Origin: Herpetosiphonaceae bacterium
Lineage (GTDB): Bacteria; Chloroflexota; Chloroflexia; Chloroflexales; Kallotenuaceae
DNA: 64,000 nucleotides
Direction: 5' to 3'
Assembly (NCBI GenBank): GCA_036374795.1
Contig: DASUTC010000342.1
Coordinates: forward strand, 1 to 64,000
In this document: positions 1-64,000 of the stretch, piece after piece
Layout of the letters: each line of letters opens with the position of its first letter
How positions within the stretch are numbered: the stretch's first letter is position 1
Made by a program: the position numbers and the translations under genes
Notes under the pieces: generated by a model
What the model saw: the letters and a program-made list of their open reading frames with translations, nothing else
Databases searched by the model: none
What the model was told of the DNA's origin: nothing

Positions 1-160
1 GTGGCATTGCCGAGCGTGGCATCGCCCTTGAGCGTGCTCGCGCCGTTGACCGTCAGATTGGCGAGCGTGGTGCTGCCGTTGAGATTGGCCGCGCCGCTGG
101 TGGTCAGCGTACCGCCGACAGTGGCATTGCCAAGCGTGGCATCGCCTTTGAGCGTGCTGG
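1..160. repeat. 120-nt in-frame direct repeat
   Basis: Bases 1-40 recur at 121-160 with three mismatches, so the period is 120 nt or 40 codons. The array runs off the window edge, so the copy number is unknown. The repeat encodes the LKGDATLGNATVGG-type beta repeats of the minus-strand gene. Confidence 0.8.
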
Positions 161-1019
161 GTCCAACCACGCTCAGCGTATCGGCGGTGGCCGACCTGGG
201 CGCGACATCCGGGTTGCTGATCGTAATATCCAGCGTGGCGGAGAGCGTCGTGGAACCGGACTCGAACTCCTGGCCGCTCGACATCGTCGCCAGCAGCGTA
301 AAGGTCGTCGTATTGGTCAGCCCGCTCCCAAGCACAAAGGCCGTATCCTTGCCGCTGTAGATCGGGGCGCTCTGACCGGCGGCATACAGGCTGAAGCTGG
401 AGCCGTTGCTCTCCCAGATCAGGCGGATCGCCTCGCCGTTGGCAAAAACGCTGCGCGGCGCGGTGTTCTTGGCGGAAGAAGCCGATGTCGAAACGAAGTT
501 GTTGAGGTAGAGCTGCGGCGTGTCTTTATGCAGCGTATAGGCGTTGCGGCGCTGCTGGAACTGGCTCGGATCGCTGGTGGTGCCCGAATTCTCCACCACG
601 ATGTACTGGAAGTCGCCGGGCGCTGCCGAGTTGACGGGCTGGACCAGCATGCTGAAGACCAGATCGTAGTTGATCAGGTAGTACTCGCTTGAGACACAGT
701 CGATGTAGAAAATGGCATAGCTGGCCTCGGCATCCAGGCCCAGCTCGGCCCCCGACTTGATCTCCATGCTGCTGATCACCCAGCGCGTGGTATTGGGCGT
801 GACGCTGGGCGTGTTCTCGCTCAGGTCGGTGTTCGTCGGGCCGATCGGCACGGCGATGGTGATTTTGTTGCAGTAGATGCTGGTACCGCCGCTCGATACC
901 CAGACGTTGATCCGCGCATTACTGCCGACGTTGGCCGTGCTGGCCTGGATCGGCGCTGGCTGCGTCGAGAACTGATACGTCAGCAGGCACGGGGGAGGCG
1001 TGTTAGCAGCGTATGACAC
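1..1019 (-). CDS. large protein with tail-fibre-like beta repeats, C-terminus beyond window
   Basis: I do not recognise the family by name. The GTG start at 1019 is chosen because AGGAGG lies five bases upstream. The N-terminus reads MSYAANTPPPCLL. About 280 residues of non-repetitive, beta-rich sequence follow, then a repeat region that continues off the left edge; 339 codons are visible and no stop is reached. The repeats are about 40 residues long, rich in Gly, Ala, Thr, Asn and Leu (for example STLKGDATLGNATVGGTL), and look like the stacked beta strands of trimeric tail-fibre or adhesin shafts. It is the last visible gene of the five-gene minus-strand operon that starts at 13979. A fibre or surface-binding role is inferred from composition only. 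Confidence 0.75.
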   Translation of the reverse strand, partial: MSYAANTPPPCLLTYQFSTQPAPIQASTANVGSNARINVWVSSGGTSIYCNKITIAVPIGPTNTDLSENTPSVTPNTTRWVISSMEIKSGAELGLDAEASYAIFYIDCVSSEYYLINYDLVFSMLVQPVNSAAPGDFQYIVVENSGTTSDPSQFQQRRNAYTLHKDTPQLYLNNFVSTSASSAKNTAPRSVFANGEAIRLIWESNGSSFSLYAAGQSAPIYSGKDTAFVLGSGLTNTTTFTLLATMSSGQEFESGSTTLSATLDITISNPDVAPRSATADTLSVVGPSTLKGDATLGNATVGGTLTTSGAANLNGSTTLANLTVNGASTLKGDATLGNA

Positions 1020-1035
1020 TCGATCCTCCTTGTGG

Positions 1036-1142
1036 CGAACAAGGAAACAAGAGAACAAGAGAACAAGCCATTAAGCCTTTGTTCCTTTGTTCTTTTGTTC
1101 TCTTGTTCTGTTCTTCGTTCTTCGTTCTTTGTTTATCTGTTC
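1036..1142 (-). repeat. low-complexity GAACAA-type repeat with inverted halves
   Basis: The junction between the 1214-residue gene and the repeat protein holds iterated GAACAAG units (1037-1067) followed by the same motif in opposite orientation, TTTGTTC and TCTTGTTC units (1078-1110), separated by about ten bases. The transcript could fold into a long imperfect hairpin. The same family occurs at 4803-4886, 7365-7503, 41401-41486, 43105-43198, 54366-54480 and 56630-56663. Confidence 0.7.
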
Positions 1143-1145
1143 TCC

Positions 1146-4100
1146 CTATGAGCTCTTCTGCTGTAGATTGGTCACGAGCTGTAAGAAGCCTTCCCGCAGC
1201 GTATTGGGAAGATCCTTCAGCCGGGCGTTCGGCGTCGTTCGGATCAGGTCGTACCCGGTATTCTGCTCCCACCAAGACCACACGCCGTTCTGCTCGGCGG
1301 GGAAGGGATAGCTGATCGCCTGGTCGTGGGGCGGAACCGGCTGATCGCCGGTCATCGGCGACGGCTGCATGTTGGTCAGCAGCGGGCCGATGCGGAAGGT
1401 GACTTGCATGTTCGAGAGCGGCCCGTCGACGAACTGCGCGGGAATGTCCAGCAGCTTGGCGGGCAGAATACCTGTGACCGCGTGGACGCTGGCGCGCGGA
1501 TCGACGAGCATCGTCACGTAGATCGTGCTTGCGGTGTTGAACTGAAGCTGAAGATAGTTGCCTCCTCCGACCTGCCCGACAGGGCCGATCACTTTGACAT
1601 AACTCTGCTGCGCGGTAGTCTCAGGCAGATAGACGCTGTTGAAGGTGCCGTAGCTGCTGCCGGTGAAGTAGCCGATCAGCCCATCCTGGCGCGTCGGCTG
1701 ATCGCCGAGACGGATCGCGAAGTTATAGCCGATGAACTCCGGCTGCGGCGCGGGATACGTCACCTCCCAGGGCGTGAGATTGCCGATCGGATCGCCGTCC
1801 AGCAGGAACTGGAGCCGGGCGCGGACCAGCGCCAGCGGACGCCCGATCAGCACCGAAAGGTTCTGGTCGTCGCGATTGCCGAGCGGATCGATCGTCCACA
1901 GCGTCTCGTCGATCACCTGGAGGAAGGTCTGAAACGCCGCCGGATCTTTGATGCCGGGATCGCCGATCATCTGGGCCAGGTGCGGCGCGCGCTGCGCCAC
2001 ATCGGCGAGCGTGATCGTGCTGTGAGCGGGAGGCTGCCAGGCGGCGCTCTTGCCGCCCTGATCGTTTTCGAGCAGGCGGAACTCGCCCAGGCTGGTGCCG
2101 TCGGGCGCGTAGAGCAGGATGCTGTTGTCGAGGTGATTGGGCAGCACCCAGCCGCCGATCGGATTAGCGCCCGCGCTGAGGCCGATGATCTTGCTGTCGT
2201 CGCCGCCGTCGATCAGTTGAAAGTCCAGCCGACCGTGCTGAAGCACACGCGGCGGAAGCTGCGCGAAGCGGAAGGCGTTTTGCTGGATCACTGGCTTATC
2301 GAGCTTGAGGCTCTGGTCGAGGATCGGCGCGTAGTTCAGCGGATCGGTCGTGCCCGTGCCGCCGACGACCTGCAACACCTGCCCGAACGAATCATAGACG
2401 ATCAGCTCTTGAATGAAGAGCTGCCCCTGGCGCACGCCCAGGAAATCATAGACCGGGCCGTTGGGAATGTAGGGCACCATATGCGTCTGATCGCCCACCT
2501 GCCCCGCGATCGACGAGTCGGGCGCGGTCTGGGCGCGGGTATCGCGCAGCGCCAGCAGATCGCCGAAGCCGGTGAGCGCCTGCGACATGAAGCGCCAGTG
2601 GTCGAGCGCCTCGATCTGATCGTACAGCGCTTGCAGCTCAGCGCCGGTCTTGGGCGGGTTGGGATTGCTCCTGACGAATGTATCCAGAAAGCGTTGGAGC
2701 TGCGCGCCAAAGTTGAACTGCGCCTCAGGGCTGAGCAGCGACCGCCCTCCGACCACGCGCTGCTGCGGCGTTGCGCCTGCGGGAAACGGCCCGCTGAAGT
2801 GATAGTCCTTGCCGTCGAAGCTCCAGTTGGGCTGGCTGTTGGTCTGGTACGGAATATCGATGTAGCCGACCTGCCACTCCATGAACATCGCGGTCCACGG
2901 CTGCTGCTTCCAGGTCGAGAGCGTCAGCGCGGGCAGCGATCCCTGGTACGTCGCCGGATCGTGGGCCTGCATCACGGCGGCAACCTGATCGGCGGACACG
3001 CCGCTCGCGCTCGCGATGCAGGCGGCGCTGGTCGGGTCGAGCAAGAAGAACTCTTGCAGCAGCGCGCCGACTTCGGCGGGCAGCGCCGAGGTGTTGGGCA
3101 GCGTGGGCAGCGCCGCGCCGACCGCAGCGGCGTTCACAGTCTTGCCGCCAGCCATGAAGCCCGTCACCAGATGCGTCGCCAGGCGGCAATCGAGCGCCAC
3201 GCTTGGATCGGGCAGCGGCGCGGGCTCCACGCCGGAGAGCACAAAGGCCGGATCGGCGGTGCGCCAGTAGCGCGGCGCGGCGATGGCCTTGAGCTGCTTA
3301 TCGGCGGAGAGATTTTTCTGCTGGGCAAAGGCAGCAATGCCCTGATCGAGCGCCATCTCCGGCGTGTTGCCGGAAGCGTAGACCGGCTGCGGCACCTTGG
3401 CGAGCAAGCCCTGGATTGTCTGCAACCTCGTGCTGAGCGCGGCGGGAAGATCCTGCTGCACGGCCTGCTTATATTTGTCGGAGTCGAAGCCGTCGGGCGG
3501 CACGATAATCGACTCGGCCTCGCCTTTTTGCCATTTCCACCACGTCGCGTACAGATTCCATTGCAGACTGTTCAGCCCCTTGAGCGCGTCGTCGAGCATT
3601 GCCTGGTTGTTGTTCAGCTCCAGCAGCCAGGCGGCCTCGTCGTCTGTGAGATCGACCGCTGCCGAGCCGTCCGACTGTTTGGGCACGATCGTCCAGCGGT
3701 AGCCGCCCGCCTTGGAGCCGAACCACGCCTGGTGGATCTGGAGCCGCAGCAGCTCATCGCCGTTGACCTGCTCCATCACTGGCAGCAGGCCGTACTGGAA
3801 CGCCTGCAACAGATCGACAAAGGCCGCGTCGGTGCTGCCGCTGTCCGCCAGCTGCTTGGCGACCAGCGCGGTAAACGCATCGATCGTGTTGTTGCCGATC
3901 GCGACATGCACGTTGTTCTGCATCGAGTCGAGCGGCGTCGGCGGCGCGGCTCCGCTGCGCGACCACGGGATGCCGAAGCTCATGCCCTCGTACAGGCTGC
4001 TGGTGGCCTGTGTCTCGGAGCCGCCCACGACGTTCCAGCCCAGGCTTTGGAGCAGATCGCCGTACGGGTCTTGCGACTGGGTGTTTTGCGGCCAGGCGGC

Positions 4101-4790
4101 CAGAATATCGTCCTGCGCCTTGGAGTACCACCCGACAACCAGATAGCTCACGACATCGCTGTCGATGCCGCTCAGGTCGTCGTAGAAGGAAAAAATATTC
4201 TGGCAGTGCGGCTGGTACATGCTGAAGGCGACATTGCCGGGCGCGACCGCCGTCAGGAACGTCGCGCTCGCGGCGCGCTCGGACCAGCCCGCCAGCGGAA
4301 AGCTTCTGCCGAGCGCGGCAACCTGCGGCGCCGTTGCGTTCGGCTGCAAGGTCGTCTGGTTGCGGTTGGGATCGGCGCTCTGGAGCCACATCTGGATGAT
4401 CTGCGCGTCGACCAGATAGAGCGAGGGCGAGTCGGGATTGGGACAGTCGCTCTCGACCACCCAGCCGGTCGCCGCGCGCTGGCCCGCTCCGTTCAGCCGC
4501 ACGATCAGCCAGCGATTGGGCACGGGCGGGTAGCCGATCGCGATGCTCTGGCTGCTGGCAGGGTCTTGCGTCCCGTGCCGCAGCGCGTCGGGCAGCGTCC
4601 AGTGCAGGTACACGCCCGGCGCGGGCGGCTTAAAGGTGCCCTGTCCCTGGGTCGGCTCCGGCTCAGGGCTGGTGAAATTGCTGAGGGCTTTGTAGTTGAA
4701 GACCCATTGCCGGAAGCCCTGCTTGCCCTGAAACGCGCTATTGACGACCAGCGCATCCAGCGCCACAGGCACGATCAGAGGAGTGGTCAC
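1146..4790 (-). CDS. unrecognised 1214-residue protein of the giant-protein operon
   Basis: I do not recognise a named domain. A GTG start at 4790 (MTTPLIVPVALDALVVN) is preferred because AAGGAG lies seven bases upstream; a longer reading would translate intergenic repeat DNA. There is no signal peptide and no clear membrane segment. Notable stretches are GVYLHWTLPDALRHG and VPNRWLIVRLNG near residues 80-130, and YLVVGWYSKAQDD near 220. From memory, large proteins with the GVYLHW..PDALRHG pattern occur as hypothetical proteins in actinobacteria, but I cannot verify this. It lies between the 789-residue gene and the repeat protein, all on one strand, which suggests joint expression and perhaps one complex. 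Confidence 0.85.
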   Translation of the reverse strand: MTTPLIVPVALDALVVNSAFQGKQGFRQWVFNYKALSNFTSPEPEPTQGQGTFKPPAPGVYLHWTLPDALRHGTQDPASSQSIAIGYPPVPNRWLIVRLNGAGQRAATGWVVESDCPNPDSPSLYLVDAQIIQMWLQSADPNRNQTTLQPNATAPQVAALGRSFPLAGWSERAASATFLTAVAPGNVAFSMYQPHCQNIFSFYDDLSGIDSDVVSYLVVGWYSKAQDDILAAWPQNTQSQDPYGDLLQSLGWNVVGGSETQATSSLYEGMSFGIPWSRSGAAPPTPLDSMQNNVHVAIGNNTIDAFTALVAKQLADSGSTDAAFVDLLQAFQYGLLPVMEQVNGDELLRLQIHQAWFGSKAGGYRWTIVPKQSDGSAAVDLTDDEAAWLLELNNNQAMLDDALKGLNSLQWNLYATWWKWQKGEAESIIVPPDGFDSDKYKQAVQQDLPAALSTRLQTIQGLLAKVPQPVYASGNTPEMALDQGIAAFAQQKNLSADKQLKAIAAPRYWRTADPAFVLSGVEPAPLPDPSVALDCRLATHLVTGFMAGGKTVNAAAVGAALPTLPNTSALPAEVGALLQEFFLLDPTSAACIASASGVSADQVAAVMQAHDPATYQGSLPALTLSTWKQQPWTAMFMEWQVGYIDIPYQTNSQPNWSFDGKDYHFSGPFPAGATPQQRVVGGRSLLSPEAQFNFGAQLQRFLDTFVRSNPNPPKTGAELQALYDQIEALDHWRFMSQALTGFGDLLALRDTRAQTAPDSSIAGQVGDQTHMVPYIPNGPVYDFLGVRQGQLFIQELIVYDSFGQVLQVVGGTGTTDPLNYAPILDQSLKLDKPVIQQNAFRFAQLPPRVLQHGRLDFQLIDGGDDSKIIGLSAGANPIGGWVLPNHLDNSILLYAPDGTSLGEFRLLENDQGGKSAAWQPPAHSTITLADVAQRAPHLAQMIGDPGIKDPAAFQTFLQVIDETLWTIDPLGNRDDQNLSVLIGRPLALVRARLQFLLDGDPIGNLTPWEVTYPAPQPEFIGYNFAIRLGDQPTRQDGLIGYFTGSSYGTFNSVYLPETTAQQSYVKVIGPVGQVGGGNYLQLQFNTASTIYVTMLVDPRASVHAVTGILPAKLLDIPAQFVDGPLSNMQVTFRIGPLLTNMQPSPMTGDQPVPPHDQAISYPFPAEQNGVWSWWEQNTGYDLIRTTPNARLKDLPNTLREGFLQLVTNLQQKSS

Positions 4791-4802
4791 GTTGTTGCTC
4801 CT

Positions 4803-4886
4803 TATTGGCAGAACAGACAAGCAAAGAACAAAGCACAAAGCATTCCGATCGGATTTGTTCTTTGTTTCGTGGTTCTTTGTTCTCGC
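4803..4886 (-). repeat. GAACAAA-type repeat hairpin
   Basis: CAAAGAACAAAGCACAAAG units face TTTGTTCTTTGTTTC and TTCTTTGTTC units around a central perfect palindrome TCCGATCGGA (4845-4854). The tract fills the junction between the 789- and 1214-residue genes and can fold as a hairpin in the minus-strand transcript. Confidence 0.65.
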
Positions 4887-7256
4887 TTAGCTCGTCTGGC
4901 TATCAAACATCAGCTCTTCCAGCCCTTTGACCATCTGGATCGCGAAGTCTGCGGGGCCGAAGCTGCTAAGCTGCTGTCCTGCGGCTTTGAGCTGCGCCTG
5001 CAACTGCTGGATCAGCCCGTCCGCCGAGGCCGGAGCCAGATTCAGCACGCGGCTGTTGGGCCGCATACAGAGCGCCTGCTGGCCTGAGAGATCGCGGATC
5101 TGAAACGTTTTGTTGAGCGCCTGTCCCAGCAGCGGATCGCCCGATTTCTGCGGCGGCATCAGGTTGCGCAGCTCGACCGCGCCCTGCTCGTCGATGCCGA
5201 AGCTGAAGCCCTCCTGCGGCTCGCTGAGCTGGATCTGCATGGGAACGCCCAGGAACAGGCACAGCAGCACGTCGGGCGCGAGATGATCCATGCGCAGGAT
5301 CTTCAGCAGCGCTTTGTCGGCGTTGTAGGGCCGCACCGACAGATTGGGCCAGCCCGATACCAGCGCCGAGCGCAGCAGCAGGCCGCTGATCACTGTCTCG
5401 CCCTCAGGACCGGGCGACGGATCGACTCCGCGCAGGCTGTCGCGCAGCACCTTGGCCGCCTCGAAGGCCGCCTCCTCGATCAGCCCGCTGGTCATCTGGT
5501 AGAAGAAGGTCTGGCGGCTGGACTCCAGCCCCAGGCTTTGCGCGCCGTCGAGCAGCGCGCCGGTCCAGTTGTCGTCGACGTAGAAGAAGCGCAGCGACTC
5601 GATCGGCAGCATGTTCGGATCGGGCACCAGATAGTCGAAGGGCAGCGGATAGAGCAGCAGCAGCCGCGCCAGCCATTGGGCGATCGGATCGAGATCGTCC
5701 TTGACCATCTGCACGATCACCTGCTGATTGCCGGGATCGGCCAGGAAGTTCTCGACGGCGGTCTTGGGATCGGTATCGTCGGCGGCTGGCGGAGCCGGAG
5801 GCGTGCCCGGCGTGACGGGCTTTGTCCCGATGTCTTGAACCAACTGCGTATCCAGCGCGTTGAGAAACTGCGTCTGAAGCAGATTGTCCTGGGCAAGCTG
5901 GCTGATGTCGTCGGGCGTGTCGAAGTGATCGCGATCCAGCCGATCTTGAAGCTGATCGGTCAGCCGATGTGCCCGGCGGCGGAAATCGAGCAGCGCCTGC
6001 CCGAAGGACTTATCCGACAGCGCGAGGCCACGCCCGATGTTCCAGGCCGCCGCCAGCGAACAGTCGAAGATGCCGTTGGTATTGTCGTAGATCAGCGCGG
6101 CGTCGGCGGTCAGGAACGGCCCCGGCTTCTGGAGCGGCGTCGGCAGCAGCGGCGCGAGCGGCCCGCGATACCAGGCGAACGTATCTTCTCCGGTGCGCGT
6201 GTGATACGGCAGCGCGACGTAGCCATCGCCGATGCGCCTGACGACCTCGGCATTGGCCGCGACGCTCGTGTCGAGGCTGGGCGGCGGCAGGCGCAGCCAC
6301 AGATTCGCCGGGTGATGCTGCTTGCTCTGCGCGTCGTACTCCTGAGCCAGCAGATTGAGCATCAAGCCCTGAAAGTTCTCGCGCGGATCGGGCAGGCATT
6401 GAAAGGTCCAGCTTGCCAGCGACAGCAGCGCGATCGTATCGTAGACCGTGCTGCCGTCGTTTTTGCCCGATTTTGTAAAGACCGGATTGTCGACCAGGTA
6501 TTGGGTCAGGCCCTCCATCGACACGAGATGGACCACGTTGCGCACGGCCACCGGATTAGTCTCCGACGTATCGATCGCCGGGAAGCGGCTGCACACCACC
6601 ACCGAGAAGATCCCATGCTCGTTGACGCCGTCCATCGACTTATCGCCGGTGTTGATCTGACGCACATGCGCCAGAAACGGCATCTCGGCCAGTCGCGGCG
6701 TGACGCTCTGGAAGACCGAGGTTTTCAGCTTGATGTACGTGCAGACCTGATCGTCGGGAATGTCGTCCTCTTTGGTGATCGACGGGACCAGCAGTTGGCT
6801 GCCGAGGCCCAGGAAATCGCCGACCGTCGTAGTGATCGTGTGCGTGGGCGAGCCGGGCCGTCCATTGGTCGCGCTCGCGTCGTCGATCAGCTCGTCTTCC
6901 TGAAAGACCAGCAGCGCCAGCCACGGATCGGCGCGGTCGGGCATCTTGCGCTCCCAGGGCAGCAGCGGCTCGGTCAGCACGACATGCGGCAGCACATCGG
7001 CGAACTGTCCGAGGCTGCCATCGGGCGGGTACATGTTGAGCACCTCGCTCGGATCGACCGTGAACTGCGGCGCGCTGACCACAAAGCGCTGGGTCGCGCT
7101 AGCCTGAAACTGCTGCGGCGAATGGGGATCGCCCGTCTGGATGCCCTGAAGCGTGTGCGTGACGGTGATCAGATAATCTCCGCTGTACATCGGAGGAATG
7201 TAGTTATCGTACAGTTGAATGTCGCCGACCGGTATATCAGGAGGCTGGTTGGTCAT
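4887..7256 (-). CDS. unrecognised 789-residue protein of the giant-protein operon
   Basis: No named domain is recognised. The ATG at 7256 (MTNQPPDIPVGDIQLYDNYIP) is chosen because AGGAGT lies five bases upstream; the reading frame extends nine codons further into repeat DNA. The N-terminal 150 residues look beta-rich (SGDYLITVTHTLQG, QRFVVSAPQFTV). There is a Pro/Ala-rich linker near residue 490 (PGTPPAPPAADD) and a helical C-terminal part ending in QLQAQLKAAGQQLSSFGP. There is no signal peptide. It sits between the DUF6603-like gene and the 1214-residue gene; the 254-bp upstream gap is filled with three repeat families. Function unknown; partnership with its neighbours is inferred from the operon. 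Confidence 0.85.
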   Translation of the reverse strand: MTNQPPDIPVGDIQLYDNYIPPMYSGDYLITVTHTLQGIQTGDPHSPQQFQASATQRFVVSAPQFTVDPSEVLNMYPPDGSLGQFADVLPHVVLTEPLLPWERKMPDRADPWLALLVFQEDELIDDASATNGRPGSPTHTITTTVGDFLGLGSQLLVPSITKEDDIPDDQVCTYIKLKTSVFQSVTPRLAEMPFLAHVRQINTGDKSMDGVNEHGIFSVVVCSRFPAIDTSETNPVAVRNVVHLVSMEGLTQYLVDNPVFTKSGKNDGSTVYDTIALLSLASWTFQCLPDPRENFQGLMLNLLAQEYDAQSKQHHPANLWLRLPPPSLDTSVAANAEVVRRIGDGYVALPYHTRTGEDTFAWYRGPLAPLLPTPLQKPGPFLTADAALIYDNTNGIFDCSLAAAWNIGRGLALSDKSFGQALLDFRRRAHRLTDQLQDRLDRDHFDTPDDISQLAQDNLLQTQFLNALDTQLVQDIGTKPVTPGTPPAPPAADDTDPKTAVENFLADPGNQQVIVQMVKDDLDPIAQWLARLLLLYPLPFDYLVPDPNMLPIESLRFFYVDDNWTGALLDGAQSLGLESSRQTFFYQMTSGLIEEAAFEAAKVLRDSLRGVDPSPGPEGETVISGLLLRSALVSGWPNLSVRPYNADKALLKILRMDHLAPDVLLCLFLGVPMQIQLSEPQEGFSFGIDEQGAVELRNLMPPQKSGDPLLGQALNKTFQIRDLSGQQALCMRPNSRVLNLAPASADGLIQQLQAQLKAAGQQLSSFGPADFAIQMVKGLEELMFDSQTS

Positions 7257-7323
7257 CGTGTACTCCTGCGTTCCAAGTTTCAAGTTTCAAGTTCAGGCCC
7301 TCACCCCCGGCGCTGCCGCGCCA

Positions 7324-7353
7324 CCCCCTCTCCCATTGTGATAGGAGAGGGGG
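7324..7353. repeat. REP-like hairpin, copy 1
   Basis: A perfect 10-bp inverted repeat, CCCCCTCTCC and GGAGAGGGGG, encloses the loop CATTGTGATA. The flanking text AGGCCCTCACCCCC and AGCAG is shared with the copy at 43071-43100. Confidence 0.8.
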
Positions 7354-7399
7354 AGCAGAGAATTCCTAGTGCTTCGTTCTTCCCTCGGTTCTTGGTGCG

Positions 7400-7440
7400 C
7401 CGGGTGCCAGACCCAAAGGGTACCCCGGCATGGCACCCGG
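7400..7440. repeat. 10-bp inverted repeat
   Basis: CCGGGTGCCA (7400-7409) and TGGCACCCGG (7431-7440) are perfect inverted repeats; between them GACCC-AAA-GGGT forms a second small stem. It could be an attenuator or the end of a small repeat element. Confidence 0.65.
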
Positions 7441-7510
7441 TTCTTGGTTCCTTCGTTTTGTTCTTTGTTCTTTGTTCTTTGTTTGTCTCTGGCCCCTTTG
7501 TTCCATCGGA

Positions 7511-10500
7511 TCACCCCGACGAAACCTGCAAGGGCGAGTCGCTGAAGAGCTGCTGGGCCTGCTGCGCCATCTGGCTCAAGTCGCCGCTGGGACCGCTGTA
7601 GAGCTTCGCGGTGGTGAGCGCGTTGAAAATGCTGGTGCGATTCTGCTGCGCCGTGCCGCTCATGATCTGCTCGATCGCGCCGACGGTTGTGTCGTTGAAC
7701 GTCGGCAGATAGTCCGGTGAGAGCGGCATGGTCGTGTTCAGCGGAGCCTGCCCATCGATCGCCGACACCGGCTCGTAGGCGAGCTCGCTCAGCGTCACCA
7801 GCCCGGTCGTCGGCCCAAGCTGCGGCGGCGGAAGCTGGATCACACTGCCGACCGGCGCGCTGGCGATCGTGTTGGCGGTGGCCTGCGGTGGGAGCTGCGT
7901 AAAGTTGCCCTTGGCGTCTTTCAGCGGCGCGCCCCACAGCGACTCCGGCATATTGCGCTTGGCGATGGTCGGGCTCCAAGTCGAGACATCGACATAGCTG
8001 CCGTCGTCGCGGTTCTGGATCGTGATCGCGTGCGTCGAGGGCGCGCTCTGCGTGTTCATCGGGCGGATGTTGAGCGTAAAGCCGGTATCGACGTTCTGAC
8101 TCGCTGCCGCATTCGTCCCGGCGCTGCCGTACGTCACCTGGCTGGCCGGGATCGCCGACTCGGTGGCGAAGCTGAAGCTCGTGGCGCGCACCACCCAGAC
8201 CTTCGCGCCCGGCTGCGTTGTGTCGTCGATCGACTTTTGCAGGCCATTGCCCGCCGTGATCTTGCACACATCGTTCTGTGGGGGCAGCAGGTTTTGAAAC
8301 TCGGGCCAGGGCAGCGGCGTGTTGGCCTGCCCGGCGTTGTCCGAGCCGAAGGCCACGGTGAACGAGACGACCCACAGATGGACACGCACGGTGCCGCCGG
8401 TCGGCGGTCCCCACAGCTTGACGGAAGCGCCGAGCGAGAGCGAGAGCGTCTTGCTGACGAAGCCCAGATCGAGCTTGTAGGAGACGCCGATGCTGACCTC
8501 GATCGAGGCCATGAAGAAGAAGGGACGCCACGAGATCAGCAGATCGGCCTGCGCGGTGAACCAGGCGCGCAGGTTGCCGGAATGAAACAGCACTTGCAGG
8601 CCGCCGCCCGCCATCACGCAGGAGGTGGTCAGCGCGAAGTAGGCCTCGCCTTTGATCGTCACCAGATCGCTGACCGCCCAGTTGAAGCCCAGGCGCGGCT
8701 CCTGCGGGAAGTACGACGGCGGCGAGAAGGCGGGATGGTAGCCGCCGAGCGTGATCACGAACTGCCCGGCGTTGGGATTGGGACCGAACCAGATAAAGAA
8801 GGCAAAGCCGCCGGTCAGATGACAGGCCGGGGCGATCACATACGAGTTGGGGCTGAGCACCGCCGTCAGGCCAAAGATGCCCTCCTGCGGCTTGAGCGTG
8901 GCCTCAAGCTGTAGCTCGACATAGGCATAGGTTAGCGCGTCGGACGCGCCCTGCGGCAGGCGCATCGTGGCGAGGCCGAGCAGCGTCAGCGCGAACTCGG
9001 TGCCGAACTGGGCGATCAGCAGCGCCTTGGAGTTGACCAGCTTGAAGGAGGTGAACTCGATGCCGAGCGCGAGCCAGTACTCGCCGTGCTGCGGGGCGAT
9101 CCAGGCTTTGGGCGTGCCGCCCTGCTTGATCGGCTGGCGGCCTTCCAGAATGTCCAGCACATGCGAGGGATCTTGCTCCGCGATCGGCTGGCCGGGCGCG
9201 GGCGGCTGAGCCAGCACCAGCAGTGGAAAGCCAAAGACCTCATCCTGAGCCGGGATCTGGAGCGCGCGATTGTAGCCGAAGCCCGCCATGATCCCGGTGA
9301 TGAAAAAGGCGGGCGGTCCGCCGAAGGCTCCCTCGACCTGCGCAAAGACGAAGAGCGATGGCTCGCCGGAGCTGGCAAGCTGGGCATACGAGCCGATGGC
9401 GGAGAAGCTGAACTGGGAGGCTTTGATCACGGCCAGGCCATCGTACTGGTAGGCGGTGTCGGGGGCGAGCTGCTTGGCGGGAACGGCGAAGAACGCGCCC
9501 ATGATCTCCAGCGGCGGCTGGTTGTAGGCCAGGCCGAGGCCGCTGAGATGGAACGCGGGCGAAAAGTGGGTCAGCGGCGAGCCGAGCGCGAGTCCGTCCA
9601 TCGAGAAGGTCAGCGGCCCCAGCACGATCGCCGAGTCGAGCACGATAAAGAGCGTGCCGTCGTCCTGGTAGAGAATGCCGATGCGCTTGAAGGAGAAGAT
9701 GCCGAAGGTCTTCTGGACGTTGAACCACTTGGTGTTGTCGGCGGGCGGCGCGGCAGCCGCAGCGCCCGTGGTCGCCAGGGCGGTCGTGCTCGTGCTAGCG
9801 CTGGTCGCCAGGACGTTCGTGCCGCCGCCGCCACTGACGGGCTGCGTCGAGCCGCCGATCGTCAGGTCGAGCGCGACGCTATCCTTGCCGAGCAGCAGCG
9901 AGCCTTGCAGCGTAATCGTCGAGGTCAGATCGCGGTCGGGCAGCGTGGGATAGCCGCCGCCGGGGATCGCGTTAATCGCCGTGTTGACCTGCTCGACGCC
10001 GGCCTTGAGCAGCGTATCCGAGAGCAGCCAGAAGCCGATGTCGTTGATGCCGAGCTGATCGGCGTCGGGCAGCTCGCCGCCGACCAGCGGAATGTCGGCC
10101 AGGGTGACATGCAGCGGCACATCCACGCCGAAGACATACACCGTCTTCTGCTGGACCGTGGTCATGACGAAGACGGCCTGGCCGTAGTTGACCGAGGTCG
10201 CCGCCAGCGTGAGCTGTTTGCTGGTCAGGTTGTAGCTGATCGAGGCGCGCTTGAGGCCAAGATCGAGCCCCGGCGGAATATCCGGCGGCTTGGCTCCGAT
10301 CAGATCGCAGAGCGACGCGATGCCAAACGTCTCCGTGCCGGTCGCCTGCCAGGAGAGCGTGAGCTGCTGGCTGCTCTTGAAATCGTACTCGACGGTGAAG
10401 AGATTTTGCCCGATCTCGATCGTTCCGGTAACGCTCCCCGACCACGCGCCCTGCTGGTCGCGCGCGATGGTGCATGCGCCGGTGATCTTCTTCAGAATTG

Positions 10501-12157
10501 GATCGTCCTCGTTGAAGTAGCCGATCGCCGCCTGAAACGAGAACGAGCTGTACTTCGTCTCGTACTGTTGTAGCTCCAGCTTGCTGAGGATGATCTTGGG
10601 CAGATCGCCGGGCAGTTGCACGCCGAAGATCTTCAGCAGATCGGCCACCAGGTCGGAGAGATTGATGTTCTGCTGCTGGTAGGTGCCGCCCGAAAAGGTC
10701 CAGACGGCGTCGGTTTCGCTGACCGCCAGATACAACTGGGCGTCGGCGATGGCGAATAAACAGCCAAAGGCCAGCGAGACGCTGCCGCCGGAGTACTCGA
10801 CCGAAAAGCTAAGCTGCTCGATGACAAAGTTCGGGATCACCGTCAGCGTGCCGATCGCCTGGCAGGATAGCCCGTACGATTTTTGGTCGATATTGGCGAA
10901 CAGGTCCAGCTCGTAGATCTGGAGATCGCTATTGCCCGGCAGTGTGACACCCCTGGCAAAGGTCTGGATGAAGTCGTTGATGTCGATCACGCTGCCGTAG
11001 GCAAGCTGCGCGCCGACGACCTTGTCGGGATACTGGATGTAGGCGTCGATCGCGGCGGTGACGACCTGAAGCTGCGCGGTGACGGTCGCCGAGATCTGCT
11101 TGGGATCGGGGTTGAGCGGCGATGGGATCTGGAAGACGGCGGTTAGGCCATTGAGCGCCAGGATGTTATCGACGATCGTCCAATTGGTGCCCAGGTGAAT
11201 GCCGATTTGCAGGTCGGTGATCTGCCTGCTCTGCGTATCCAGCACAAAGCTGAGGCTGTCCAGCGAGAGGGTGCCGATCGGCGTGTCGGCGCTGATCTGG
11301 CTGGCCGGGCTGCCGCTCTTGGTCAGGCCGGAGATCTGATCCAGGCTGGAGATCGAGGGCGCTGGCTTGGTCAGATCGAGGCGCACCGGCAAGATCGTCT
11401 GGTTGCTGTCGGTCATCGAGATCACAATCGGCAGCGTCAGCGCGGGCGTTATCAGCTCCGTGGTTATATCGATGCTGGTCAGCAGCCGGGCAGCGCCGCC
11501 CTGCGTTTGATCCTGAAACAGCTTGCTCCGCACGTTGAAGAACAGATCCAGCTCAAAGCCGCTGATCGACGGCGACTTGATGGCGCTGCTCTGCACGTTG
11601 AACTCAGGATAGAAGCTGCCGCTGACCTCAGTGATGGGCACGTCCCCGCTGATCGTCAGATTCTGGCCCAGGATCGCGGCGAGCATCTGGAGCAGCCCGG
11701 CATTCGTCAGGATGCTCGACTGGAAGCGGGTGGTGCTGGCGGCGAAGGTTGAGTCCAGCGTGTAGACGGGCTTCGACAGGCCGAGGCTGTTGATCGGATT
11801 GCTCGTCAGACCGGCGACGACCGGAAAGCTATCGCCGAAGCCATAGGGATCAGGGATGTTCGCCTGCACGGTGCACTGGATCACGCTGCTGCTGTCGGCG
11901 TAAAACGTGATCGTCGCCGGGATCGTCGTCTGCTTCCCGTAGAGCGCGAAGCCCTGGGTTGCGAGCGCGGCGCTGGGGTAGACTACATTGCTCGTACCGA
12001 TCTGCGGATCGCCCAGTGTGGCGACCAGCTTGCCGCCGAAGAAGCTGCCGAGCAGCGTATTGATGCCCGGAGAGCCGAGCGTGTTGGTGGTATCCAGCGT
12101 CAAGTGACCGCCCGGAGCATACGGATCGATCTTGTTCTTAATATCGCTTCCGTTCAT
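7511..12157 (-). CDS. DUF6603-like giant protein, 1548 residues
   Basis: I assign it tentatively to the DUF6603 family of very large uncharacterised bacterial proteins, from memory of stretches such as GFGYNRALQIPAQDEV and LGLAYNQPPLEIMGAFFAVP (about residues 880-990). The N-terminal half is beta-rich with alternating hydrophobic strands (LTLDTTNTLGSPGINTLLG). A low-complexity Ala/Thr/Ser linker near residues 770-810 separates it from the DUF6603-like region, and the C-terminal 250 residues look like a separate domain. There is no signal peptide. The ATG at 12157 follows GAGG; a TTG one codon upstream is also possible. The nuclease-like gene ends seven bases upstream, so the two are probably translated together. 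Biological role unknown. Confidence 0.85.
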   Translation of the reverse strand: MNGSDIKNKIDPYAPGGHLTLDTTNTLGSPGINTLLGSFFGGKLVATLGDPQIGTSNVVYPSAALATQGFALYGKQTTIPATITFYADSSSVIQCTVQANIPDPYGFGDSFPVVAGLTSNPINSLGLSKPVYTLDSTFAASTTRFQSSILTNAGLLQMLAAILGQNLTISGDVPITEVSGSFYPEFNVQSSAIKSPSISGFELDLFFNVRSKLFQDQTQGGAARLLTSIDITTELITPALTLPIVISMTDSNQTILPVRLDLTKPAPSISSLDQISGLTKSGSPASQISADTPIGTLSLDSLSFVLDTQSRQITDLQIGIHLGTNWTIVDNILALNGLTAVFQIPSPLNPDPKQISATVTAQLQVVTAAIDAYIQYPDKVVGAQLAYGSVIDINDFIQTFARGVTLPGNSDLQIYELDLFANIDQKSYGLSCQAIGTLTVIPNFVIEQLSFSVEYSGGSVSLAFGCLFAIADAQLYLAVSETDAVWTFSGGTYQQQNINLSDLVADLLKIFGVQLPGDLPKIILSKLELQQYETKYSSFSFQAAIGYFNEDDPILKKITGACTIARDQQGAWSGSVTGTIEIGQNLFTVEYDFKSSQQLTLSWQATGTETFGIASLCDLIGAKPPDIPPGLDLGLKRASISYNLTSKQLTLAATSVNYGQAVFVMTTVQQKTVYVFGVDVPLHVTLADIPLVGGELPDADQLGINDIGFWLLSDTLLKAGVEQVNTAINAIPGGGYPTLPDRDLTSTITLQGSLLLGKDSVALDLTIGGSTQPVSGGGGTNVLATSASTSTTALATTGAAAAAPPADNTKWFNVQKTFGIFSFKRIGILYQDDGTLFIVLDSAIVLGPLTFSMDGLALGSPLTHFSPAFHLSGLGLAYNQPPLEIMGAFFAVPAKQLAPDTAYQYDGLAVIKASQFSFSAIGSYAQLASSGEPSLFVFAQVEGAFGGPPAFFITGIMAGFGYNRALQIPAQDEVFGFPLLVLAQPPAPGQPIAEQDPSHVLDILEGRQPIKQGGTPKAWIAPQHGEYWLALGIEFTSFKLVNSKALLIAQFGTEFALTLLGLATMRLPQGASDALTYAYVELQLEATLKPQEGIFGLTAVLSPNSYVIAPACHLTGGFAFFIWFGPNPNAGQFVITLGGYHPAFSPPSYFPQEPRLGFNWAVSDLVTIKGEAYFALTTSCVMAGGGLQVLFHSGNLRAWFTAQADLLISWRPFFFMASIEVSIGVSYKLDLGFVSKTLSLSLGASVKLWGPPTGGTVRVHLWVVSFTVAFGSDNAGQANTPLPWPEFQNLLPPQNDVCKITAGNGLQKSIDDTTQPGAKVWVVRATSFSFATESAIPASQVTYGSAGTNAAASQNVDTGFTLNIRPMNTQSAPSTHAITIQNRDDGSYVDVSTWSPTIAKRNMPESLWGAPLKDAKGNFTQLPPQATANTIASAPVGSVIQLPPPQLGPTTGLVTLSELAYEPVSAIDGQAPLNTTMPLSPDYLPTFNDTTVGAIEQIMSGTAQQNRTSIFNALTTAKLYSGPSGDLSQMAQQAQQLFSDSPLQVSSG

Positions 12158-12164
12158 CAAGGCC

Positions 12165-13979
12165 TCACAGGTTCATCGTAAAGAGCACGGGCAGATGGTC
12201 GCTGACGCACAGGTGAACAAACTCTGCCGCTCTCCGCGCCGGTGGGACGGCTCCCGCTCCCGCAAAAAGCCCGCCGCCCAGATCGAAGACAAAGTTGTTA
12301 ATGCTCTGAATATTGGGCGTAGCCGGGCCGGGGCCGGGCGCAAGACCCCAGGCAATATTCCAGTGCTGGTTGAAGATCGGGATATTGGCGAAGGGCATGA
12401 TGCTGGCGGCAGGCATATTGAACGCGGCGGCAGCGCCCGTCACGGCTGTGAGCAGATCGTAGATCCCGGCGGGCACGGGTGCCGGTGCCAGGCCGCCCCC
12501 GAAGCCCCGGTAGAAGACGTTGTCGATCGCCAGCAGCCGATAGGCGTTGGTCGCCGCGTTGATCACGGGGCCGCCCCCGACCGGCGGATTGTTGACCTGG
12601 GCGGTCGATTTATTCAGCACGTTGTCGGCGCGGGTCGGAGCCGGAATAGCCGGAGTCGGCGCGGGCGCGGCGTTGTAGACTCGCGCCACACAGTTCGCGC
12701 CGCCCAGCCCGAAGCCTTGCAAAAAAGCGTTGTAGGCATAGGCCACCGAGTCGGTCGCAACGTTGAAGTCGCCGCCAAGCACGGCAAAGGTGTTGTTGAT
12801 CCAGCCTGCGGCACCCGGATCGTACGCCTGGTACAGCTCGCGCGAGTAGGCTGCCCGCTGCATGCCCGACGACGAGGCCGGAGCCGCCGACGGCGCGTGG
12901 TACATGATCACCGGCACGAGGCGCTGCGCTGCCGCTACGGGCGGGTTGCGGTTCACGTCGATCGTGATATACGACGGTCGTCTGCACCCGCGCATCGCGG
13001 CGGGCATTCCCGCTCCGCGCGTAAAGTACAGATATTGCCAGGGGTGGGCGGCAGCAGGATTGAAGTTGGCGGTCGCGCCGCTGACGTCGCCGTTAAGAGT
13101 AGCCGGATTGACGCCACCGCCGCGTGTGTCGCGGCCCATGAGCACCAGGCTTAAGCCGTACTCAGGAACGACGACCGATCCGGGCGCTGGCAGCGTCAGC
13201 GGCTCCGTCAGCGTGTAGTTGCCGGGGATTACCACCGGGTTGATGTTCATGAACGGGGCCGTGAGCTGGACCCCGGCAGCGCCGATGAGCGTGCCCACGG
13301 GCAAGACCGTGCCGCCGTTGACGTTGGCTGCCGCTCCGAGCACCGCGCCTGCGGCCAGCACCACCGGACCCATCGGGCCGCCGTTGTTGATGCCTGCTCC
13401 GCCGGGCGCGGTAGTGCCGACTGGCAACGTAAAGGCCGGATTTGGGGGCACGACAATGCCGCCTGCCGGTACGCCTATGCCGAAGAGCGGCACGGCGGGC
13501 GGCGCGCCAAAAACAACGCTGCCGCGCCCACGCACTGTCTGCGACTGGCTGTTGGCAAAGGGGCCGCCTCCGGCTGGTGTGGTGATCGGCGGGGAGGCCT
13601 GGACCTTGAACTTGGCAAGGTTCTGATTCCAGAAGATCGCGTAGCCTTCGTAGTGCGCGGAGTCCCAATCCAGGTGAGCCGCCAGGTTGAAGGGAGCGAC
13701 GGCAACCGCCCCGTCGGTGCCGACCGCGCCCTTGATCCAGTCGTAGTACCAGTTGTTGCGCGGCGCGGGCAGCGCGCACAGCTCCCGCTGGAGCCGTTGC
13801 AGGTCGTTGTTCAGGATCGCGGCCTGCCGCAGCTCCTGGATGCAGATAATATCGGCCTGGACCAGATCGGCGACGGCGGCGATGAAGCCGCAGAGCGGAT
13901 CATAGCTGTTTTTGTAGCCGCTCCCGGGCATGATGCCAAAATTTTGGATGTTCCAGTAGAGGACATTGATCGTCGGCAT
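12165..13979 (-). CDS. endonuclease/exonuclease/phosphatase-fold protein with large Gly/Ala insertion
   Basis: The motifs of the metal-dependent EEP superfamily (DNase I, sphingomyelinase, inositol phosphatase folds) are present in order: YWNIQNFG (Asn10), DIICIQELR (Glu49), MYHAP (His361), GGDFNV (Asp404, Asn406) and SDHLP (Asp594, His595). At 604 residues it is about twice the usual size because residues about 130-320 are an insertion rich in Gly, Ala, Pro and Val that separates the two halves of the fold. There is no signal peptide. GGAGGG lies upstream of the ATG. It is the first gene of the giant-protein operon. Substrate (nucleic acid, phospholipid or sugar phosphate) cannot be told; catalytic competence is inferred from the intact motifs. 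Confidence 0.85.
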   Translation of the reverse strand: MPTINVLYWNIQNFGIMPGSGYKNSYDPLCGFIAAVADLVQADIICIQELRQAAILNNDLQRLQRELCALPAPRNNWYYDWIKGAVGTDGAVAVAPFNLAAHLDWDSAHYEGYAIFWNQNLAKFKVQASPPITTPAGGGPFANSQSQTVRGRGSVVFGAPPAVPLFGIGVPAGGIVVPPNPAFTLPVGTTAPGGAGINNGGPMGPVVLAAGAVLGAAANVNGGTVLPVGTLIGAAGVQLTAPFMNINPVVIPGNYTLTEPLTLPAPGSVVVPEYGLSLVLMGRDTRGGGVNPATLNGDVSGATANFNPAAAHPWQYLYFTRGAGMPAAMRGCRRPSYITIDVNRNPPVAAAQRLVPVIMYHAPSAAPASSSGMQRAAYSRELYQAYDPGAAGWINNTFAVLGGDFNVATDSVAYAYNAFLQGFGLGGANCVARVYNAAPAPTPAIPAPTRADNVLNKSTAQVNNPPVGGGPVINAATNAYRLLAIDNVFYRGFGGGLAPAPVPAGIYDLLTAVTGAAAAFNMPAASIMPFANIPIFNQHWNIAWGLAPGPGPATPNIQSINNFVFDLGGGLFAGAGAVPPARRAAEFVHLCVSDHLPVLFTMNL

Positions 13980-14720
13980 ACAAAAGCCCTCCAGCTTTGT
14001 ACTACGTTGGCCTTCGTGTAGCGCTGATGTAGTTCAGGAGGTGTGCGTCGCCACCGGATCGTGGCAGAAACCCCGCATGTGGGGCTTGATCTTGACATAA
14101 TAAGAGTCTAAGCCGATCTCTGTCATCGGAAGCGACCGCGCGATGCAAGATAGGATGTAGGGGCCTCTATGCTGGCTGCGACCATGTCGCCGTGCGCCGC
14201 CTGCCGATGCTGCCATGGTGCGGGGTCAGCGTTGCATCGGATCTGGCCGGGTCGTTATCGTCTGACGGGTTACAGAGCAGTGCGGATCGAATCAGGCGAT
14301 CCTGAGCGAGCTGCGCGCATCGCTATCAACAGGGGGGCAGGCATAGCTGTGCTACAGGCTATCACAAATGTGCTCGAAATACAATAGCCGAGATTGGAGT
14401 AATTTCGGCTCGTTCATTCGGTCAGTATCCCGGCTCGATCCGCTCACGATCCACCGAATAGATGTGCGAATCGCGGGCCGCGTCTGGCTTGACCCGGCCT
14501 CGTATCTCATGTACAATGTCAAAGACTTGTAAAATACTACACCCATTCGTCGCTGTCTATTGCCGCCGCGTAGTGGCACACAGCCATCCGGCCTTGCGCA
14601 TCTCGATCCCGCGCTCCCAGACGACACGTTCCACCGCCAGGCTGTAGCCAAAGCTCTGGCACGTGCCTTTGGGACGGGAGCATCCATCATCCGCATGCAA
14701 CGATCCGCGATCCAAAAGCT
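13980..14720. other. divergent intergenic region between the giant-protein operon and the lanthipeptide locus
   Basis: It must hold promoters for both directions. The clearest plus-strand candidate is at 14489-14517. TTGACA at 14092-14097 has no convincing -10 partner. GTAAAATACTAC near 14529-14540 resembles half of the palindrome at 31872-31887. A minus-strand reading frame over 14352-14789 has no family features and overlaps the fusion-protein gene; I do not call it. Confidence 0.6.
14489..14517 (+). promoter_or_regulatory. candidate sigma-70-type promoter of the lanthipeptide operon
   Basis: TTGACC and TACAAT are separated by exactly 17 bases. The site lies about 200 bases upstream of the first gene of the exporter and precursor operon. 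The long leader leaves room for regulation. Confidence 0.45.
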
Positions 14721-15296
14721 ATGAGCCAGCCTCCACGCCCGATCTTTCGCGCCGACGCCGTGCGTCGCTACGCGGAGCGCAGCGATCAAGCGGTATTACC
14801 CCGGCTGATCGCTCCACGCACCTTTCTCTGGCTCTGGCTGCTGGCTGCATGCCTCGTCGGCAGCGCCGGAGCGGCATGGCTCGTCCAGGTGCCGATCTAT
14901 GCCTCCGGTCGGGCGGTCGTGCTCGAAGCGGCCAGCAGCGGCCATGCTGTGACGGCGGTGGTGCTTCTGCCGCCCGACACACTGCCCCGGTTGCGCCCCG
15001 GACAGTCGGTGGTCGTCACCTCTGCCGATCGGGCCAGCCAGCCGATCACCGGCGCGCTCATCTCCATCGAGCCGACGATCACGAGTCCCGCCGAGATCCA
15101 GCGGCGCTATGCGTGGCACGAGGGCGTGGCCCACTCTGCCGATCGACCGTCGGCGGTGGCGCTGGCACGGCTTGATCTGCCATCGGATCTGCCCGCTGCG
15201 GCCTACATCGGCAGCCGCTATCGGATCGATACCGCTGTCGGATCGCGGCGAGTGCTGTCCTTTCTGCCGGTCTTCGGCCCGCTGCTGGGGGCCTAG
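14721..15296 (+). CDS. short HlyD-like membrane fusion protein of the lanthipeptide exporter
   Basis: The 191-residue product has a cytoplasmic N-terminus (FRADAVRRYAERSDQAVLPRL), one membrane segment at about 37-58 (TFLWLWLLAACLVGSAGAAWL) and a short periplasmic beta domain (VPIYASGRAVVL, LRPGQSVVVTSADRASQP). This matches the N-terminus and end of HlyD-type adaptors that accompany NHLP and lanthipeptide exporters. It lacks the long coiled coil of typical adaptors (usually 350-450 residues), so it is either a minimal form or internally deleted. It ends three bases before the exporter gene, which supports a shared role. No good ribosome binding site is seen at the ATG. Confidence 0.7.
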   Translation: MSQPPRPIFRADAVRRYAERSDQAVLPRLIAPRTFLWLWLLAACLVGSAGAAWLVQVPIYASGRAVVLEAASSGHAVTAVVLLPPDTLPRLRPGQSVVVTSADRASQPITGALISIEPTITSPAEIQRRYAWHEGVAHSADRPSAVALARLDLPSDLPAAAYIGSRYRIDTAVGSRRVLSFLPVFGPLLGA

Positions 15297-15299
15297 CGC

Positions 15300-17549
15300 A
15301 TGGCGAGCAACGATCGGGAACCGAGCATGGGCCTGCTCCGTAAGCTGCGCGCCCATACGAGCCGCCTGGGACGGCGACGGGTGCCGGTCTTGTTGCAGTT
15401 GAGCGCGGTCGAGTGCGGCGCGGCGTGTCTCGCGATGATCCTGAGCTACTACGGGCGGCAGACGCGCGTGGCCGAGTGCCGCGATCTGTGCGCGATTGGC
15501 CGCGACGGCACAACTGCGCTGACGCTGGCAAAAGTGGCGCGACAATTTGGCCTGCGCGTCAAGGCGTACTCGCTCGAACCGGCGGCGTTCGAGCACGTGC
15601 CGCTCCCGGCGATCGTCCACTGGGACTTCAAACATTTCGTGGTGGTCGAGCGCTGGACGCCACGCACGGTGGAGATCGTCGATCCGGCGCTAGGGCGCTG
15701 CCGCCTGACGGCAGCCGAGTTCGATGAGCACTTTACGGGCGTGGCGCTGACCTTCGAGCCAGGCGTGCAGTTCGCGCAGCGCCGGGGAGCGCCGCGCACG
15801 TCATGGCGTGGCTATGTCAGGCATCTGTTTCAGATCCCCGGCATCGCGGGCGTGCTGTTCCAGATCCTCGCGGTTTCGCTGCTGCTGCAAGCGCTGGGGC
15901 TGACGGTGCCCGCGCTCACCAGGGCGCTCGTCGATACGATCCTGCCCCTGCGCATCGCTGATGTCATGTCGATCCTGGGCATCGGCATCGTCTTTCTGGT
16001 GCTGGCGCAGCTTGTGGTCGGCTACTTGCGCGCCGCGCTGCTGCTCTACGTCCAGACGCGCCTCGACTCGCGGCTGATGCTTGGGTTTTTCGAGCATCTG
16101 CTGACGCTGCCATTTCAGTTCTTTCAGCAGCGCACCAGCGGCGATCTGCTGATGCGTCTCGGCAGTAACGCGCTGATCCGCGAGACGCTGACCAGCCAGA
16201 CGCTCTCGATGCTGCTGGATAGCAGCCTGGTGGTGGTCTATCTGGCGATCCTGCTGGCGCAGGCTCCATCGTTTGGGCTGCTGGTGCTAGCGATCGGCCT
16301 GCTTCAGATCGCGACGCTGCTCGGCACGACGCCCTGGATGCATCGCCTGATGCAGCGCGACCTCTACGCCGAGGCCGAGTCGCAGAGCTATCTGGTCGAG
16401 GCGCTCAAGGGCATCGCCGCGCTGAAGGCCGCAGGCGTCGAAGAGCGCGCGCTCGATCACTGGTCCAATCTGTTCTGGAGCCATCTGAATATCGCCGTGC
16501 GGCGCAATCATCTGTCGGCGATCGTCGATACGGCGATGATGACGCTCAGGACGCTCGCGCCGCTGATCCTGCTGTGGTTCGGCGCGGCGCGCGTGCTCGA
16601 CGGCACGCTGACGCTCGGCACGATGCTGGCGCTGAACACGCTCGCGATCGCGTTTCTCACGCCGCTGGCCTCGCTGGTGTCGACGGGGCGGCAGTTGCAA
16701 CTGGTCGGCGCGCACCTGGAGCGCATCGCCGATGTGATCGAGGCCGAGCCTGAGCAGGATGTTCAGGCGGTCCAGATCGCGCCGCGTCTCACGGGTCGGA
16801 TCGACGTGCGCGGCGTGCAGTTCCAGTACGATCGCAGCGGCCCGCCCGTCTTGCGGGATATTTCGGTGACGATCGAGCGCGGCCAGAAAGTCGCGCTGGT
16901 CGGGCGCACCGGGTCGGGCAAGACCACCCTGGCGATGCTGCTGATTGGCCTCTACCCGCCGACCGGCGGCGAGATCTTGTACGATGGCATCCCGTTGCAG
17001 CGCCTCAACTACCGCTCGCTGCGCAACCAGTTTGGCGTCGTGCTGCAAGACTCTTTCATCTTCAGCGGCTCGATCCGGCACAACATTGCCTTCAACGATC
17101 CGAGCATCGGCCTCGAAGAGGTGATCGCGGCGGCGCGGCGGGCGGCGCTCCACGATGAGATCATGGCGCTGCCGATGCGCTACGAGACGTTGATCACCGA
17201 GGGCGGCAACGGCCTGTCAGGCGGTCAGCGCCAGCGCCTCGCGATTGCCCGCGCGCTGGCCCACGATCCCGCCGTGCTCGTGCTGGACGAGGCAACCAGC
17301 CATCTCGACGTACTGACCGAGTCGCAGGTCGATTGCAATCTGAGCGCGCTGCGCTGCACACGGATCGTGATCGCCCATCGCCTGAGCACGATCCGTAACG
17401 CCGATCTGATCCTGGTGCTGGACCAGGGCACGATCGTCGAGCGCGGAACGCACGCCGAATTGCTGGCGCGTGGCGGCTACTACACCGCGCTGGCGCAGGG
17501 CCAGCAGCCGGAGGCGGCTGAGCCGCATGTCCGCGCTCCCGGCGTATAA
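15300..17549 (+). CDS. lanT: peptidase-containing ABC transporter (LanT type, C39 protease)
   Basis: This 749-residue protein should cut the double-glycine leader and export the lanthipeptides. The C39 peptidase domain occupies residues about 25-150 with QLSAVECGAACL (Cys39), KHFVVVE (His112) and VDPALG (Asp128). Membrane segments follow at about 180-460. The ATPase domain has Walker A GRTGSGKTT (535-543), signature LSGGQRQRLAIARAL and Walker B VLVLDEATSHLD. Length and order fit bacteriocin-type exporters. The first ATG at 15300 overlaps nothing; a second ATG at 15327 is also plausible. The four precursor genes with GG leaders directly downstream are its obvious substrates. Confidence 0.93.
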   Translation: MASNDREPSMGLLRKLRAHTSRLGRRRVPVLLQLSAVECGAACLAMILSYYGRQTRVAECRDLCAIGRDGTTALTLAKVARQFGLRVKAYSLEPAAFEHVPLPAIVHWDFKHFVVVERWTPRTVEIVDPALGRCRLTAAEFDEHFTGVALTFEPGVQFAQRRGAPRTSWRGYVRHLFQIPGIAGVLFQILAVSLLLQALGLTVPALTRALVDTILPLRIADVMSILGIGIVFLVLAQLVVGYLRAALLLYVQTRLDSRLMLGFFEHLLTLPFQFFQQRTSGDLLMRLGSNALIRETLTSQTLSMLLDSSLVVVYLAILLAQAPSFGLLVLAIGLLQIATLLGTTPWMHRLMQRDLYAEAESQSYLVEALKGIAALKAAGVEERALDHWSNLFWSHLNIAVRRNHLSAIVDTAMMTLRTLAPLILLWFGAARVLDGTLTLGTMLALNTLAIAFLTPLASLVSTGRQLQLVGAHLERIADVIEAEPEQDVQAVQIAPRLTGRIDVRGVQFQYDRSGPPVLRDISVTIERGQKVALVGRTGSGKTTLAMLLIGLYPPTGGEILYDGIPLQRLNYRSLRNQFGVVLQDSFIFSGSIRHNIAFNDPSIGLEEVIAAARRAALHDEIMALPMRYETLITEGGNGLSGGQRQRLAIARALAHDPAVLVLDEATSHLDVLTESQVDCNLSALRCTRIVIAHRLSTIRNADLILVLDQGTIVERGTHAELLARGGYYTALAQGQQPEAAEPHVRAPGV

Positions 17550-17620
17550 CCTTTTGGGTCTTCCGGCCTGTCCGCAGCAGGCCGTGACCATACATCGTAC
17601 ACAGCAATAAGGAGGTATGC

Positions 17621-17806
17621 ATGTCCAACGTAGACATCATTCGCGCCTGGAAAGACGAGGAGTATCGCGCGAGCCTGAGCGAGACGGAGCGCGCGGCGCT
17701 GCCGGAGCATCCCGCCGGGCTGGTCGAGCTGACCGATGAAGAGCTGGATCTGGCGGCGGGCGGCGCGTGGACCGGCACCTGGTACACCTGCCCGGTCGAG
17801 TCCTAG
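17621..17806 (+). CDS. lanA1: class II lanthipeptide precursor 1 (mersacidin/lichenicidin-type leader)
   Basis: The 61-residue peptide starts MSNVDIIRAWKDEEYRASLS and continues with the LPEHPAG and VELTDEEL elements of mersacidin/lichenicidin-family leaders, ending in AAGG at residue 48. The predicted core is 13 residues, AWTGTWYTCPVES, with three Thr, one Ser and only one Cys, so at most one thioether ring could form. The ribosome binding site AAGGAGG is the strongest of the four precursors. Its leader differs from the others at residues 3-5, so it is the most diverged copy. Confidence 0.9.
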   Translation: MSNVDIIRAWKDEEYRASLSETERAALPEHPAGLVELTDEELDLAAGGAWTGTWYTCPVES

Positions 17807-17917
17807 CTCCACCAGCGGGAATCAATCGAGTAGCCCCGTTCGTCCGTGATTCGGCCTTGCTGCGGAAGGTCGAAGCCGGCAATCAACGACGCTTGTCAAG
17901 CCCTATGGAGCAACCCC

Positions 17918-18112
17918 ATGTCGATCGAAAACATCATCCGCGCCTGGAAAGACGAGGAGTATCGCGCGAGCCTGAGCGAGACGGAGCGCGTGGCATTGCC
18001 GGAGCATCCCGCCGGGCTGGTCGAGCTCGCCGATGAGGATCTGGGTGTCGTCGCCGGTGGTAATCCCAACGATCTGGTCGTCTGCACCGTCATTTCGACC
18101 GATTGCTGCTAG
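17918..18112 (+). CDS. lanA2: class II lanthipeptide precursor 2
   Basis: The 64-residue peptide has a leader ending in VVAGG at residue 48 and a 16-residue core, NPNDLVVCTVISTDCC. The core has Cys at 8, 15 and 16 and Thr/Ser at 9, 12 and 13. The leader carries ETERVALPEH and LADEDLGVVAGG, slightly different from copies 3 and 4. The ATG at 17918 is chosen because the block GGAGCAACCCC precedes it, as for copies 3 and 4. The core is unlike the other three, so the single LanM must act on several unrelated sequences. Confidence 0.9.
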   Translation: MSIENIIRAWKDEEYRASLSETERVALPEHPAGLVELADEDLGVVAGGNPNDLVVCTVISTDCC

Positions 18113-18173
18113 GGCTTTTCCGTCGGATCGATCATCGTTGAAGTCATTGCATAGCACAACAAGGAGCAACCCC

Positions 18174-18389
18174 ATGTCGATCGAAAACATCATCCGCGCC
18201 TGGAAAGACGAGGAGTATCGCGCGAGCCTGAGCGAGACGGAGCGCGCGGCGCTGCCGGAGCATCCCGCCGGGCTGGTCGAGCTGACCGATGAAGAGCTGG
18301 ATCTGGCGGCGGGCGGCTGCGATACCCGCGACTGGCGGGCATGCTCGTCGTTCTGCCGAGTTGAAACCTGCACGGACGGCGCCTGCTAG
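18174..18389 (+). CDS. lanA3: class II lanthipeptide precursor 3
   Basis: The 71-residue peptide has a 48-residue leader ending in LDLAAGG and a 23-residue core that begins CDTRDWRACSS and ends TCTDGAC. Core Cys residues are at 1, 9, 13, 18 and 23; Thr/Ser at 3, 10, 11, 17 and 19, so five rings are possible in principle. It lacks the CTxTxEC lipid II-binding pattern of mersacidin. It is preceded by AAGGAGCAACCCC. Leader DNA is almost identical to copy 4, pointing to recent duplication. Confidence 0.92.
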   Translation: MSIENIIRAWKDEEYRASLSETERAALPEHPAGLVELTDEELDLAAGGCDTRDWRACSSFCRVETCTDGAC

Positions 18390-18455
18390 CGTAAGCCGGG
18401 CTGTGCCACGTGTTTCTTCTGAATCACGCGCTGTACCGCGCGAGGGAGCAACCCC

Positions 18456-18674
18456 ATGTCGATCGAAAACATCATCCGCGCCTGGAAAGACGAAGAGTAT
18501 CGCGCGAGCCTGAGCGAGACGGAGCGCGCGGCGCTGCCGGAGCATCCCGCCGGGCTGGTCGAGCTGACCGACGAAGAGCTGGGCCTGGCAGCGGGCGGCT
18601 GCGATACCGAAGATTGGCGCGCGTGCTCATCATACTGCCGCAGGGAAACCTGTACGGACTATGTTTGCGCGTAA
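18456..18674 (+). CDS. lanA4: class II lanthipeptide precursor 4
   Basis: The 72-residue peptide is a close paralogue of copy 3. The 24-residue core begins CDTEDWRACSSYC and ends CTDYVCA; all five Cys (1, 9, 13, 18, 23) and all five Thr/Ser positions are conserved with copy 3, while the changes are at non-ring positions (R4E, F12Y, V15R, G21Y, A22V and an added C-terminal Ala). The pattern suggests selection on ring topology. A two-peptide pair is possible, but the cores are too alike for typical alpha/beta partners. Confidence 0.92.
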   Translation: MSIENIIRAWKDEEYRASLSETERAALPEHPAGLVELTDEELGLAAGGCDTEDWRACSSYCRRETCTDYVCA

Positions 18675-18682
18675 GGTCAGTT

Positions 18683-18709
18683 GATCGCCGCGACTGGCGC
18701 GCATGGTAG
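18683..18709 (+). pseudogene. remnant of a fifth lanthipeptide core
   Basis: Nine bases after precursor 4 the DNA reads GAT CGC CGC GAC TGG CGC GCA TGG TAG, or DRRDWRAW-stop, aligning with DTRDWRACS of precursor 3. The stretch CGCGACTGGCG is identical to precursor 3 and the next GCATG matches after one mismatch; further on CTGCC aligns too. The core Cys codon TGC is now TGG and the next Ser codon is TAG. No leader is left. Confidence 0.55.
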
Positions 18710-18774
18710 AGCACTGCCATGCGCGTCGATTATCACTTCACCTATCACTTCACCGGCATCGTCGAGGAGTCAAC

Positions 18775-21700
18775 GTGAGTCAATCCTGGTTTCAAGATCC
18801 CGACTGGTATCACGCGCTGACGCTGGCCGAGCGCATCGCGGCGCGGCGCGCAGCACAGGCCAGCGCATCCGCCGAGGTCAAGGCCGAGCTTGCCGAGCGC
18901 CGCTTGCAGCGCTGGCGGTCGCAATCGCCGTTTGCCGACGAGACGCTTTTTGCGGAGCGATTGGCGCTGGATGGCATCGACGAGGACGATCTGCGCTGCT
19001 TGCTGGGCGAGCCGATCACCGCCGTGCGCGACCGCTGCGCCGATCCTCCGGCGTGGCTGCTTCAGCTTGCCCAGGCATACATGCCGGGCGCAGCCTCCGA
19101 GCCGGTCGAGCTTCCCGCAGCGCTACAAAGCCAGGACTCGGCCCGTTTTCTGATCGCGATCGAGCCGCTGATCCGCCAGGGCCGCCACCGGCTGCGCGCG
19201 GGGATTGCGGCGCTGGCAGCAGCCCATGCTGTCCTGCCGTTCGATCCTGGCGCGATCGAGGCCGCGCTCTACGCGCAGCTTCCGACGCAGCTTATCTCGA
19301 TGATCAGCCGCACGCTGGTGCTGGAGCTGAACGTGGCCCGGCTGCAAGGCGGGCTGCGAGGTGATACGGCCAACGAGCGCTTTCAAAGCTTTCTTGAGCG
19401 TCTTCAGCAGCACGACAGCGTGCTGCCGCTGCTGCGCGAGTACGCGGTGCTGGCGCGTCAGCTCATCCTCCGGATCAACACCTGGGTCGCCGTCAACCTG
19501 GAATTTTTGGAGCGGCTCTGCGCCGACTGGTCCGCGATTCGCGCTACCTTCTGCTCGGATCGCGATCCGGGCACGCTGACGCAGATCGACGGCGGCGCTG
19601 GCGATCGGCATCGCGGCGGTCGCGCCGTGCTGATCGCGACCTTCGCGTCGGGCTTTGAGCTTGTGTACAAGCCGCGCTCGATGGCGGTCGATGTGCATTT
19701 TCAGGAGTTGCTGACATGGCTCAACCGGCGCGGGACGCATCCGCCGTTTCGCACGCTGCGGGTGCTCGACCGCCAGCGCTATGGCTGGGTCGAGTATGTC
19801 GCCGCCGCTGGCTGCTCCACCGTCGAAGAGATCCGCCGCTTTTACGAGCGCCAGGGCGCGTATCTGGCGCTGCTGTATGGCCTGGAAGCGACTGATTTTC
19901 ACTTCGAGAATCTGATCGCCGCCGGTGAGCATCCCGTGCTGATCGATCTCGAGTCGTTGTTTCATCCGCGCTCCGGCGGCCTGGATCTGCGACAGTCCGA
20001 TGAGCTGGCGGGCGATACGATGGCCCGATCGGTGCTGCGCGTCGGGCTGCTGCCGTACCGGCTGTGGGGCAACGACGAGGCGGAAGGCGTCGATCTGAGC
20101 GGGCTTGGATCTGCCGCCGGTCAGCTCTCGCCCTTCGCGATGCCCTACTGGGAGGGCGTCGGCACCGATGAGATGCGCCTGGCGCGCAAGCGCATGGCGA
20201 TGCAGGGCGGCCATAATCGGCCCTCGTTGAACGGGGCGCATGTGGACCTGCTGGAGTACACCGATGCGATCGTCGCGGGATTTACGGCGATGTATCGCCT
20301 GCTGCTTCAGGAGCGCGCCGCGCTGCTGGCCGACGACGGCTCGCTGGCTCGCTTTGCGCACGACGAAATACGAATCATCATGCGTCCGACGCGCACCTAC
20401 GCCCTGCTGCTGCGTGAAAGCTTCCACCCCGATCTGCTGCGCAGCGCGCTCGATCGTGACCGCCACTTCGATCGGCTGTGGGTGGGAGCGGACCAGCGAC
20501 CGTATCTCACGCGGCTGATCGCCGCCGAGCGCGACGATCTGCTGCGCGGTGATATTCCGATGTTTACATCGCGTCCCGACTCGCGCGATGTCTGGAGCAG
20601 CGCCGACGAGTGCATCGCCGAGTTCTTCGACGAGCCGGGCCTGGCGCTGGTGCGTCGCCGCCTTCGGCAGATGAGCGAGGACGATCTGAAGCAGCAGCTC
20701 TGGTTCGTTCGCGCCTCGCTGGCAACGCTGGCAATCAACCTCGATCAAGATCAGCGCCCGCACTACCACCTGGCCGAGTCGCACCAGCCGGTCGAGCGCG
20801 ATCGGCTGGTGGCGGCGGCGCGGGCGGTCGGCGATCGGCTGGACGCGCTGGCGCTGCGCGGCGACGATGATGCGAGCTGGATCGGCCTGACGATTGAGCG
20901 CAACAACCTCTGGACGCTGGTGCCGCTGAGCGTGGATCTGTACGGCGGCCTGCCCGGCGTCGCGCTCTTCCTGGGCTATCTGGGCGCGACCGTCGCGGAG
21001 CCGCGCTACACGGCATTGGCTCAGGCCGCGCTGACCTCGCTGCGCCGTCAGATCGAGCGCGATCGGTCGTCGATCACGCTGATCGGCGGCTTCAACGGCT
21101 GGGGCGGCATCATCTACACTCTGACCCACCTGGGCGTGCTGTGGTCGCAGCCGGAGCTGCTGGCTGAGGCGGAGGCGCTGGTCGCCGAGGTGGCGCGGTT
21201 GCTCGACGGCGATACGCACTTCGACATCATATCGGGCGCGGCTGGTGCGATTCCGGCGCTGCTCGGCCTGCACCGCTGCACCGGCTCCGAGCGGGCGCTG
21301 GCCGTGGCGGTGCAGTGCGGCGATCATCTGCTAGCCGCCGCGCAGCCGATGGAGCGGGGCATCGGCTGGCCTGTGCCGCAGATGGCCGCGCAGCCGATGG
21401 CAGGCTTCTCGCATGGCGCGGCGGGCATCGCGCTCGCGCTGCACGAGCTGGCGCTGTCAAGCGGCGCGGAGCGCTTTCGTGCGGCGGCACTCGACGCGCT
21501 GGCCTATGAGCGCAGCCTGTTCGTGCCTGAGCGCGGCAACTGGCCCGATATGCGCGTCAAGAAAGCGCCCGATCAAACCGAGGAGCCGGGCGCGCGGTTT
21601 ATGCTGGCCTGGTGCCACGGCGCTCCCGGCATCGGGCTGTCGCGCCTGCACCTGCTGCCCCATCTTGACGATGCCGCGCTGCGCGGTGAGATCGAGGCGG

Positions 21701-22035
21701 CGCTGCACGCCACTCGTCAGCATGGCTTCGGCCTGAATCACTCGCTCTGCCACGGCGATCTCGGCAATCTTGAGCTGCTGCTCCATGCTGGCGAGAAGCT
21801 GGTCGATCCGCACTGGCAGGCCGAGACGCGGCGGCTCGCGTCGATGATCGTCGAAAGCATCGATGCCAACGGCTGGCTCTCCGGTATCCCGCTGGGCGTC
21901 GAGTCGCCGGGCCTGATGACCGGGCTGGCCGGGATCGGCTACGGGCTGCTGCGCCTGGCAGCGCCGGAGCGGGTGCCTGCGGTGCTGGTGCTCGCGCCGC
22001 CGTGCCCCAACCGTTTGATCCCGATTATTTTGTAA
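18775..22035 (+). CDS. lanM: class II lanthionine synthetase LanM
   Basis: This 1086-residue bifunctional enzyme should phosphorylate and dehydrate Ser/Thr in the precursor cores and then form the thioether rings. The dehydratase part (about 100-600) shows the kinase-like elements YKPRS (about 297-301), TDFHFENLIA and LIDLESLFHP. The LanC-like cyclase (about 700-1050) carries GFSHGAAG (about 876), WCHGAPG (Cys947) and LCHGDLGN (Cys992, His993), the zinc ligands. The GTG start at 18775 follows GAGGAG by five bases; a longer frame would read through the fifth core remnant. A 12-nt tandem duplication, TATCACTTCACC twice, lies at 18731-18754. It is the only modification enzyme seen for all four precursors. 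Confidence 0.95.
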   Translation: MSQSWFQDPDWYHALTLAERIAARRAAQASASAEVKAELAERRLQRWRSQSPFADETLFAERLALDGIDEDDLRCLLGEPITAVRDRCADPPAWLLQLAQAYMPGAASEPVELPAALQSQDSARFLIAIEPLIRQGRHRLRAGIAALAAAHAVLPFDPGAIEAALYAQLPTQLISMISRTLVLELNVARLQGGLRGDTANERFQSFLERLQQHDSVLPLLREYAVLARQLILRINTWVAVNLEFLERLCADWSAIRATFCSDRDPGTLTQIDGGAGDRHRGGRAVLIATFASGFELVYKPRSMAVDVHFQELLTWLNRRGTHPPFRTLRVLDRQRYGWVEYVAAAGCSTVEEIRRFYERQGAYLALLYGLEATDFHFENLIAAGEHPVLIDLESLFHPRSGGLDLRQSDELAGDTMARSVLRVGLLPYRLWGNDEAEGVDLSGLGSAAGQLSPFAMPYWEGVGTDEMRLARKRMAMQGGHNRPSLNGAHVDLLEYTDAIVAGFTAMYRLLLQERAALLADDGSLARFAHDEIRIIMRPTRTYALLLRESFHPDLLRSALDRDRHFDRLWVGADQRPYLTRLIAAERDDLLRGDIPMFTSRPDSRDVWSSADECIAEFFDEPGLALVRRRLRQMSEDDLKQQLWFVRASLATLAINLDQDQRPHYHLAESHQPVERDRLVAAARAVGDRLDALALRGDDDASWIGLTIERNNLWTLVPLSVDLYGGLPGVALFLGYLGATVAEPRYTALAQAALTSLRRQIERDRSSITLIGGFNGWGGIIYTLTHLGVLWSQPELLAEAEALVAEVARLLDGDTHFDIISGAAGAIPALLGLHRCTGSERALAVAVQCGDHLLAAAQPMERGIGWPVPQMAAQPMAGFSHGAAGIALALHELALSSGAERFRAAALDALAYERSLFVPERGNWPDMRVKKAPDQTEEPGARFMLAWCHGAPGIGLSRLHLLPHLDDAALRGEIEAALHATRQHGFGLNHSLCHGDLGNLELLLHAGEKLVDPHWQAETRRLASMIVESIDANGWLSGIPLGVESPGLMTGLAGIGYGLLRLAAPERVPAVLVLAPPCPNRLIPIIL

Positions 22036-22110
22036 GGTTTAGCATCATGCCCTGAGCACGACACGCCGTACACCTACGGTCCAATCATAAAACCCTCCCA
22101 CACAAAAGCC

Positions 22111-22135
22111 GAGGCCCCGCATGACGCGGGGCCTC
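22111..22135 (-). terminator. rho-independent terminator of the S8 protease gene
   Basis: A perfect 10-bp stem, GAGGCCCCGC and GCGGGGCCTC, with loop ATGAC. On the minus strand it is followed by GGCTTTTG, so it terminates the protease transcript; the plus side has no T run, but the stem may also slow readthrough from lanM. Confidence 0.75.
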
Positions 22136-22158
22136 CTGCTATCCGATGTTAGACGAGC

Positions 22159-25100
22159 TTATTTGTCCGGGCGCTGTGTGACGCGCAGCGCGTTGATGAC
22201 GGCCTCGCCGTAGCCACGGCGGGTTGCCACGCGGATGTTGAGCTGCCCGTCGGTCACAGTCACCAGGAAGCTGTGATCGTCGGCGGCGTAGTTGCCCACC
22301 CGTCCGGTGATGTCATACGCCACCAGCGTGGGCTGCTCTTCGATCGTCACGTCGAAGATCCGCTTGTTGCCGTTGAGCGGCTTGATCTCGGCGAAGCGCA
22401 GCTCGACCTGATAGACGCCGTTGGGCACGTTGTCGAAGCGGTACTCGTTCGTGCCGCGCCGCGAGTTCTGGTAGAGCGCATCGTCCTCGGTGTTGGCGAT
22501 GGCGCTGTTGGTGGTGTCGACGCCGCCGCTCTTATAGACGTGGCCCCAGCCGCCCGCGCTGTACAGCCGGTCGGCATCCCAGGCATCGCCTGAGCCGTCG
22601 GTGTAGCTGCCGCCGCCGCTGTTGACGCCCTGGCGGTAGGCCGGAACGATCAGCCGGACGGCGACCAGCAGCGAGGGCTGGCGACCGCTGTTGCTCGTGA
22701 TCGTCAGCGTGCCGTTGTAGACGCCCGCTTGCAGATCGGCGGCGCTCAGCGTGACCGCGATCTTGCTGGACGCGCTCGGAGCGAGCGAGCCGCTGGTCGG
22801 GCTAGCCGACAGCCACGCGGCATCGGAGCTGATCGACCAGTTCAGATCGCGATCACCGGTGTTGGAGAGCGAGAGCAGCTTGGTGCGGCTCTGACCTGCC
22901 GGAATGATGACCTCAAGCTCCCTGGGGCTGACGCTGGCGCGGGCCGTGTGCAGCACGAGATCCTGCGTCACCAGCTCGTCCTCGCCAATCGTCACCGCCT
23001 GCGACTCGGTGGTGTAGTTGGTGGCCGATGCCTCGACGGTGTAACCGCCGACCGGCAGTTGCAGCCGATACCTGCCGTTGGCGTCGGTGGTTGTCTGCTT
23101 GACCGTCGCGCCGTTTTGCAGCGCGCGCACGGTCGCTCCGGCGATGCCCGCGCCGTCGTTGGAGTCGCTGATCGTGCCCTCAACGAGGCCGCGCGGTGGC
23201 AAGCGATACAGCACGGCCAGGCCGCTGCTGAGCGTGGCCTGGTTGAATGAGTACTGCAACGCGACTGTGCCGGTAGCATTCTCGATACCGACCGTCGCGG
23301 AGTTGCCCTGCTCGCGTCCGTCGCTCGCCAGGTTGCGATACTGCGTCAGGATGCGCCCGTTCTCGTGCAGAATAACCTCGAAGTCCATGCGGCGGGTCGT
23401 ATCGCCGTACGGGCGAACGTTGCGCCACTCGATCACGAAGCGGCGGCTCGGCGACGTGCCTAGCGTCTCGGTGCGCACGCTGGACGAGGCATCCACGAAG
23501 AGGTCATCCCAGAACGGATAGATCGCGCCGTTGGGCGTGCTCGTGCTGGGGATTGCAACGTTCGACAGCGAGGAGTTGGCCGCCAGGAAGTTCAGGTAGC
23601 CGTTGGTGGCGACATACGCCGCGCTGTAGTCCTGGCCGTAGAAGTTGAAGGCGAACGGCAGATCGACCCGCAGGTTGGCGTCGTCGCCGGTCAGCGGCAG
23701 CACGTTGCTCGCCTCGATGTAGTTGAAGTTCTCGATGCGGCAGAAGTAGCCGAAGCTGTCCGAGCGCTGCGCCAGCGTGAAGTTGAGTGTCTTGGGACCG
23801 TCCACAATCACATGCTGGGATTGCGCGGTGGTGCAGCCGCCCGCCTCGGCGCGCACGTCGTACTCGCCTTCGGGCACGCTGGCAAAGCTATACGCGCCAT
23901 TCGCGTCGGTGCGCGTTGCGGCGATCGGCGTGCCGACGATAGTCACTGTGGCATTGGCTACGGCCAGGCCAAAGGTGTCGCGGACGACGCCGGAGAGCGG
24001 CTGTGAGGGCGCTGGTGTCAGCGCGAAGTCCTGAACCGTCGCCGCGCCTTCGCTGATCGTGGCGTTTGCGCTGGCGCTCTGGTAGCCGAAGATGCTGGTC
24101 GATACGGTGTACGCGCCGACCGGCAGTTGCAGCGAGTACGCGCCCGTGGTGTCCGTCGTCGCGGTGCGGGTCGACGGGCCGACGGCCTGGATCGTCACGC
24201 CGCTGATCGGCGCGCCGGAGGTCGCGTTGGTGACGGTGCCCTGGAGCATGCCCACGGGGCCGCGCGGCGACTGATCGACCGCAGCCAAGGCGTTGAGCTT
24301 GCCCTCGCCCCAGACGTTGTTGTTGGCCGCCGTGCCGCCACACTGGAGGTCGGAGGTGTCGACCGCCGTCCGGTCGAGGATCGCGCGAGTCGCATCGACG
24401 TCGCCGACCAGCGCCGGAGCCGACGACCACATCAGCGCGACCGCGCCCGCGAGGTGCGGCGCGGCCATCGAGGTGCCGCTGATCGAGTTGTACGCGCCGT
24501 TGTTCCACGCCGAGCGCACGTTGACGCCCGGAGCCGCGATGTCGGGCTTGATGCCGCCCAGCGTTGCAGCGCCACGGCTGGAGAACGAGGCGATGTTGTT
24601 GTTGATGTCGAACGCGCCCACCGAGTAGCTTTCGGCGTAGTCGCCGGGCGAGCCGGAGGTTGCGCAGCTTGGGCCGCTGTTGCCGTTGGAGAAGGCCGGG
24701 AAGATGCCCGCCGCGACCCACGCCTGCACGGTTGCGCGATACCAGGTGTTGTTGCCGCCGCCGCCCCACGAGTTGTTGACGACATTGGGCCGCAGGTCGG
24801 CGCGCGGATTCTGGCCGCTCAGATCGGTCGGCGCTAAGATCCACTGGCCCGACGAGAGCAGCGAGGAGGTCGAGCACGAGCTGCTCTCGCAGCCTTTGGC
24901 GGCGATCCACTTCACACGCGGCGCGACGCCGATCTGGTTGGCGTTGCCGTCGTCGCCGGCGATGGTGCCCATGGTGTGGGTGCCGTGGCCGTTGTTGTCG
25001 CAGGGCGCGGTGCGTCCGTTGTTACAGGCGTTGGCCGGATCATGCCAGTTGTAGTTGTGGTTGAAGGTGCCGTCGGCCTGCCGACCGCGATACTGGTTCG

Positions 25101-25689
25101 TCAGCGCCGGGTGCGTGTGCAGCACGCCCGTGTCGATGTTGGCGACGACGATGCCCTCACCGCGCACGTTGAAATCGGTCCACACGCGGGAAGCGCCGAT
25201 ACGCTCGACGTTCCACTCGATCGCCTCGAGACGCGGCTCTTCCTTGCCGTCGATCGGATCGGGAACCGGAAGCTGCTCATCGGCCAGAATTTCCTGAACC
25301 TCAGGCTGTGCCGCCAGCTCTTTGATCGTGGCCTGATCCGCCGTCACCTTAATCGCGTTGGCGATCCAGAAGGACTGGAAATCCTTGTTGCGACCCCGCA
25401 GCAGGGAGCGGATGTTCCTTTGGCTCTTTTCGGCAGTTGCCTGGAGCCGCTCGACGACGAACGTGCCGCGATCTTTCCAGCTCTTGATATTCTTGGCAGG
25501 CTGGAGATCGGCCTGCTCGCGCAGCAATACCCAGAAGGTGGTTTCATTCTTGGCAGTAGCTTGTTGCAGCACCTTGGCATCGATCTTCGCCAGCGGTTTC
25601 GTCGGCTGGCTGGCGGATGCGATCAGCGGGAACAGGAACACGGCCATCATCATGAGCGTGCTCCAACGGAAGGTACGACTGGCGTACAT
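22159..25689 (-). CDS. secreted multidomain S8 (subtilisin-like) protease
   Basis: The 1176-residue protein has a signal peptide (about 1-27, ending IASAS), an inhibitor-like propeptide region (about 35-140) and a subtilisin domain with VANIDTG (Asp186), NGHGTH (His235), NNSWGGG and SGTSMAAPH (Ser407). After it come carboxypeptidase-regulatory-like Ig folds (about 480-640 and 860-940), a beta-sandwich repeat region with LEVIIPAGQS, and a C-terminal malectin-like domain (about 1030-1170, with NVPNGVYQVELRFAE). The layout resembles bacillopeptidase F-type proteases. AGGAGG precedes the ATG. It converges on lanM; an accessory role in leader trimming is possible but not shown, since the exporter already has a peptidase. 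Confidence 0.92.
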   Translation of the reverse strand: MYASRTFRWSTLMMMAVFLFPLIASASQPTKPLAKIDAKVLQQATAKNETTFWVLLREQADLQPAKNIKSWKDRGTFVVERLQATAEKSQRNIRSLLRGRNKDFQSFWIANAIKVTADQATIKELAAQPEVQEILADEQLPVPDPIDGKEEPRLEAIEWNVERIGASRVWTDFNVRGEGIVVANIDTGVLHTHPALTNQYRGRQADGTFNHNYNWHDPANACNNGRTAPCDNNGHGTHTMGTIAGDDGNANQIGVAPRVKWIAAKGCESSSCSTSSLLSSGQWILAPTDLSGQNPRADLRPNVVNNSWGGGGNNTWYRATVQAWVAAGIFPAFSNGNSGPSCATSGSPGDYAESYSVGAFDINNNIASFSSRGAATLGGIKPDIAAPGVNVRSAWNNGAYNSISGTSMAAPHLAGAVALMWSSAPALVGDVDATRAILDRTAVDTSDLQCGGTAANNNVWGEGKLNALAAVDQSPRGPVGMLQGTVTNATSGAPISGVTIQAVGPSTRTATTDTTGAYSLQLPVGAYTVSTSIFGYQSASANATISEGAATVQDFALTPAPSQPLSGVVRDTFGLAVANATVTIVGTPIAATRTDANGAYSFASVPEGEYDVRAEAGGCTTAQSQHVIVDGPKTLNFTLAQRSDSFGYFCRIENFNYIEASNVLPLTGDDANLRVDLPFAFNFYGQDYSAAYVATNGYLNFLAANSSLSNVAIPSTSTPNGAIYPFWDDLFVDASSSVRTETLGTSPSRRFVIEWRNVRPYGDTTRRMDFEVILHENGRILTQYRNLASDGREQGNSATVGIENATGTVALQYSFNQATLSSGLAVLYRLPPRGLVEGTISDSNDGAGIAGATVRALQNGATVKQTTTDANGRYRLQLPVGGYTVEASATNYTTESQAVTIGEDELVTQDLVLHTARASVSPRELEVIIPAGQSRTKLLSLSNTGDRDLNWSISSDAAWLSASPTSGSLAPSASSKIAVTLSAADLQAGVYNGTLTITSNSGRQPSLLVAVRLIVPAYRQGVNSGGGSYTDGSGDAWDADRLYSAGGWGHVYKSGGVDTTNSAIANTEDDALYQNSRRGTNEYRFDNVPNGVYQVELRFAEIKPLNGNKRIFDVTIEEQPTLVAYDITGRVGNYAADDHSFLVTVTDGQLNIRVATRRGYGEAVINALRVTQRPDK

Positions 25690-26729
25690 GTGATTCCTCC
25701 TCGACCAGGCTGGATCTTAGCCTGGGCCTTGTACGTCGGTTCTCTGCGGTGTTGTGATTGAGGCTCCCCCGACCAGGATGCTGCCCGGAGCGCCATTCTT
25801 GCGTATGTCTGTGCCCCAAGAGTGCCGAATCTCCGGCGCACAGATAAGGGGTGGCAGATTGGCGTGCTGCGCAGTGCTTACGTAACACTGCCCGACAGCT
25901 ACACGAACGGTACCATCAATCATGTGTCTCAAGCGCCATAAACGTTGCTGGCGCGCCGTCAGGCCAGCGCCTCCCCAACCATTCCCCTGCTGATGCAGAA
26001 TCAGTGTTTCCCTACATACTCCGTGATTCTGCACTGGTGCAGATGCGTTAGACGAAAAGAGACAAAATCAATAGCGCGACGCGATCTACGACGATCTGTT
26101 GCGTACCGACAGCATATGCTCAATTCATGTTGAACAGGTTACTCGCGTGAAGTCTCAGTCAACAAGCTGTCTAGCGCACATCCCGGATGGGCAAGTTAGT
26201 AGGCTTATGAGAGGCGGGTTTGCTTACAGCTAGAAGGGACGAAACCTAACCGACCTCCTTTCCCATCGACTGGCCTTCATCATGATGCGGTTGATGGCAT
26301 GGAACAAGAGTGCATCCTTTGAGCCCAACAATGAACTCAGGATGGGGACACGTTGATAGATCGTTAGGACCACTGCTGTAATTGATGTAGGAATCCTATG
26401 CGCACTAATTTTTTGGTTGTCACGATTGTGATCGTAGTACAGCTCAATCCTGGTGAGCGGTGAGGGTGAACGTTTTGTGAAATGTTACGAAGGCGAGTAG
26501 CTGTGCTAAGGAGCACGCTCTTAACAGTTCTTTATTGTTACGTAGTATAGCACGATTGTCAAGTCTTTTAAACCGTCAATTGCGACGAGATTTAGAACGT
26601 GTAGTTCACAATGCACTTTGTTCGGCACTGTAGCCAATGGAGCCAGCCGCCATCATAGGCTGCTGTGCAACCGAGTCGCAGCGGCTCATCGGGCGCGATC
26701 CATGGCTGCCGGGCAGCACAGCCGCAAAA

Positions 26730-26745
26730 GTAGGGATTTCCCTAC
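26730..26745. promoter_or_regulatory. palindromic candidate operator
   Basis: GTAGGGATTTCCCTAC has 7-bp inverted arms around TT. The GTA...TAC layout resembles sites bound by NarL/FixJ/LuxR-type HTH dimers (family knowledge), and such a regulator is encoded at 28999. It is about 450 bases from the next gene, so the target is unclear. Confidence 0.35.
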
Positions 26746-26859
26746 CTTTACAAAATATATACGAACCGTTACGCTTATACCACCTGGATTAACAATTTTT
26801 AATACCTCATAGTACCTTTACCTTACATAAATATGATTGTTGTGATCGTGGCACAAAAC

Positions 26860-26913
26860 CAGTTGATCACTAGCAGATTTGTCTGATGGCAATTCTATCT
26901 GGCAGTTGATCAC
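26860..26913. repeat. 11-nt direct repeat with embedded TGATCA
   Basis: CAGTTGATCAC occurs at 26860-26870 and 26903-26913, 43 bases or about four helical turns apart. GTGATCGTG at 26842-26850 and CACGATCAT just after the second copy are related inverted sequences. This looks like a cluster of protein-binding sites in the AT-rich upstream region. Confidence 0.4.
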
Positions 26914-27198
26914 GATCATGAAAGGCGCTAAGAGCAATGATAAAGATTCGCTCTTTGCTTTGGTGTTTCCTAATTAATCAAAATATCCTGTTTGATTGAA
27001 GCTGTGGATAGTACGAATACACAAGACGATCATCAAAAAGTATCAGCATGCCTGACGTTCGATCCGAACAGCTTGTTCCTAGCCAGTCGATAGTTGTACG
27101 AAAGGGAGGATTCGACACGCGCATCTCAGCTCCTCGCACGTTGCCCTGTATCGAGCATACGGACAGACCATTCGTAGCACTAACGGGAGAAATACTGT

Positions 27199-27918
27199 AT
27201 GAAGGTTCAGCCGAACGTTGTTCGTCAAACACCACGCTGGGTTAATCTCGCATGGCTGCTGGTTCTCGGATTTGTCATCAGCATCAATTCGCCTGGTGTT
27301 GGCGCGTATCACTACGATAGCGGCACCACGCGGCTCCATAACAAGCAAATCCACTACGCCGCTACCGGCCACTCCTCGGTCGACGAGGATTTCTGCACCC
27401 AGGTTGCGGACGGCGACGGTGCGCTCTCCTCGTCCACGCTGCGCGCCCGTGTCGATGATGCGGTTCTGACTCAGCCCTCGCACTGGGACGGCGCCGGCGG
27501 CTGGAAGCTGGATATGTATCACACCACGTACGACTGTTACCATTCGTCGAACGGCGACCGTGGCTGGATCGAGTTCCAGTTCCGCACCTACAAGTACCAG
27601 ACCAGCGGCAAGTGGTGCGGCGACGGCATTAGCTGCGTCTCGCACTACAACGAGGTTGCCAGCGGCAAAGGCCACAACGATTATCTGAACGAAGTGGGCT
27701 GGCTGGATCAGGATCATGTGACCGCGAGCCAGTACGCCTATCGCCAGCTGATCAGCCACGAGGCCGGGCACATGGTTGGCTTCCGCGATCCCAACTACCA
27801 GGGTCACTGCATGCAGTACGGCAGCATCATGCACATCCCATACTATGGCTGCGCCGATCCCGGCTCAGGCCCGACCAGCAGCGACTTGAGCACGCTGGCA
27901 AACGGCATCATGCCCTAA
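27199..27918 (+). CDS. secreted metzincin-like zinc protease
   Basis: The 239-residue protein has a signal peptide (membrane stretch about 15-32, cleavage near GVGA-Y36). The zinc site reads SHEAGHMVGFRD: His187, Glu188, His191 and Asp197 form an HExxHxxGxxD pattern like snapalysin-type (M7) metzincins, and GSIMH (Met211) fits the Met-turn. Five Cys in the mature part (66, 113, 140, 146, 204) and one at 218 suggest disulfides. GGAGA lies eight bases upstream of the ATG. The gene 53 bases downstream encodes another small secreted protein, probably in the same transcript. Substrate unknown. Confidence 0.85.
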   Translation: MKVQPNVVRQTPRWVNLAWLLVLGFVISINSPGVGAYHYDSGTTRLHNKQIHYAATGHSSVDEDFCTQVADGDGALSSSTLRARVDDAVLTQPSHWDGAGGWKLDMYHTTYDCYHSSNGDRGWIEFQFRTYKYQTSGKWCGDGISCVSHYNEVASGKGHNDYLNEVGWLDQDHVTASQYAYRQLISHEAGHMVGFRDPNYQGHCMQYGSIMHIPYYGCADPGSGPTSSDLSTLANGIMP

Positions 27919-27970
27919 TGTTGACCTCATCGTCGAGATGCTTGAGTAGCTGATAAAGGAGCACATATCC

Positions 27971-28645
27971 ATGTTGGGACGAATACTTACACGCCAAACG
28001 ATGCTGCATATCGCTGCTATGGTCGTCGTCGTGCTTGCAGGGGTTGGCTTTGCCTGGTCGGGATCGCGCGCCGAGGCGGCAGTGCTCACCGACTCGCCGC
28101 TGCTGGTCAGCAACCGCTCCAGCCTGCAAGTGTGCGCTCAGGTCGCGCCGGCCCTGCAAGGCAAGAGCAGCACGATCATGAACCGGCTGAACGAGCGCAT
28201 GGAAACGCTGCGCGCCACGCATCCCAAGTGGAACGAGGTCTATGGCCTGTCTGTGGCATCGCCTCGGTTCAACAGCAATTGCACGGTCAAGATCCCGACC
28301 ACGCTGCTCGATGAGGCCGATCCGTGGGCCGTGGGCAAAGGCTTCACCAACCATCCAAGCCAGTTCCGCGCCGTGGTGCTGGTGCTGGACGATAAAACCG
28401 CCGATGTCGTCCTGGGCAATCTCAACGTGAAGCATGCCGCCTACGAGATGATGCAGATCAGCGAGCACGAGGCCGTCGAGGTGACAAACGCGCTCGTGGT
28501 CCGCGAGAGCTACCTGGGAACGCAGGAGTTCGTCGATCAGTATATGTCGGTCGCCGTTAGCCTTGAGCCGGTCAAGCCCTACGAGCGACCGGAAGGCGCG
28601 ACGACGTCGACGATCAAGCCCGCCGGTCACGACGCCAACAACTAG
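27971..28645 (+). CDS. small secreted protein, partner of the metalloprotease
   Basis: I do not recognise the family. The 224-residue product has a signal peptide (hydrophobic about 12-30, cleavage near RAEA-A37) and two Cys (about 55 and 103) in the mature part. The rest is mixed alpha/beta without obvious catalytic motifs; a C-terminal tail GATTSTIKPAGHDANN looks disordered. AAAGGAG lies upstream of the ATG. Its place directly after the metzincin-like gene suggests a substrate, inhibitor or chaperone of that protease; this is inference from position only. Confidence 0.75.
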   Translation: MLGRILTRQTMLHIAAMVVVVLAGVGFAWSGSRAEAAVLTDSPLLVSNRSSLQVCAQVAPALQGKSSTIMNRLNERMETLRATHPKWNEVYGLSVASPRFNSNCTVKIPTTLLDEADPWAVGKGFTNHPSQFRAVVLVLDDKTADVVLGNLNVKHAAYEMMQISEHEAVEVTNALVVRESYLGTQEFVDQYMSVAVSLEPVKPYERPEGATTSTIKPAGHDANN

Positions 28646-28669
28646 GCGACGAGAGCCCGAGCGACCAGC

Positions 28670-28701
28670 AGAAGGGCAGCCCTGCCCAGGGTTGCCCTTC
28701 T
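28670..28701 (+). terminator. long hairpin after the protease pair
   Basis: A 15-bp stem with one G-U pair: AGAAGGGCAGCCCTG faces CAGGGTTGCCCTTCT with CC at the tip. It lies 25 bases after the stop codon. There is no T run behind it, so termination may be Rho-dependent or the stem may protect the 3' end. Confidence 0.55.
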
Positions 28702-28998
28702 GGACCCTTACAGTGGTGAAAGCTGTGCTGCCGCGTGTACCAGGCAGCACGATCGATCGTGATCGTCACGATGACATAATAAGATGGCTTTTTAGATCGA
28801 GATCAGGCTACTGTAGATTGAATCGCTTCAAGAGATGCACATGGCCGTGTTCAGAGTAAAAGGCTTACTGCACCGTCAGGCAATTCATCCTTTTCTAACA
28901 GATCGTATAAGCCAGATCTTAGAAAGATATACGTCTTCTGGGTGTCCTTCGTCGTATGATCCAAACCCATGCTGCTCATCGGAATAGGGAGGTCAAAC
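28702..28998. other. leader region of the LuxR-type regulator
   Basis: The 297 bases between the hairpin and the regulator gene hold a perfect 14-bp palindrome, CACGATCGATCGTG (28748-28761), directly followed by CACGATGACATAAT, which includes an extended -10-like TGACATAAT (28772-28780). The palindrome just upstream of this box may be an operator. No gene is seen. Confidence 0.4.
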
Positions 28999-29301
28999 AT
29001 GTCCGTTGATCGCGCAACCTTCTATGATCATGTGCCCGTAGAGCCAGATCAGCAAAACGCCTATGCCATGCAGTATCGCTCGCTCCACGGCGACAGGCTA
29101 ACGCCCCGCGAGCGTGAGGTCATCCTGCTGGTGGGGCAGGGCATGACCGATCAAGAGGTTGCTACTCAGCTCTGCCTCAGCGTCCGCACGGTCCAGAACC
29201 ATCTGCATCGCAGCTACAACAAGCTGCGCGTCAATAACCGCACGGCAGCCGTGCAGCTGGTGATGCGGAAACAGGCAGCGAAAGAGCGCGGCGAAGCGTG
29301 A
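28999..29301 (+). CDS. stand-alone LuxR/GerE-type HTH regulator
   Basis: The 100-residue protein is essentially one DNA-binding domain: LTPREREVILLVGQGMTDQE, then VATQLCLSVRTVQNHLHRSY and NKLRVNNRTAAVQL, the four-helix GerE/LuxR domain. The 33-residue N-terminus is too short for a receiver or ligand domain, so activity would have to be set by its amount or by a partner. GGGAGG lies six bases upstream of the ATG at 28999; a longer frame from 28969 is less likely. Its neighbours encode secreted proteases, which may be its targets. Confidence 0.88.
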   Translation: MSVDRATFYDHVPVEPDQQNAYAMQYRSLHGDRLTPREREVILLVGQGMTDQEVATQLCLSVRTVQNHLHRSYNKLRVNNRTAAVQLVMRKQAAKERGEA

Positions 29302-29360
29302 TCGTCACCAGTCGCGCTGATTAAGAGCATTCGGCCAGGGTGTTGTTCGGTGCGATTGCG

Positions 29361-29509
29361 TGCGGCGCTGACGTGCCTCCGCCGCACACAGCGAGATCGT
29401 GCGCCAGGAGGAGGCCGCAAGCCAGATCGCCTGTGACGAGCGCAAGCACAACTATCCATGCTTGCTTGCGTCGTCTGTGTGCGGCGTCGAGCGCGGAGCG
29501 ATCTGGCTT
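29361..29509. other. interleaved inverted repeats between convergent genes
   Basis: Within 150 bases there are two perfect 12-bp inverted repeats in interleaved order: CGCCGCACACAG (29380-29391) with CTGTGTGCGGCG (29475-29486), and AAGCCAGATCGC (29419-29430) with GCGATCTGGCTT (29498-29509). An inner hairpin GCAAGCA/TGCTTGC (29442-29448, 29459-29465) lies inside both. The first arm can also pair with TGCGGCG at 29361-29367. The pairs cannot form together without a pseudoknot, so alternative folds are expected. It separates the regulator gene from the convergent lipoprotein gene and touches the latter's stop codon. Confidence 0.6.
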
Positions 29510-30860
29510 ATCGCTCTGGGAGCTGCGCCGAGTTTACGACGTACAGCAGGCCGTCGTTGGGCCGTAATCCCGCTCTGCGGTCGGCCTGACGCTGCTCGGC
29601 AGATACGTCGCCCGGCGCGGCCCAGACCAGGGTTTGTCCGTTGACGAACTCGGTGATCTGGCCTTTGCCGTCTTCCAGCGTCACCAGCCGTTGTTGCAGC
29701 CGATCCCAGACCTGGGCCTTTTTGTAGCCGATCCAGGTGACAAGCCGATCGTTCAGCGCGGGAAACTGGAAGGTTTCGTCCGTATCGTCGGTGTGCGCGA
29801 TCACCTGCTGGCTCGTCTCCGCCAGATCGGTCAGGACGACCTGTTTGCCGGTGACGTTGATCCAGACGATCGTATCTCCGTGCAGGTTGAAGAAGAGCGG
29901 CGTGTCGATCTGCGTCAGGCTTTTTTTCTGTCCGCTTTCCAGATTTTGGACGACGACAATGCCCTTTTTGGCTCCCTCGACCTGCGAGCTTTCTTCGGCC
30001 TGGATCTCGACCCAGGCCACATGCGGCCAGGAGATCGTCGGCGTGAGGCCGCTGCTGCTCAGGGTTTGAACTGTGCCGTCGGCCAGATTTGCCGCTTTGA
30101 CCGCGATACCGAATTGATCGACCGCGCCTGGGATGCCCTCGGCCCAGGTGACAATGCCGCGATCGAGCCGTGGTAGCACGTACGGCCCGTTGACGGGCTT
30201 GCCGCTCTGATCCAGCGGTGCCGCCGCCACCTGCTTTGTCTCGCCGGTCGCGCGATTGTAGGCATACAGGGTCCAATCGCTGAAGTTCGGCTGCTGGGCC
30301 GCCTCCGACCACACGATCCACTGCTGATCGGCGGCAGCGCCAACCGCCTGGGTAAACGGTGTCGGCAAATGACGGATCTCGGTGACTCTCCGGCTTGTCA
30401 CCTCAAGCAGCACCAGCCGCCCCGGCTCGGTGCCAAAGCGGCGCGCAATAGCCGATCCGATCAGGTGTTGCCCATCGGGCGTTACGGTGATCGGCACGAA
30501 TACCCTGTCATCGTCGAGCGCGACGGGCACCGTCTGCCGCTGAAGCTGGCTGCCCCATGCGCTTGCCAGATCGACGCCGTTGGCGGTACGGGCAGCCTCC
30601 GGCGCTGGCAGCAGCGTGGCTTGCGGCATGTGCTCTTGTGTGTCTGGATCGATCGACGGGGTGCCGGATGGCGCTGGCAGGTTTGCGGCTGGCCGCTCTG
30701 TGGTCCTGACGAATTGAGGCGGCGGCTCGGCGGGATTGGCGCAGCTTGTCAGCAAGAGCAGCCAGGTCAGCGCGAGGAGCTTAAGCGAGGAAATGCATCT
30801 CGCATTTCCTCGCTCGCCTGTGGTACTACGACGATCGCCTGGCGACCGATGGCCTACCAT
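29508..30860 (-). CDS. beta-propeller lipoprotein
   Basis: The 450-residue product has a lipobox LTSC near residue 40 behind a hydrophobic stretch (LKLLALTWLLLLTSC), so it should be a membrane-anchored lipoprotein. The mature part shows repeated blade-like sequences (VTPDGQHLIGS, QWIVWSEAAQ, WTLYAYNRATGETKQV, RLDRGIVTWAEG, HVAWVEIQ), typical of TolB/WD40-like propellers. The ATG at 30860 overlaps the stop of the C39-like gene (ATGGTAG), implying coupled translation; no ribosome binding site is seen. A 12-bp inverted repeat lies within codons 16-26. Function unknown; a binding role beside the protease is inferred. Confidence 0.75.
   Translation of the reverse strand: MVGHRSPGDRRSTTGERGNARCISSLKLLALTWLLLLTSCANPAEPPPQFVRTTERPAANLPAPSGTPSIDPDTQEHMPQATLLPAPEAARTANGVDLASAWGSQLQRQTVPVALDDDRVFVPITVTPDGQHLIGSAIARRFGTEPGRLVLLEVTSRRVTEIRHLPTPFTQAVGAAADQQWIVWSEAAQQPNFSDWTLYAYNRATGETKQVAAAPLDQSGKPVNGPYVLPRLDRGIVTWAEGIPGAVDQFGIAVKAANLADGTVQTLSSSGLTPTISWPHVAWVEIQAEESSQVEGAKKGIVVVQNLESGQKKSLTQIDTPLFFNLHGDTIVWINVTGKQVVLTDLAETSQQVIAHTDDTDETFQFPALNDRLVTWIGYKKAQVWDRLQQRLVTLEDGKGQITEFVNGQTLVWAAPGDVSAEQRQADRRAGLRPNDGLLYVVNSAQLPER
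30785..30813. repeat. perfect 12-bp inverted repeat in the start region of the lipoprotein gene
   Basis: GCGAGGAAATGC and GCATTTCCTCGC enclose ATCTC. The hairpin lies just after the C39-like gene, within the codons before the lipoprotein signal sequence. It may limit expression of the second gene or mark that translation starts differently from the called ATG. Confidence 0.75.
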
Positions 30861-31807
30861 ACATACCCGCGACCATCCAGGATCACCGCCAGCGTGTTGG
30901 TGCTGATGCCCGCGTAGCGCGGCACGCTGGTCCAGCCCAGGCTGCTCGCGCCGCTGGCCGGATCGGCGTAATAGGTGGTGTCGCCCCAGTTGGCATAGCC
31001 GTAGATCGCGATCCAGTGGAAGATGTCGGTATTGGTGGGGTGGCCGACGAGGTGCGGATTTTGCGAGCCTGCGACTTCCCAGGCGTTGCCGCCGACCGGC
31101 CAGTTGCGGTCGATGTCGTAGGTCATGTTGTCCTTGAACGTCGCCGCGTTCACCGTGGTGCCGACCGCCACGTAGTAGCCGTAGTAGGAGCCGGTGCGCC
31201 AGTAGTTGAGCGTTTCGGGATACGGGCGGCTGCTGCCTACCGACCAGGGCGTGTTGCCCCAGTAGTCGGTTTCGAGATACTTGCGTGTCGCCAGCATCGA
31301 CTGGCTCAGGCTCTCGCCGTCGTAGCTGGTCCACTTGCCGAGCGCGCCCAGGATCGAGTAGGCCGAGGCAGGGCCGCAGTAGTACGAGTTGATCTGCGCG
31401 ACCTGGGTCAGCGAGAGCGTGCGGCTGGAATAGCCCGCAGCCATCGTGCCGATGCCAGAACCGCCCGCGAGGGCAGCGCCCTGCTGGTGCGGATCTTCGC
31501 CGATCTCCGCCAGGAAGCGCCGGTAGTTCTGCTCGTGGACCTTGGCGTCGAGCTTGCCCTGCTTGACCTTGCGGTACTCAGTCGACAGCTCCTGTTTGCG
31601 CTCCAGAATCCGCTGCTGTTTCGCAGAGACAGGGTCGGCTTCGGGGATGATCTTCGAGCCGTCCGCGCTGACCTGGCCCGCATCGTTTCCGATGTAGGTT
31701 CCGACGTGATTGCCTTTGCCTTCGCCTGCAAACGTCGAGCTTGCCGGTGCTAGGGCCAGCCCGGCCAGTACGAACAGCCCTGCTAACATGCGCAATCGCC
31801 TGCCCAT
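30854..31807 (-). CDS. secreted C39-like cysteine protease
   Basis: The 317-residue protein has a signal peptide (about 1-27, ending STFAG) and a papain-like C39 family catalytic domain: NSYYCGPASAYS (Cys144), FHWIAIYGY (His264) and YYADPASG (Asp282). A charged helical stretch (about 60-105) lies before it and may be a propeptide. GGAGGAAG precedes the ATG. It is the first gene of a two-gene unit with the propeller lipoprotein. Unlike the exporter-linked C39 domain at 15300, it has no transporter part, so it should act outside the cell. A palindrome lies 65 bases upstream. Confidence 0.88.
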   Translation of the reverse strand: MGRRLRMLAGLFVLAGLALAPASSTFAGEGKGNHVGTYIGNDAGQVSADGSKIIPEADPVSAKQQRILERKQELSTEYRKVKQGKLDAKVHEQNYRRFLAEIGEDPHQQGAALAGGSGIGTMAAGYSSRTLSLTQVAQINSYYCGPASAYSILGALGKWTSYDGESLSQSMLATRKYLETDYWGNTPWSVGSSRPYPETLNYWRTGSYYGYYVAVGTTVNAATFKDNMTYDIDRNWPVGGNAWEVAGSQNPHLVGHPTNTDIFHWIAIYGYANWGDTTYYADPASGASSLGWTSVPRYAGISTNTLAVILDGRGYVW

Positions 31808-31871
31808 GACTTCCTCCGTTTGACGATCCTATTGAGCAGGTAGACGTTAATGCTTCTTTACCGGCTTGTCG

Positions 31872-31887
31872 TGAGTAAAAATACTCA
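31872..31887. promoter_or_regulatory. palindrome upstream of the C39-like protease gene
   Basis: TGAGTAAAAATACTCA has 6-bp arms around AAAA and lies 65 bases upstream of the ATG. AGTATTTT-AC on the minus strand also occurs in TGTAGTATTTTACAAG near 14527-14542, downstream of the lanthipeptide promoter candidate. Possible operator of a dimeric regulator. Confidence 0.4.
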
Positions 31888-32017
31888 TCTTTGACGGCTC
31901 TCATGGCTACACCCGCTCAGGATCGATCGGCTGCGGTCGTGTGGTTGGAGCGCGAAGAAGAGCGATCCTTGAGGATGCCCTTCCTGACTGATTGCTCTGC
32001 TAGCTGGCAGATTGCCG

Positions 32018-33916
32018 CTACGGGTAGGCTGCGCTGAAATAGCGCCAGACCGTATCCGAAAGCGTCGTGGCATGGGCGTAGGCATCTTGCCAGCTTGGGC
32101 CGTAGCTGCCCAGGTACGAGATGACGTAGGCATAGCGCTGCCCGCCGCGCTCGAACACGACGATCCCGGCATCGTTCCAGGTGTTCTCCGGCTCGTAGAG
32201 CTGGCCGATCTTGTGGTAGAGCTGTGCATCGGCTGGCAGCGGGCCGCGCAAGGGCTGATCCATCCAGTCGGGCGCGATCGTCATGCTTTTGAGCACATAC
32301 TCGGTGGCCCAGGGCGAGAGCGCCTCGCCTCGGTAGAGCTTGCTCAGGATCAGACTCAGATCGTCGGTTGTCAGGCGATTCTCGCTGGTGCCGTGGCTGT
32401 CGGCGTAGCCGTACTCTTCCCAGAAGTAGCCCGGCGGATGCGTCAAGATCGAGTTGGTCGCGCCCAGGCCCCACATGATCTCGTTGATGCGCCGAATGCC
32501 CGCGCCAATATCGCCGCCGCCGATGCGCTGAATCAGATCGCGCGCCGGTGGCGTATAGCTTGGCCCCATGGCCGCGCGGACCAGCCCGTCGACCTCGGCC
32601 TCGGTGTAGCGACCGGCCTCGATGTCCTGGGCGACGGCCATCATCATCACGATTTTGACGGTACAGGCCGCCAGTTGTGGCCGCGCTCCGTTGACGGCGA
32701 TCGTTTGGCCTGTCTGGAGATCGGTGACGCTGACGGCGTGCTCGCCCGCCCACTCCGCGATCAGCGTCTCCAGCGTGCCGCGCAGCTCATCGAATGCGGG
32801 GCTGGCCGCTGGCGGCGGTGTTGGCTGCGCTGTCGGCTGGACCGTCGGATCGGGTTGCGCCGTGGGTGTGCTCGTGGGCACAACAAGCGGCAGCGGCGTG
32901 TCGCTGGTGATCAGGCGCGGGCTGACCGGCTGCTCGTCGAGCGGCTGGCCGACCGCCTGGTCTGCGCCGTCGGCTCGGCGGTAGAGCTGCCAGCGGCCCG
33001 GATTGTCCGCCTGCGGCGCGAAGAAATAGCGCGCGGGTCCGTTCCAGCCGACCGGCAGCGCGCCGTCTGGGAGCTGCTCTGCTGCGGCGGTGTCATCCGT
33101 CGCGCTGGCTGTGGCGCTCGTGTCCTGGCCTGAGATCGCGCGACGCTCGCCGCCATCCAATGGCTGCGCCCACGCTCCAACGTTGCTCCACTCCGCGCCG
33201 GTGCCGAAGGTCGCTGCGCTGCCATAGGATAGCTCGCGTCCATCGGGCGAGAGCGACGGCTGGAACTCAAGAGCGGGCGTGTTCGTCAGCCGTCGTGCGC
33301 CGCTGCCGTCGACGGCGACCGCGTACAGATCGAGCTGGCCCTCGTGCGCCGATACCACCACAATCGTCTGGCCGTCGGGCGTCCAGGCCAGCGTTTGAAA
33401 GCGCTCGTCGGTCAGGACCATTTGCAGATCGGGCTGCGCATCACCGAAGCCTGTCGGCACCAGATCGAGCAGCTTGCGAGGCTGCATGCCGTTGACGGCA
33501 ACGGTCCAGAGCGCCGCCCGCTCGATCTGAGTCGCCGCGCCGCTCGTCTGCCAGCGCCCGGTGATAACCGCGATGGTGTTGCCGTCGGGCGCGGCGCTCC
33601 ACGGGAGGCGCTGCTGCGGCTGTGTCGGGTCGGCTAGGATGATGCGGCTGCCGGTGGCGGTATCGATCGCCTCGACGCTGCCGGTGCCGAGCGCCTGGTA
33701 GATCACCGTTGCCTGAGCCGCAGCGCTGGCGGTTGGAGTCGGCAGTACAGCGGTCGCGGTCGCGGTCGGCGTGGCCGTGGCCGTGGCTGTGGTGGTTGGC
33801 AATGGCGATGACACGGGCGTTTCCAGCGCGTCGGAGGTGGGCTGTACACCAGCGCCGCCGGAGCCGCACGCCGAAAGCAGCAGCAGTATCATCACCAGGA
33901 GCAGGGAGCGTCTCAT
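32018..33916 (-). CDS. lipoprotein with propeller and class A beta-lactamase-fold domain, Cys at the nucleophile position
   Basis: The 632-residue protein has a lipoprotein signal (LLLLSACGSGG, Cys near 17), a Thr/Ala/Pro-rich linker (about 35-65), a TolB-like propeller (about 70-300, DLYAVAVDGSGARRLTNTP) and a second Pro/Thr linker before a serine beta-lactamase/transpeptidase-like domain (about 375-632). Where that family has SxxK the sequence reads AACTVKIV, giving Cys418 and Lys421. Later elements include ENRLTTDDLSLILSKLYRGE and YHKIGQ in place of the KTG motif; no clear SDN motif is seen. It may be a thiol enzyme or a non-catalytic binding protein. The gene stands alone on its strand. 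Confidence 0.85.
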   Translation of the reverse strand: MRRSLLLVMILLLLSACGSGGAGVQPTSDALETPVSSPLPTTTATATATPTATATAVLPTPTASAAAQATVIYQALGTGSVEAIDTATGSRIILADPTQPQQRLPWSAAPDGNTIAVITGRWQTSGAATQIERAALWTVAVNGMQPRKLLDLVPTGFGDAQPDLQMVLTDERFQTLAWTPDGQTIVVVSAHEGQLDLYAVAVDGSGARRLTNTPALEFQPSLSPDGRELSYGSAATFGTGAEWSNVGAWAQPLDGGERRAISGQDTSATASATDDTAAAEQLPDGALPVGWNGPARYFFAPQADNPGRWQLYRRADGADQAVGQPLDEQPVSPRLITSDTPLPLVVPTSTPTAQPDPTVQPTAQPTPPPAASPAFDELRGTLETLIAEWAGEHAVSVTDLQTGQTIAVNGARPQLAACTVKIVMMMAVAQDIEAGRYTEAEVDGLVRAAMGPSYTPPARDLIQRIGGGDIGAGIRRINEIMWGLGATNSILTHPPGYFWEEYGYADSHGTSENRLTTDDLSLILSKLYRGEALSPWATEYVLKSMTIAPDWMDQPLRGPLPADAQLYHKIGQLYEPENTWNDAGIVVFERGGQRYAYVISYLGSYGPSWQDAYAHATTLSDTVWRYFSAAYP

Positions 33917-34090
33917 GCTGGTCTATCCTCACTCAGGCACATCGCGTGCGCCGTCAAACGCTGCGATCAACTCTCTTGAAGTTAATGCAGTTGGCTTGCA
34001 AGCGCAATGAGAGACGGCTTGTAGAGCGCTGAGCAGACGATCAGAGGAGGATACAGCGCGGGTGATGCTTACGGAAGGCGCAGGCGTGCG

Positions 34091-34120
34091 GCAGCCGCCC
34101 GGTGATCGCCGGACGGCTGC
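34091..34120 (-). terminator. hairpin after the M20 peptidase gene
   Basis: GCAGCCG and CGGCTGC flank an inner CCGG-TGATCG-CCGG stem. It lies just beyond the stop codon of the minus-strand gene. No T run follows, so termination is not certain. Confidence 0.5.
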
Positions 34121-34125
34121 GTACG

Positions 34126-35499
34126 TTAGCTGGCGAACTCGGCGAGCAGCGCGGCGACATGCTTGATGCCGAGGATAAAATCGTCGAGCCGGATGTTTTC
34201 GTCGGGGGCGTGCGTGCGCGAGCCCAGGTAGCCCACACCAGCGCCGCCGATCGCGGGGACGCCATAGCGCTGGCAGAGCTGCTCCATCGGGCCGGTCGCG
34301 GCCATGCGCGGCTGAACCCGTGGCTCGATGCCGTACACCTGTCGCGCCGAGCGGATCAGCGCATCCATCAGCGGCGTCTCGACCGGGCTTTGCGCCGGAC
34401 GCTCGGTGCCTTCCAGCTCCACAACCTCCACATCGTCAAAGCCTTGCTCGTGGAGGTGCTGCCGCAGTTGCCCCAGAATCACCTGCGGGTCCTGATGCGG
34501 CACCAGCCGAAAATCGAGCTTCGCGCCCGCCGTCGCCGGGAGCACCGTCTTGGTGCCGGGGCCGCTGTAGCCGCTCCACAGACCACAGATGTTGCAGGTC
34601 GGCTCGAAGAGCAGCCGCTCGGTCTGCGCAGCCGCGTCGGCGTCGGGGCCAAGCACACGCTCGACGCCCCAGAGCTGCCGCAAGGACTCGACATCGACCG
34701 GAAAGACGCGCATCAGCTCACGCTCGCGCTCGGTCGGCGGCTGCACGGCGTCGTAAAAGCCGGGGATGTGTACGCGGCCAGCGGGATCGCGCAGGCTGTT
34801 GAGCGCCTGGACCAGACGCCAGGCCGCGTTGGGCGCGAGCGGCGCGGTGCTGGAGTGCAGATCGAAGGCGACGCCGCGCACCCGCAGCTCGACGTAGAGC
34901 ATGCCTTTGAGCCCGGCGTACAGCGAGAGCGTGCGATCTTCATCGCAATACCCCGCCTCCCAGAGGCAGGCGTCGGCGCTGATCAGATCTTGATTCGCGG
35001 CGGCAAACGAGCCAAGATGCGGGCTGCCGATCTCTTCTTCGCCCTCGAAGAGAAAGGTGACGGCGCAGGGCAGCCTGCCGTACACGGCCAGCCAGGCGCG
35101 CGCCGCCCAGAGTCGCGCCACGAGGTTGCCCTTGTTGTCGGCGACGCCACGGGCATAGAGCTTGCCGTCGCGGATCTCGGCGGCGAACGGCTGGACGCTC
35201 CACGCATCGAGCGGCTCCGGGGGCTGAACATCGTAGTGGTTGTAGATCGCCAGATGCCGGGGCGTCTCGCCCTGGATGCGCCCGACGATCACGGGAAAGC
35301 CTGCGGTGGCGATCGACTGGGTTTCAGCGCCGAGATCGCGCAGCGCGTCCTGCACCATCTGTGCCATCTCGGCCATGCCCCAGCTCTGCGCGGCCACGCT
35401 CGGCTGGCGGCAAAAACGCTGCAAATCAGCGATTGCGGCATCGCGCTGCGTGTCGATCCATTGGAATACGGCCTCAAGCGATGTGCGCGGTTCAGTCAT
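34126..35499 (-). CDS. M20-family metallopeptidase (dipeptidase type)
   Basis: The 457-residue cytoplasmic enzyme should hydrolyse dipeptides or similar amides with two metal ions. Motifs in order: YNHYDVQPP (metal His and Asp), GVADNKGNL (bridging Asp), FEGEEEIGS (catalytic and metal Glu), ADACLWEAG (metal Asp) and a C-terminal SRTHAPDENI (metal His). Length and spacing fit the family, with a dimerisation insert in the middle. AGAGGGAG lies before the ATG. The zinc-ribbon gene ends 27 bases upstream on the same strand, so the two are probably cotranscribed. The exact substrate cannot be told. Confidence 0.93.
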   Translation of the reverse strand: MTEPRTSLEAVFQWIDTQRDAAIADLQRFCRQPSVAAQSWGMAEMAQMVQDALRDLGAETQSIATAGFPVIVGRIQGETPRHLAIYNHYDVQPPEPLDAWSVQPFAAEIRDGKLYARGVADNKGNLVARLWAARAWLAVYGRLPCAVTFLFEGEEEIGSPHLGSFAAANQDLISADACLWEAGYCDEDRTLSLYAGLKGMLYVELRVRGVAFDLHSSTAPLAPNAAWRLVQALNSLRDPAGRVHIPGFYDAVQPPTERERELMRVFPVDVESLRQLWGVERVLGPDADAAAQTERLLFEPTCNICGLWSGYSGPGTKTVLPATAGAKLDFRLVPHQDPQVILGQLRQHLHEQGFDDVEVVELEGTERPAQSPVETPLMDALIRSARQVYGIEPRVQPRMAATGPMEQLCQRYGVPAIGGAGVGYLGSRTHAPDENIRLDDFILGIKHVAALLAEFAS

Positions 35500-35526
35500 A
35501 GCGCTCCCTCTGCTAACAACAGCTTA

Positions 35527-35766
35527 TCATCCAAAGAGGACATCTAAGAATGTCCCAAGATCGTCGCGGCCTTCAAGGACTTCCAGATTGTAGACCTCAG
35601 TGTAGCCGCAGTTGGTGCATGAGGCAAAAGCGTACCGGTAAGGCTGAATCTCGAAGAGTCGCGAAAATCCGGCCCCCGACATCGACAGCCGCTCGACATG
35701 CGCGCCCTTCTGGTGGCAGCGGGCGCAGACAAACTCCTGTCCCAGGAGATCCTCGACGTAGGCCAT
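35527..35766 (-). CDS. small zinc-ribbon protein
   Basis: The 79-residue protein carries FVCARCHQKGAH and ASCTNCGYTEVYNL, two CxxC knuckles that should bind one zinc ion, separated by MSGAGFSRLFEIQPYRY. This layout matches the zinc_ribbon_13 (DUF2082) family, predicted to bind nucleic acid. AAAGGAG lies upstream of the ATG. It precedes the M20 peptidase in one unit. A regulatory role is possible but unproven. Confidence 0.85.
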   Translation of the reverse strand: MAYVEDLLGQEFVCARCHQKGAHVERLSMSGAGFSRLFEIQPYRYAFASCTNCGYTEVYNLEVLEGRDDLGTFLDVLFG

Positions 35767-35917
35767 GTGTATTCTCCTTTGCTGGTGTGTTTGTGATACG
35801 CAGCCAATCTTTGCCGCGTTACACCAGCGCGCCGCACGCGAGGATCGCCGCTATAATAGCACGCAGCCCGCGCTCGAAGCGCATGTTGCCTGCGCGGACG
35901 ATCTCTTGTGCTGAAAG

Positions 35918-37468
35918 GTGGACACGATCGACGCGCGACCTGAGGCCGAGCCAGTGGCTAACCAGCGCCGCTCGACGGTGCGCTGGTCGCTGGCGGCTGC
36001 CGGTCCTGCATTCGTCGCGGCGCTCACGCTCTACGCCGCGACCGCAGCGCCCACGATCACGGCGCGCTATGGCGGCGCTGACGGCGGCGAGCTAGCAGCG
36101 GTTGCGCTCAGCGGCGGTGTCGCGCATCCTCCGGGCTATCCCTCGTATCTCTTGCTGGCGCGCGCGGCGCTGCTGCTGCCGTGGGGCGAGCCAGCCCGAC
36201 GCCTCGCGCTGCTCTCGGCGCTGTGCGGCGCGCTGGCGGTCGCCTGCACCGCGCTGCTGGTCGCGCTACGACCCTCAGTATCTTCCGCTCGTACGTTACG
36301 GTCGCGCTCGATCGCCGGGCTGTACGCCGGGCTGACGCTCATGCTGTCTGCGCGGCTGTGGTCGCAGGCGATCATCGTCGAGGTGTACGCGCTGCATCTG
36401 CTCTGGCTGACGCTCTGCGCGCTGCTGTTTTGTGGATGGCTCGGCACCGGACGCGCGGCGCTGCTCGCGGTGGCGGCGGGCGGTTTTGGCCTGGGCTTGG
36501 GCACGCATCTCACGCTGGGCGCGCTGCTCCCGGCGGCGATCGTGGCCTGGACCGTCGCTCCCCGTCGCGACCTGATCAGGCCAGGGCTGGCGCTGGCGGC
36601 TGTGGCGGCGCTGCTGGCGAGCCTGGCGCTGTATGGCTGCCTGCCGCTGTGGGCGGCGCGTGAGGCGCTGCCAAGCTGGGGCGATCCGCGCAGCCCGTGG
36701 GGCTGGTGGCAGCATATCAGCGCGGCGGAGTATCGCTATCTGGTCGGCGCGGCTCCGTGGTCGCAGCGCCTGGCGCGGCTGGGACACGCAGCACGCGATC
36801 TCCTGGCTCAGCCGGGTCCGATCGCGCTTGCCCTGGCGATCGGCTGGGGGCTGCCGCGCGGCTGGCACAGCGACCGACCGCTGCTTGCGCTGAGCGGGAT
36901 CGTCGCGCTGAGCAGCCTGCTGTTTGCGATCGGCTACGGCGGCGCGGATAGCTCGGTCTATCTGCTGCCGTGGACCTGGGCCTGGTGTGTGTGGGCCGGG
37001 CTGGGCGCTGGCGCGCTCTGGACGCAGCTCGGCGGCAGCGCTCGGCGGTGGCTGCTCCGCTCTGTGCTCGGCGCGCTGCTGGCAGGAGGTCTGGTGTGGT
37101 CGCTGGCGGTGCAGTACCGCAGCCTGGATCTGCACGCCGATACCAGCGAGCGCGAGCGCGTGGTGGCGCGGCTGATGGCACTAGAGCCGGACGCGATTGT
37201 GCTCACCAGCGCCGACGCGGATACGTTCGGCGGGTGGTACCTCCAGCGCGCGCTCGGTGTGCGGCGCGATGTGCTGGTGGTCGATACGCGGCTGCTGCGC
37301 TGGTCCTGGTATCGCGCGCAACTGGCGCGGCAGCTCGGCGCTACGGATGACGGCGCGATCTGCCGGACGTTGCAGAGCAGCGCCCGCCCGCGCTACCGGC
37401 TAGATGCCGAGAGCGGATCGGTGGAGTCGGAAGCGGAGATCGAGGAGACGGTGTGCGCGGGGGAGTGA
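35918..37468 (+). CDS. DUF2723 multi-pass membrane protein (GT-C-like)
   Basis: The 516-residue protein has an N-terminal segment with TITARYGGADGGELAAVALSG and GVAHPPGYPSYLLL, the signature of DUF2723 proteins, which resemble lipid-linked GT-C glycosyltransferases (Asp in the first loop as candidate catalytic residue). About ten membrane segments follow up to residue 400, then a soluble C-terminal domain with LMALEPDAIVLTSADADTFGGWYLQRAL, as in protein O-mannosyltransferase-like members. The GTG start at 35918 follows GAAAGG closely; no better start is seen. It stands alone on the plus strand. Confidence 0.85.
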   Translation: MDTIDARPEAEPVANQRRSTVRWSLAAAGPAFVAALTLYAATAAPTITARYGGADGGELAAVALSGGVAHPPGYPSYLLLARAALLLPWGEPARRLALLSALCGALAVACTALLVALRPSVSSARTLRSRSIAGLYAGLTLMLSARLWSQAIIVEVYALHLLWLTLCALLFCGWLGTGRAALLAVAAGGFGLGLGTHLTLGALLPAAIVAWTVAPRRDLIRPGLALAAVAALLASLALYGCLPLWAAREALPSWGDPRSPWGWWQHISAAEYRYLVGAAPWSQRLARLGHAARDLLAQPGPIALALAIGWGLPRGWHSDRPLLALSGIVALSSLLFAIGYGGADSSVYLLPWTWAWCVWAGLGAGALWTQLGGSARRWLLRSVLGALLAGGLVWSLAVQYRSLDLHADTSERERVVARLMALEPDAIVLTSADADTFGGWYLQRALGVRRDVLVVDTRLLRWSWYRAQLARQLGATDDGAICRTLQSSARPRYRLDAESGSVESEAEIEETVCAGE

Positions 37469-37596
37469 GGGCGGAGCGGTGGGTCATGGAACGCTCCTCA
37501 ATCATTGACCTGTCTCTACGCTGCTCGTTTTGTGTTCGACCGACGATACAGCTCTGTGGTATTGTTGATTCAATAGCATGGTGAAATGAGGTAGCT

Positions 37597-37821
37597 ATGG
37601 TCAAGCAGTTCAAAGTGATTGTCGAAAAGCATCCCGATACGTATGTCGCCTATCCTCTCGGCCTCAAAGGTGTGATCATTGGTGAAGGCGACACCTATGA
37701 ATCGGCACTGGCAGATGTTCGCTCGGCGATTCAATTTCATATCGAAACCTTCGGCGAGGAAGCTCTTGAAGGTGAGCCAGTGCTTGAAGCGTTTGTTGCT
37801 GAGGCGGGAGTCGTCGTGTGA
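37597..37821 (+). CDS. hicB: HicB-like antitoxin
   Basis: The 74-residue protein (FKVIVEKHPDTYVAYPLGLKG, then GEGDTYESALADVRSAIQFHIE) is a partial RNase H fold of HicB antitoxins. It has no C-terminal DNA-binding extension, so it would depend on other means for autoregulation. Its stop overlaps the GTG start of hicA by four bases (GTGA), so the two are translationally coupled. The antitoxin comes first, the reverse of the classic hicA-hicB order. Confidence 0.88.
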   Translation: MVKQFKVIVEKHPDTYVAYPLGLKGVIIGEGDTYESALADVRSAIQFHIETFGEEALEGEPVLEAFVAEAGVVV

Positions 37822-38059
37822 GCCAGAAGTTCCCGGTTGATGCACCGATTGAGAGAGTTATCAAAGCCCTGGAACTGCTAGGATTTCGATTGGTGCGAAG
37901 CGGTAATCATATTGCAATGGTTCGAGATAACTCTGATGGGACGCGCACGCCGCTGACCATGCCTAATCATCCTAGGCTCAAAGCTCGACACTACGGACAA
38001 TTTTGACTCAATCCGGCATCAGCACAGAGGATTTTCTCAGGGCATATACCCAGGTGTAG
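37818..38059 (+). pseudogene. hicA: HicA-like toxin, frameshifted near its C-terminus
   Basis: The frame from the GTG at 37818 encodes 62 residues: a HicA-type dsRBD-like RNA-binding fold with IKALELLGFRLVRSGNHIAM, where the His after SGN is the expected catalytic residue. It stops at 38006. In the neighbouring frame, from 37982 to the stop at 38059, the DNA encodes SSTLRTILTQSGISTEDFLR and a short tail, the usual last helix of HicA. A missing A in the AAA at 37980-37982 would join the two into an 80-residue protein. The toxin is therefore inactive, altered, made by frameshifting, or the base is a sequencing error. Confidence 0.8.
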
Positions 38060-38176
38060 CCCGCACCGCCGTATAACATATCACTGCATCCGGTAGCTGC
38101 AATTGTGGCGAAAATCCGTGCAGTTTTCGTTGTTTATCTCAGATTCGGGATGGATAGCAGCAGCTAGAATTACTAC

Positions 38177-39271
38177 TCACCGCTCACCGCCCGTCGTCGG
38201 CAGGCTGTGGAGCGCCTGGGCAAGCGCCGCCCGATGCTCTGGCTGCAATGGATGCTGGCCGTGCTCGATCGCGGCCAGGATGCGGCTCGGAATGCCGGTG
38301 CGCTGCGATAGGTTGACATACGTTATGCCATGATCACGACGCAGTGCGCGAATCGTGGCGGGAGAGACGCCAGCCAGCAGCGCTCTGCGAACACGAATCC
38401 AGCGCACGAGCACCAGGGTGACAGCGAGCGCGCTCAGGCCGATGCCCACCCACAGCACCCACGGCGCGAAGGTGTTGAGCGGCGCGGCGGGATGCTGCGC
38501 CAGGTAGGGCATGATCAAAAAAAGCATGATATTCGTCAGGCCGTGGGCCAGCGTCACGCCCAGGATCGAGCCGCTCCAATGCACGATGTACGCAAAGACG
38601 ATCCCGACGGCGAAGACAAAGAGCACATCCGAGAGCGACAGGTAGCCGATGTGCAGCACCGCAAACAGCAGCGCGACATAGGCAAACGCGGCGCGGCCAA
38701 GCGCGGGCAGCGCCAGAGCTTGCAGCAGGCCGCGAAAGATAATCTCCTCGGTAAAGCCGGTGAAGATCAGCAGGCTGAGCGACGGCAGCAGCAGCGTGTG
38801 CCAGGAGAGGCTACTCACCATCGGCCTGGGCTGAAGGATCAGATACTCGATCACGCCCAGGACGATGCCGATGCTTGCCAGCAGCAGCTCGTTGACCGGA
38901 TTGCCGGAGCACAGGCCCAGCGAACGACGCGGCATGCCAAGCTGCCGCACGATCAGCCACAGCGCGATCAGCAGCGGGATCGACACCAGCGGATACCAGG
39001 CCATCTGCGGAAAGCTCAGCAGCGGCAGCGAGAGCGACAGCAGCCGGATCAGCGGCGCGAGCGTCAGGCCCAGCGCAAGCTTTCCCGCGCTGGTGCGCTG
39101 GCCGAGCGCGCCGTGGAGCGTGAAGCCAACCAGCAGCAGCGCGTGCATCAGCAGCCCAAGCTGCGGGCTCGCCAGCGACGTGATCAGCTCGGCCACGGTG
39201 ATCAGCAGCAGATAGACCCAGAGCAGGCGGGCCGAGGCGAGCGGGAAGTGGCGGAGGATCAGTGCGATCAT
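38177..39271 (-). CDS. CPBP-family intramembrane protease with C-terminal HTH domain
   Basis: The 364-residue protein has about eight membrane segments. The CPBP (Rce1-like) motifs are TEEIIFRG, FAVLHIG and TLAHGLTN. Unusually, the last 60 residues are soluble and read like an XRE-type HTH (IRALRRDHGITYVNLSQRTG, then IPSRILAAIEHGQHPLQPEH). The ATG at 39271 overlaps the upstream stop (ATGA). It is the last gene of the polysaccharide operon. It may process a membrane protein and link this to gene control, but that is inference from the fusion. Confidence 0.88.
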   Translation of the reverse strand: MIALILRHFPLASARLLWVYLLLITVAELITSLASPQLGLLMHALLLVGFTLHGALGQRTSAGKLALGLTLAPLIRLLSLSLPLLSFPQMAWYPLVSIPLLIALWLIVRQLGMPRRSLGLCSGNPVNELLLASIGIVLGVIEYLILQPRPMVSSLSWHTLLLPSLSLLIFTGFTEEIIFRGLLQALALPALGRAAFAYVALLFAVLHIGYLSLSDVLFVFAVGIVFAYIVHWSGSILGVTLAHGLTNIMLFLIMPYLAQHPAAPLNTFAPWVLWVGIGLSALAVTLVLVRWIRVRRALLAGVSPATIRALRRDHGITYVNLSQRTGIPSRILAAIEHGQHPLQPEHRAALAQALHSLPTTGGER

Positions 39272-40173
39272 CGGAGCGGCTCCTGGGCATCGATCCACAG
39301 GTGCAGCTGGCGGTAGGGCACTGACTCGTTCGCGCGGAAGAGCAGAATGTCGATGCGCTGGTCGTCGCCAGCCTGAGCGGGCAGGTAGCGCAGCGGATGC
39401 TCCCAGATTGCCCCGGCGGCGACCTCAATCTCATCGATCCGGGCAAGCTGCTGCGTGCCGGAGCGCGCCTCGACACGATAGGTGACGGATCTGCCTTCGT
39501 GGTTGTGGATGCCGAGCGGCACCTGCATCTCTGCGCCGACGATTGCCGCGTGGGGATAATCCTGGGCCAGGCCCTCAGGCCCCAGCATATAAAATTCGGT
39601 CGTGGGCCTGGATGCCGTCAGCGCGGGCAGGCCAACCACCACCCACAGCAGCAGCGCTGCTCCGGCCAGAGCGCTTCCGGCGTAGCTCAGCCGTCGGTGG
39701 GGACTCAGCTCATGCCACCAGCCCTGCACCGCGATCGGCGGAGTCGGCTGCATGGCGGCCTGCGAGCGGAGCAAGAGGCTGCGACGAATGGCGGCGATCA
39801 GGCTCCACGCGCCGATCCAGGCTGCCAGCGCGATCGTCATCGGCCAGAGGCGAATGCCCCAGGGCAGCAGATCGAGCGCGAGCGCCAGCAGCGGCAGCGC
39901 GGCGATGCTCAGCCCGACGCTCAGCGACAGCCGGGTCACGCTATCCAGGTCGTGGTGGCGGGCAAAGAGCGCGGCGCTGAGCGCGTAGCCGGGAGCGAAC
40001 AGCACCAGCACCAGGCCCAGCGGCACGCGCAGCAGCGGCAGGGGCAGCACAACCAGCAGCGGCAGCAGCAGCGCGCAGCTCATCAGCGCGATCAGATCAT
40101 AGAAGATCCATGTGCTCACGGGTTGGCGCATAGGCTCGGATACGGGCGTGGCGACGGTCTGTTTCATAATCAT
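39268..40173 (-). CDS. DUF1616-like membrane protein
   Basis: The 301-residue protein has four membrane segments in its first half (with LFAPGYALSAALFARHHDLD), one more at about 170-190, and a C-terminal extracytoplasmic beta domain (LGIHNHEGRSVTYRVEARSG, WEHPLRYLPAQAGDDQRI). This matches DUF1616, seen in archaeal and bacterial polysaccharide loci. Its ATG overlaps the stop of the glycosyltransferase gene and its own stop overlaps the CPBP gene, so all three are coupled. Confidence 0.8.
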   Translation of the reverse strand: MIMKQTVATPVSEPMRQPVSTWIFYDLIALMSCALLLPLLVVLPLPLLRVPLGLVLVLFAPGYALSAALFARHHDLDSVTRLSLSVGLSIAALPLLALALDLLPWGIRLWPMTIALAAWIGAWSLIAAIRRSLLLRSQAAMQPTPPIAVQGWWHELSPHRRLSYAGSALAGAALLLWVVVGLPALTASRPTTEFYMLGPEGLAQDYPHAAIVGAEMQVPLGIHNHEGRSVTYRVEARSGTQQLARIDEIEVAAGAIWEHPLRYLPAQAGDDQRIDILLFRANESVPYRQLHLWIDAQEPLR

Positions 40174-41354
40174 GACCCGATACTCTGCCGATCGGCGGGG
40201 ACGGCCTCAGGCATTGTACCATCCAGCGCCCGTCCCAGCACGTGCTGATAGACCTCGAAGACCTCGCGCGCGGCTCGCTGCCAGGTGAACTGTCGCGCCC
40301 GGCTGAGGCCGCGCTGGCGCAGATCAGCTCGTAGCGCTGCATCGGTGAGAGCGCGCTGGATCGCCGTGGCGAGCGCGTCGACCGCGTACGGATCGACGGT
40401 CAGGGCGGCATCGCCGACGACCTCCGGCAGCGACGAGGCGTTAGAGGTGACGACGGGTGTGCCGCAGGCCAGCGCTTCGAGCGGCGGCAGGCCAAAGCCT
40501 TCGTAGAGCGAGGGAAAGACAAAGACCTCGGCGGCGCTGTACAGCGCGGGCAGATCGGCGTCTGCCAGGTAGCCGGTGAACTGCACATGCTCATGCAGCG
40601 CCAGCCGCTCAAAGGTCGCGTCGATCGCGCCAGTCTGCCACTGACGCTTGCCGCCGATCACCAGCTTCAGGGCGGCATGACGCTCGCGCACGCGCGCGAA
40701 TGCCTCGAGCAGCCGCGCAATATTTTTGCGGGCGTTGATCCCGCCGACGTAGAGCAGATAGGGCGGCTGGATGCCATAGCGCGCCAGCACCGCGCGGCGC
40801 TCGTGATCGTCGCCGACCGGCTGGAAGCGTGGGTCGAGGCCGCAGTGGATCAGGCGCAGGTTGGCGTCGGGGATCGCCAGGTAGCGCTTGAGATCCTGGC
40901 GCGAGTGGTCGCTGTCGGTCAGAACCATGTCGGCGCGGCGGGCGGCTCGTGTCAGCATCGCATGGTAGCGCCAGTTGTCGAGCCGGTTGTGCGTCTCAGG
41001 ATAGACAAAGGCGAAGGCGTCATGGATTGTGACGACGCGCCTGGCACCCGCGCGCGGCCCGAAGAAGGGCGCGATCCCGTTCGGGTCGTGCAGCAGATCG
41101 AGCCGGTAGCGTCGCGCCGCATCGGACAGCGCGGCGTTGCCGAGCGTCATCAGCGCGGGCAGCAGGCGGCAGCCGGGCACATGGTGCCGCTCGAAGCGCG
41201 ACCAGAGATCGTGCCGATCTTCGCGCTCGGTCGTCAGCATCACGATGTCGGGCGCGCCTGGCAGCGCGGCCAGCGCGCGCAGCAGCTCTACGGCGTAGCG
41301 TCCGATGCCGGTCGGAGCGCGATCCAGCCCATATGTCAGATAGCCAATCCGCAT
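40170..41354 (-). CDS. GT4-family glycosyltransferase
   Basis: The 394-residue enzyme is a GT-B fold retaining glycosyltransferase, with the donor-binding region PPYLLYVGGINARKNIARLL and the E-x7-E motif in EGFGLPPLEALACGTP. APTGIGRYAVELLRAL near the N-terminus is the acceptor-side glycine loop. It should add a sugar to a lipid-linked intermediate at the inner face of the membrane. The ATG at 41354 (MRIGYLTYG) is chosen; the longer frame begins inside the CAAGTTT repeat. Sugar specificity unknown. Confidence 0.92.
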   Translation of the reverse strand: MRIGYLTYGLDRAPTGIGRYAVELLRALAALPGAPDIVMLTTEREDRHDLWSRFERHHVPGCRLLPALMTLGNAALSDAARRYRLDLLHDPNGIAPFFGPRAGARRVVTIHDAFAFVYPETHNRLDNWRYHAMLTRAARRADMVLTDSDHSRQDLKRYLAIPDANLRLIHCGLDPRFQPVGDDHERRAVLARYGIQPPYLLYVGGINARKNIARLLEAFARVRERHAALKLVIGGKRQWQTGAIDATFERLALHEHVQFTGYLADADLPALYSAAEVFVFPSLYEGFGLPPLEALACGTPVVTSNASSLPEVVGDAALTVDPYAVDALATAIQRALTDAALRADLRQRGLSRARQFTWQRAAREVFEVYQHVLGRALDGTMPEAVPADRQSIGS

Positions 41355-41486
41355 TTCAAGTTTCAAGTTTCAAGTTTCGAGTTCCGAGTTCCGATTTTTA
41401 AGTTCAAAGTTTGGAGTTCTCCTTTGTTCTTTGTTCTTTGTTCTTTACTCTTTTCTGTGTTTGTTCCCTTGATTCCTTGTTCCCGG
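41355..41486 (-). repeat. CAAGTTT and TTCTTTG repeat block
   Basis: The whole 132-base gap consists of CAAGTTT units (41357-41376), decaying to GAGTTCCGAGTTCC, then TTTGTTC units (41424-41447). It directly borders the start codon of the GT4 gene. Same families as at 7262-7503 and 56574-56663. Confidence 0.75.
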
Positions 41487-43208
41487 CTAGCGCTGATACG
41501 GCGTGTGCGCCCGCTGGTGATAGAGCTGGGCAGCGCCGTTGTCGTAGACGCGCAGCGCGTCGGGCGGCAGCGGCACCGCACGTTGCAGCCGGGCGCTGCG
41601 CAGGCGGGTGACATCCGTCACGATCAGGTTGCGCGTGGCCGGGCTGAGATCGAAGGCGTGCCAGATATTGCCGTTGGCCGACTCGCCGTGCCGCATGATA
41701 AACGCCACCATCAGCCGCTCGTCGAGCTCGGCCCAGATCTCGTTGTTGCGTAGATGGGCATCGCTCCACTGCATCGCGCGCAGCTCAGCGGGCTGATAAA
41801 AGGTCCACTTATTGCTCAGAAACGGCTCGTTGGTCGCCTTGAGCACGGAGAGCACGGCGATACAGGCGATACCGCCGGTCAGGCTCCATTGCAGCGGACG
41901 GGCAAAGCGGCGCGGCTGCCACTGCGCCAGGGCCGCGCTCACCACGCCTACGGCGATGATCGACATCGAGGGAAAGATGCGGTGCTGCAAGTTGCTGCCG
42001 AGCGCGCCGGTCGCATCCGCCACCACCGAGAGCGCGCCCTGCGCCGCGAACGCCGCGTACAGCAGCCACACCAGCCAGCCGGTCGGCGTCGGCGGCGTCT
42101 GCCCGCTCAGCACCCAGCGCACGCCCTGGCGCAGCCAGATCACGAACGATGCTCCCAGGATGATCCAGTTGGCGATGCTGACCATAAAATAGACCGGCAG
42201 GCTGATCCAGCCTGTCGCTACCTGGGCGTAGGCGTTGGTCGGCTCGGCCTCCACGTCGAGGAACAGCGCGGCAATGCGATCGGCCAGGTTTTGCAGCACC
42301 AGCAGATCGTGCTGCGCTGGCTCGTAGGCGTAGAAGGTGAAGAGATAGACCAGGCCCAGGCAGATCAGCACGGCGTAGGGCAAACGCCGCACCAGGGGCG
42401 TGCTGTGCAGCCGCAGATGTGAGCGCCAGCGCGCCAGCGCCCATCCCAGGAAGAGCGCAATCGCTATGGCGAAGATGAATGAGTGCGCCAGCAGGTTATT
42501 CCCGGCGATAAACGCAAACGTCGTCAGGTAGAACAGCGCGACATGCGCCGCAAAGAGCCACGGGCGGTCGTGGAGCTTGAAGCTGCGCACCAGTAAAAAG
42601 AGGCAGAGCAGCAGCAGCGTGCGGGTAAACTTCTCGTGCGAGCTGCGCAGGATCACAAAGAGGAACTCCGGCTGCGTAAACAGCAGCACGGTTGCCAGCG
42701 TCGCGCCGCGCGTGCCCTCGGTCAGCTCGCGGTACAGCACCCAGGCGGGCAGCACCACCAGCGCCGCCATGAAGGGATAGATCACCTGTTGCAGCGTCGC
42801 TACGTCGAGGCCGGTGATCGCCACGAGAAACGTCGAGATCGCCTGGTAGGCGTAGCCGTTGGGATAGACCGCCACGTCGGGCGGCACGAGGCGTCCGGTC
42901 CCGCTCAGTAGCCGAATATAGCGGGTAAAGACCGCCGAGTCCTGCTCCGCCCAGCGGCCCTCGTAGCGGGCCACGAAGTACCCGCCGACGATCAGCATAT
43001 AGAGCAGCGGGCCGAGCCAGAGCCAGGGGTTCTGGGGTCGGGGGTCGGGTTGCAGGCCCTCACCCCCCGACCCCCTCTCCCATTGCGATAGGAGAGGGGG
43101 AGCAGTGAGTGTGGTTGTTCCTTGGTTCTTAGTTCTTGGTTCTTGGTTCTTCGGCAGGCCTTCACCCCTGGCCTCGCGGCGCTTTGTTCTTCGCTCCCGT
43201 CGCGTCAT
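41487..43208 (-). CDS. multi-pass membrane protein with repeat-derived N-terminus
   Basis: The 573-residue protein has about eleven membrane segments from residue 65 on, with loops PDVAVYPNGYAYQAISTF and RSSHEKFTR that suggest a GT-C-like or polymerase-like role in polysaccharide assembly; I do not recognise a named family. The ATG at 43208 has GGAGG seven bases upstream and overlaps the previous stop (ATGA). The first 60 codons, however, are repeat DNA: KNQEPRTKNQ comes from the GAACC-type tract and PPLLSQWERGSGGEGL from the REP-like hairpin. No good internal start precedes the first membrane segment, so the repeats are probably translated. Confidence 0.8.
   Translation of the reverse strand: MTRRERRTKRREARGEGLPKNQEPRTKNQGTTTLTAPPLLSQWERGSGGEGLQPDPRPQNPWLWLGPLLYMLIVGGYFVARYEGRWAEQDSAVFTRYIRLLSGTGRLVPPDVAVYPNGYAYQAISTFLVAITGLDVATLQQVIYPFMAALVVLPAWVLYRELTEGTRGATLATVLLFTQPEFLFVILRSSHEKFTRTLLLLCLFLLVRSFKLHDRPWLFAAHVALFYLTTFAFIAGNNLLAHSFIFAIAIALFLGWALARWRSHLRLHSTPLVRRLPYAVLICLGLVYLFTFYAYEPAQHDLLVLQNLADRIAALFLDVEAEPTNAYAQVATGWISLPVYFMVSIANWIILGASFVIWLRQGVRWVLSGQTPPTPTGWLVWLLYAAFAAQGALSVVADATGALGSNLQHRIFPSMSIIAVGVVSAALAQWQPRRFARPLQWSLTGGIACIAVLSVLKATNEPFLSNKWTFYQPAELRAMQWSDAHLRNNEIWAELDERLMVAFIMRHGESANGNIWHAFDLSPATRNLIVTDVTRLRSARLQRAVPLPPDALRVYDNGAAQLYHQRAHTPYQR
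43022..43198 (-). repeat. repeat block inside a coding region, including REP-like hairpin copy 2
   Basis: It contains AGGCCCTCACCCCCC, the 10-bp hairpin CCCCCTCTCC / GGAGAGGGGG with loop CATTGCGATA (43071-43100), TTGTTCC and TTCTTGG units (43115-43152) and a degenerate CAGGCCTTCACCCC copy (43155-43168). It is in frame with the downstream membrane protein. Confidence 0.8.
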
Positions 43209-45691
43209 CGCTCGACCTCCGTGCTCAGCCACTGCTGCCGCCAGACGTAGGCCGCCAGCGCGGCGAACGCGATCAGCGTGGCGATAATCAGCGGAAGGGT
43301 GGTGAAGGAGGCGCTCGCGGCGATCAGCGCGCCGGTAGAGACAGCCCGAATCGGCGTGATGCTCAGCCGGGCCGGCTCAAGTGAAAGCACGCTGCTGTCC
43401 GCCTGTCGCAGCTTCGGCGTGATTGTCCATGCTCCGGCGCTCGGCGGCGACCATTGCAGCGTGACGCTGATCGGCGTTTGCGCGAGCAGCGTCACCGTAT
43501 CGGATGCCACCAGCGTGGCCTCGACGCCGGGCCGCGCGGCCCACAGCTCAAGCCTAGAGGCTGGAAGATCCTGCAAGCCGTCGTTGCGCAGGCTCAGTTG
43601 AAGCATGCCCGGCTCAAGCTGCCGCAGCGTCGTCGTGTGCAGCGCGGCGGCGGGCGCGGGCGGCGTCAGCGGCGCGATCCTGAAGCTGCCGTCGTAGGTC
43701 ACGACGTAATCGCCGGGCTGTAGCGCCCGTACGTCGAGCAGCGCCGCGCCCCTGGCCTGCGCGCCGGGTTGCAGCGTGAGCACAAAGCGAAAGCCCTGCT
43801 CGCCGATCAGCCGAAAGTCGCGCAGGGACGCGCCGCTGAGCTGCATCTCAGGACCGGCGAACTGCTGCATCAGGCCGCGCAGATCGTCGGGGGCGAACTC
43901 GCGGGCGTGCGCCTCGATCCTGTCTCCGAGCGCCTGCCAGGTGCTCCGATCGCTGGGCGGCGGCGACTCGAAGAGGCTGGGCTGCGTCTGCGCCTGGCGC
44001 AGCAGGAGCGTCGAGCCGTCGGCGTAGACCAGATGCCCCGGCGCGACATTGAGCTGGCGCGTGGTCGTCAGCGTCGAGGTGCCGGTCGTCACGCTGGTGT
44101 AGGTCCATTGATCGAGATAGCGATCGTGGTCAAGATTGGCGTAGCGCAGCGCGCGCTGCTCGTCGATCTGCCACACGCCGTGGTCCGCGCCGAGCAGATG
44201 CAGCTTACGGTCGATCGACGAGAAATATATCTGGACCTGGCCCGCGTGGCTGCGGAACTCGCCGCGCAAGCCCTGGCGAATCGTATGGTAGTACTTGCCC
44301 GGAACCTCATCGATGGCGCCCAGGACATACTGCTCGTTGGCGAAGCGCGATGCCAGCAGCAGATCGCTATAGCGCTCCTGGTTGTTCACATCAACAATCG
44401 CGCCCTCTGAGGTCGACCACTCGTAGATTCCTTCGCTGCTCAGGTAGTTATCGCGCTCGCGGGCGACAAATGTCGCGTAGTCCCACGAGCTGGCGGCAAT
44501 CCAGCCCGGCAGCTTTTCATAGGGCGTGATCCGCAGCGAAAATTCGGGGAGCGCGACCACGCCCTGCTGGGCGTTATGGCCGGTCAGGCCGAGACGGTAA
44601 TCCCAGTTGGGCAAGGTATCGGGATTGCGCGGCGATTGACGCCAGGAAAAATCGATCTCCTCGGTTGCGAGGTGCTGCGAAAAATCGCCGACCGGGAAAT
44701 AGGCGACCCGTAAGGCAAGATCAGGGAAATTGCTCTGGATCGGCGAAAACTGATAGAAGGCAAACGGACTTTCAAAATTAACGTCGTTGATCTGGCCTTC
44801 CTTGATCCGGCGCAGCGAGTACACGAAATAGTTAGAGGGACGATTACGCGATGCCACCGACTCGACCAGATAGTTGATTGTGCTGCGCTGCCAGTCGATG
44901 TTGATCGGCGGGGCGCTGGTGCTGGCATAATCCTCTTTGATGAAGTGCGGCGCGGAACTCCCCAGAAACGGCCAGAAGAGCGCAGCGCTGATCGGCGGCT
45001 CGTCATCAGCCGTATTGACCATCACGCTCGAATGATAAAAGCCGTCTTTGTCGTCCAGCGGCGGATACGCCTGACGCCACTCATAGTCGGGGCGTCCATC
45101 GTGGTCGGGATCGCGGACATGAACCGTGAGATCGATGCTGCCGTCGGTTCTCAGCCGATCGAGGTAGAGCGTTTGGGCGTCGATCATGCCTTCAACCGGC
45201 CCGTCGACGCGCATATCTAGATTGAAGTTCGGCGTGCCGTCGGCGTCTTGCCAACGATCCTGCGCCGTTACCTCGACGGTTGGCCTGCCCTGGCCTTCGG
45301 TGACGACGATCTGGCCGTCTTTGAGCCGGTACAAGATCCTCTGATCGTTATCCTGGTCGTCGAAGAGCCTGGCGCTGACAGTGCGGCCCTGGCGGGCGAA
45401 GGCGATAATCAGATTGGCGGTATCGTCGGCTGCGGCATCGAAGATCCAGGTCGCGTCGGTATCGTTGAGCTGGCTGGACCAATCCCTGGTCGGATCGAGA
45501 TCGCGCTGGCTGTGGATCACGATTCGGTCGAAGGTCGTGGCGTAGCCGGGACGGCACTCGATCGTCAGCAGGCGCGGGTTGCTGATCCCGCCCGTGCAGG
45601 CAGGCACCGTCCCAGCCGCAGTAGCGGGCGCGGCGGCCAGCCAGGGCACCAGCGCCAGCGATAGCCACGCCATAGACACGATCTTGCGCAT
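43205..45691 (-). CDS. exported 828-residue protein with C-terminal membrane anchor
   Basis: I do not recognise the family. There is a signal peptide (about 1-26, ending PATAAG), a long extracytoplasmic region and one C-terminal membrane segment (about 795-815, LPLIIATLIAFAALAAYVW) followed by a short cytoplasmic tail. The first 150 residues include a Cys pair (about 32 and 46). DPDHDGRPDYEWRQ near 215 resembles Ca-binding Asp-rich loops, and the segment before the anchor looks like an Ig-like domain (LSLRNDGLQDLPASRLELW). The start ATG follows AGGAAG and abuts the flippase stop. Its place after the flippase suggests a role in polymer assembly outside the membrane. Confidence 0.85.
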   Translation of the reverse strand: MRKIVSMAWLSLALVPWLAAAPATAAGTVPACTGGISNPRLLTIECRPGYATTFDRIVIHSQRDLDPTRDWSSQLNDTDATWIFDAAADDTANLIIAFARQGRTVSARLFDDQDNDQRILYRLKDGQIVVTEGQGRPTVEVTAQDRWQDADGTPNFNLDMRVDGPVEGMIDAQTLYLDRLRTDGSIDLTVHVRDPDHDGRPDYEWRQAYPPLDDKDGFYHSSVMVNTADDEPPISAALFWPFLGSSAPHFIKEDYASTSAPPINIDWQRSTINYLVESVASRNRPSNYFVYSLRRIKEGQINDVNFESPFAFYQFSPIQSNFPDLALRVAYFPVGDFSQHLATEEIDFSWRQSPRNPDTLPNWDYRLGLTGHNAQQGVVALPEFSLRITPYEKLPGWIAASSWDYATFVARERDNYLSSEGIYEWSTSEGAIVDVNNQERYSDLLLASRFANEQYVLGAIDEVPGKYYHTIRQGLRGEFRSHAGQVQIYFSSIDRKLHLLGADHGVWQIDEQRALRYANLDHDRYLDQWTYTSVTTGTSTLTTTRQLNVAPGHLVYADGSTLLLRQAQTQPSLFESPPPSDRSTWQALGDRIEAHAREFAPDDLRGLMQQFAGPEMQLSGASLRDFRLIGEQGFRFVLTLQPGAQARGAALLDVRALQPGDYVVTYDGSFRIAPLTPPAPAAALHTTTLRQLEPGMLQLSLRNDGLQDLPASRLELWAARPGVEATLVASDTVTLLAQTPISVTLQWSPPSAGAWTITPKLRQADSSVLSLEPARLSITPIRAVSTGALIAASASFTTLPLIIATLIAFAALAAYVWRQQWLSTEVER

Positions 45692-47158
45692 TTAAGCTTC
45701 CTCTCCCAACAGCCCATGTGCTGCGTGCCAGCGCTTCCAGAGCCCATACACGCCGAGCATGCCGTAGCAGAGCGCCGCAACCACCAGGCTGCTCTCGTCG
45801 CCGTAGGGCAGCGCGGGCCAGGGGATCACGAAGCGCACGGCCAGCCCGATGACGCAGCCCAGCCCGACGACGACTGTGGTAAATCCGATCGCGCGAACCA
45901 CGCCGATGACGCTTGAGGCGCGGAGCTGCACAATCCAGCCGACAAACGACGATCCGATATAGGCCAGCGCGACGATCTGCGGCAGCAGCGCGCGATCGAC
46001 CAGCGCTGCGAGCGGCAGTGTCAGCAGTACAAGGCCCAGGCGCACGAGCAGCGGCGGCAGCGCGGCGGAGGCCCGATCCGAGGCGACCAGGGTCCATGTC
46101 AAAATCTGGTCGACGATGCTAAACAAGCTCATCAGCGCGATGATTCCCAGCACAGGAGTCGCGGCTGCATGACGGCTGGTGTACAGCACATTGATCACGA
46201 CATCGGGATAGATTACGAGTAATGCGGCGCATCCGGCGGCGATCACCGTGCTGCTGTGATAGACGACATACGCTGCGCGCTGGAATCGCTGGTGCTCGCC
46301 TTGGGTATGGATCGCGCATAAGCGCGGATAGTAGAGCACGGTGATCAGGCTGCCGAAGAGTAACGGCAGCATGCGCACGACCGTTAGCGCAATCGATAGC
46401 TCACCGGCGGCATCATACTGCTTCAGCGCGCCCAAGACGGTCACGCCATACGCGCTGTAGGCTGTCTGTAGCAGGACGATGATGTAGACCTGGCCTGCGA
46501 CCATATCGGACCACCGTAGATGCCTGATCTGTGCAAAGCGCGGCCAGGGCTGGAGCTTAGGCAGCTTGATCACGAGCGCGCAGGCCATCGCCGCGCTGAC
46601 GATCTGCGAGCTAAGAAAGATGGTATAGACCGTCGCTTCCTGCCGAATCGGGATCGCCAGGAGCAGCAGGATGAAGCTCAGCGGCTGCACGATCATCAGG
46701 ATCGCGACGCGCCGGATGCGCTGCAATCCGCTAAACAAAGCCGTCACAAAATCGACCCACACAAAGAGCGCGGCAGATCCACCCGCATACAGGTACACGC
46801 TCTCCCGGCTGACGCTCCAGAGCAGCCCGCCGCACACTGCCGCCAGCAGCGCCGTTCCCAGCCGCAGGGCGATCAGACTACCGAGCCGCTCCTGAAAGCG
46901 CGCGAGATGCTGCCCGTCATGCTCTGCGGCATCCTTTGAGATCTGGCTGCTCAATCCGAAGCCAAGGAAGAGGATCATCAGCAAAAAGACATTTGCCATG
47001 TAGGCATAGTGCCCGTACTGCTGCGTATCGAGCTGCCGCGCGACGTACAGGCCGCTGAGCATCGCTAGCCCGGTGTTCACAATATTGACCAGTGTGAGCA
47101 GCGTTGCCGAGCGCAGCAGCGGTATCTGAAGCAATCGATGTTTCATGAATCGTGGCAT
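45692..47158 (-). CDS. Wzx-like polysaccharide flippase
   Basis: The 488-residue protein has about 12-14 membrane segments and a typical MOP-superfamily N-terminus (LLTLVNIVNTGLAMLSGLYV, ARQLDTQQYGHYAYM). It should move lipid-linked repeat units across the membrane. The ATG at 47158 lies seven bases after the upstream stop; another Met four codons in is possible. The adjacent glycosyltransferases support the role. Confidence 0.9.
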   Translation of the reverse strand: MPRFMKHRLLQIPLLRSATLLTLVNIVNTGLAMLSGLYVARQLDTQQYGHYAYMANVFLLMILFLGFGLSSQISKDAAEHDGQHLARFQERLGSLIALRLGTALLAAVCGGLLWSVSRESVYLYAGGSAALFVWVDFVTALFSGLQRIRRVAILMIVQPLSFILLLLAIPIRQEATVYTIFLSSQIVSAAMACALVIKLPKLQPWPRFAQIRHLRWSDMVAGQVYIIVLLQTAYSAYGVTVLGALKQYDAAGELSIALTVVRMLPLLFGSLITVLYYPRLCAIHTQGEHQRFQRAAYVVYHSSTVIAAGCAALLVIYPDVVINVLYTSRHAAATPVLGIIALMSLFSIVDQILTWTLVASDRASAALPPLLVRLGLVLLTLPLAALVDRALLPQIVALAYIGSSFVGWIVQLRASSVIGVVRAIGFTTVVVGLGCVIGLAVRFVIPWPALPYGDESSLVVAALCYGMLGVYGLWKRWHAAHGLLGEEA

Positions 47159-47165
47159 AGCTGAA

Positions 47166-49124
47166 TCAGGCGATCTCCGCTGGATGCAGATCGAGCCAGA
47201 GCGCCAGGGCGACCCAGGCCATCACGGTGAAGCCGGAGCGATCCAGTCCCGCGCGGCAGCGCTCAAGCGCAGGCTGGAGTCGACGTGGATCGAGGATGCC
47301 AGCCTCCACCAGCTTGCCGCTGTGCAGCAGGCGGCCTACAGCCTGAGCGATTGGCGCGTCCGTCTCAAAGTAGCGCGCCATGTCGAACGATTCGTGGTAG
47401 CTGCCGGAGCGCTGGACCCCGGGTGCTGGCGCGCTGCCGGTGATGCGCTGGCCCAGGTGCCGCAGCCGCGCACCATTCGACCGCCAGGTCGCGCGGCCTT
47501 GCATCGCCAGCGCCTGGACAACGGGCGGGGCGAAGCCTGAGATGCCGGTGTTGCTGTAGCGAATATTGGCGACGGCTGGGTTCAACTGGCGTACGGCGCG
47601 GCGAAAGACAGGCCCCAGGAAGCGCCATTGATAGGGTAGCCGCTGGTAGACCTCGATAATGTCGCTTTCAAACAGCGGATTGCGCTCGCGGGCCTGGGAT
47701 CGGACGTTCATCAGCATCGAGTAGCTGCGGAACTTGGTGACACCGAAGCCCATCAAGGTGTAATCGATCCAGTCATACGGCGAGTCGCTGGTGGCGCTGG
47801 CGCGATCAACCAGATGCGCTAGCGTGGCTCTGGGCGCGGATTCCCAATAGGGTTGCAGCGCCGCTCCGAGCAGGCTCCGCCCAAACGCTCCCGATTGCAT
47901 ATCCAGCGTGGCGTGGAGGTGATCGACAACGGCCTGCCGCGTGCCAACGCTTGCCATGCGATAGCTGTAGAGCTGCCGTCCCAGGACGCGGAAGGTTTCT
48001 TTGGGCAGGTAGCTGCCCGAATACGGCAGATCGAAGCCCCAGCCGTTGAGCACGGTGTCGCAGCCTGCGCGCGCCATGATCGAGGTTGGGTGGTACAGGT
48101 GCATATGCCCGGCGGCGTGCAGGCCGTTGCTCGTCTGGACGCTGCTGGCGAGATGCTGCCAGTAGGCGGCGAGCGGCTGCTCGATGAAGTGCCAGGGCGT
48201 GGCGCACATCTGAGCCACCTGCCGCGCTACCTGAGTCTCTTCGGTGAAGGACGGGCCGAATGTGTAGGCGTGCAGCGGCGGGCCGTCGATCCGATCCAGC
48301 GCAGCCAGCAGCATCCGCGAGTCGAAGCCGCCGCTGAGCAGCAGGCCAAGCCGCTGGCTATCGGCGACGATCCGCCGGATCGCCGTGGAAAACGCATCCG
48401 CCGTCGCCTCGATCGCCTCGTGCCGCGTGGCAAAGCAGGGCAGCGGCCTGAGCGACCAGTAGGCGCTGCGCTGCTGCTCGCCGGAGCGATGATCGATCGC
48501 TACGACTGTCGCGGGCGGCACGGTTTTGATCGTGCTGTACAGCGTGCGATCGTCCAGAATCATCTGATAGCGAATAAACTGCGCGACGCTTTCGAGGTCG
48601 AGCCTGGGCCGCACGCCCGGCAGCCGCAGCAGCGGACGAATATCAGAGGCGAGGTAGAGCCAGTCGGCGGCGGCGCAGTAAAAGATCGGACGCGATCCCA
48701 GCCGGTCGGAGATGACCAGCGTCCGCGCGGCGTGCGGCGCATGGTACAGCGCGCAGAACGAGCCGCTGAGCGCGGCGAGCTCCTCGCTTCCGGCTAGCCA
48801 GCCTTCCGCTGCGTGGTAGACCGACCGGAGGCGCTGCCGGTAAGGTCCCGCGAACATGCCAGGCTGCGCGTCCACACGCCCACCCGGCGATGCGACGGGT
48901 CCGTTGATGTAGATCAGTCGCTCGTCCGCCGTCGAGCATGCGGCGTCGCTCGCCGTGAGCGGGGCGATACAGACAAAGGCGATCTGCTGGTCGGACCAGC
49001 GTGTCGTGGCCGTGGGCGTGGCAGGATCGACCGCCGTCTGGAGCGCTCGCTCAAGCGTCTCCACGAGGCTGGCGCAATCGCCGGACGAGGCGCGTATTCG
49101 GATTGCGGCGAGAAAAATATCCAC
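47166..49124 (-). CDS. asparagine synthase-like protein without N-terminal Cys
   Basis: The 652-residue protein has an N-terminal glutamine amidotransferase-like fold (about 1-200, with VISDRLGSRPIFYC) and an asparagine synthase-type ATP-binding domain with PP-loop LLSGGFDSR (264-269). The start is a GTG at 49124 after GAGGAG; the protein begins MDIFLAAIRIR, so the Cys2 nucleophile of active amidotransferases is missing. It should still adenylate a carboxylate and may use another amine donor, as in lasso-peptide cyclases and AsnB-like enzymes of sugar loci. It sits between DUF362 and the flippase. Confidence 0.87.
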   Translation of the reverse strand: MDIFLAAIRIRASSGDCASLVETLERALQTAVDPATPTATTRWSDQQIAFVCIAPLTASDAACSTADERLIYINGPVASPGGRVDAQPGMFAGPYRQRLRSVYHAAEGWLAGSEELAALSGSFCALYHAPHAARTLVISDRLGSRPIFYCAAADWLYLASDIRPLLRLPGVRPRLDLESVAQFIRYQMILDDRTLYSTIKTVPPATVVAIDHRSGEQQRSAYWSLRPLPCFATRHEAIEATADAFSTAIRRIVADSQRLGLLLSGGFDSRMLLAALDRIDGPPLHAYTFGPSFTEETQVARQVAQMCATPWHFIEQPLAAYWQHLASSVQTSNGLHAAGHMHLYHPTSIMARAGCDTVLNGWGFDLPYSGSYLPKETFRVLGRQLYSYRMASVGTRQAVVDHLHATLDMQSGAFGRSLLGAALQPYWESAPRATLAHLVDRASATSDSPYDWIDYTLMGFGVTKFRSYSMLMNVRSQARERNPLFESDIIEVYQRLPYQWRFLGPVFRRAVRQLNPAVANIRYSNTGISGFAPPVVQALAMQGRATWRSNGARLRHLGQRITGSAPAPGVQRSGSYHESFDMARYFETDAPIAQAVGRLLHSGKLVEAGILDPRRLQPALERCRAGLDRSGFTVMAWVALALWLDLHPAEIA

Positions 49125-49132
49125 CCTGCTCC

Positions 49133-50584
49133 TCAGTCGTTGGCGCAGATCACCGGACGCGCGGCGGTGATCTGCGCGGCCCAGCGCGGCGGCGCTTGAA
49201 AGTCCAGCCCGCGCTCGGCAGGCTCGTGCAGCAGGCGGCACCAGGGCTGATGATTCGACAGCACCTCGATCGCCGCTACCGGGCAGGGACCAAGCCCCGG
49301 TACGAGACGCGGCGCGATGCCCTGCGATAGCTCATACAACTGCTTGATGGCGTACGGCGCGAAGCCCATCAGCCGGGCGGCCACCAGATCGACAGCAATC
49401 GGGTGGAGGCCAGCCAGCAGCACGCCGCAGGCTTTGGGCGCTGCCCGCAGCGGGCCGTTGCCCTCGCCGCCGACGATGCCGTCTACGATCGAGAGAAAGC
49501 GGCGCTGCGGCGTGGCCTGCATCGCGCCGCTGCGATCGGCAAACAGCGCCAGACGGATCAGGTCGGCTGGCAGCCGCCAGCAGGTATCGTTGCCCGGCCA
49601 GTGACCGTTGATCGGATCGATCGTCGGCAGCCTGAGCAGCCGTGAGGCCAGGCCCGTCATCTGCTGGATCGTCGTAACGGCCAGATTCGACCAGCGGGTA
49701 TTGCGCGCCAGGAGATGATCGGCCAGCAGCCGCCCGACGCGCATGCGGCGCTCGTCGGCTGCGCGCATCTCGCCCGCCGGATGCTGATCGCCGCCCTCTG
49801 CGGTGCTGCCCCAGCGGAAGTGCGGCAGGTAGTTTTTATCGCCGTTGATGCCGACCATGTTTTTTGCGTTGAGCGTGACGCCGACTTTGCCGTGTGTCTT
49901 GAGCTTGGGCATGCTAATCACGACATCGGCATCCAGGATCGTGCGCGCGATCAGATATTTATTGCTCTGGCGCGTGTGGTAGCCGATCGTTTCGGCGCGG
50001 CGGGCGACATCCGTTCCCTGCAAGAGATCGAGATGCTCAAGGCTGGCAAAGGCGCTGGCGCTGCCCAGATCGACTTCGACATAGCCGCCTGGATCGCCGA
50101 GCAGCTCAGATCGCACCTCGTGGGCGTAGCCGTGCGGGCCTTGCCTGAGCGTGTAGCGATATTTGCGCAGGTCGCGGATCTCGATCGGAAACTGCTTGAC
50201 GCGGCGGTAGTACTCGACGATCTGTTGCAGGCCCGTCACCGCCAGGAGATGGTCGAAATCGGCATCGCCAATCGGCGCGTCGGCAATGATGATCTGACCC
50301 TCGCCGCCGAGCGCCTGATAGACCTCGTCGACGACCGCGCGAATCACGGCGGGATGAGTGATCAGGGCGTAGAGATCGAGGCCATCGGGATGCCGGTCGC
50401 GCACAAAATTCGGCTTGATCACGACTCGATCGCCGGGCTTGATCGTATCGCCGAAGAGATCGACGCCGGTACGCGCCAGCGCGGCCTGGCGCATCTGCTT
50501 CAGCGCGATGCCTTCGGGCAGGATGTCTGCCGCCAGATCGCGGCTATAGTCGCGGAGGTTGGTCTGCTCGATATACACAAACAT
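49133..50584 (-). CDS. DUF362-family protein
   Basis: The 483-residue protein carries KPGDRVVIKPNFV, GEGQIIIADAPIGDADF, DADVVISMPKLKTHG and LNAKNMVGING, the pattern of DUF362 proteins, whose reaction is unknown. The C-terminal part with FLSIVDGIVGGEGNGP and HPIAVDLVAARLMGF completes the family. There is no ferredoxin domain, unlike some members. Its stop lies just before the GTG of the AsnB-like gene. A 179-base gap with no clear promoter separates it from the GT4 gene upstream. DUF362 genes are known to me from other polysaccharide loci. Confidence 0.85.
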   Translation of the reverse strand: MFVYIEQTNLRDYSRDLAADILPEGIALKQMRQAALARTGVDLFGDTIKPGDRVVIKPNFVRDRHPDGLDLYALITHPAVIRAVVDEVYQALGGEGQIIIADAPIGDADFDHLLAVTGLQQIVEYYRRVKQFPIEIRDLRKYRYTLRQGPHGYAHEVRSELLGDPGGYVEVDLGSASAFASLEHLDLLQGTDVARRAETIGYHTRQSNKYLIARTILDADVVISMPKLKTHGKVGVTLNAKNMVGINGDKNYLPHFRWGSTAEGGDQHPAGEMRAADERRMRVGRLLADHLLARNTRWSNLAVTTIQQMTGLASRLLRLPTIDPINGHWPGNDTCWRLPADLIRLALFADRSGAMQATPQRRFLSIVDGIVGGEGNGPLRAAPKACGVLLAGLHPIAVDLVAARLMGFAPYAIKQLYELSQGIAPRLVPGLGPCPVAAIEVLSNHQPWCRLLHEPAERGLDFQAPPRWAAQITAARPVICAND

Positions 50585-50763
50585 CTGGCTGCCTTTGGGC
50601 TATCCATCTGCTGCGCGCCCGGTCGTGGATCGCCGGGCATACGGCTGGCATGCAGGATCAGCGATACCGCCAGCCGCCGGACGATCGTGGTAGCCAACCA
50701 GTCGAGTGGAACGCGGGAGAGCCGAAGACGAGTTGACGGTGGTCGCGAGCGCTGACATAGGCT

Positions 50764-51918
50764 TCAGTGGTGTCCGGCTGACGGCAGCACGGCTCGATAC
50801 AGATCGAGCGTTTGCCGCGTGGTTCGTGCCCAGGTAAAGGCGGCGGCCTGCGCGATGCTCCTGGAGCGCATGGCCTGATAGAGATCCGGCTCGGTCAGGT
50901 AGCGCACGATCGCCTGGGCCAGCGCGTGGGCGTCGCGCGGCTCGAACTGGAGCGCGGCGTCGCCGACGATTTCGGGCAGCGAGCTGGCACGCGCGCAGAC
51001 CACGGGCGTGCCGCAGGCCATCGCCTCCAGCGCGGGAAAGCCAAAGCCCTCGTAGTGCGACGGCATGACGCAGACATCGGCCAGGTTATACAGCAGCGGC
51101 AGATCGCCCTCCTGCACGTCGTCAAGAAAATGGATCGCGCTCCGAGCGCCAAGCTCGGCGGCGAGATCGTGCAGGCGGCGGCGCTCGTGCTCGAAGTGCG
51201 CCCGGCCCACCTTGATCAATGCAATGTCCGGCAGCTCGCGCCGGACGATCGCCAGGCCCCGTACCAGCGTCGCCAGATTTTTACGCGGATCTTCCGAGCC
51301 GACGTAGATCAGGTAGCGCCGTCCAGTCGGCAGGCCGTAGCGCTCGCGGAGCGTATCCGGCACCGGCAGCGGACGAAAGCGCTGCTGGTCGATGCCCAGG
51401 TGGACTACCGCGATCCTATCGGGCGCGATGCCCAGCTCGCTCACGACACATGATCTGGTGTAGTGCGAGTCGGCGATCAGCAGATCGGCGCGCTGCAATC
51501 CGGCCATCGCCAGCCGATCGAAGACGCGGTCGGCGGCGATGCGATAGCTATTGAATTGTGGATCGTTGCGCAGCATATACGGAATAATATCGTGTACCGT
51601 GACGATCACTCTGCCGGGGGGCCGCCGAAAGAGTAACAGAGAGGCCAGGTTCTGGCTTGTCAGATGGTACACATCGGCGCTAGGATATTTGGCGGCGACG
51701 GGATAGTTGAGGAAGAAGGTGCGCAGATCGGGGCCAAGCCGTCGCAGTGCGCTGTAGATCGTATGGGACAGCGGCGGCACGTCCGGCGCGATCCGCGCGA
51801 CGTTCGCTCCCGCGTGCTGCAAGCCCTGGTGCAACATCTGCACGTAGCGCCCGACGCCGGTATGCGGCCCGCCCGGCTTGGCGAGCAGCACGACGTTTTC
51901 GGTGGGTCTGCTCACCAT
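50764..51918 (-). CDS. GT4-family glycosyltransferase
   Basis: The 384-residue GT-B enzyme has PHTGVGRYVQMLHQGL near the N-terminus, the donor region RRYLIYVGSEDPRKNLATLV and E-x7-E in EGFGFPALEAMACGTP. It is a paralogue of the enzyme at 40170. The ATG at 51918 overlaps the stop of the GT2 gene (ATGGTGA); a GTG one codon later is also possible. No ribosome binding site is seen, so coupling is likely. Substrate unknown. Confidence 0.9.
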   Translation of the reverse strand: MVSRPTENVVLLAKPGGPHTGVGRYVQMLHQGLQHAGANVARIAPDVPPLSHTIYSALRRLGPDLRTFFLNYPVAAKYPSADVYHLTSQNLASLLLFRRPPGRVIVTVHDIIPYMLRNDPQFNSYRIAADRVFDRLAMAGLQRADLLIADSHYTRSCVVSELGIAPDRIAVVHLGIDQQRFRPLPVPDTLRERYGLPTGRRYLIYVGSEDPRKNLATLVRGLAIVRRELPDIALIKVGRAHFEHERRRLHDLAAELGARSAIHFLDDVQEGDLPLLYNLADVCVMPSHYEGFGFPALEAMACGTPVVCARASSLPEIVGDAALQFEPRDAHALAQAIVRYLTEPDLYQAMRSRSIAQAAAFTWARTTRQTLDLYRAVLPSAGHH

Positions 51919-53060
51919 CGTTCGCGGCGCTTGGGATGCAGCAGATCCAGGATTGGCGAGGCCCAGATCGCGAAGTCGATCAGCGTGAGCGGCAGGAGGC
52001 CAGCGAACAGCCGCAGCGGCAGCCGACGGCGGTACAGCCGCGCGGCAAAGCCCGCGTAGCGCAGCTTGGAGCCGACCGCGTGCGCTACCAGCAGCGACCA
52101 GGGCACCAGGATCAGACGTCCCAGCGGCCACGCGGCTGCCGGGATTGCCAGCATCAGCGCGCCCGTCGCCACGGTTTGCAGCGTCAGCCGCACATCGTCT
52201 GCCGCGCCGTAGCGCCGCCCATGCAGCAGCAGGTTGCGCAGCCAGCGCGATTGTTTGTGGCGATAGATCCGCAGCGTCGCGGGATACTCCGATGCCACGA
52301 CGCTTGTCCGAACGTTGCGGATCGCGATGTCCGCGCCGAGCAGCCGCCTGGCAAGCTGGTAGTCGGTGCCGGTGCGCGCCTCCCAGGCCAGCCCGCCGAT
52401 CCGATCGAGCGCCTGCCGCGTTAGCGCCGCGTTGCGCCCAAGGATGCCGCTGCTGTACTCGGAGCCGCGCGCGCTCGCCATCACATCGGAGATCCACAGG
52501 TACATCGGCAGCAAGCGGCCCTGCTGCTCGTCCAGCGGTCGGGAGCATCCGGTCGCGGCGTGCTCCTCCCCGTCGATCAGCGGCGCGAGCAGCCGGGCCA
52601 GCGCCTGGTCGTCGTAGAGACAGTCGGCGTCGGTGAGGTAGATAATCTCGCCGCTGGCATGATCCAGGCAGCGCGCCAGCGCCCGCTGCTTGCCCTCGCC
52701 GGGGCGCTGCTCCAGCACGAGCACCCGCTCGTCGGCGTAGAGTCGCGCGCGCTCAAGCGTGCCGTCGCTGCCGCCCGCGCAGAGGATCAGCTCGATGTCG
52801 GGATAGCGCAGCGCCAGAAACGATCGCAGATGCGCCTCGATCCGGTCGCGCTCGTTCCACGCGGCGACCAGCGCGCTAACGTTGGGCGCGCGGCGCAATC
52901 TGGGGGTCGGCGGCTGCTCGGCGCGGAGCCGATCGGCCAGGGCCTTGTCGCGCTGCCAGAGCCGCCAGTTGTAGCCCGCCACGCCAATCAGTCCCGCCAG
53001 CAGGAGCGTGCTCGCGTGCCGCGTGAGACGTCGGTTGAGGTTTTGGAGCAGCGCGATCAT
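51912..53060 (-). CDS. membrane-associated GT2 glycosyltransferase
   Basis: The 382-residue enzyme has an N-terminal membrane segment (about 17-33), a GT-A domain with VSALVAAWNERDRIEAHL, ILCAGGSDGTLERA and the metal-binding LTDADCLYDD, then EARTGTDYQLARRLLG, and C-terminal membrane segments (about 290-370). The architecture fits processive or membrane-bound inverting GT2 enzymes. Both ends overlap neighbouring genes by a few bases (ATGA upstream). Confidence 0.9.
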   Translation of the reverse strand: MIALLQNLNRRLTRHASTLLLAGLIGVAGYNWRLWQRDKALADRLRAEQPPTPRLRRAPNVSALVAAWNERDRIEAHLRSFLALRYPDIELILCAGGSDGTLERARLYADERVLVLEQRPGEGKQRALARCLDHASGEIIYLTDADCLYDDQALARLLAPLIDGEEHAATGCSRPLDEQQGRLLPMYLWISDVMASARGSEYSSGILGRNAALTRQALDRIGGLAWEARTGTDYQLARRLLGADIAIRNVRTSVVASEYPATLRIYRHKQSRWLRNLLLHGRRYGAADDVRLTLQTVATGALMLAIPAAAWPLGRLILVPWSLLVAHAVGSKLRYAGFAARLYRRRLPLRLFAGLLPLTLIDFAIWASPILDLLHPKRRERW

Positions 53061-54364
53061 CGCAGGCAGAATGCGGGAGCCGCGATCTCAGGCCAGGGCT
53101 CGCCCTTGCGCCAGCGGTAGCACACGCCGCGCCGATCGCCGATCTCCAGATGCTCCGGTGTTTCCACCAGCCGCAGCGCCCTGCCCTGGAAGACGCACGG
53201 CATCTCGAAGGTGCCGCTGGTCGCGCCCGGCAGCGCCGGCCCCGCGTGCGCCGCCAGGTAGCGAAAGGCTTTATCGCACCAGCCGACAACATGCAGCAGA
53301 TCGCGCACGTCGGGCTGCTTCGGCAGCCGCCCGCCCGCCTGCGCCGCGAAGCCGGTCGCGGTCTGGATGCCGCCGGTCGCGTCCTGCCCTGCCAGCAGCC
53401 GGTGCTGCATCGCGCTCAGGTCAGCATCGAAGCCATAGGGCCGCGCCTCATCCGCCGCCCGCAGCACATCGCCCAGCGGCGCGATCCAGCAAGGGTTGCC
53501 GTTGACGCGCTGGTTCGCATAGATCACCGTCGGACAGGTGCCGTCGGCCTCGGTCCAGCGCGCGACAAAGCGGATCGCGCGCAGCGCGGCATCGGCATAG
53601 CGCTCGTCGTCGGTCCAGCGGTAGCCGCGCAGCAGCCCCGGCACGCAGCGCGCGATGTAGATCGGAAAATATTTGTCGATCACGCGCCCGCCGAGGCTGT
53701 TCTGGGCAATCGCGCCGTCGAGCCGACTACCGTCCCGCACCTGATGCCGCAGGATGCGATCGAGCGTCGGCAGGGCGTAGCGCTCGACCCAGGCGGCATC
53801 GCCGGTGATCTCGGCGAGCAGAAAGAACGCCTCGCAGGCCGTCGCGGCTTTGTTGGGCACGAACGACGGCACCTGCGGGCTGTCACGAAACGCCTGGGCG
53901 GTCGCGTCCCAGAGCTGCTCGACGTAGAACGCGCGCAGGTTGCGCTCGGCGCAAGCCGCGTAGCGCTGCCAGTCGTCGCTTCCGGCTTGACGTAACGCCA
54001 GCGCAAGCAGCAGCAGCCCGACATCGCAGGCGGCCTCGTGGGGCGTGCCCGCCGTCGCGGGGTTGATCTCGAACGCGGAGGCAGCGAAGTGACCGCTCGG
54101 CAACTGCCCGCTCACCAGATCGTCTCCGGCACGGCGGGCGGCGCGCAGCCAGCGCGGATCGTGCGTGCGCTGCCAGAGCTGAAGGTAGCCCGCGATGATG
54201 CCCTCGTAGCGCCAGTCGAGCGCGGCTCCGGTGTAGAGCAGGCTTTGCTGCCACCAGTGCGCCACAGGGCCGCCGTAGCCGCCGGGTCCGCGCATCGTGT
54301 CGAGCCAGGCCGCAAGCGCGGCAACGGCTGTGTCGATCTGGCTAGGAGCAATGATCTGTAGCAT
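53057..54364 (-). CDS. alpha/alpha-barrel protein, glycosidase-like
   Basis: The 435-residue protein is made of repeated helical hairpins (DWRYEGIIAGYLQLWQRTHD, AACDVGLLLLALALRQAGSD, CEAFFLLAEITGD, DERYADAALRAIRFVARWTE), the pattern of six-hairpin glycosidases or epimerases. I cannot name the family or the catalytic residues with confidence. It has no signal peptide, so it would act inside the cell, perhaps on a precursor sugar. The ATG at 54364 borders repeat DNA; a longer frame would translate the repeat. Its stop overlaps the GT2 gene. Confidence 0.75.
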   Translation of the reverse strand: MLQIIAPSQIDTAVAALAAWLDTMRGPGGYGGPVAHWWQQSLLYTGAALDWRYEGIIAGYLQLWQRTHDPRWLRAARRAGDDLVSGQLPSGHFAASAFEINPATAGTPHEAACDVGLLLLALALRQAGSDDWQRYAACAERNLRAFYVEQLWDATAQAFRDSPQVPSFVPNKAATACEAFFLLAEITGDAAWVERYALPTLDRILRHQVRDGSRLDGAIAQNSLGGRVIDKYFPIYIARCVPGLLRGYRWTDDERYADAALRAIRFVARWTEADGTCPTVIYANQRVNGNPCWIAPLGDVLRAADEARPYGFDADLSAMQHRLLAGQDATGGIQTATGFAAQAGGRLPKQPDVRDLLHVVGWCDKAFRYLAAHAGPALPGATSGTFEMPCVFQGRALRLVETPEHLEIGDRRGVCYRWRKGEPWPEIAAPAFCLR

Positions 54365-54365
54365 G

Positions 54366-54480
54366 ATGAAGAACCAAGAACCTAGAACCAAGAACCGAAC
54401 AAAAGAACAAGCGAGCGAGAGAACAAAAAATCAACTCACGCGCTCCCTTGTTCCTTTGTTCCTTTGTTTCCTCGCCCCCT
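54366..54480 (-). repeat. GAACAA-type repeat with inverted halves
   Basis: AGAACCAAGAACC and GAACAAAAGAACAAG units (54372-54405) face CTTGTTCCTTTGTTCC units (54448-54464) around about 40 bases. The second half overlaps the last codons and stop of the 209-residue gene. Confidence 0.7.
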
Positions 54481-55060
54481 GCTCCTTGCGCGCGACAAGC
54501 AGCGCGACGGTCGCCAGCGCCGACAGCGGGCCTTGCGTATGGTAGCGCAGCCGCGCCGCGAAGTGCAGCCGATCGGCCAGATCGGGACGGCTCAGACGAG
54601 CGGCCTGCTGGCTCACCTGGCTCAGCGCGATCGATGCGGCGGAGTGAATGCCGTAGGTTGTCTCGATCACGAGATCGCCCTTGCGCAGCGCGTGGCGCAG
54701 ATCTCGCAGGCCCAAGAGCCGCATGCCGAGCGGCTGCCCGCTCCAGGCGCGGCGCTCCGGCAGCATCCGCGCCAATGGCTGCGAGACGAGCACCACCAGC
54801 CGCGCTCCGACCGGCAGTTGTCGAGCAAGATCTGCCAGCTCTGCGCCCCAGGACGGAACCAGCGGCTCGATCCACAGCGCGCCAGCGCTCGCGTCGGCGG
54901 GCGGCGGGGCGGGAAAGCGCTGGGCGACCTCGGCGGCAAGCTCCGGCGCGTGGCAGCGGATCAGCGGCGTCGCGTGTGGCTCGAACAGCGTGCGCGCGCC
55001 ATCCAGCGCGTAGCGATAGTCGAGCGGCGCGAGCGCGGCCATCGGCAGCGTTCCGATCAT
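54431..55060 (-). CDS. unrecognised 209-residue protein with repeat-derived C-terminus
   Basis: The sequence IEPLVPSWGAELADLARQLP, VGARLVVLVSQPLARMLPER and GLRDLRHALRKGDLVIE resembles the C-terminal half of class I SAM-dependent methyltransferases, but no SAM-binding glycine loop is present, so I do not assign a function. The last 18 residues (KEQGARKQRNKGTRERVS) are encoded by the GAACAA-type repeat, which also supplies the stop codon; the original C-terminus may have been replaced. Its ATG overlaps the upstream stop (ATGA). Confidence 0.65.
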   Translation of the reverse strand: MIGTLPMAALAPLDYRYALDGARTLFEPHATPLIRCHAPELAAEVAQRFPAPPPADASAGALWIEPLVPSWGAELADLARQLPVGARLVVLVSQPLARMLPERRAWSGQPLGMRLLGLRDLRHALRKGDLVIETTYGIHSAASIALSQVSQQAARLSRPDLADRLHFAARLRYHTQGPLSALATVALLVARKEQGARKQRNKGTRERVS

Positions 55061-56244
55061 CGCTCGGTCCTCGCATAGGAGCGCGTCGGCTGGCTGGCTT
55101 CGAGCACAATCTGCCGGTAGATCGCTTCCAGCCGCGCGCCGATCTGCGTCCAGTCGTAGTGCGATTCGACCTTGGCGCGGCCTGCGCGCCCCATCGCCTG
55201 AGCGCGGGCGTCGTCGCTCAGCAGATCGTCGAGGGCCTGGGCCAGCGCCGCCGGATCGCGCGGCTCCACCAGCAGCCCGTCACGGCGATGCTGCACGACG
55301 GTGCGGACGCCCGGCAGGTTGGTGGCGATCACGGGCGTAGCGCTCGCCAGCGACTCGACCAGCACCAGGCCGAACGCCTCGCCCATCGTCACCGAGGGCA
55401 GCACCGTCACATCCGCCATGCGATAGTAGCGCGGCAGCTCGGCATCGGAGACGCGCCCGGCAAACACGACGCGCCTGCTCAGGCCAAGATTGGCAGCGGT
55501 CGTCTCATAGCTCGCGCGCAGATCGCCATCTCCGACGATCACGCCTGTGATCTGCGGCGGCAGCGCGGCAAGCGCGTGCAGAAAAACATCGACGCCTTTG
55601 AAGTAGTGAGCACGATCCAGACCCGCGACCAGCAGCGCTACGCGGTCGTCGGGTGAGAGTGCGTGGTCTTCGCGCAGCCCGGCATCCGGCGGACCAGGCG
55701 TAAAGCAACTGGTGTCGACGCCGTTGGGTAGCTCGCCAATGTGGGCCTCGCCGCCACGCAGCAGCGGGCGGACATACGAGGCGCTGCCGTAGTCGCGCGA
55801 GGTGAAGAGCAGCCGCGCGGCAGCGCGCAGCGTCAGGCGGCCAACCGTCAGCCGCAGCGTCCGCTCGATCAGCGCCATCAGGCCGTGCAGCAGCACATCT
55901 TGATGGTAGGTGATCACCAGCGGCGTGTGGTTGAGACGCGCCGCCAGCGTGGTGATCTCGCCGCCGAAGAAGGGATAGTGCAGATGGATCACGTCGAAGC
56001 CGCGCAGCGCCCGGAGCAGCCCCGGCAGGATCGGCGCATTGCCGACGCGCAGCAGTGGCCGCAGCCGGTGGATCGCGATCCCATCGCGCGTCTCGTCGCC
56101 TGCCGCGCCGGGCTGCGCCGCCGTGAAGACATGCACATCATGGCCGCGCCGCGCCAGCTCGCGGGCGTTATGGTAGCAGACGTTGCCGGTGCCGCCGCGA
56201 TAGGGCGGAAACGTCGCGGTCACATGCGCGATCCGCAGCGTCAT
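55057..56244 (-). CDS. GT4-family glycosyltransferase
   Basis: The 395-residue GT-B enzyme has FPPYRGGTGNVCYHNARELA near the N-terminus, LVAGLDRAHYFKGVDVFLHA as donor region and E-x7-E in EAFGLVLVESLASATP. It resembles mannosyltransferase-type GT4 enzymes. The ATG at 56244 is chosen because AGGGGAG lies six bases upstream. Its stop overlaps the next gene. Confidence 0.92.
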   Translation of the reverse strand: MTLRIAHVTATFPPYRGGTGNVCYHNARELARRGHDVHVFTAAQPGAAGDETRDGIAIHRLRPLLRVGNAPILPGLLRALRGFDVIHLHYPFFGGEITTLAARLNHTPLVITYHQDVLLHGLMALIERTLRLTVGRLTLRAAARLLFTSRDYGSASYVRPLLRGGEAHIGELPNGVDTSCFTPGPPDAGLREDHALSPDDRVALLVAGLDRAHYFKGVDVFLHALAALPPQITGVIVGDGDLRASYETTAANLGLSRRVVFAGRVSDAELPRYYRMADVTVLPSVTMGEAFGLVLVESLASATPVIATNLPGVRTVVQHRRDGLLVEPRDPAALAQALDDLLSDDARAQAMGRAGRAKVESHYDWTQIGARLEAIYRQIVLEASQPTRSYARTER

Positions 56245-56322
56245 GCGCGGCTCCCCTGGCTGCATGTGCCCTGTCGATCCTGCTGCCTCATCACTCCGCT
56301 CCTCTCGTAGCCGATGGCCTGA

Positions 56323-56562
56323 TCAGGAATCGAGCACGCTCAGCACGCGCACCATGAGCGTCGTAATGAAGACGATCAGCAGCGGCACGATCGCGACGTT
56401 GAGCGTCTTGTTGAGCCGTGCGGCCCAGTCGCGCTTGCTGACCAGGATGATCTCCTTGTTGAGCAGCAAGATCATCACGGTGCAGATTGTCACCAGAGTG
56501 AACGAAGCCGTCCCGACCGTCGATACGGCGGTGGTGGTGGCAGTCGTGACGGTGGTAATCAT
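56323..56562 (-). CDS. small membrane protein
   Basis: The 79-residue product has a Thr-rich N-terminus (MITTVTTATTTAVSTVG), a membrane segment at about 20-36, a basic loop (VSKRDWAARLNKTLN) and a second membrane segment at about 54-72. AAGGAG precedes the ATG at 56562. No family recognised; its position among glycosyltransferases suggests a small accessory or scaffold of the membrane complex. Confidence 0.7.
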   Translation of the reverse strand: MITTVTTATTTAVSTVGTASFTLVTICTVMILLLNKEIILVSKRDWAARLNKTLNVAIVPLLIVFITTLMVRVLSVLDS

Positions 56563-56573
56563 CAGTATCTCCT

Positions 56574-56663
56574 TCAAAGTATCAAGTTTCAAGTTTCAAG
56601 TTTCGAGTTTCAAGTTTCGAGTTCTGAGTTATTCCTTTGTTCCTTTGTTCCTTTGTTCTCGCG
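56574..56663 (-). repeat. CAAGTTT and TTTGTTCC repeat block
   Basis: CAAGTTTCAAGTTTCAAGTT units (56584-56605) decay to CGAGTTTCAAG and CGAGTTCTGAG, then TTTGTTCC units (56636-56659). It fills the gap between the GT2 gene and the small membrane protein gene. Confidence 0.75.
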
Positions 56664-57719
56664 TTACGTCGTCAGCAGCCGCCGCGCCATGCGAAAGGCC
56701 GGATGAAAGACCAGCTCCGCCAGCCGCGAGAGCGTCCGGTTGGCAAGCTGGCTACATTCTAGCCGATAGGTCATCTGCCCGACGATCTCGCGGTCCGGTC
56801 GGCGGCGCCGCTGCGCGGCTGCGCGACGTGCCGCGCGGATCATGGAGCGCTGCGTCCACAGCCAGCGATAGACCCGCGGCTTAACACCCCAGTAGCGCGG
56901 CCCGTTGAGCGCCAGAAAGCCGCCGGTGACGATCTCGCTCAGCAGCAGGCCCGGCAGCATCCGTAGATACGTCGCGCGGCTCAGGTTTTTCAGCAGCATC
57001 AGGTGCCGGTTGCGATCGAGATAGAACGCTTTGGACGGCGAGTAGCTCGGCTCGTAGGCGTGCTCGACGATCGCATCGGGCACGTACAGGCAGCGATAGC
57101 CCGCCAGCCGCGCCCGCCACGACAGATCGGTATCCTCGACGTACATGAAAAATCGCTCGTCGAAGCCGCCCAGCTCCTCGAACACGCTTCGGCGGATCGC
57201 GAAGGCCGCGCCCGACACCGCATCGACCTCGGCAGCCGTCGCGTAGTGCGCGCGTGGCCGCCCCGCGCCCCGGCAGTAGGTTAGGCCCGTGAACTGCACC
57301 GTGTTGCCGCAGGTGTTGACGATCGCGGGATCGCTCATGTGGACGATGCAGGCCGTCGTCAGGCCAACGTCGGCGGTCGTGTGCAGCGGCACGATCAGCG
57401 CGTCGAGCGCGCCAGGCAGCAGAACGGTGTCGGGATTGAGCATCACGAGATACGCGCCGCGTGCCGCCTGCGCGCCGCGATTATTGCCGCCCGCGTAGCC
57501 GTCGTTGGGGCCGCAGATCAGCCGCGCCTGCGGATAGCGCTCGCGCACCAGATCGGCGCTGCCGTCGGTCGAGGCGTTATCCACGACGATCAGCTCGTCC
57601 TGCGGCGTGAGCGCGCTCAGGATCGAATCGAGGCAGGCGCTCAGATCGCGGCGGCTGTTGTAGCTGACCACGATCACGCTCGCGCGCCGATCGACGCTCT
57701 GGGGATACGGTGCTGCCAT
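56664..57719 (-). CDS. GT2-family glycosyltransferase (rhamnosyltransferase-like)
   Basis: The 351-residue enzyme shows VIVVSYNSRRDLSACLDSIL, IVVDNASTDGSADLV, NDGYAGGNNRGAQAARG, LNPDTVLL and FMYVEDTDLSWR, the order typical of WbbL/rhamnosyltransferase-type GT2 enzymes; NPD is the metal-binding site and the ED of VEDTD the likely base. A C-terminal amphipathic region (about 245-300) may bind membrane. The ATG is four bases after the upstream stop. Confidence 0.93.
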   Translation of the reverse strand: MAAPYPQSVDRRASVIVVSYNSRRDLSACLDSILSALTPQDELIVVDNASTDGSADLVRERYPQARLICGPNDGYAGGNNRGAQAARGAYLVMLNPDTVLLPGALDALIVPLHTTADVGLTTACIVHMSDPAIVNTCGNTVQFTGLTYCRGAGRPRAHYATAAEVDAVSGAAFAIRRSVFEELGGFDERFFMYVEDTDLSWRARLAGYRCLYVPDAIVEHAYEPSYSPSKAFYLDRNRHLMLLKNLSRATYLRMLPGLLLSEIVTGGFLALNGPRYWGVKPRVYRWLWTQRSMIRAARRAAAQRRRRPDREIVGQMTYRLECSQLANRTLSRLAELVFHPAFRMARRLLTT

Positions 57720-57722
57720 CGG

Positions 57723-58766
57723 CTAGGCTACTCCGCGCAGGTCGTGACCGACCTCGAAGGGCAGATCGCTCTGGTGGATCGTCGCCGGCGGGCCGTGCTC
57801 CCTCACGTCCGGCAGCCGATCGAGCACGCCGCGCCGCATCTCGATCAGCATGCCGCGCATCGAGTGCAGCACCAGCCCGACGAAGAAGAGCAGCATGCCC
57901 ACGACGCAGAGCAGCACCGTGATCAGGCCATAGCCGACCGCAAGCTTCTGGGTGTGGGCGTAGATGTTGACGATATGCAGGCCGAGGCCTAATCCAAGCA
58001 GCAGGGTGATCATGCCGGACAATCCAAAAAACAAGAGCGGACGAATCTGACCCACCAGCCGCAGAATTCCGTTCAACACCTGCATCCCGTGCCGCACCGG
58101 ATTACGCTTGGCCGGCTCGGCATAGATCACCTTGATTGGCACTTCGAGCACCCGCAGCCGATGCTCGCGCACCAGGAATTGCATCTCCGACTCGATCGAG
58201 AAGCCGCCCTGGCTGAAGGAGAGCTGATCGAGCGCCCGCGCCGAGAAGGCCCGAAAGCCGCTCTGCGAGTCGCTGATGCGCACGCCTGAGGCCAGATTGG
58301 TCACGAGCGTCAGGCCGTGCTGCCCGACTTTACGATAGGCCGGAATGTCGCTTTTGATCTCCTTGAAGCGCGATCCGACGACCACATCTGCCATGCCGTC
58401 GCGGACGGGAGCCAGCAGTTGCGGAATATCGTCGGCGCAGTGCTGCCCGTCGCCGTCGAGCATCACCAGCACGGCAGGCCGCAGGCGGCGCACGTACGTG
58501 AAGCCGGTATTGACCGCCGCCGCCTTGCCCTGGTTCACCTGATGCTGCACGACGGTCGCGCCTGCCTTGCGCGCAATCGCCACGGTGCGATCGGACGAGC
58601 CATCGTCGACGACGACGACATGATCGACATATGACTGGACCGCCAGCACCAGGCTGCCGATGAACCGCTCTTCATTGAACGCCGGAATCAGCGCCACGGT
58701 CGGCCCAGGCGGGCGGTGTATGTGGCGGGCGTGGGTCGGGCGTGATGTTTCCACGAAGCAGGTCAT
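57723..58766 (-). CDS. GT2-family glycosyltransferase with C-terminal membrane segments (DPM-like)
   Basis: The 347-residue enzyme has VALIPAFNEERFIGSLVLAV, VVDDGSSDRTVAIARKAGA, VNQGKAAAVNTGF and LDGDGQHCADDI, the pattern of polyprenyl-phosphate glycosyltransferases. Two membrane segments (about 240-262 and 272-300) anchor it. It may charge undecaprenyl phosphate with a sugar. The ATG at 58766 follows GGAGAA; a longer frame into the gap is unlikely. Confidence 0.92.
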   Translation of the reverse strand: MTCFVETSRPTHARHIHRPPGPTVALIPAFNEERFIGSLVLAVQSYVDHVVVVDDGSSDRTVAIARKAGATVVQHQVNQGKAAAVNTGFTYVRRLRPAVLVMLDGDGQHCADDIPQLLAPVRDGMADVVVGSRFKEIKSDIPAYRKVGQHGLTLVTNLASGVRISDSQSGFRAFSARALDQLSFSQGGFSIESEMQFLVREHRLRVLEVPIKVIYAEPAKRNPVRHGMQVLNGILRLVGQIRPLLFFGLSGMITLLLGLGLGLHIVNIYAHTQKLAVGYGLITVLLCVVGMLLFFVGLVLHSMRGMLIEMRRGVLDRLPDVREHGPPATIHQSDLPFEVGHDLRGVA

Positions 58767-58791
58767 AACGTTCTCCAGGTTAACCCATCGT

Positions 58792-61716
58792 CTAGGTCTG
58801 CAAAGCGTGCGCGGGAGCAGCCGATGCTCCGGTTGGCTGCTGTGCCTGAACGCGCTCCAGCGTTTCACGAAAAAGCGGTACGTCGGGCTGCTTGGCGGCT
58901 GCGGCGCTAAACCAGCGCAGCGCTGCCGCCGGATCGCCCTGGTTCAACAGCATCGTGCCCAGGGCAAAATCGGGGTAGCCGCTGGCCGGATCGACGCGCT
59001 GCGCGCGCTCGTACCAGCCCTGCGCGACGCTCGGATCGGTGCCGCGCAGCATGTCTCCAGCGGCCAGGAGGGGCCAGATGCTGCCGGGTGCCAGCGCGGC
59101 GGCCTGCTCGTAGGCCCGCGCCGCATCGTCGGTCGCTCCCAGGTCGCGCAGGCCATCGCCGATCCGAAACGCGATCGGGTAGCTGCTCGCCAGGGGCAGC
59201 GCGGCAACATAGCTGCTGATCGCCGCCTGGGGATCGCCCGCGATCTGCGCGCTTCTCGCGCCCGCCAGCCGACCCCAAATATCGTTCTGTGCCGCCAGCG
59301 CCTCGTAGCGGGCCAGCGCGAGCGCCTGCTGCTCGGTGCGCAGCAGCAGATCGGCGTGCCGCAGCGCCAGCGAGCGATCGTCGGGCAACACACGCCGCAG
59401 CACGTCCAGATAATCCGCCGCGTCGTCCAGGCGTCCGGTCTGCTCAAGCTCATCGGCGGCGGCACGCCAGCGACGCACGGCAGACGAGGTCGCGGCAACC
59501 TGCTCGATGGTCGGAGCGGGCTGCTCGGCGGCGATCTGGCGGCGTGCCCAGGTAAGCCGCGCGAGCGGATTGCTGCTGCGCTCTGCCGCCTGCCGGTACA
59601 GCGCATCGGCGGCGGGCTGGTCGTGGGCCTCAAGCAGCGCGGCCTGCTCGAACGCGGCGCGGCCACTCGGATCGACGCCTGTCAGCGCGGCGGTCAGCGC
59701 CAGCGCCTCGGTCGTCGTCAGCGGGCGGGCATGATCCAGCGCACGATCCAGCGCCGCTGCGGCCTGCCAGGTCTGGATCGCCGCGTCTCGCTCGCCCGCC
59801 TGCCACTGCGCCAGTCCGTCGATCCATGCGGCATGACGCGCAAATGATTCGGCGGATGACTCGTCCGCCGCTCCCTCGATCGTGATGCCCGTTGCAGTGC
59901 TGTGCAGCGCCAGCGTGCGATCGGTGCGTGCGCTGGTCCAGAGCGCCGTCTGGTGCTGCGGTGTGTGCGCCGTGATCAGCAGCGGCGGCGCGATCGTGCC
60001 CGGCTGTTTCTCGACGGTGAGCGCTCCGGGCCTGAGCGACGGCAGACGGTAGCGCAGCCGCACGACGCGCTGCTCGCCGGGATTGACGCGGAAGTAGCCG
60101 CCGAAGACCGCGCGGCTGTGCTGCCGGTCGGTGCCCAGCGATTCCTCAAGGCCGCTGCTGTCGAGCAGTTGGCTGCCCTCAGGCACATAGACCCGCAGAT
60201 AGTTGGCGTAGCAGCCGGGACGGCGCTCAAGCTGAAGCGTCCGAGGATCGGTGCATTGCCCGTTGACCGCGTAGGCGGTCGGTGCCTCGGCCCACGGCGA
60301 GTAGCGATTGGTGTAGGTCAGCGTCAGCGTGGCGGTGAGCGGCGTGCCCTGCGCGTCCAGCGCGAGATCGTAGTGGGTGAGGCGCTCGACAAAGGCGTTG
60401 ACTCCGCCGTAGCCTACGTCGGCATCCACAATGCGCAGCGTGTCGCCCGCCGTGGGCTGGAGGCTGCCGTCCCAGCCGCGCGACCGCAGGACGGCGGCAA
60501 GCTGCGGCTGGTCGAGCGCGATCAGCAGATGGCGCTCGTCGATGTTGGTCTGGATCGCGGCGGCAAGCTGCGGCAGCGTCGCCGGATCGCTCGTGAGCAG
60601 ATGCTCGAACAGCGCGGGCAGCAGCTCGGCCAGACGGCCCTTATCGCGGTAGATCGCGCCGTCGTAGTAGCGCGAAAGGATCGCCTCGACGATCTGGTCG
60701 GCGTCGATCTGCGTGCCGTCGCCCAGCTTCAGCGGGCCGGTCGCGCGCAGCAGCGGTGCCAGTGCGTAGGGATCGACCGCGATCACGCCGTCGGCTGGGG
60801 CCTGCTGGTTGAGCGTCCAAAACGCTTGCAGCGCGCGGGCGGTCGTCGGAAAATCGGGCGACCAGTTGGCGTCGCGCAGGTGCCAGCCGCCCAGGCGCAG
60901 GTAGCGCGTGTAGGCAAACGGCATCGGCTGAGCGGCGGTCGCGGCGAAGGCTTCGCTTGGCTGGCACTGCTCAAGCGAGGGCCTGGCCTCGACGACGCGC
61001 ACCACGCAGACCAGGCCGATAAAGCCGCCGGTCGGTCGCAGCTCGAACGGGTTTTGCAGCACCACCAGATAGCGGCGCGGCTCGTCGCTGCCGATCAGCC
61101 AGGGCAGATGCGGCGCGGCCTGCCGTGCGCTGTCAAGCGCGGGTATCGCCGCCGTCATCGCTCGATCCATGGCCTGAAGCTGCGTCTGATACGGCGCGAG
61201 GCGCGGGCTGCTCTCGATCAGCGGCGCGAGCATCTGCCATGCCCGCTGCGCCTGCTCAAGATCTGTCTGGATCGCGGCCAGCGCCTCCGGCCGCTGGCTG
61301 AGCTGCCGCGCTACAAGCGCCAGACGGTCGGGCGTGGTTTTTGCGTCGAGCGCTGGCTCAAGCACGCGGCAGGCGGTCGCTCCGGCGGCGCTGCCATGTC
61401 GCGCCAGGAGAATCGCATCGGGCGCGACGCGCAGATCCGCGCCAATGTTGGGCACCCAGCCCATGCGGCGCAGCAGCGGCGCGAGCGGCTGGCTCCATCC
61501 GGCGGCACGATCCCAGGCAGCGGTGGCGGCCTGGAGGTCGGCGCATCCGGCGCGCAGATCACGGCGCTCGACGGCGGCCTGGACCCGCGCAGTGATCGCG
61601 AGCGCCTCCATCACCCGGCGTTGCAGCAGGTAGCCGCTTGTGCCGAGGACAACAGCGCCCAGGACGATCAGGCCGATGCCAAGCACTGCGCCAGGCTGAC
61701 GTGCGCCGCGTACCAC
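58792..61716 (-). CDS. DUF4012 protein with TPR repeats
   Basis: The 974-residue protein starts with a membrane segment (about 10-32), so most of it lies outside. GSDEPRRYLVVLQNPFELRP and TGGFIGL (about 208-235) are the hallmark of DUF4012, related to LytR-CpsA-Psr-type loci in my recollection but of unknown reaction. From about residue 640 the chain turns into TPR-like helical repeats (QWYERAQRVDPASGYPDF-like units, LGTMLLNQGDPAAALRWF). The GTG start at 61716 follows AGGTAG, four bases after the upstream stop. It may scaffold polymer assembly at the cell surface. Confidence 0.87.
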   Translation of the reverse strand: MVRGARQPGAVLGIGLIVLGAVVLGTSGYLLQRRVMEALAITARVQAAVERRDLRAGCADLQAATAAWDRAAGWSQPLAPLLRRMGWVPNIGADLRVAPDAILLARHGSAAGATACRVLEPALDAKTTPDRLALVARQLSQRPEALAAIQTDLEQAQRAWQMLAPLIESSPRLAPYQTQLQAMDRAMTAAIPALDSARQAAPHLPWLIGSDEPRRYLVVLQNPFELRPTGGFIGLVCVVRVVEARPSLEQCQPSEAFAATAAQPMPFAYTRYLRLGGWHLRDANWSPDFPTTARALQAFWTLNQQAPADGVIAVDPYALAPLLRATGPLKLGDGTQIDADQIVEAILSRYYDGAIYRDKGRLAELLPALFEHLLTSDPATLPQLAAAIQTNIDERHLLIALDQPQLAAVLRSRGWDGSLQPTAGDTLRIVDADVGYGGVNAFVERLTHYDLALDAQGTPLTATLTLTYTNRYSPWAEAPTAYAVNGQCTDPRTLQLERRPGCYANYLRVYVPEGSQLLDSSGLEESLGTDRQHSRAVFGGYFRVNPGEQRVVRLRYRLPSLRPGALTVEKQPGTIAPPLLITAHTPQHQTALWTSARTDRTLALHSTATGITIEGAADESSAESFARHAAWIDGLAQWQAGERDAAIQTWQAAAALDRALDHARPLTTTEALALTAALTGVDPSGRAAFEQAALLEAHDQPAADALYRQAAERSSNPLARLTWARRQIAAEQPAPTIEQVAATSSAVRRWRAAADELEQTGRLDDAADYLDVLRRVLPDDRSLALRHADLLLRTEQQALALARYEALAAQNDIWGRLAGARSAQIAGDPQAAISSYVAALPLASSYPIAFRIGDGLRDLGATDDAARAYEQAAALAPGSIWPLLAAGDMLRGTDPSVAQGWYERAQRVDPASGYPDFALGTMLLNQGDPAAALRWFSAAAAKQPDVPLFRETLERVQAQQPTGASAAPAHALQT

Positions 61717-61719
61717 GAT

Positions 61720-62385
61720 CTACCTCGTCGCCCGCGCGCGCCAGAAGACAACGCTTCCGGCGATCATCAGCAGCAATCCGAGCAGCAGGAGCGACCACTG
61801 CAATCCTGAGTCGGCTCCGGTGTTGCTGAGCGGGCCGCGTGGAACCTGCGGGCCGCCGCTCGGCGGGTCCGACGCCTCAGCCGCCGCGCCTGCGACCGCC
61901 AGAGCGGCCTCAGCGCGCTGCTCGTCGAGCGCGCCTGTGGCATCGCGGACGATCACCACGTTGATCAGCGGCCCGCGCGCGTCGGGCCGTAGCCGCGCCC
62001 GGATCGTAATCACCACGGTCGCGCCGGGATCGATCTGCGGGATCTCGACGCGCACCGTCGGCCCGCGCACCGTCGCGGTGCCCGCCGAGGTCGTCACGTC
62101 GAGGATCTCGAACGCGCCCGGCATGTTGTCCTGAACGATCACATCGCGGGCGGTGGTGTCGCCGACGTTCTGCACGCGGATCGTAAAGACTACCGTCTCG
62201 CCCGGACGTGGGCGGGGGTTGTCCACCTCTTTGGTGACGTTGAGCGCGGCGCGGCGCGGCGTTGGCGTTGGTCCGGCGGTCTGCCCGTAGGCCTGGCCCC
62301 AGCCGCCGCCGAAGCTCATCAGCGTGACCAGTAAGCCCATGAGTAAAAGCGACATCGCGAAGCTGCGTTGGCGCTGGTATGACAT
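61720..62385 (-). CDS. secreted DUF11 protein with sorting-like C-terminus
   Basis: The 221-residue protein has a signal peptide (about 10-35), one DUF11 beta-sandwich (LNVTKEVDNPRPRPGETVVF, VQNVGDTTARDVIVQDNMPG) and a C-terminal LSNTG followed by a membrane segment (LLLLGLLLMIAGSVVFW) and the basic tail RARATR. The end looks like a sortase signal with LSNTG in place of LPxTG; no sortase is seen in the window. GGGAG lies upstream of the ATG at 62385. It is the first gene of the polysaccharide operon. Confidence 0.85.
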   Translation of the reverse strand: MSYQRQRSFAMSLLLMGLLVTLMSFGGGWGQAYGQTAGPTPTPRRAALNVTKEVDNPRPRPGETVVFTIRVQNVGDTTARDVIVQDNMPGAFEILDVTTSAGTATVRGPTVRVEIPQIDPGATVVITIRARLRPDARGPLINVVIVRDATGALDEQRAEAALAVAGAAAEASDPPSGGPQVPRGPLSNTGADSGLQWSLLLLGLLLMIAGSVVFWRARATR

Positions 62386-63223
62386 GCCGATAACTCCCTT
62401 ACACATTCGCACGCTCAGCCCGCGCAAGCGCCAGGCCAAGCCGTTGTCGAGATCTGGTTGCTTGAGCAGGGGGCGAGCTGCGCAGCGCTGCGATGAAGAT
62501 CGTTGCCATCGATCGAGCGATAGCCGCGCCGCCGAGGTTGAGCGTGTCACACCAGCATGGCGGTCTGCCGTTTCGCCGTGCAGGATGTCGGTTGCTTGTC
62601 GGATAACGCTTGACGATCACATCTGGTTACTTATCGAATGGTTGCTACGGAGTACACGCTGGGGTAGCTTACCAAGCTTGGCGATCGTCTGTCGAACAGC
62701 ATCAGTCCTGTATTTTCAACGGGAGAAGTACTAATTCTCGGCAAAACTGCATGATTGCAACATGCATCGATACTTAACTTTTGCTATATCAATCGGTCGA
62801 TAAAGAGGCACATCATTAATTCCATCGAACTGTTAAGAATACTGCCATCTGTCATATTCATGATCCCGATCAATCGTGTTCTTACCGGATGCTCATACGC
62901 TTCAGCTCGGCGAGATCCGCGAGATGTTGGCGCTGTTTGGGCGAAGATCGTTGCGAAGCGATCCGGAACGTCTGGCATTGCGCAGCCAAAAGTACTGCTG
63001 CATATAGGAAGCGCGACAATTGATCCGATTGGGCAAGTTTGTATACTGCTCGTGGAAGTTTGTCGGCCATACCATCTGGCTTCGCAACGTCTCCGACACA
63101 CTGCTGTTTGCCCCGTTCGTCGGGCTGGTGCGCTGGCTCCCGTAACTGGCAGGCGTGAAGATACAAACGATAGATGGTTGCAGCCCGAAGCTAGGGCGCT
63201 GCCACCGCGCAGGAGGCGCAGGC
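62386..63223. other. divergent non-coding region
   Basis: The 838 bases between the polysaccharide operon and the PqqD-like gene hold no supported gene. The part at about 62690-62880 is AT-rich and probably contains the leftward operon promoter; GAGAA and TTCTC arms flank GTACTAA at 62722-62738. I searched all forward frames for a lasso precursor with a YxxP leader motif and found none. A stretch at 62889-63143 has fairly long open frames on both strands interrupted by stops and may be a decayed gene. Confidence 0.5.
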
Positions 63224-63514
63224 ATGATCTCGAAATATGCGATCGTCGTCGCGACGAAAGAGCAGGTATCCTCGGAGCTGGCCGGAGAGGCCGTTATTCT
63301 CAATCTGAAGAATGGCATGTATTACGGGCTAGACCCGGTGGGCGCGCGGATCTGGACGCTGATCCAGCAGCCCCGGTCGGTCGCCGCGCTCTTCGAGGTC
63401 ATTCTGGCCGAGTACGATGTCGATCCTGGGCGCTGCGAGCGCGATGTGCTGGCGCTGCTCCGAGATCTGGCCGCCGCTGAGCTGATCGAAGTGAGCGATG
63501 TCGCGGCTGCGTAA
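63224..63514 (+). CDS. PqqD-like peptide chaperone (lasso B1 / RRE type)
   Basis: The 96-residue protein has VILNLKNGMYYGLDPVGARI, WTLIQQPRSVAALFEVILAE and DVDPGRCERDVLALLRDL, the winged-helix PqqD fold that binds leader peptides (RiPP recognition element). AGGAGG lies seven bases upstream of the ATG at 63224; a longer frame from 63155 is unlikely. It overlaps the B2-type gene by 17 bases, the usual arrangement of split lasso-peptide B1 and B2 proteins. Such pairs also occur in polysaccharide-linked loci, so the product class is open. Confidence 0.88.
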   Translation: MISKYAIVVATKEQVSSELAGEAVILNLKNGMYYGLDPVGARIWTLIQQPRSVAALFEVILAEYDVDPGRCERDVLALLRDLAAAELIEVSDVAAA

Positions 63515-63950
63515 CTGGCTTGCTCTGCCGCTCGCCGACCGCTGGCTGCTGCTGTGGGCGTGGCTGCTGCTCGGCGCGATTCGGGTCGGGCTGTGGCTGC
63601 TGCCGTTTCGGACGGTTCAGGTGCTCGTGTCGGCGCGGCGCTTCCCCGCGCGATCGGATCATCCGTCGCGCGCCGCGATCGAGCGGATCGGCTGGGCGGT
63701 CGCTGTCGCCAGCGCGTACGTGCCGCGCGCGTCGTGCCTGCCGCAGGCGTTGACGGCGCAGGCGCTCCTTCGGCGGCAGGGCTATCCCGCGCAGGTGCGG
63801 ATCGGCGTGGCACGGGCCGACGGGCGGCTTGAGGCGCACGCCTGGGCTGAGTGCGCGGGCGAGATCGTCATCGGCGGCTCGGCGGAAACACTGGCGCGCT
63901 ATACTCCTCTGCCCTCACTTCCCATGGAAAGGCATCATGGTGCTAGCTAA
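63498..63950 (+). CDS. lasso-peptide B2-type transglutaminase-like protein
   Basis: The 150-residue protein has an N-terminal hydrophobic stretch (about 17-37, LLLWAWLLLGAIRVGLWLLP) and the B2 leader-peptidase core: RASCLPQALTAQALLRRQG (Cys80) and LEAHAWAEC (His114), a Cys-His transglutaminase-like site. It would cut the leader of a precursor bound by the PqqD-like partner. The final residues overlap the next gene. No precursor or cyclase lies in the window before it; the cyclase may be downstream. Confidence 0.9.
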   Translation: MSRLRNWLALPLADRWLLLWAWLLLGAIRVGLWLLPFRTVQVLVSARRFPARSDHPSRAAIERIGWAVAVASAYVPRASCLPQALTAQALLRRQGYPAQVRIGVARADGRLEAHAWAECAGEIVIGGSAETLARYTPLPSLPMERHHGAS

Positions 63951-64000
63951 TCGGCATGTGCGGCTCCAGGCTAATGATCGCTGCGGCGCGTGGCGCACGC
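63937..64000 (+). CDS. start of a third gene of the PqqD/B2 operon, cut by the window edge
   Basis: An ATG at 63937, four bases after GGAAAGG, overlaps the B2 stop by 14 bases and reads MVLANRHVRLQANDRCGAWR to the edge. It does not begin like an asparagine synthase-type cyclase (no Cys2), and 21 residues are too few to name it. Confidence 0.55.
   Translation, partial: MVLANRHVRLQANDRCGAWRT

What the first reader, a model, noticed from the sequence alone, without database searches (positions are those of the whole stretch)
1..13979. Operon of giant proteins with no described function
Five consecutive minus-strand genes encode an EEP-fold protein, a DUF6603-like protein of 1548 residues, two unrecognised proteins of 789 and 1214 residues and a fibre-like repeat protein. 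None has a signal peptide that I can see, yet the last has tail-fibre-like repeats. The combination of an enzyme fold, giant scaffold-like proteins and a fibre suggests a multi-protein particle or toxin system rather than metabolism. No sheath, tube or baseplate genes are seen, so it is not an ordinary contractile injection system.
Basis: partly seen in the sequence, partly recalled or inferred. Interest (0 to 1): 0.7.

Follow-up and report, generated by a model that had tools for sequence, protein, structure and literature searches.

The report
Enzyme-and-fibre cassette around a DUF6603 giant
A set of five neighbouring bacterial genes (an enzyme that can be swapped, three giant proteins of unknown fold and a virus-like tail fibre) recurs as a unit in very distantly related microbes and looks like an undescribed protein machine for bringing an enzyme to other cells.

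Summary
Five minus-strand genes (1-13979) encode a DNase I-like EEP enzyme, a 1548-aa DUF6603 protein, 789- and 1214-aa proteins with no Pfam, NCBIfam, PHROG or PDB match, and a fibre cut off by the contig end. DUF6603-789-1214-fibre recurs in the same order in Pyrinomonadaceae, Roseivirga, Chitinophaga and Paenibacillus, and rearranged in Chloroflexota. In 400 genomes of the phylum all 8 with the 1214 family also have the 789 family and DUF6603 (p about 1e-14). Two new features suggest function. The gene coupled directly upstream of DUF6603 (21 of 26 loci) is a changing hydrolase or effector-like protein: EEP, metallo-beta-lactamase fold, PhoD-like, M23 peptidase, or a relative of a T6SS effector. 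The fibre keeps its N-terminus but varies or swaps its tip; Chloroflexota versions are phage tail-collar fibres. Interchangeable enzyme plus tip on a conserved scaffold is the logic of effector delivery. No sheath, tube, baseplate, Tc or capsid gene is in the cassette; four Paenibacillus genomes with it have no sheath gene. Best reading: an undescribed, non-contractile effector-carrying particle. Assembly, release, target and activity are untested; structure predictions were too weak to settle the scaffold fold.

The parts
12165..13979 (-). Enzyme slot: EEP-fold protein, 604 aa, DNase I-like, with Gly/Ala/Pro-rich insertions
   Evidence: Pfam PF03372 E 2.2e-7. Aligned with six Paenibacillus slot proteins it is only 15-26% identical, but N10, E49, H361, D404, N406, D594 and H595 (the EEP catalytic motifs) are invariant. 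Nearest solved relatives of the profile: DNase I and DNase gamma, E 2e-7 to 2e-6.
7511..12157 (-). DUF6603 protein, 1548 aa, 7 bp after the EEP stop; rich in predicted beta strands
   Evidence: Pfam PF20248 residues 815-1334, E 9.5e-154; gap of 7 bp; AlphaFold2 model of residues 390-1548 mostly long beta strands, mean pLDDT 52.5.
4887..7256 (-). 789-aa conserved cassette protein, no known family
   Evidence: 37-57% identical to 10 homologues in the same gene order; no match in Pfam, NCBIfam, PHROGs or PDB sequences.
1146..4790 (-). 1214-aa conserved cassette protein, no known family
   Evidence: 37-53% identical to 9 homologues in the same gene order; no match in Pfam, NCBIfam, PHROGs or PDB sequences.
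1..1019 (-). Fibre-like protein, N-terminal 339 aa only (cut by the contig end), with Gly/Asn/Thr-rich repeats (51-nt repeat at 6-176)
   Evidence: About 290-residue N-terminal part shared with fibres of L019-L027 in the same position; repeats; remainder not in the genome.
1036..1117 (.). Inverted repeat in the gap between the 1214 and fibre genes; member of a dispersed repeat family
   Evidence: 31-nt arms, 84% complementary, 20-nt loop; 48 matches in the genome. Role in the cassette unknown.

Best explanation
The five genes encode one modular protein assembly that carries an enzyme to other cells. Shown: the genes form a conserved unit; an interchangeable enzyme gene is coupled directly upstream of DUF6603; the fibre has a conserved base and a variable or swapped tip; the scaffold is not homologous in sequence to known tail, Tc or T6SS scaffold families. 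Inferred: the DUF6603 protein holds or passes the enzyme encoded next to it; the 789 and 1214 proteins build the body; the fibre binds the target surface; the assembly leaves the cell without a signal peptide, most simply by lysis; in this genome the cargo is a DNase I-like nuclease acting on the target's DNA.
For: Gene order DUF6603-789-1214-fibre conserved in Pyrinomonadaceae, Roseivirga, Chitinophaga and Paenibacillus. In 400 phylum genomes the 1214 family occurs in 8, all of which have DUF6603 and the 789 family; the one further 789 match is a decayed remnant. Enzyme slot directly upstream of DUF6603 in 21 of 26 loci, gap mostly -4 to +30 bp: EEP in 7; metallo-beta-lactamase fold in 7, with HxxxDH and other metal-binding columns invariant; PhoD and a PhoD-like relative; M23 peptidase and trypsin-like; a protein matching the BTH_I2691 T6SS effector family, E 2.7e-10; the rest unassigned. 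The EEP slot is 15-26% identical between loci where 789 and 1214 are 37-47%. Fibres: L019 and L021 share 50% in the N-terminus and nothing in the last 180 residues; Roseivirga paralogues 62-71% against 36-38%; L025 and L026 99% against 79%. Chloroflexota fibres match phage tail collar fibre families, best E 9.8e-83. No obvious signal peptides.
Against: No experiment. No immunity gene recognised, so a self-toxic antibacterial enzyme is not directly supported. Five loci lack a recognisable coupled enzyme. A secreted or surface enzyme complex could also vary in this way. The two structure models (mean pLDDT 52.5 and 59) give no usable fold match, and no lysis or assembly gene was identified.
Confidence: 0.5

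Rival explanations
1. A cell-surface or extracellular enzyme complex of the producer (for example for scavenging nucleic acid or phosphate, or for holding filaments to surfaces), in which the fibre is an adhesin and the enzymes are nutritional.
For: The slot enzymes are all hydrolases that could be digestive: DNase I-like EEP, PhoD-like, metallo-beta-lactamase fold, peptidases. Patchy accessory distribution.
Against: No obvious export signal on any of the five; phage-type tail collar fibres with diversified tips; one slot protein related to a T6SS effector family.
Confidence: 0.22
2. Payload or accessory of an extracellular contractile injection system encoded elsewhere in the genome.
For: Sheath genes are over-represented: 8 of 10 genomes with strong DUF6603 against 87 of 400 (p 1.2e-4; by genus 6 of 8, p 0.005). 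The window's own genome has a separate eCIS-type locus on contig C158. In the Herpetosiphon-like genus three cassette genomes have a sheath and three without the cassette do not. A Paenibacillus polymyxa plasmid has baseplate V and DUF4280 genes about 9 kb away.
Against: Four Paenibacillus genomes with the cassette have no sheath match, nor do G286 and G330. Where positions are known the loci are hundreds of kb apart. The enrichment is not corrected for genome size or relatedness.
Confidence: 0.1
3. A remnant or domesticated part of a phage.
For: Tail collar fibre domains in the Chloroflexota cassettes.
Against: No capsid, terminase, portal, tube or sheath gene in the cassette; no phage record encodes a DUF6603 relative; scans of IMG/VR found no relative of DUF6603 or the 789 protein.
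Confidence: 0.05
4. A lipid-handling system: the DUF6603 giant is a lipid-binding beta-sheet or beta-barrel protein and the EEP and other enzymes act on phospholipids.
For: The DUF6603 model is a long beta meander whose top Foldseek hits are LptD, apolipoprotein B and outer-membrane barrels; EEP and metallo-beta-lactamase superfamilies include phospholipid-cleaving members (general knowledge).
Against: TM-scores are about 0.1 and the model is of low confidence, so these hits carry little weight; the EEP profile is nearest to DNase I; peptidases in the same slot do not fit.
Confidence: 0.08

Closest known systems
Extracellular contractile injection systems (eCIS)
   Same: Multi-gene unit, fibre for targeting, variable effector-like enzymes, no obvious signal peptides, patchy in environmental bacteria and archaea
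   Different: No sheath, tube, baseplate, eCIS_core or ATPase gene in the cassette; some genomes with the cassette have no sheath gene
Tc toxin complexes
   Same: A few giant proteins, a variable enzymatic component, large beta-rich proteins
   Different: No Tc or RHS family detected in the five window proteins by Pfam; the enzyme is a separate gene rather than a C-terminal region; a separate fibre gene is present
Polymorphic toxin systems (T6SS and T3SS effectors, Rhs)
   Same: Fast-changing enzymatic component next to a conserved carrier; one slot protein matches T6SS effector family BTH_I2691
   Different: The enzyme is encoded separately upstream, with no recognised immunity gene and no known secretion machine
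Phage tail fibres
   Same: Conserved base with swapped tip; collar-fibre domain matches up to E 9.8e-83 in Chloroflexota
   Different: The window's own fibre type has no PHROG match, and the fibre sits in a cassette without other tail genes

Membership tests
DUF6603 (PF20248) | Match to the Pfam model over its length | tested here: met
   Positions 1-501 of 502, E 9.5e-154
EEP superfamily, DNase I-like | Pfam Exo_endo_phos match and conserved catalytic Asn, Glu, His, Asp, Asn, Asp-His | tested here: met
   E 2.2e-7 over the gathering score; residues invariant in A6; profile closest to DNase I
EEP superfamily, DNase I-like | Nuclease activity | not testable with these tools
   Needs an assay
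eCIS / contractile injection system | Sheath, tube and baseplate genes in the same locus | tested here: not met
   None recognised by Pfam, NCBIfam or PHROGs in the five genes or by Pfam in the ten neighbouring ORFs scanned; the genome's eCIS-type locus is on another contig
eCIS / contractile injection system | Dependence on a sheath encoded elsewhere | tested here: inconclusive
   Sheath genes enriched but no match in four cassette-bearing Paenibacillus genomes
Tc toxin complex | Tc or RHS domains by sequence | tested here: not met
   No such Pfam match in the five window proteins
Prophage | Head, packaging and tail genes around the fibre | tested here: not met
   No PHROG match for the five proteins; neighbours are lanthipeptide-type and protease genes; no relatives in phage collections
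Polymorphic toxin / effector delivery | Enzyme component replaced by unrelated families while the carrier is conserved | tested here: met
Polymorphic toxin / effector delivery | Adjacent immunity gene | tested here: inconclusive
   No candidate recognised; only the short ORF 14352-14789 upstream was scanned and has no Pfam match
Polymorphic toxin / effector delivery | Toxicity or delivery into target cells | not testable with these tools
   Needs experiment

The most novel reading that the evidence does not exclude
A class of effector-delivery particle unrelated to contractile tails, Tc toxins and known secretion systems, spread across bacteria and reaching archaea in a second subtype, built on a DUF6603 giant that carries an interchangeable enzyme and on tail-fibre-like targeting proteins.
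Probability: 0.4. Interest if true: 0.9.

Novelty: categorically new. Interest (0 to 1): 0.7.

Why it matters
If right, it is an undescribed way by which free-living bacteria bring enzymes to other cells, with a targeting part and a cargo part that nature already exchanges, and it gives a first functional hypothesis for DUF6603, for which no paper was found. One genome carrying two copies has the exact chromosome length of the cultured predator Herpetosiphon aurantiacus, so the idea is directly testable.

Tried and rejected
PDB sequence profiles for the 789, 1214 and DUF6603 families gave no meaningful match. AlphaFold2 with 11-row alignments gave weak models: DUF6603 residues 390-1548, mean pLDDT 52.5 and pTM 0.36; the 789 protein, mean pLDDT 59 and pTM 0.41. 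Foldseek and VIA hits to LptD, apolipoprotein B and porins (TM about 0.1, rmsd mostly 10-40 A) and to immunoglobulin-like domains (Z about 6) are treated as uninformative; no known fold is excluded by this. No Rfam element in the window. No relative in IMG/VR for DUF6603 or the 789 protein, or in phage records for DUF6603. Phage origin and a plain eCIS were considered and rejected for the cassette itself. The eCIS-dependence idea was tested and is disfavoured as a requirement but not excluded as an association. GC content gives no sign of recent acquisition: cassette 63.6%, surroundings 65%. An attempt to search papers on polymorphic toxins failed on a term format and was not repeated.

Full report
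1. The observation. Window position 1 is the first base of contig C342 (71,537 bp) of a 7.75-Mb, 373-contig genome. On the minus strand lie, in order of transcription, EEP (13979-12165), DUF6603 (12157-7511), a 789-aa protein (7256-4887), a 1214-aa protein (about 4790-1146) and a fibre gene cut by the contig end. The EEP-DUF6603 gap is 7 bp; the later gaps are 254, 96 and about 126 bp (from the coordinates). Pfam recognises EEP and DUF6603; the 789, 1214 and fibre proteins are not matched by Pfam, NCBIfam or PHROGs. None has an obvious signal peptide by eye.

2. Co-occurrence. A search of genome contigs with the 789 protein found ten relatives. In nine of them (Pyrinomonadaceae MAG, Roseivirga MAG, Chitinophaga silvatica, six Paenibacillus) the order DUF6603-789-1214-fibre is the same; the tenth, an Emcibacter MAG, ends inside the 789 gene. 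In relatives from the window's own order the order is 1214-fibre-enzyme-DUF6603-627/789-like. In 400 genomes of the phylum the 1214 family occurs in 8 genomes, all of which also have the 789 family and DUF6603 (hypergeometric p about 1e-14; relatedness not corrected). The one additional 789 match lies in a decayed locus. Cassettes or parts of them also lie on plasmids of Paenibacillus, Streptomyces and Embleya. A second subtype joins DUF6603 to two other unnamed families and reaches the archaeon Halalkalicoccus.

3. Spread. Only two of the four genomes of the window's genus in the search have DUF6603. The window's 789 protein is 55-57% identical to that of a Pyrinomonadaceae MAG and 47% to Paenibacillus tuaregi, but 33% to that of the same-genus genome G001. 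This fits horizontal transfer, although contamination of MAGs cannot be excluded and GC content gives no sign of it. G021, which has two cassettes, has a chromosome of 6,346,587 bp, the exact length published for the predator Herpetosiphon aurantiacus 114-95 (PMC3368417). From this I infer that the window belongs to the Chloroflexota.

4. Enzyme slot. In 21 of 26 loci a same-strand gene is coupled to the start of DUF6603, mostly at -4 to +30 bp. It is an EEP protein in the window and six Paenibacillus; a metallo-beta-lactamase-fold protein in six Chloroflexota cassettes and Streptomyces clavuligerus (metal-binding columns invariant; the S. clavuligerus match is just under the Pfam cut-off); PhoD in G010 and a PhoD-like relative in Streptomyces longwoodensis; an M23 peptidase in G403 and, one gene further out, a trypsin-like protein in Paraburkholderia. 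In Halalkalicoccus it matches the T6SS effector family BTH_I2691 (E 2.7e-10), below that family's curated cut-off. G330 has a marginal resemblance to a T3SS effector family (E 0.015), which I do not count. Five loci lack a recognisable coupled enzyme; in three of these DUF6603 is only 848-919 aa long, which may mean that the missing N-terminal part serves the enzyme (inference). EEP proteins are 15-26% identical to the window's where the 789 and 1214 neighbours are 37-47%, while the catalytic residues stay invariant. The nearest solved relatives of the EEP profile are DNase I and DNase gamma.

5. Fibre. The N-terminal 290 residues are shared while the tips differ: L019 and L021 are 50% identical in the N-terminus and unrelated in the last 180 residues; three Roseivirga paralogues are 62-71% against 36-38%; L025 and L026 are 99% against 79%. 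Chloroflexota fibres match phage tail collar fibre families, best E 9.8e-83. This is how receptor-binding fibres diversify.

6. Reading. Conserved scaffold, exchanged enzyme and exchanged tip together point to a modular device that brings an enzyme to a target. What is shown is the genetics. Assembly, release, target and activity are inferred.

7. Known systems. No sheath, tube, baseplate, Tc, RHS, capsid or packaging gene was recognised in the cassette. The genome has a separate eCIS-type locus on contig C158. Sheath genes are enriched in DUF6603 genomes (8 of 10 against 87 of 400, p 1.2e-4; by genus p 0.005), but four Paenibacillus genomes with the cassette have no sheath match, so a contractile system is not required in general. 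The two structure models were weak and their fold searches are uninformative. No paper in the held open-access library mentions DUF6603 or its Pfam or InterPro accession.

8. Verdict. I rate novelty as categorically new because no scaffold component could be linked by sequence to a known delivery system. Confidence in the delivery reading is 0.5 until there is an experiment or a confident structure.

Noticed in passing
window 14721-22035: Plus-strand lanthipeptide-type cluster next to the cassette: HlyD-like protein, C39-peptidase ABC transporter, a short ORF (18410-18709) and a LanM-type synthetase (DUF4135 plus LANC_like). The precursor peptide was not identified.
   Followed up: partly
window 1036-1117: Inverted repeat with 31-nt arms belonging to a dispersed family with 48 matches in the genome.
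   Followed up: partly
L070 (G000:C158:1-19000): Separate eCIS-type locus in the same genome with eCIS_core, sheath, tube, LysM/CIS_tube, hub, gp25 and baseplate J genes; a second sheath gene lies on contig C65.
   Followed up: partly
L066 (G038:C42), 4802-6979: Decayed 789-family remnant fused to a piece resembling the unassigned slot protein of G381.
   Followed up: partly
G012:C257, about 33-48 kb (loci L053 and L034): Open frame of 5048 codons close to the cassette, with a weak match to the LamG part of the fibre.
   Followed up: no
window 22159-25689: Minus-strand subtilase with carboxypeptidase-regulatory, BACON and malectin domains.
   Followed up: no
L062, L063, L064, L035, L048: Second DUF6603 subtype with two further unnamed families (1400-1900 and 560-750 aa) in several bacteria and an archaeon.
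   Followed up: partly
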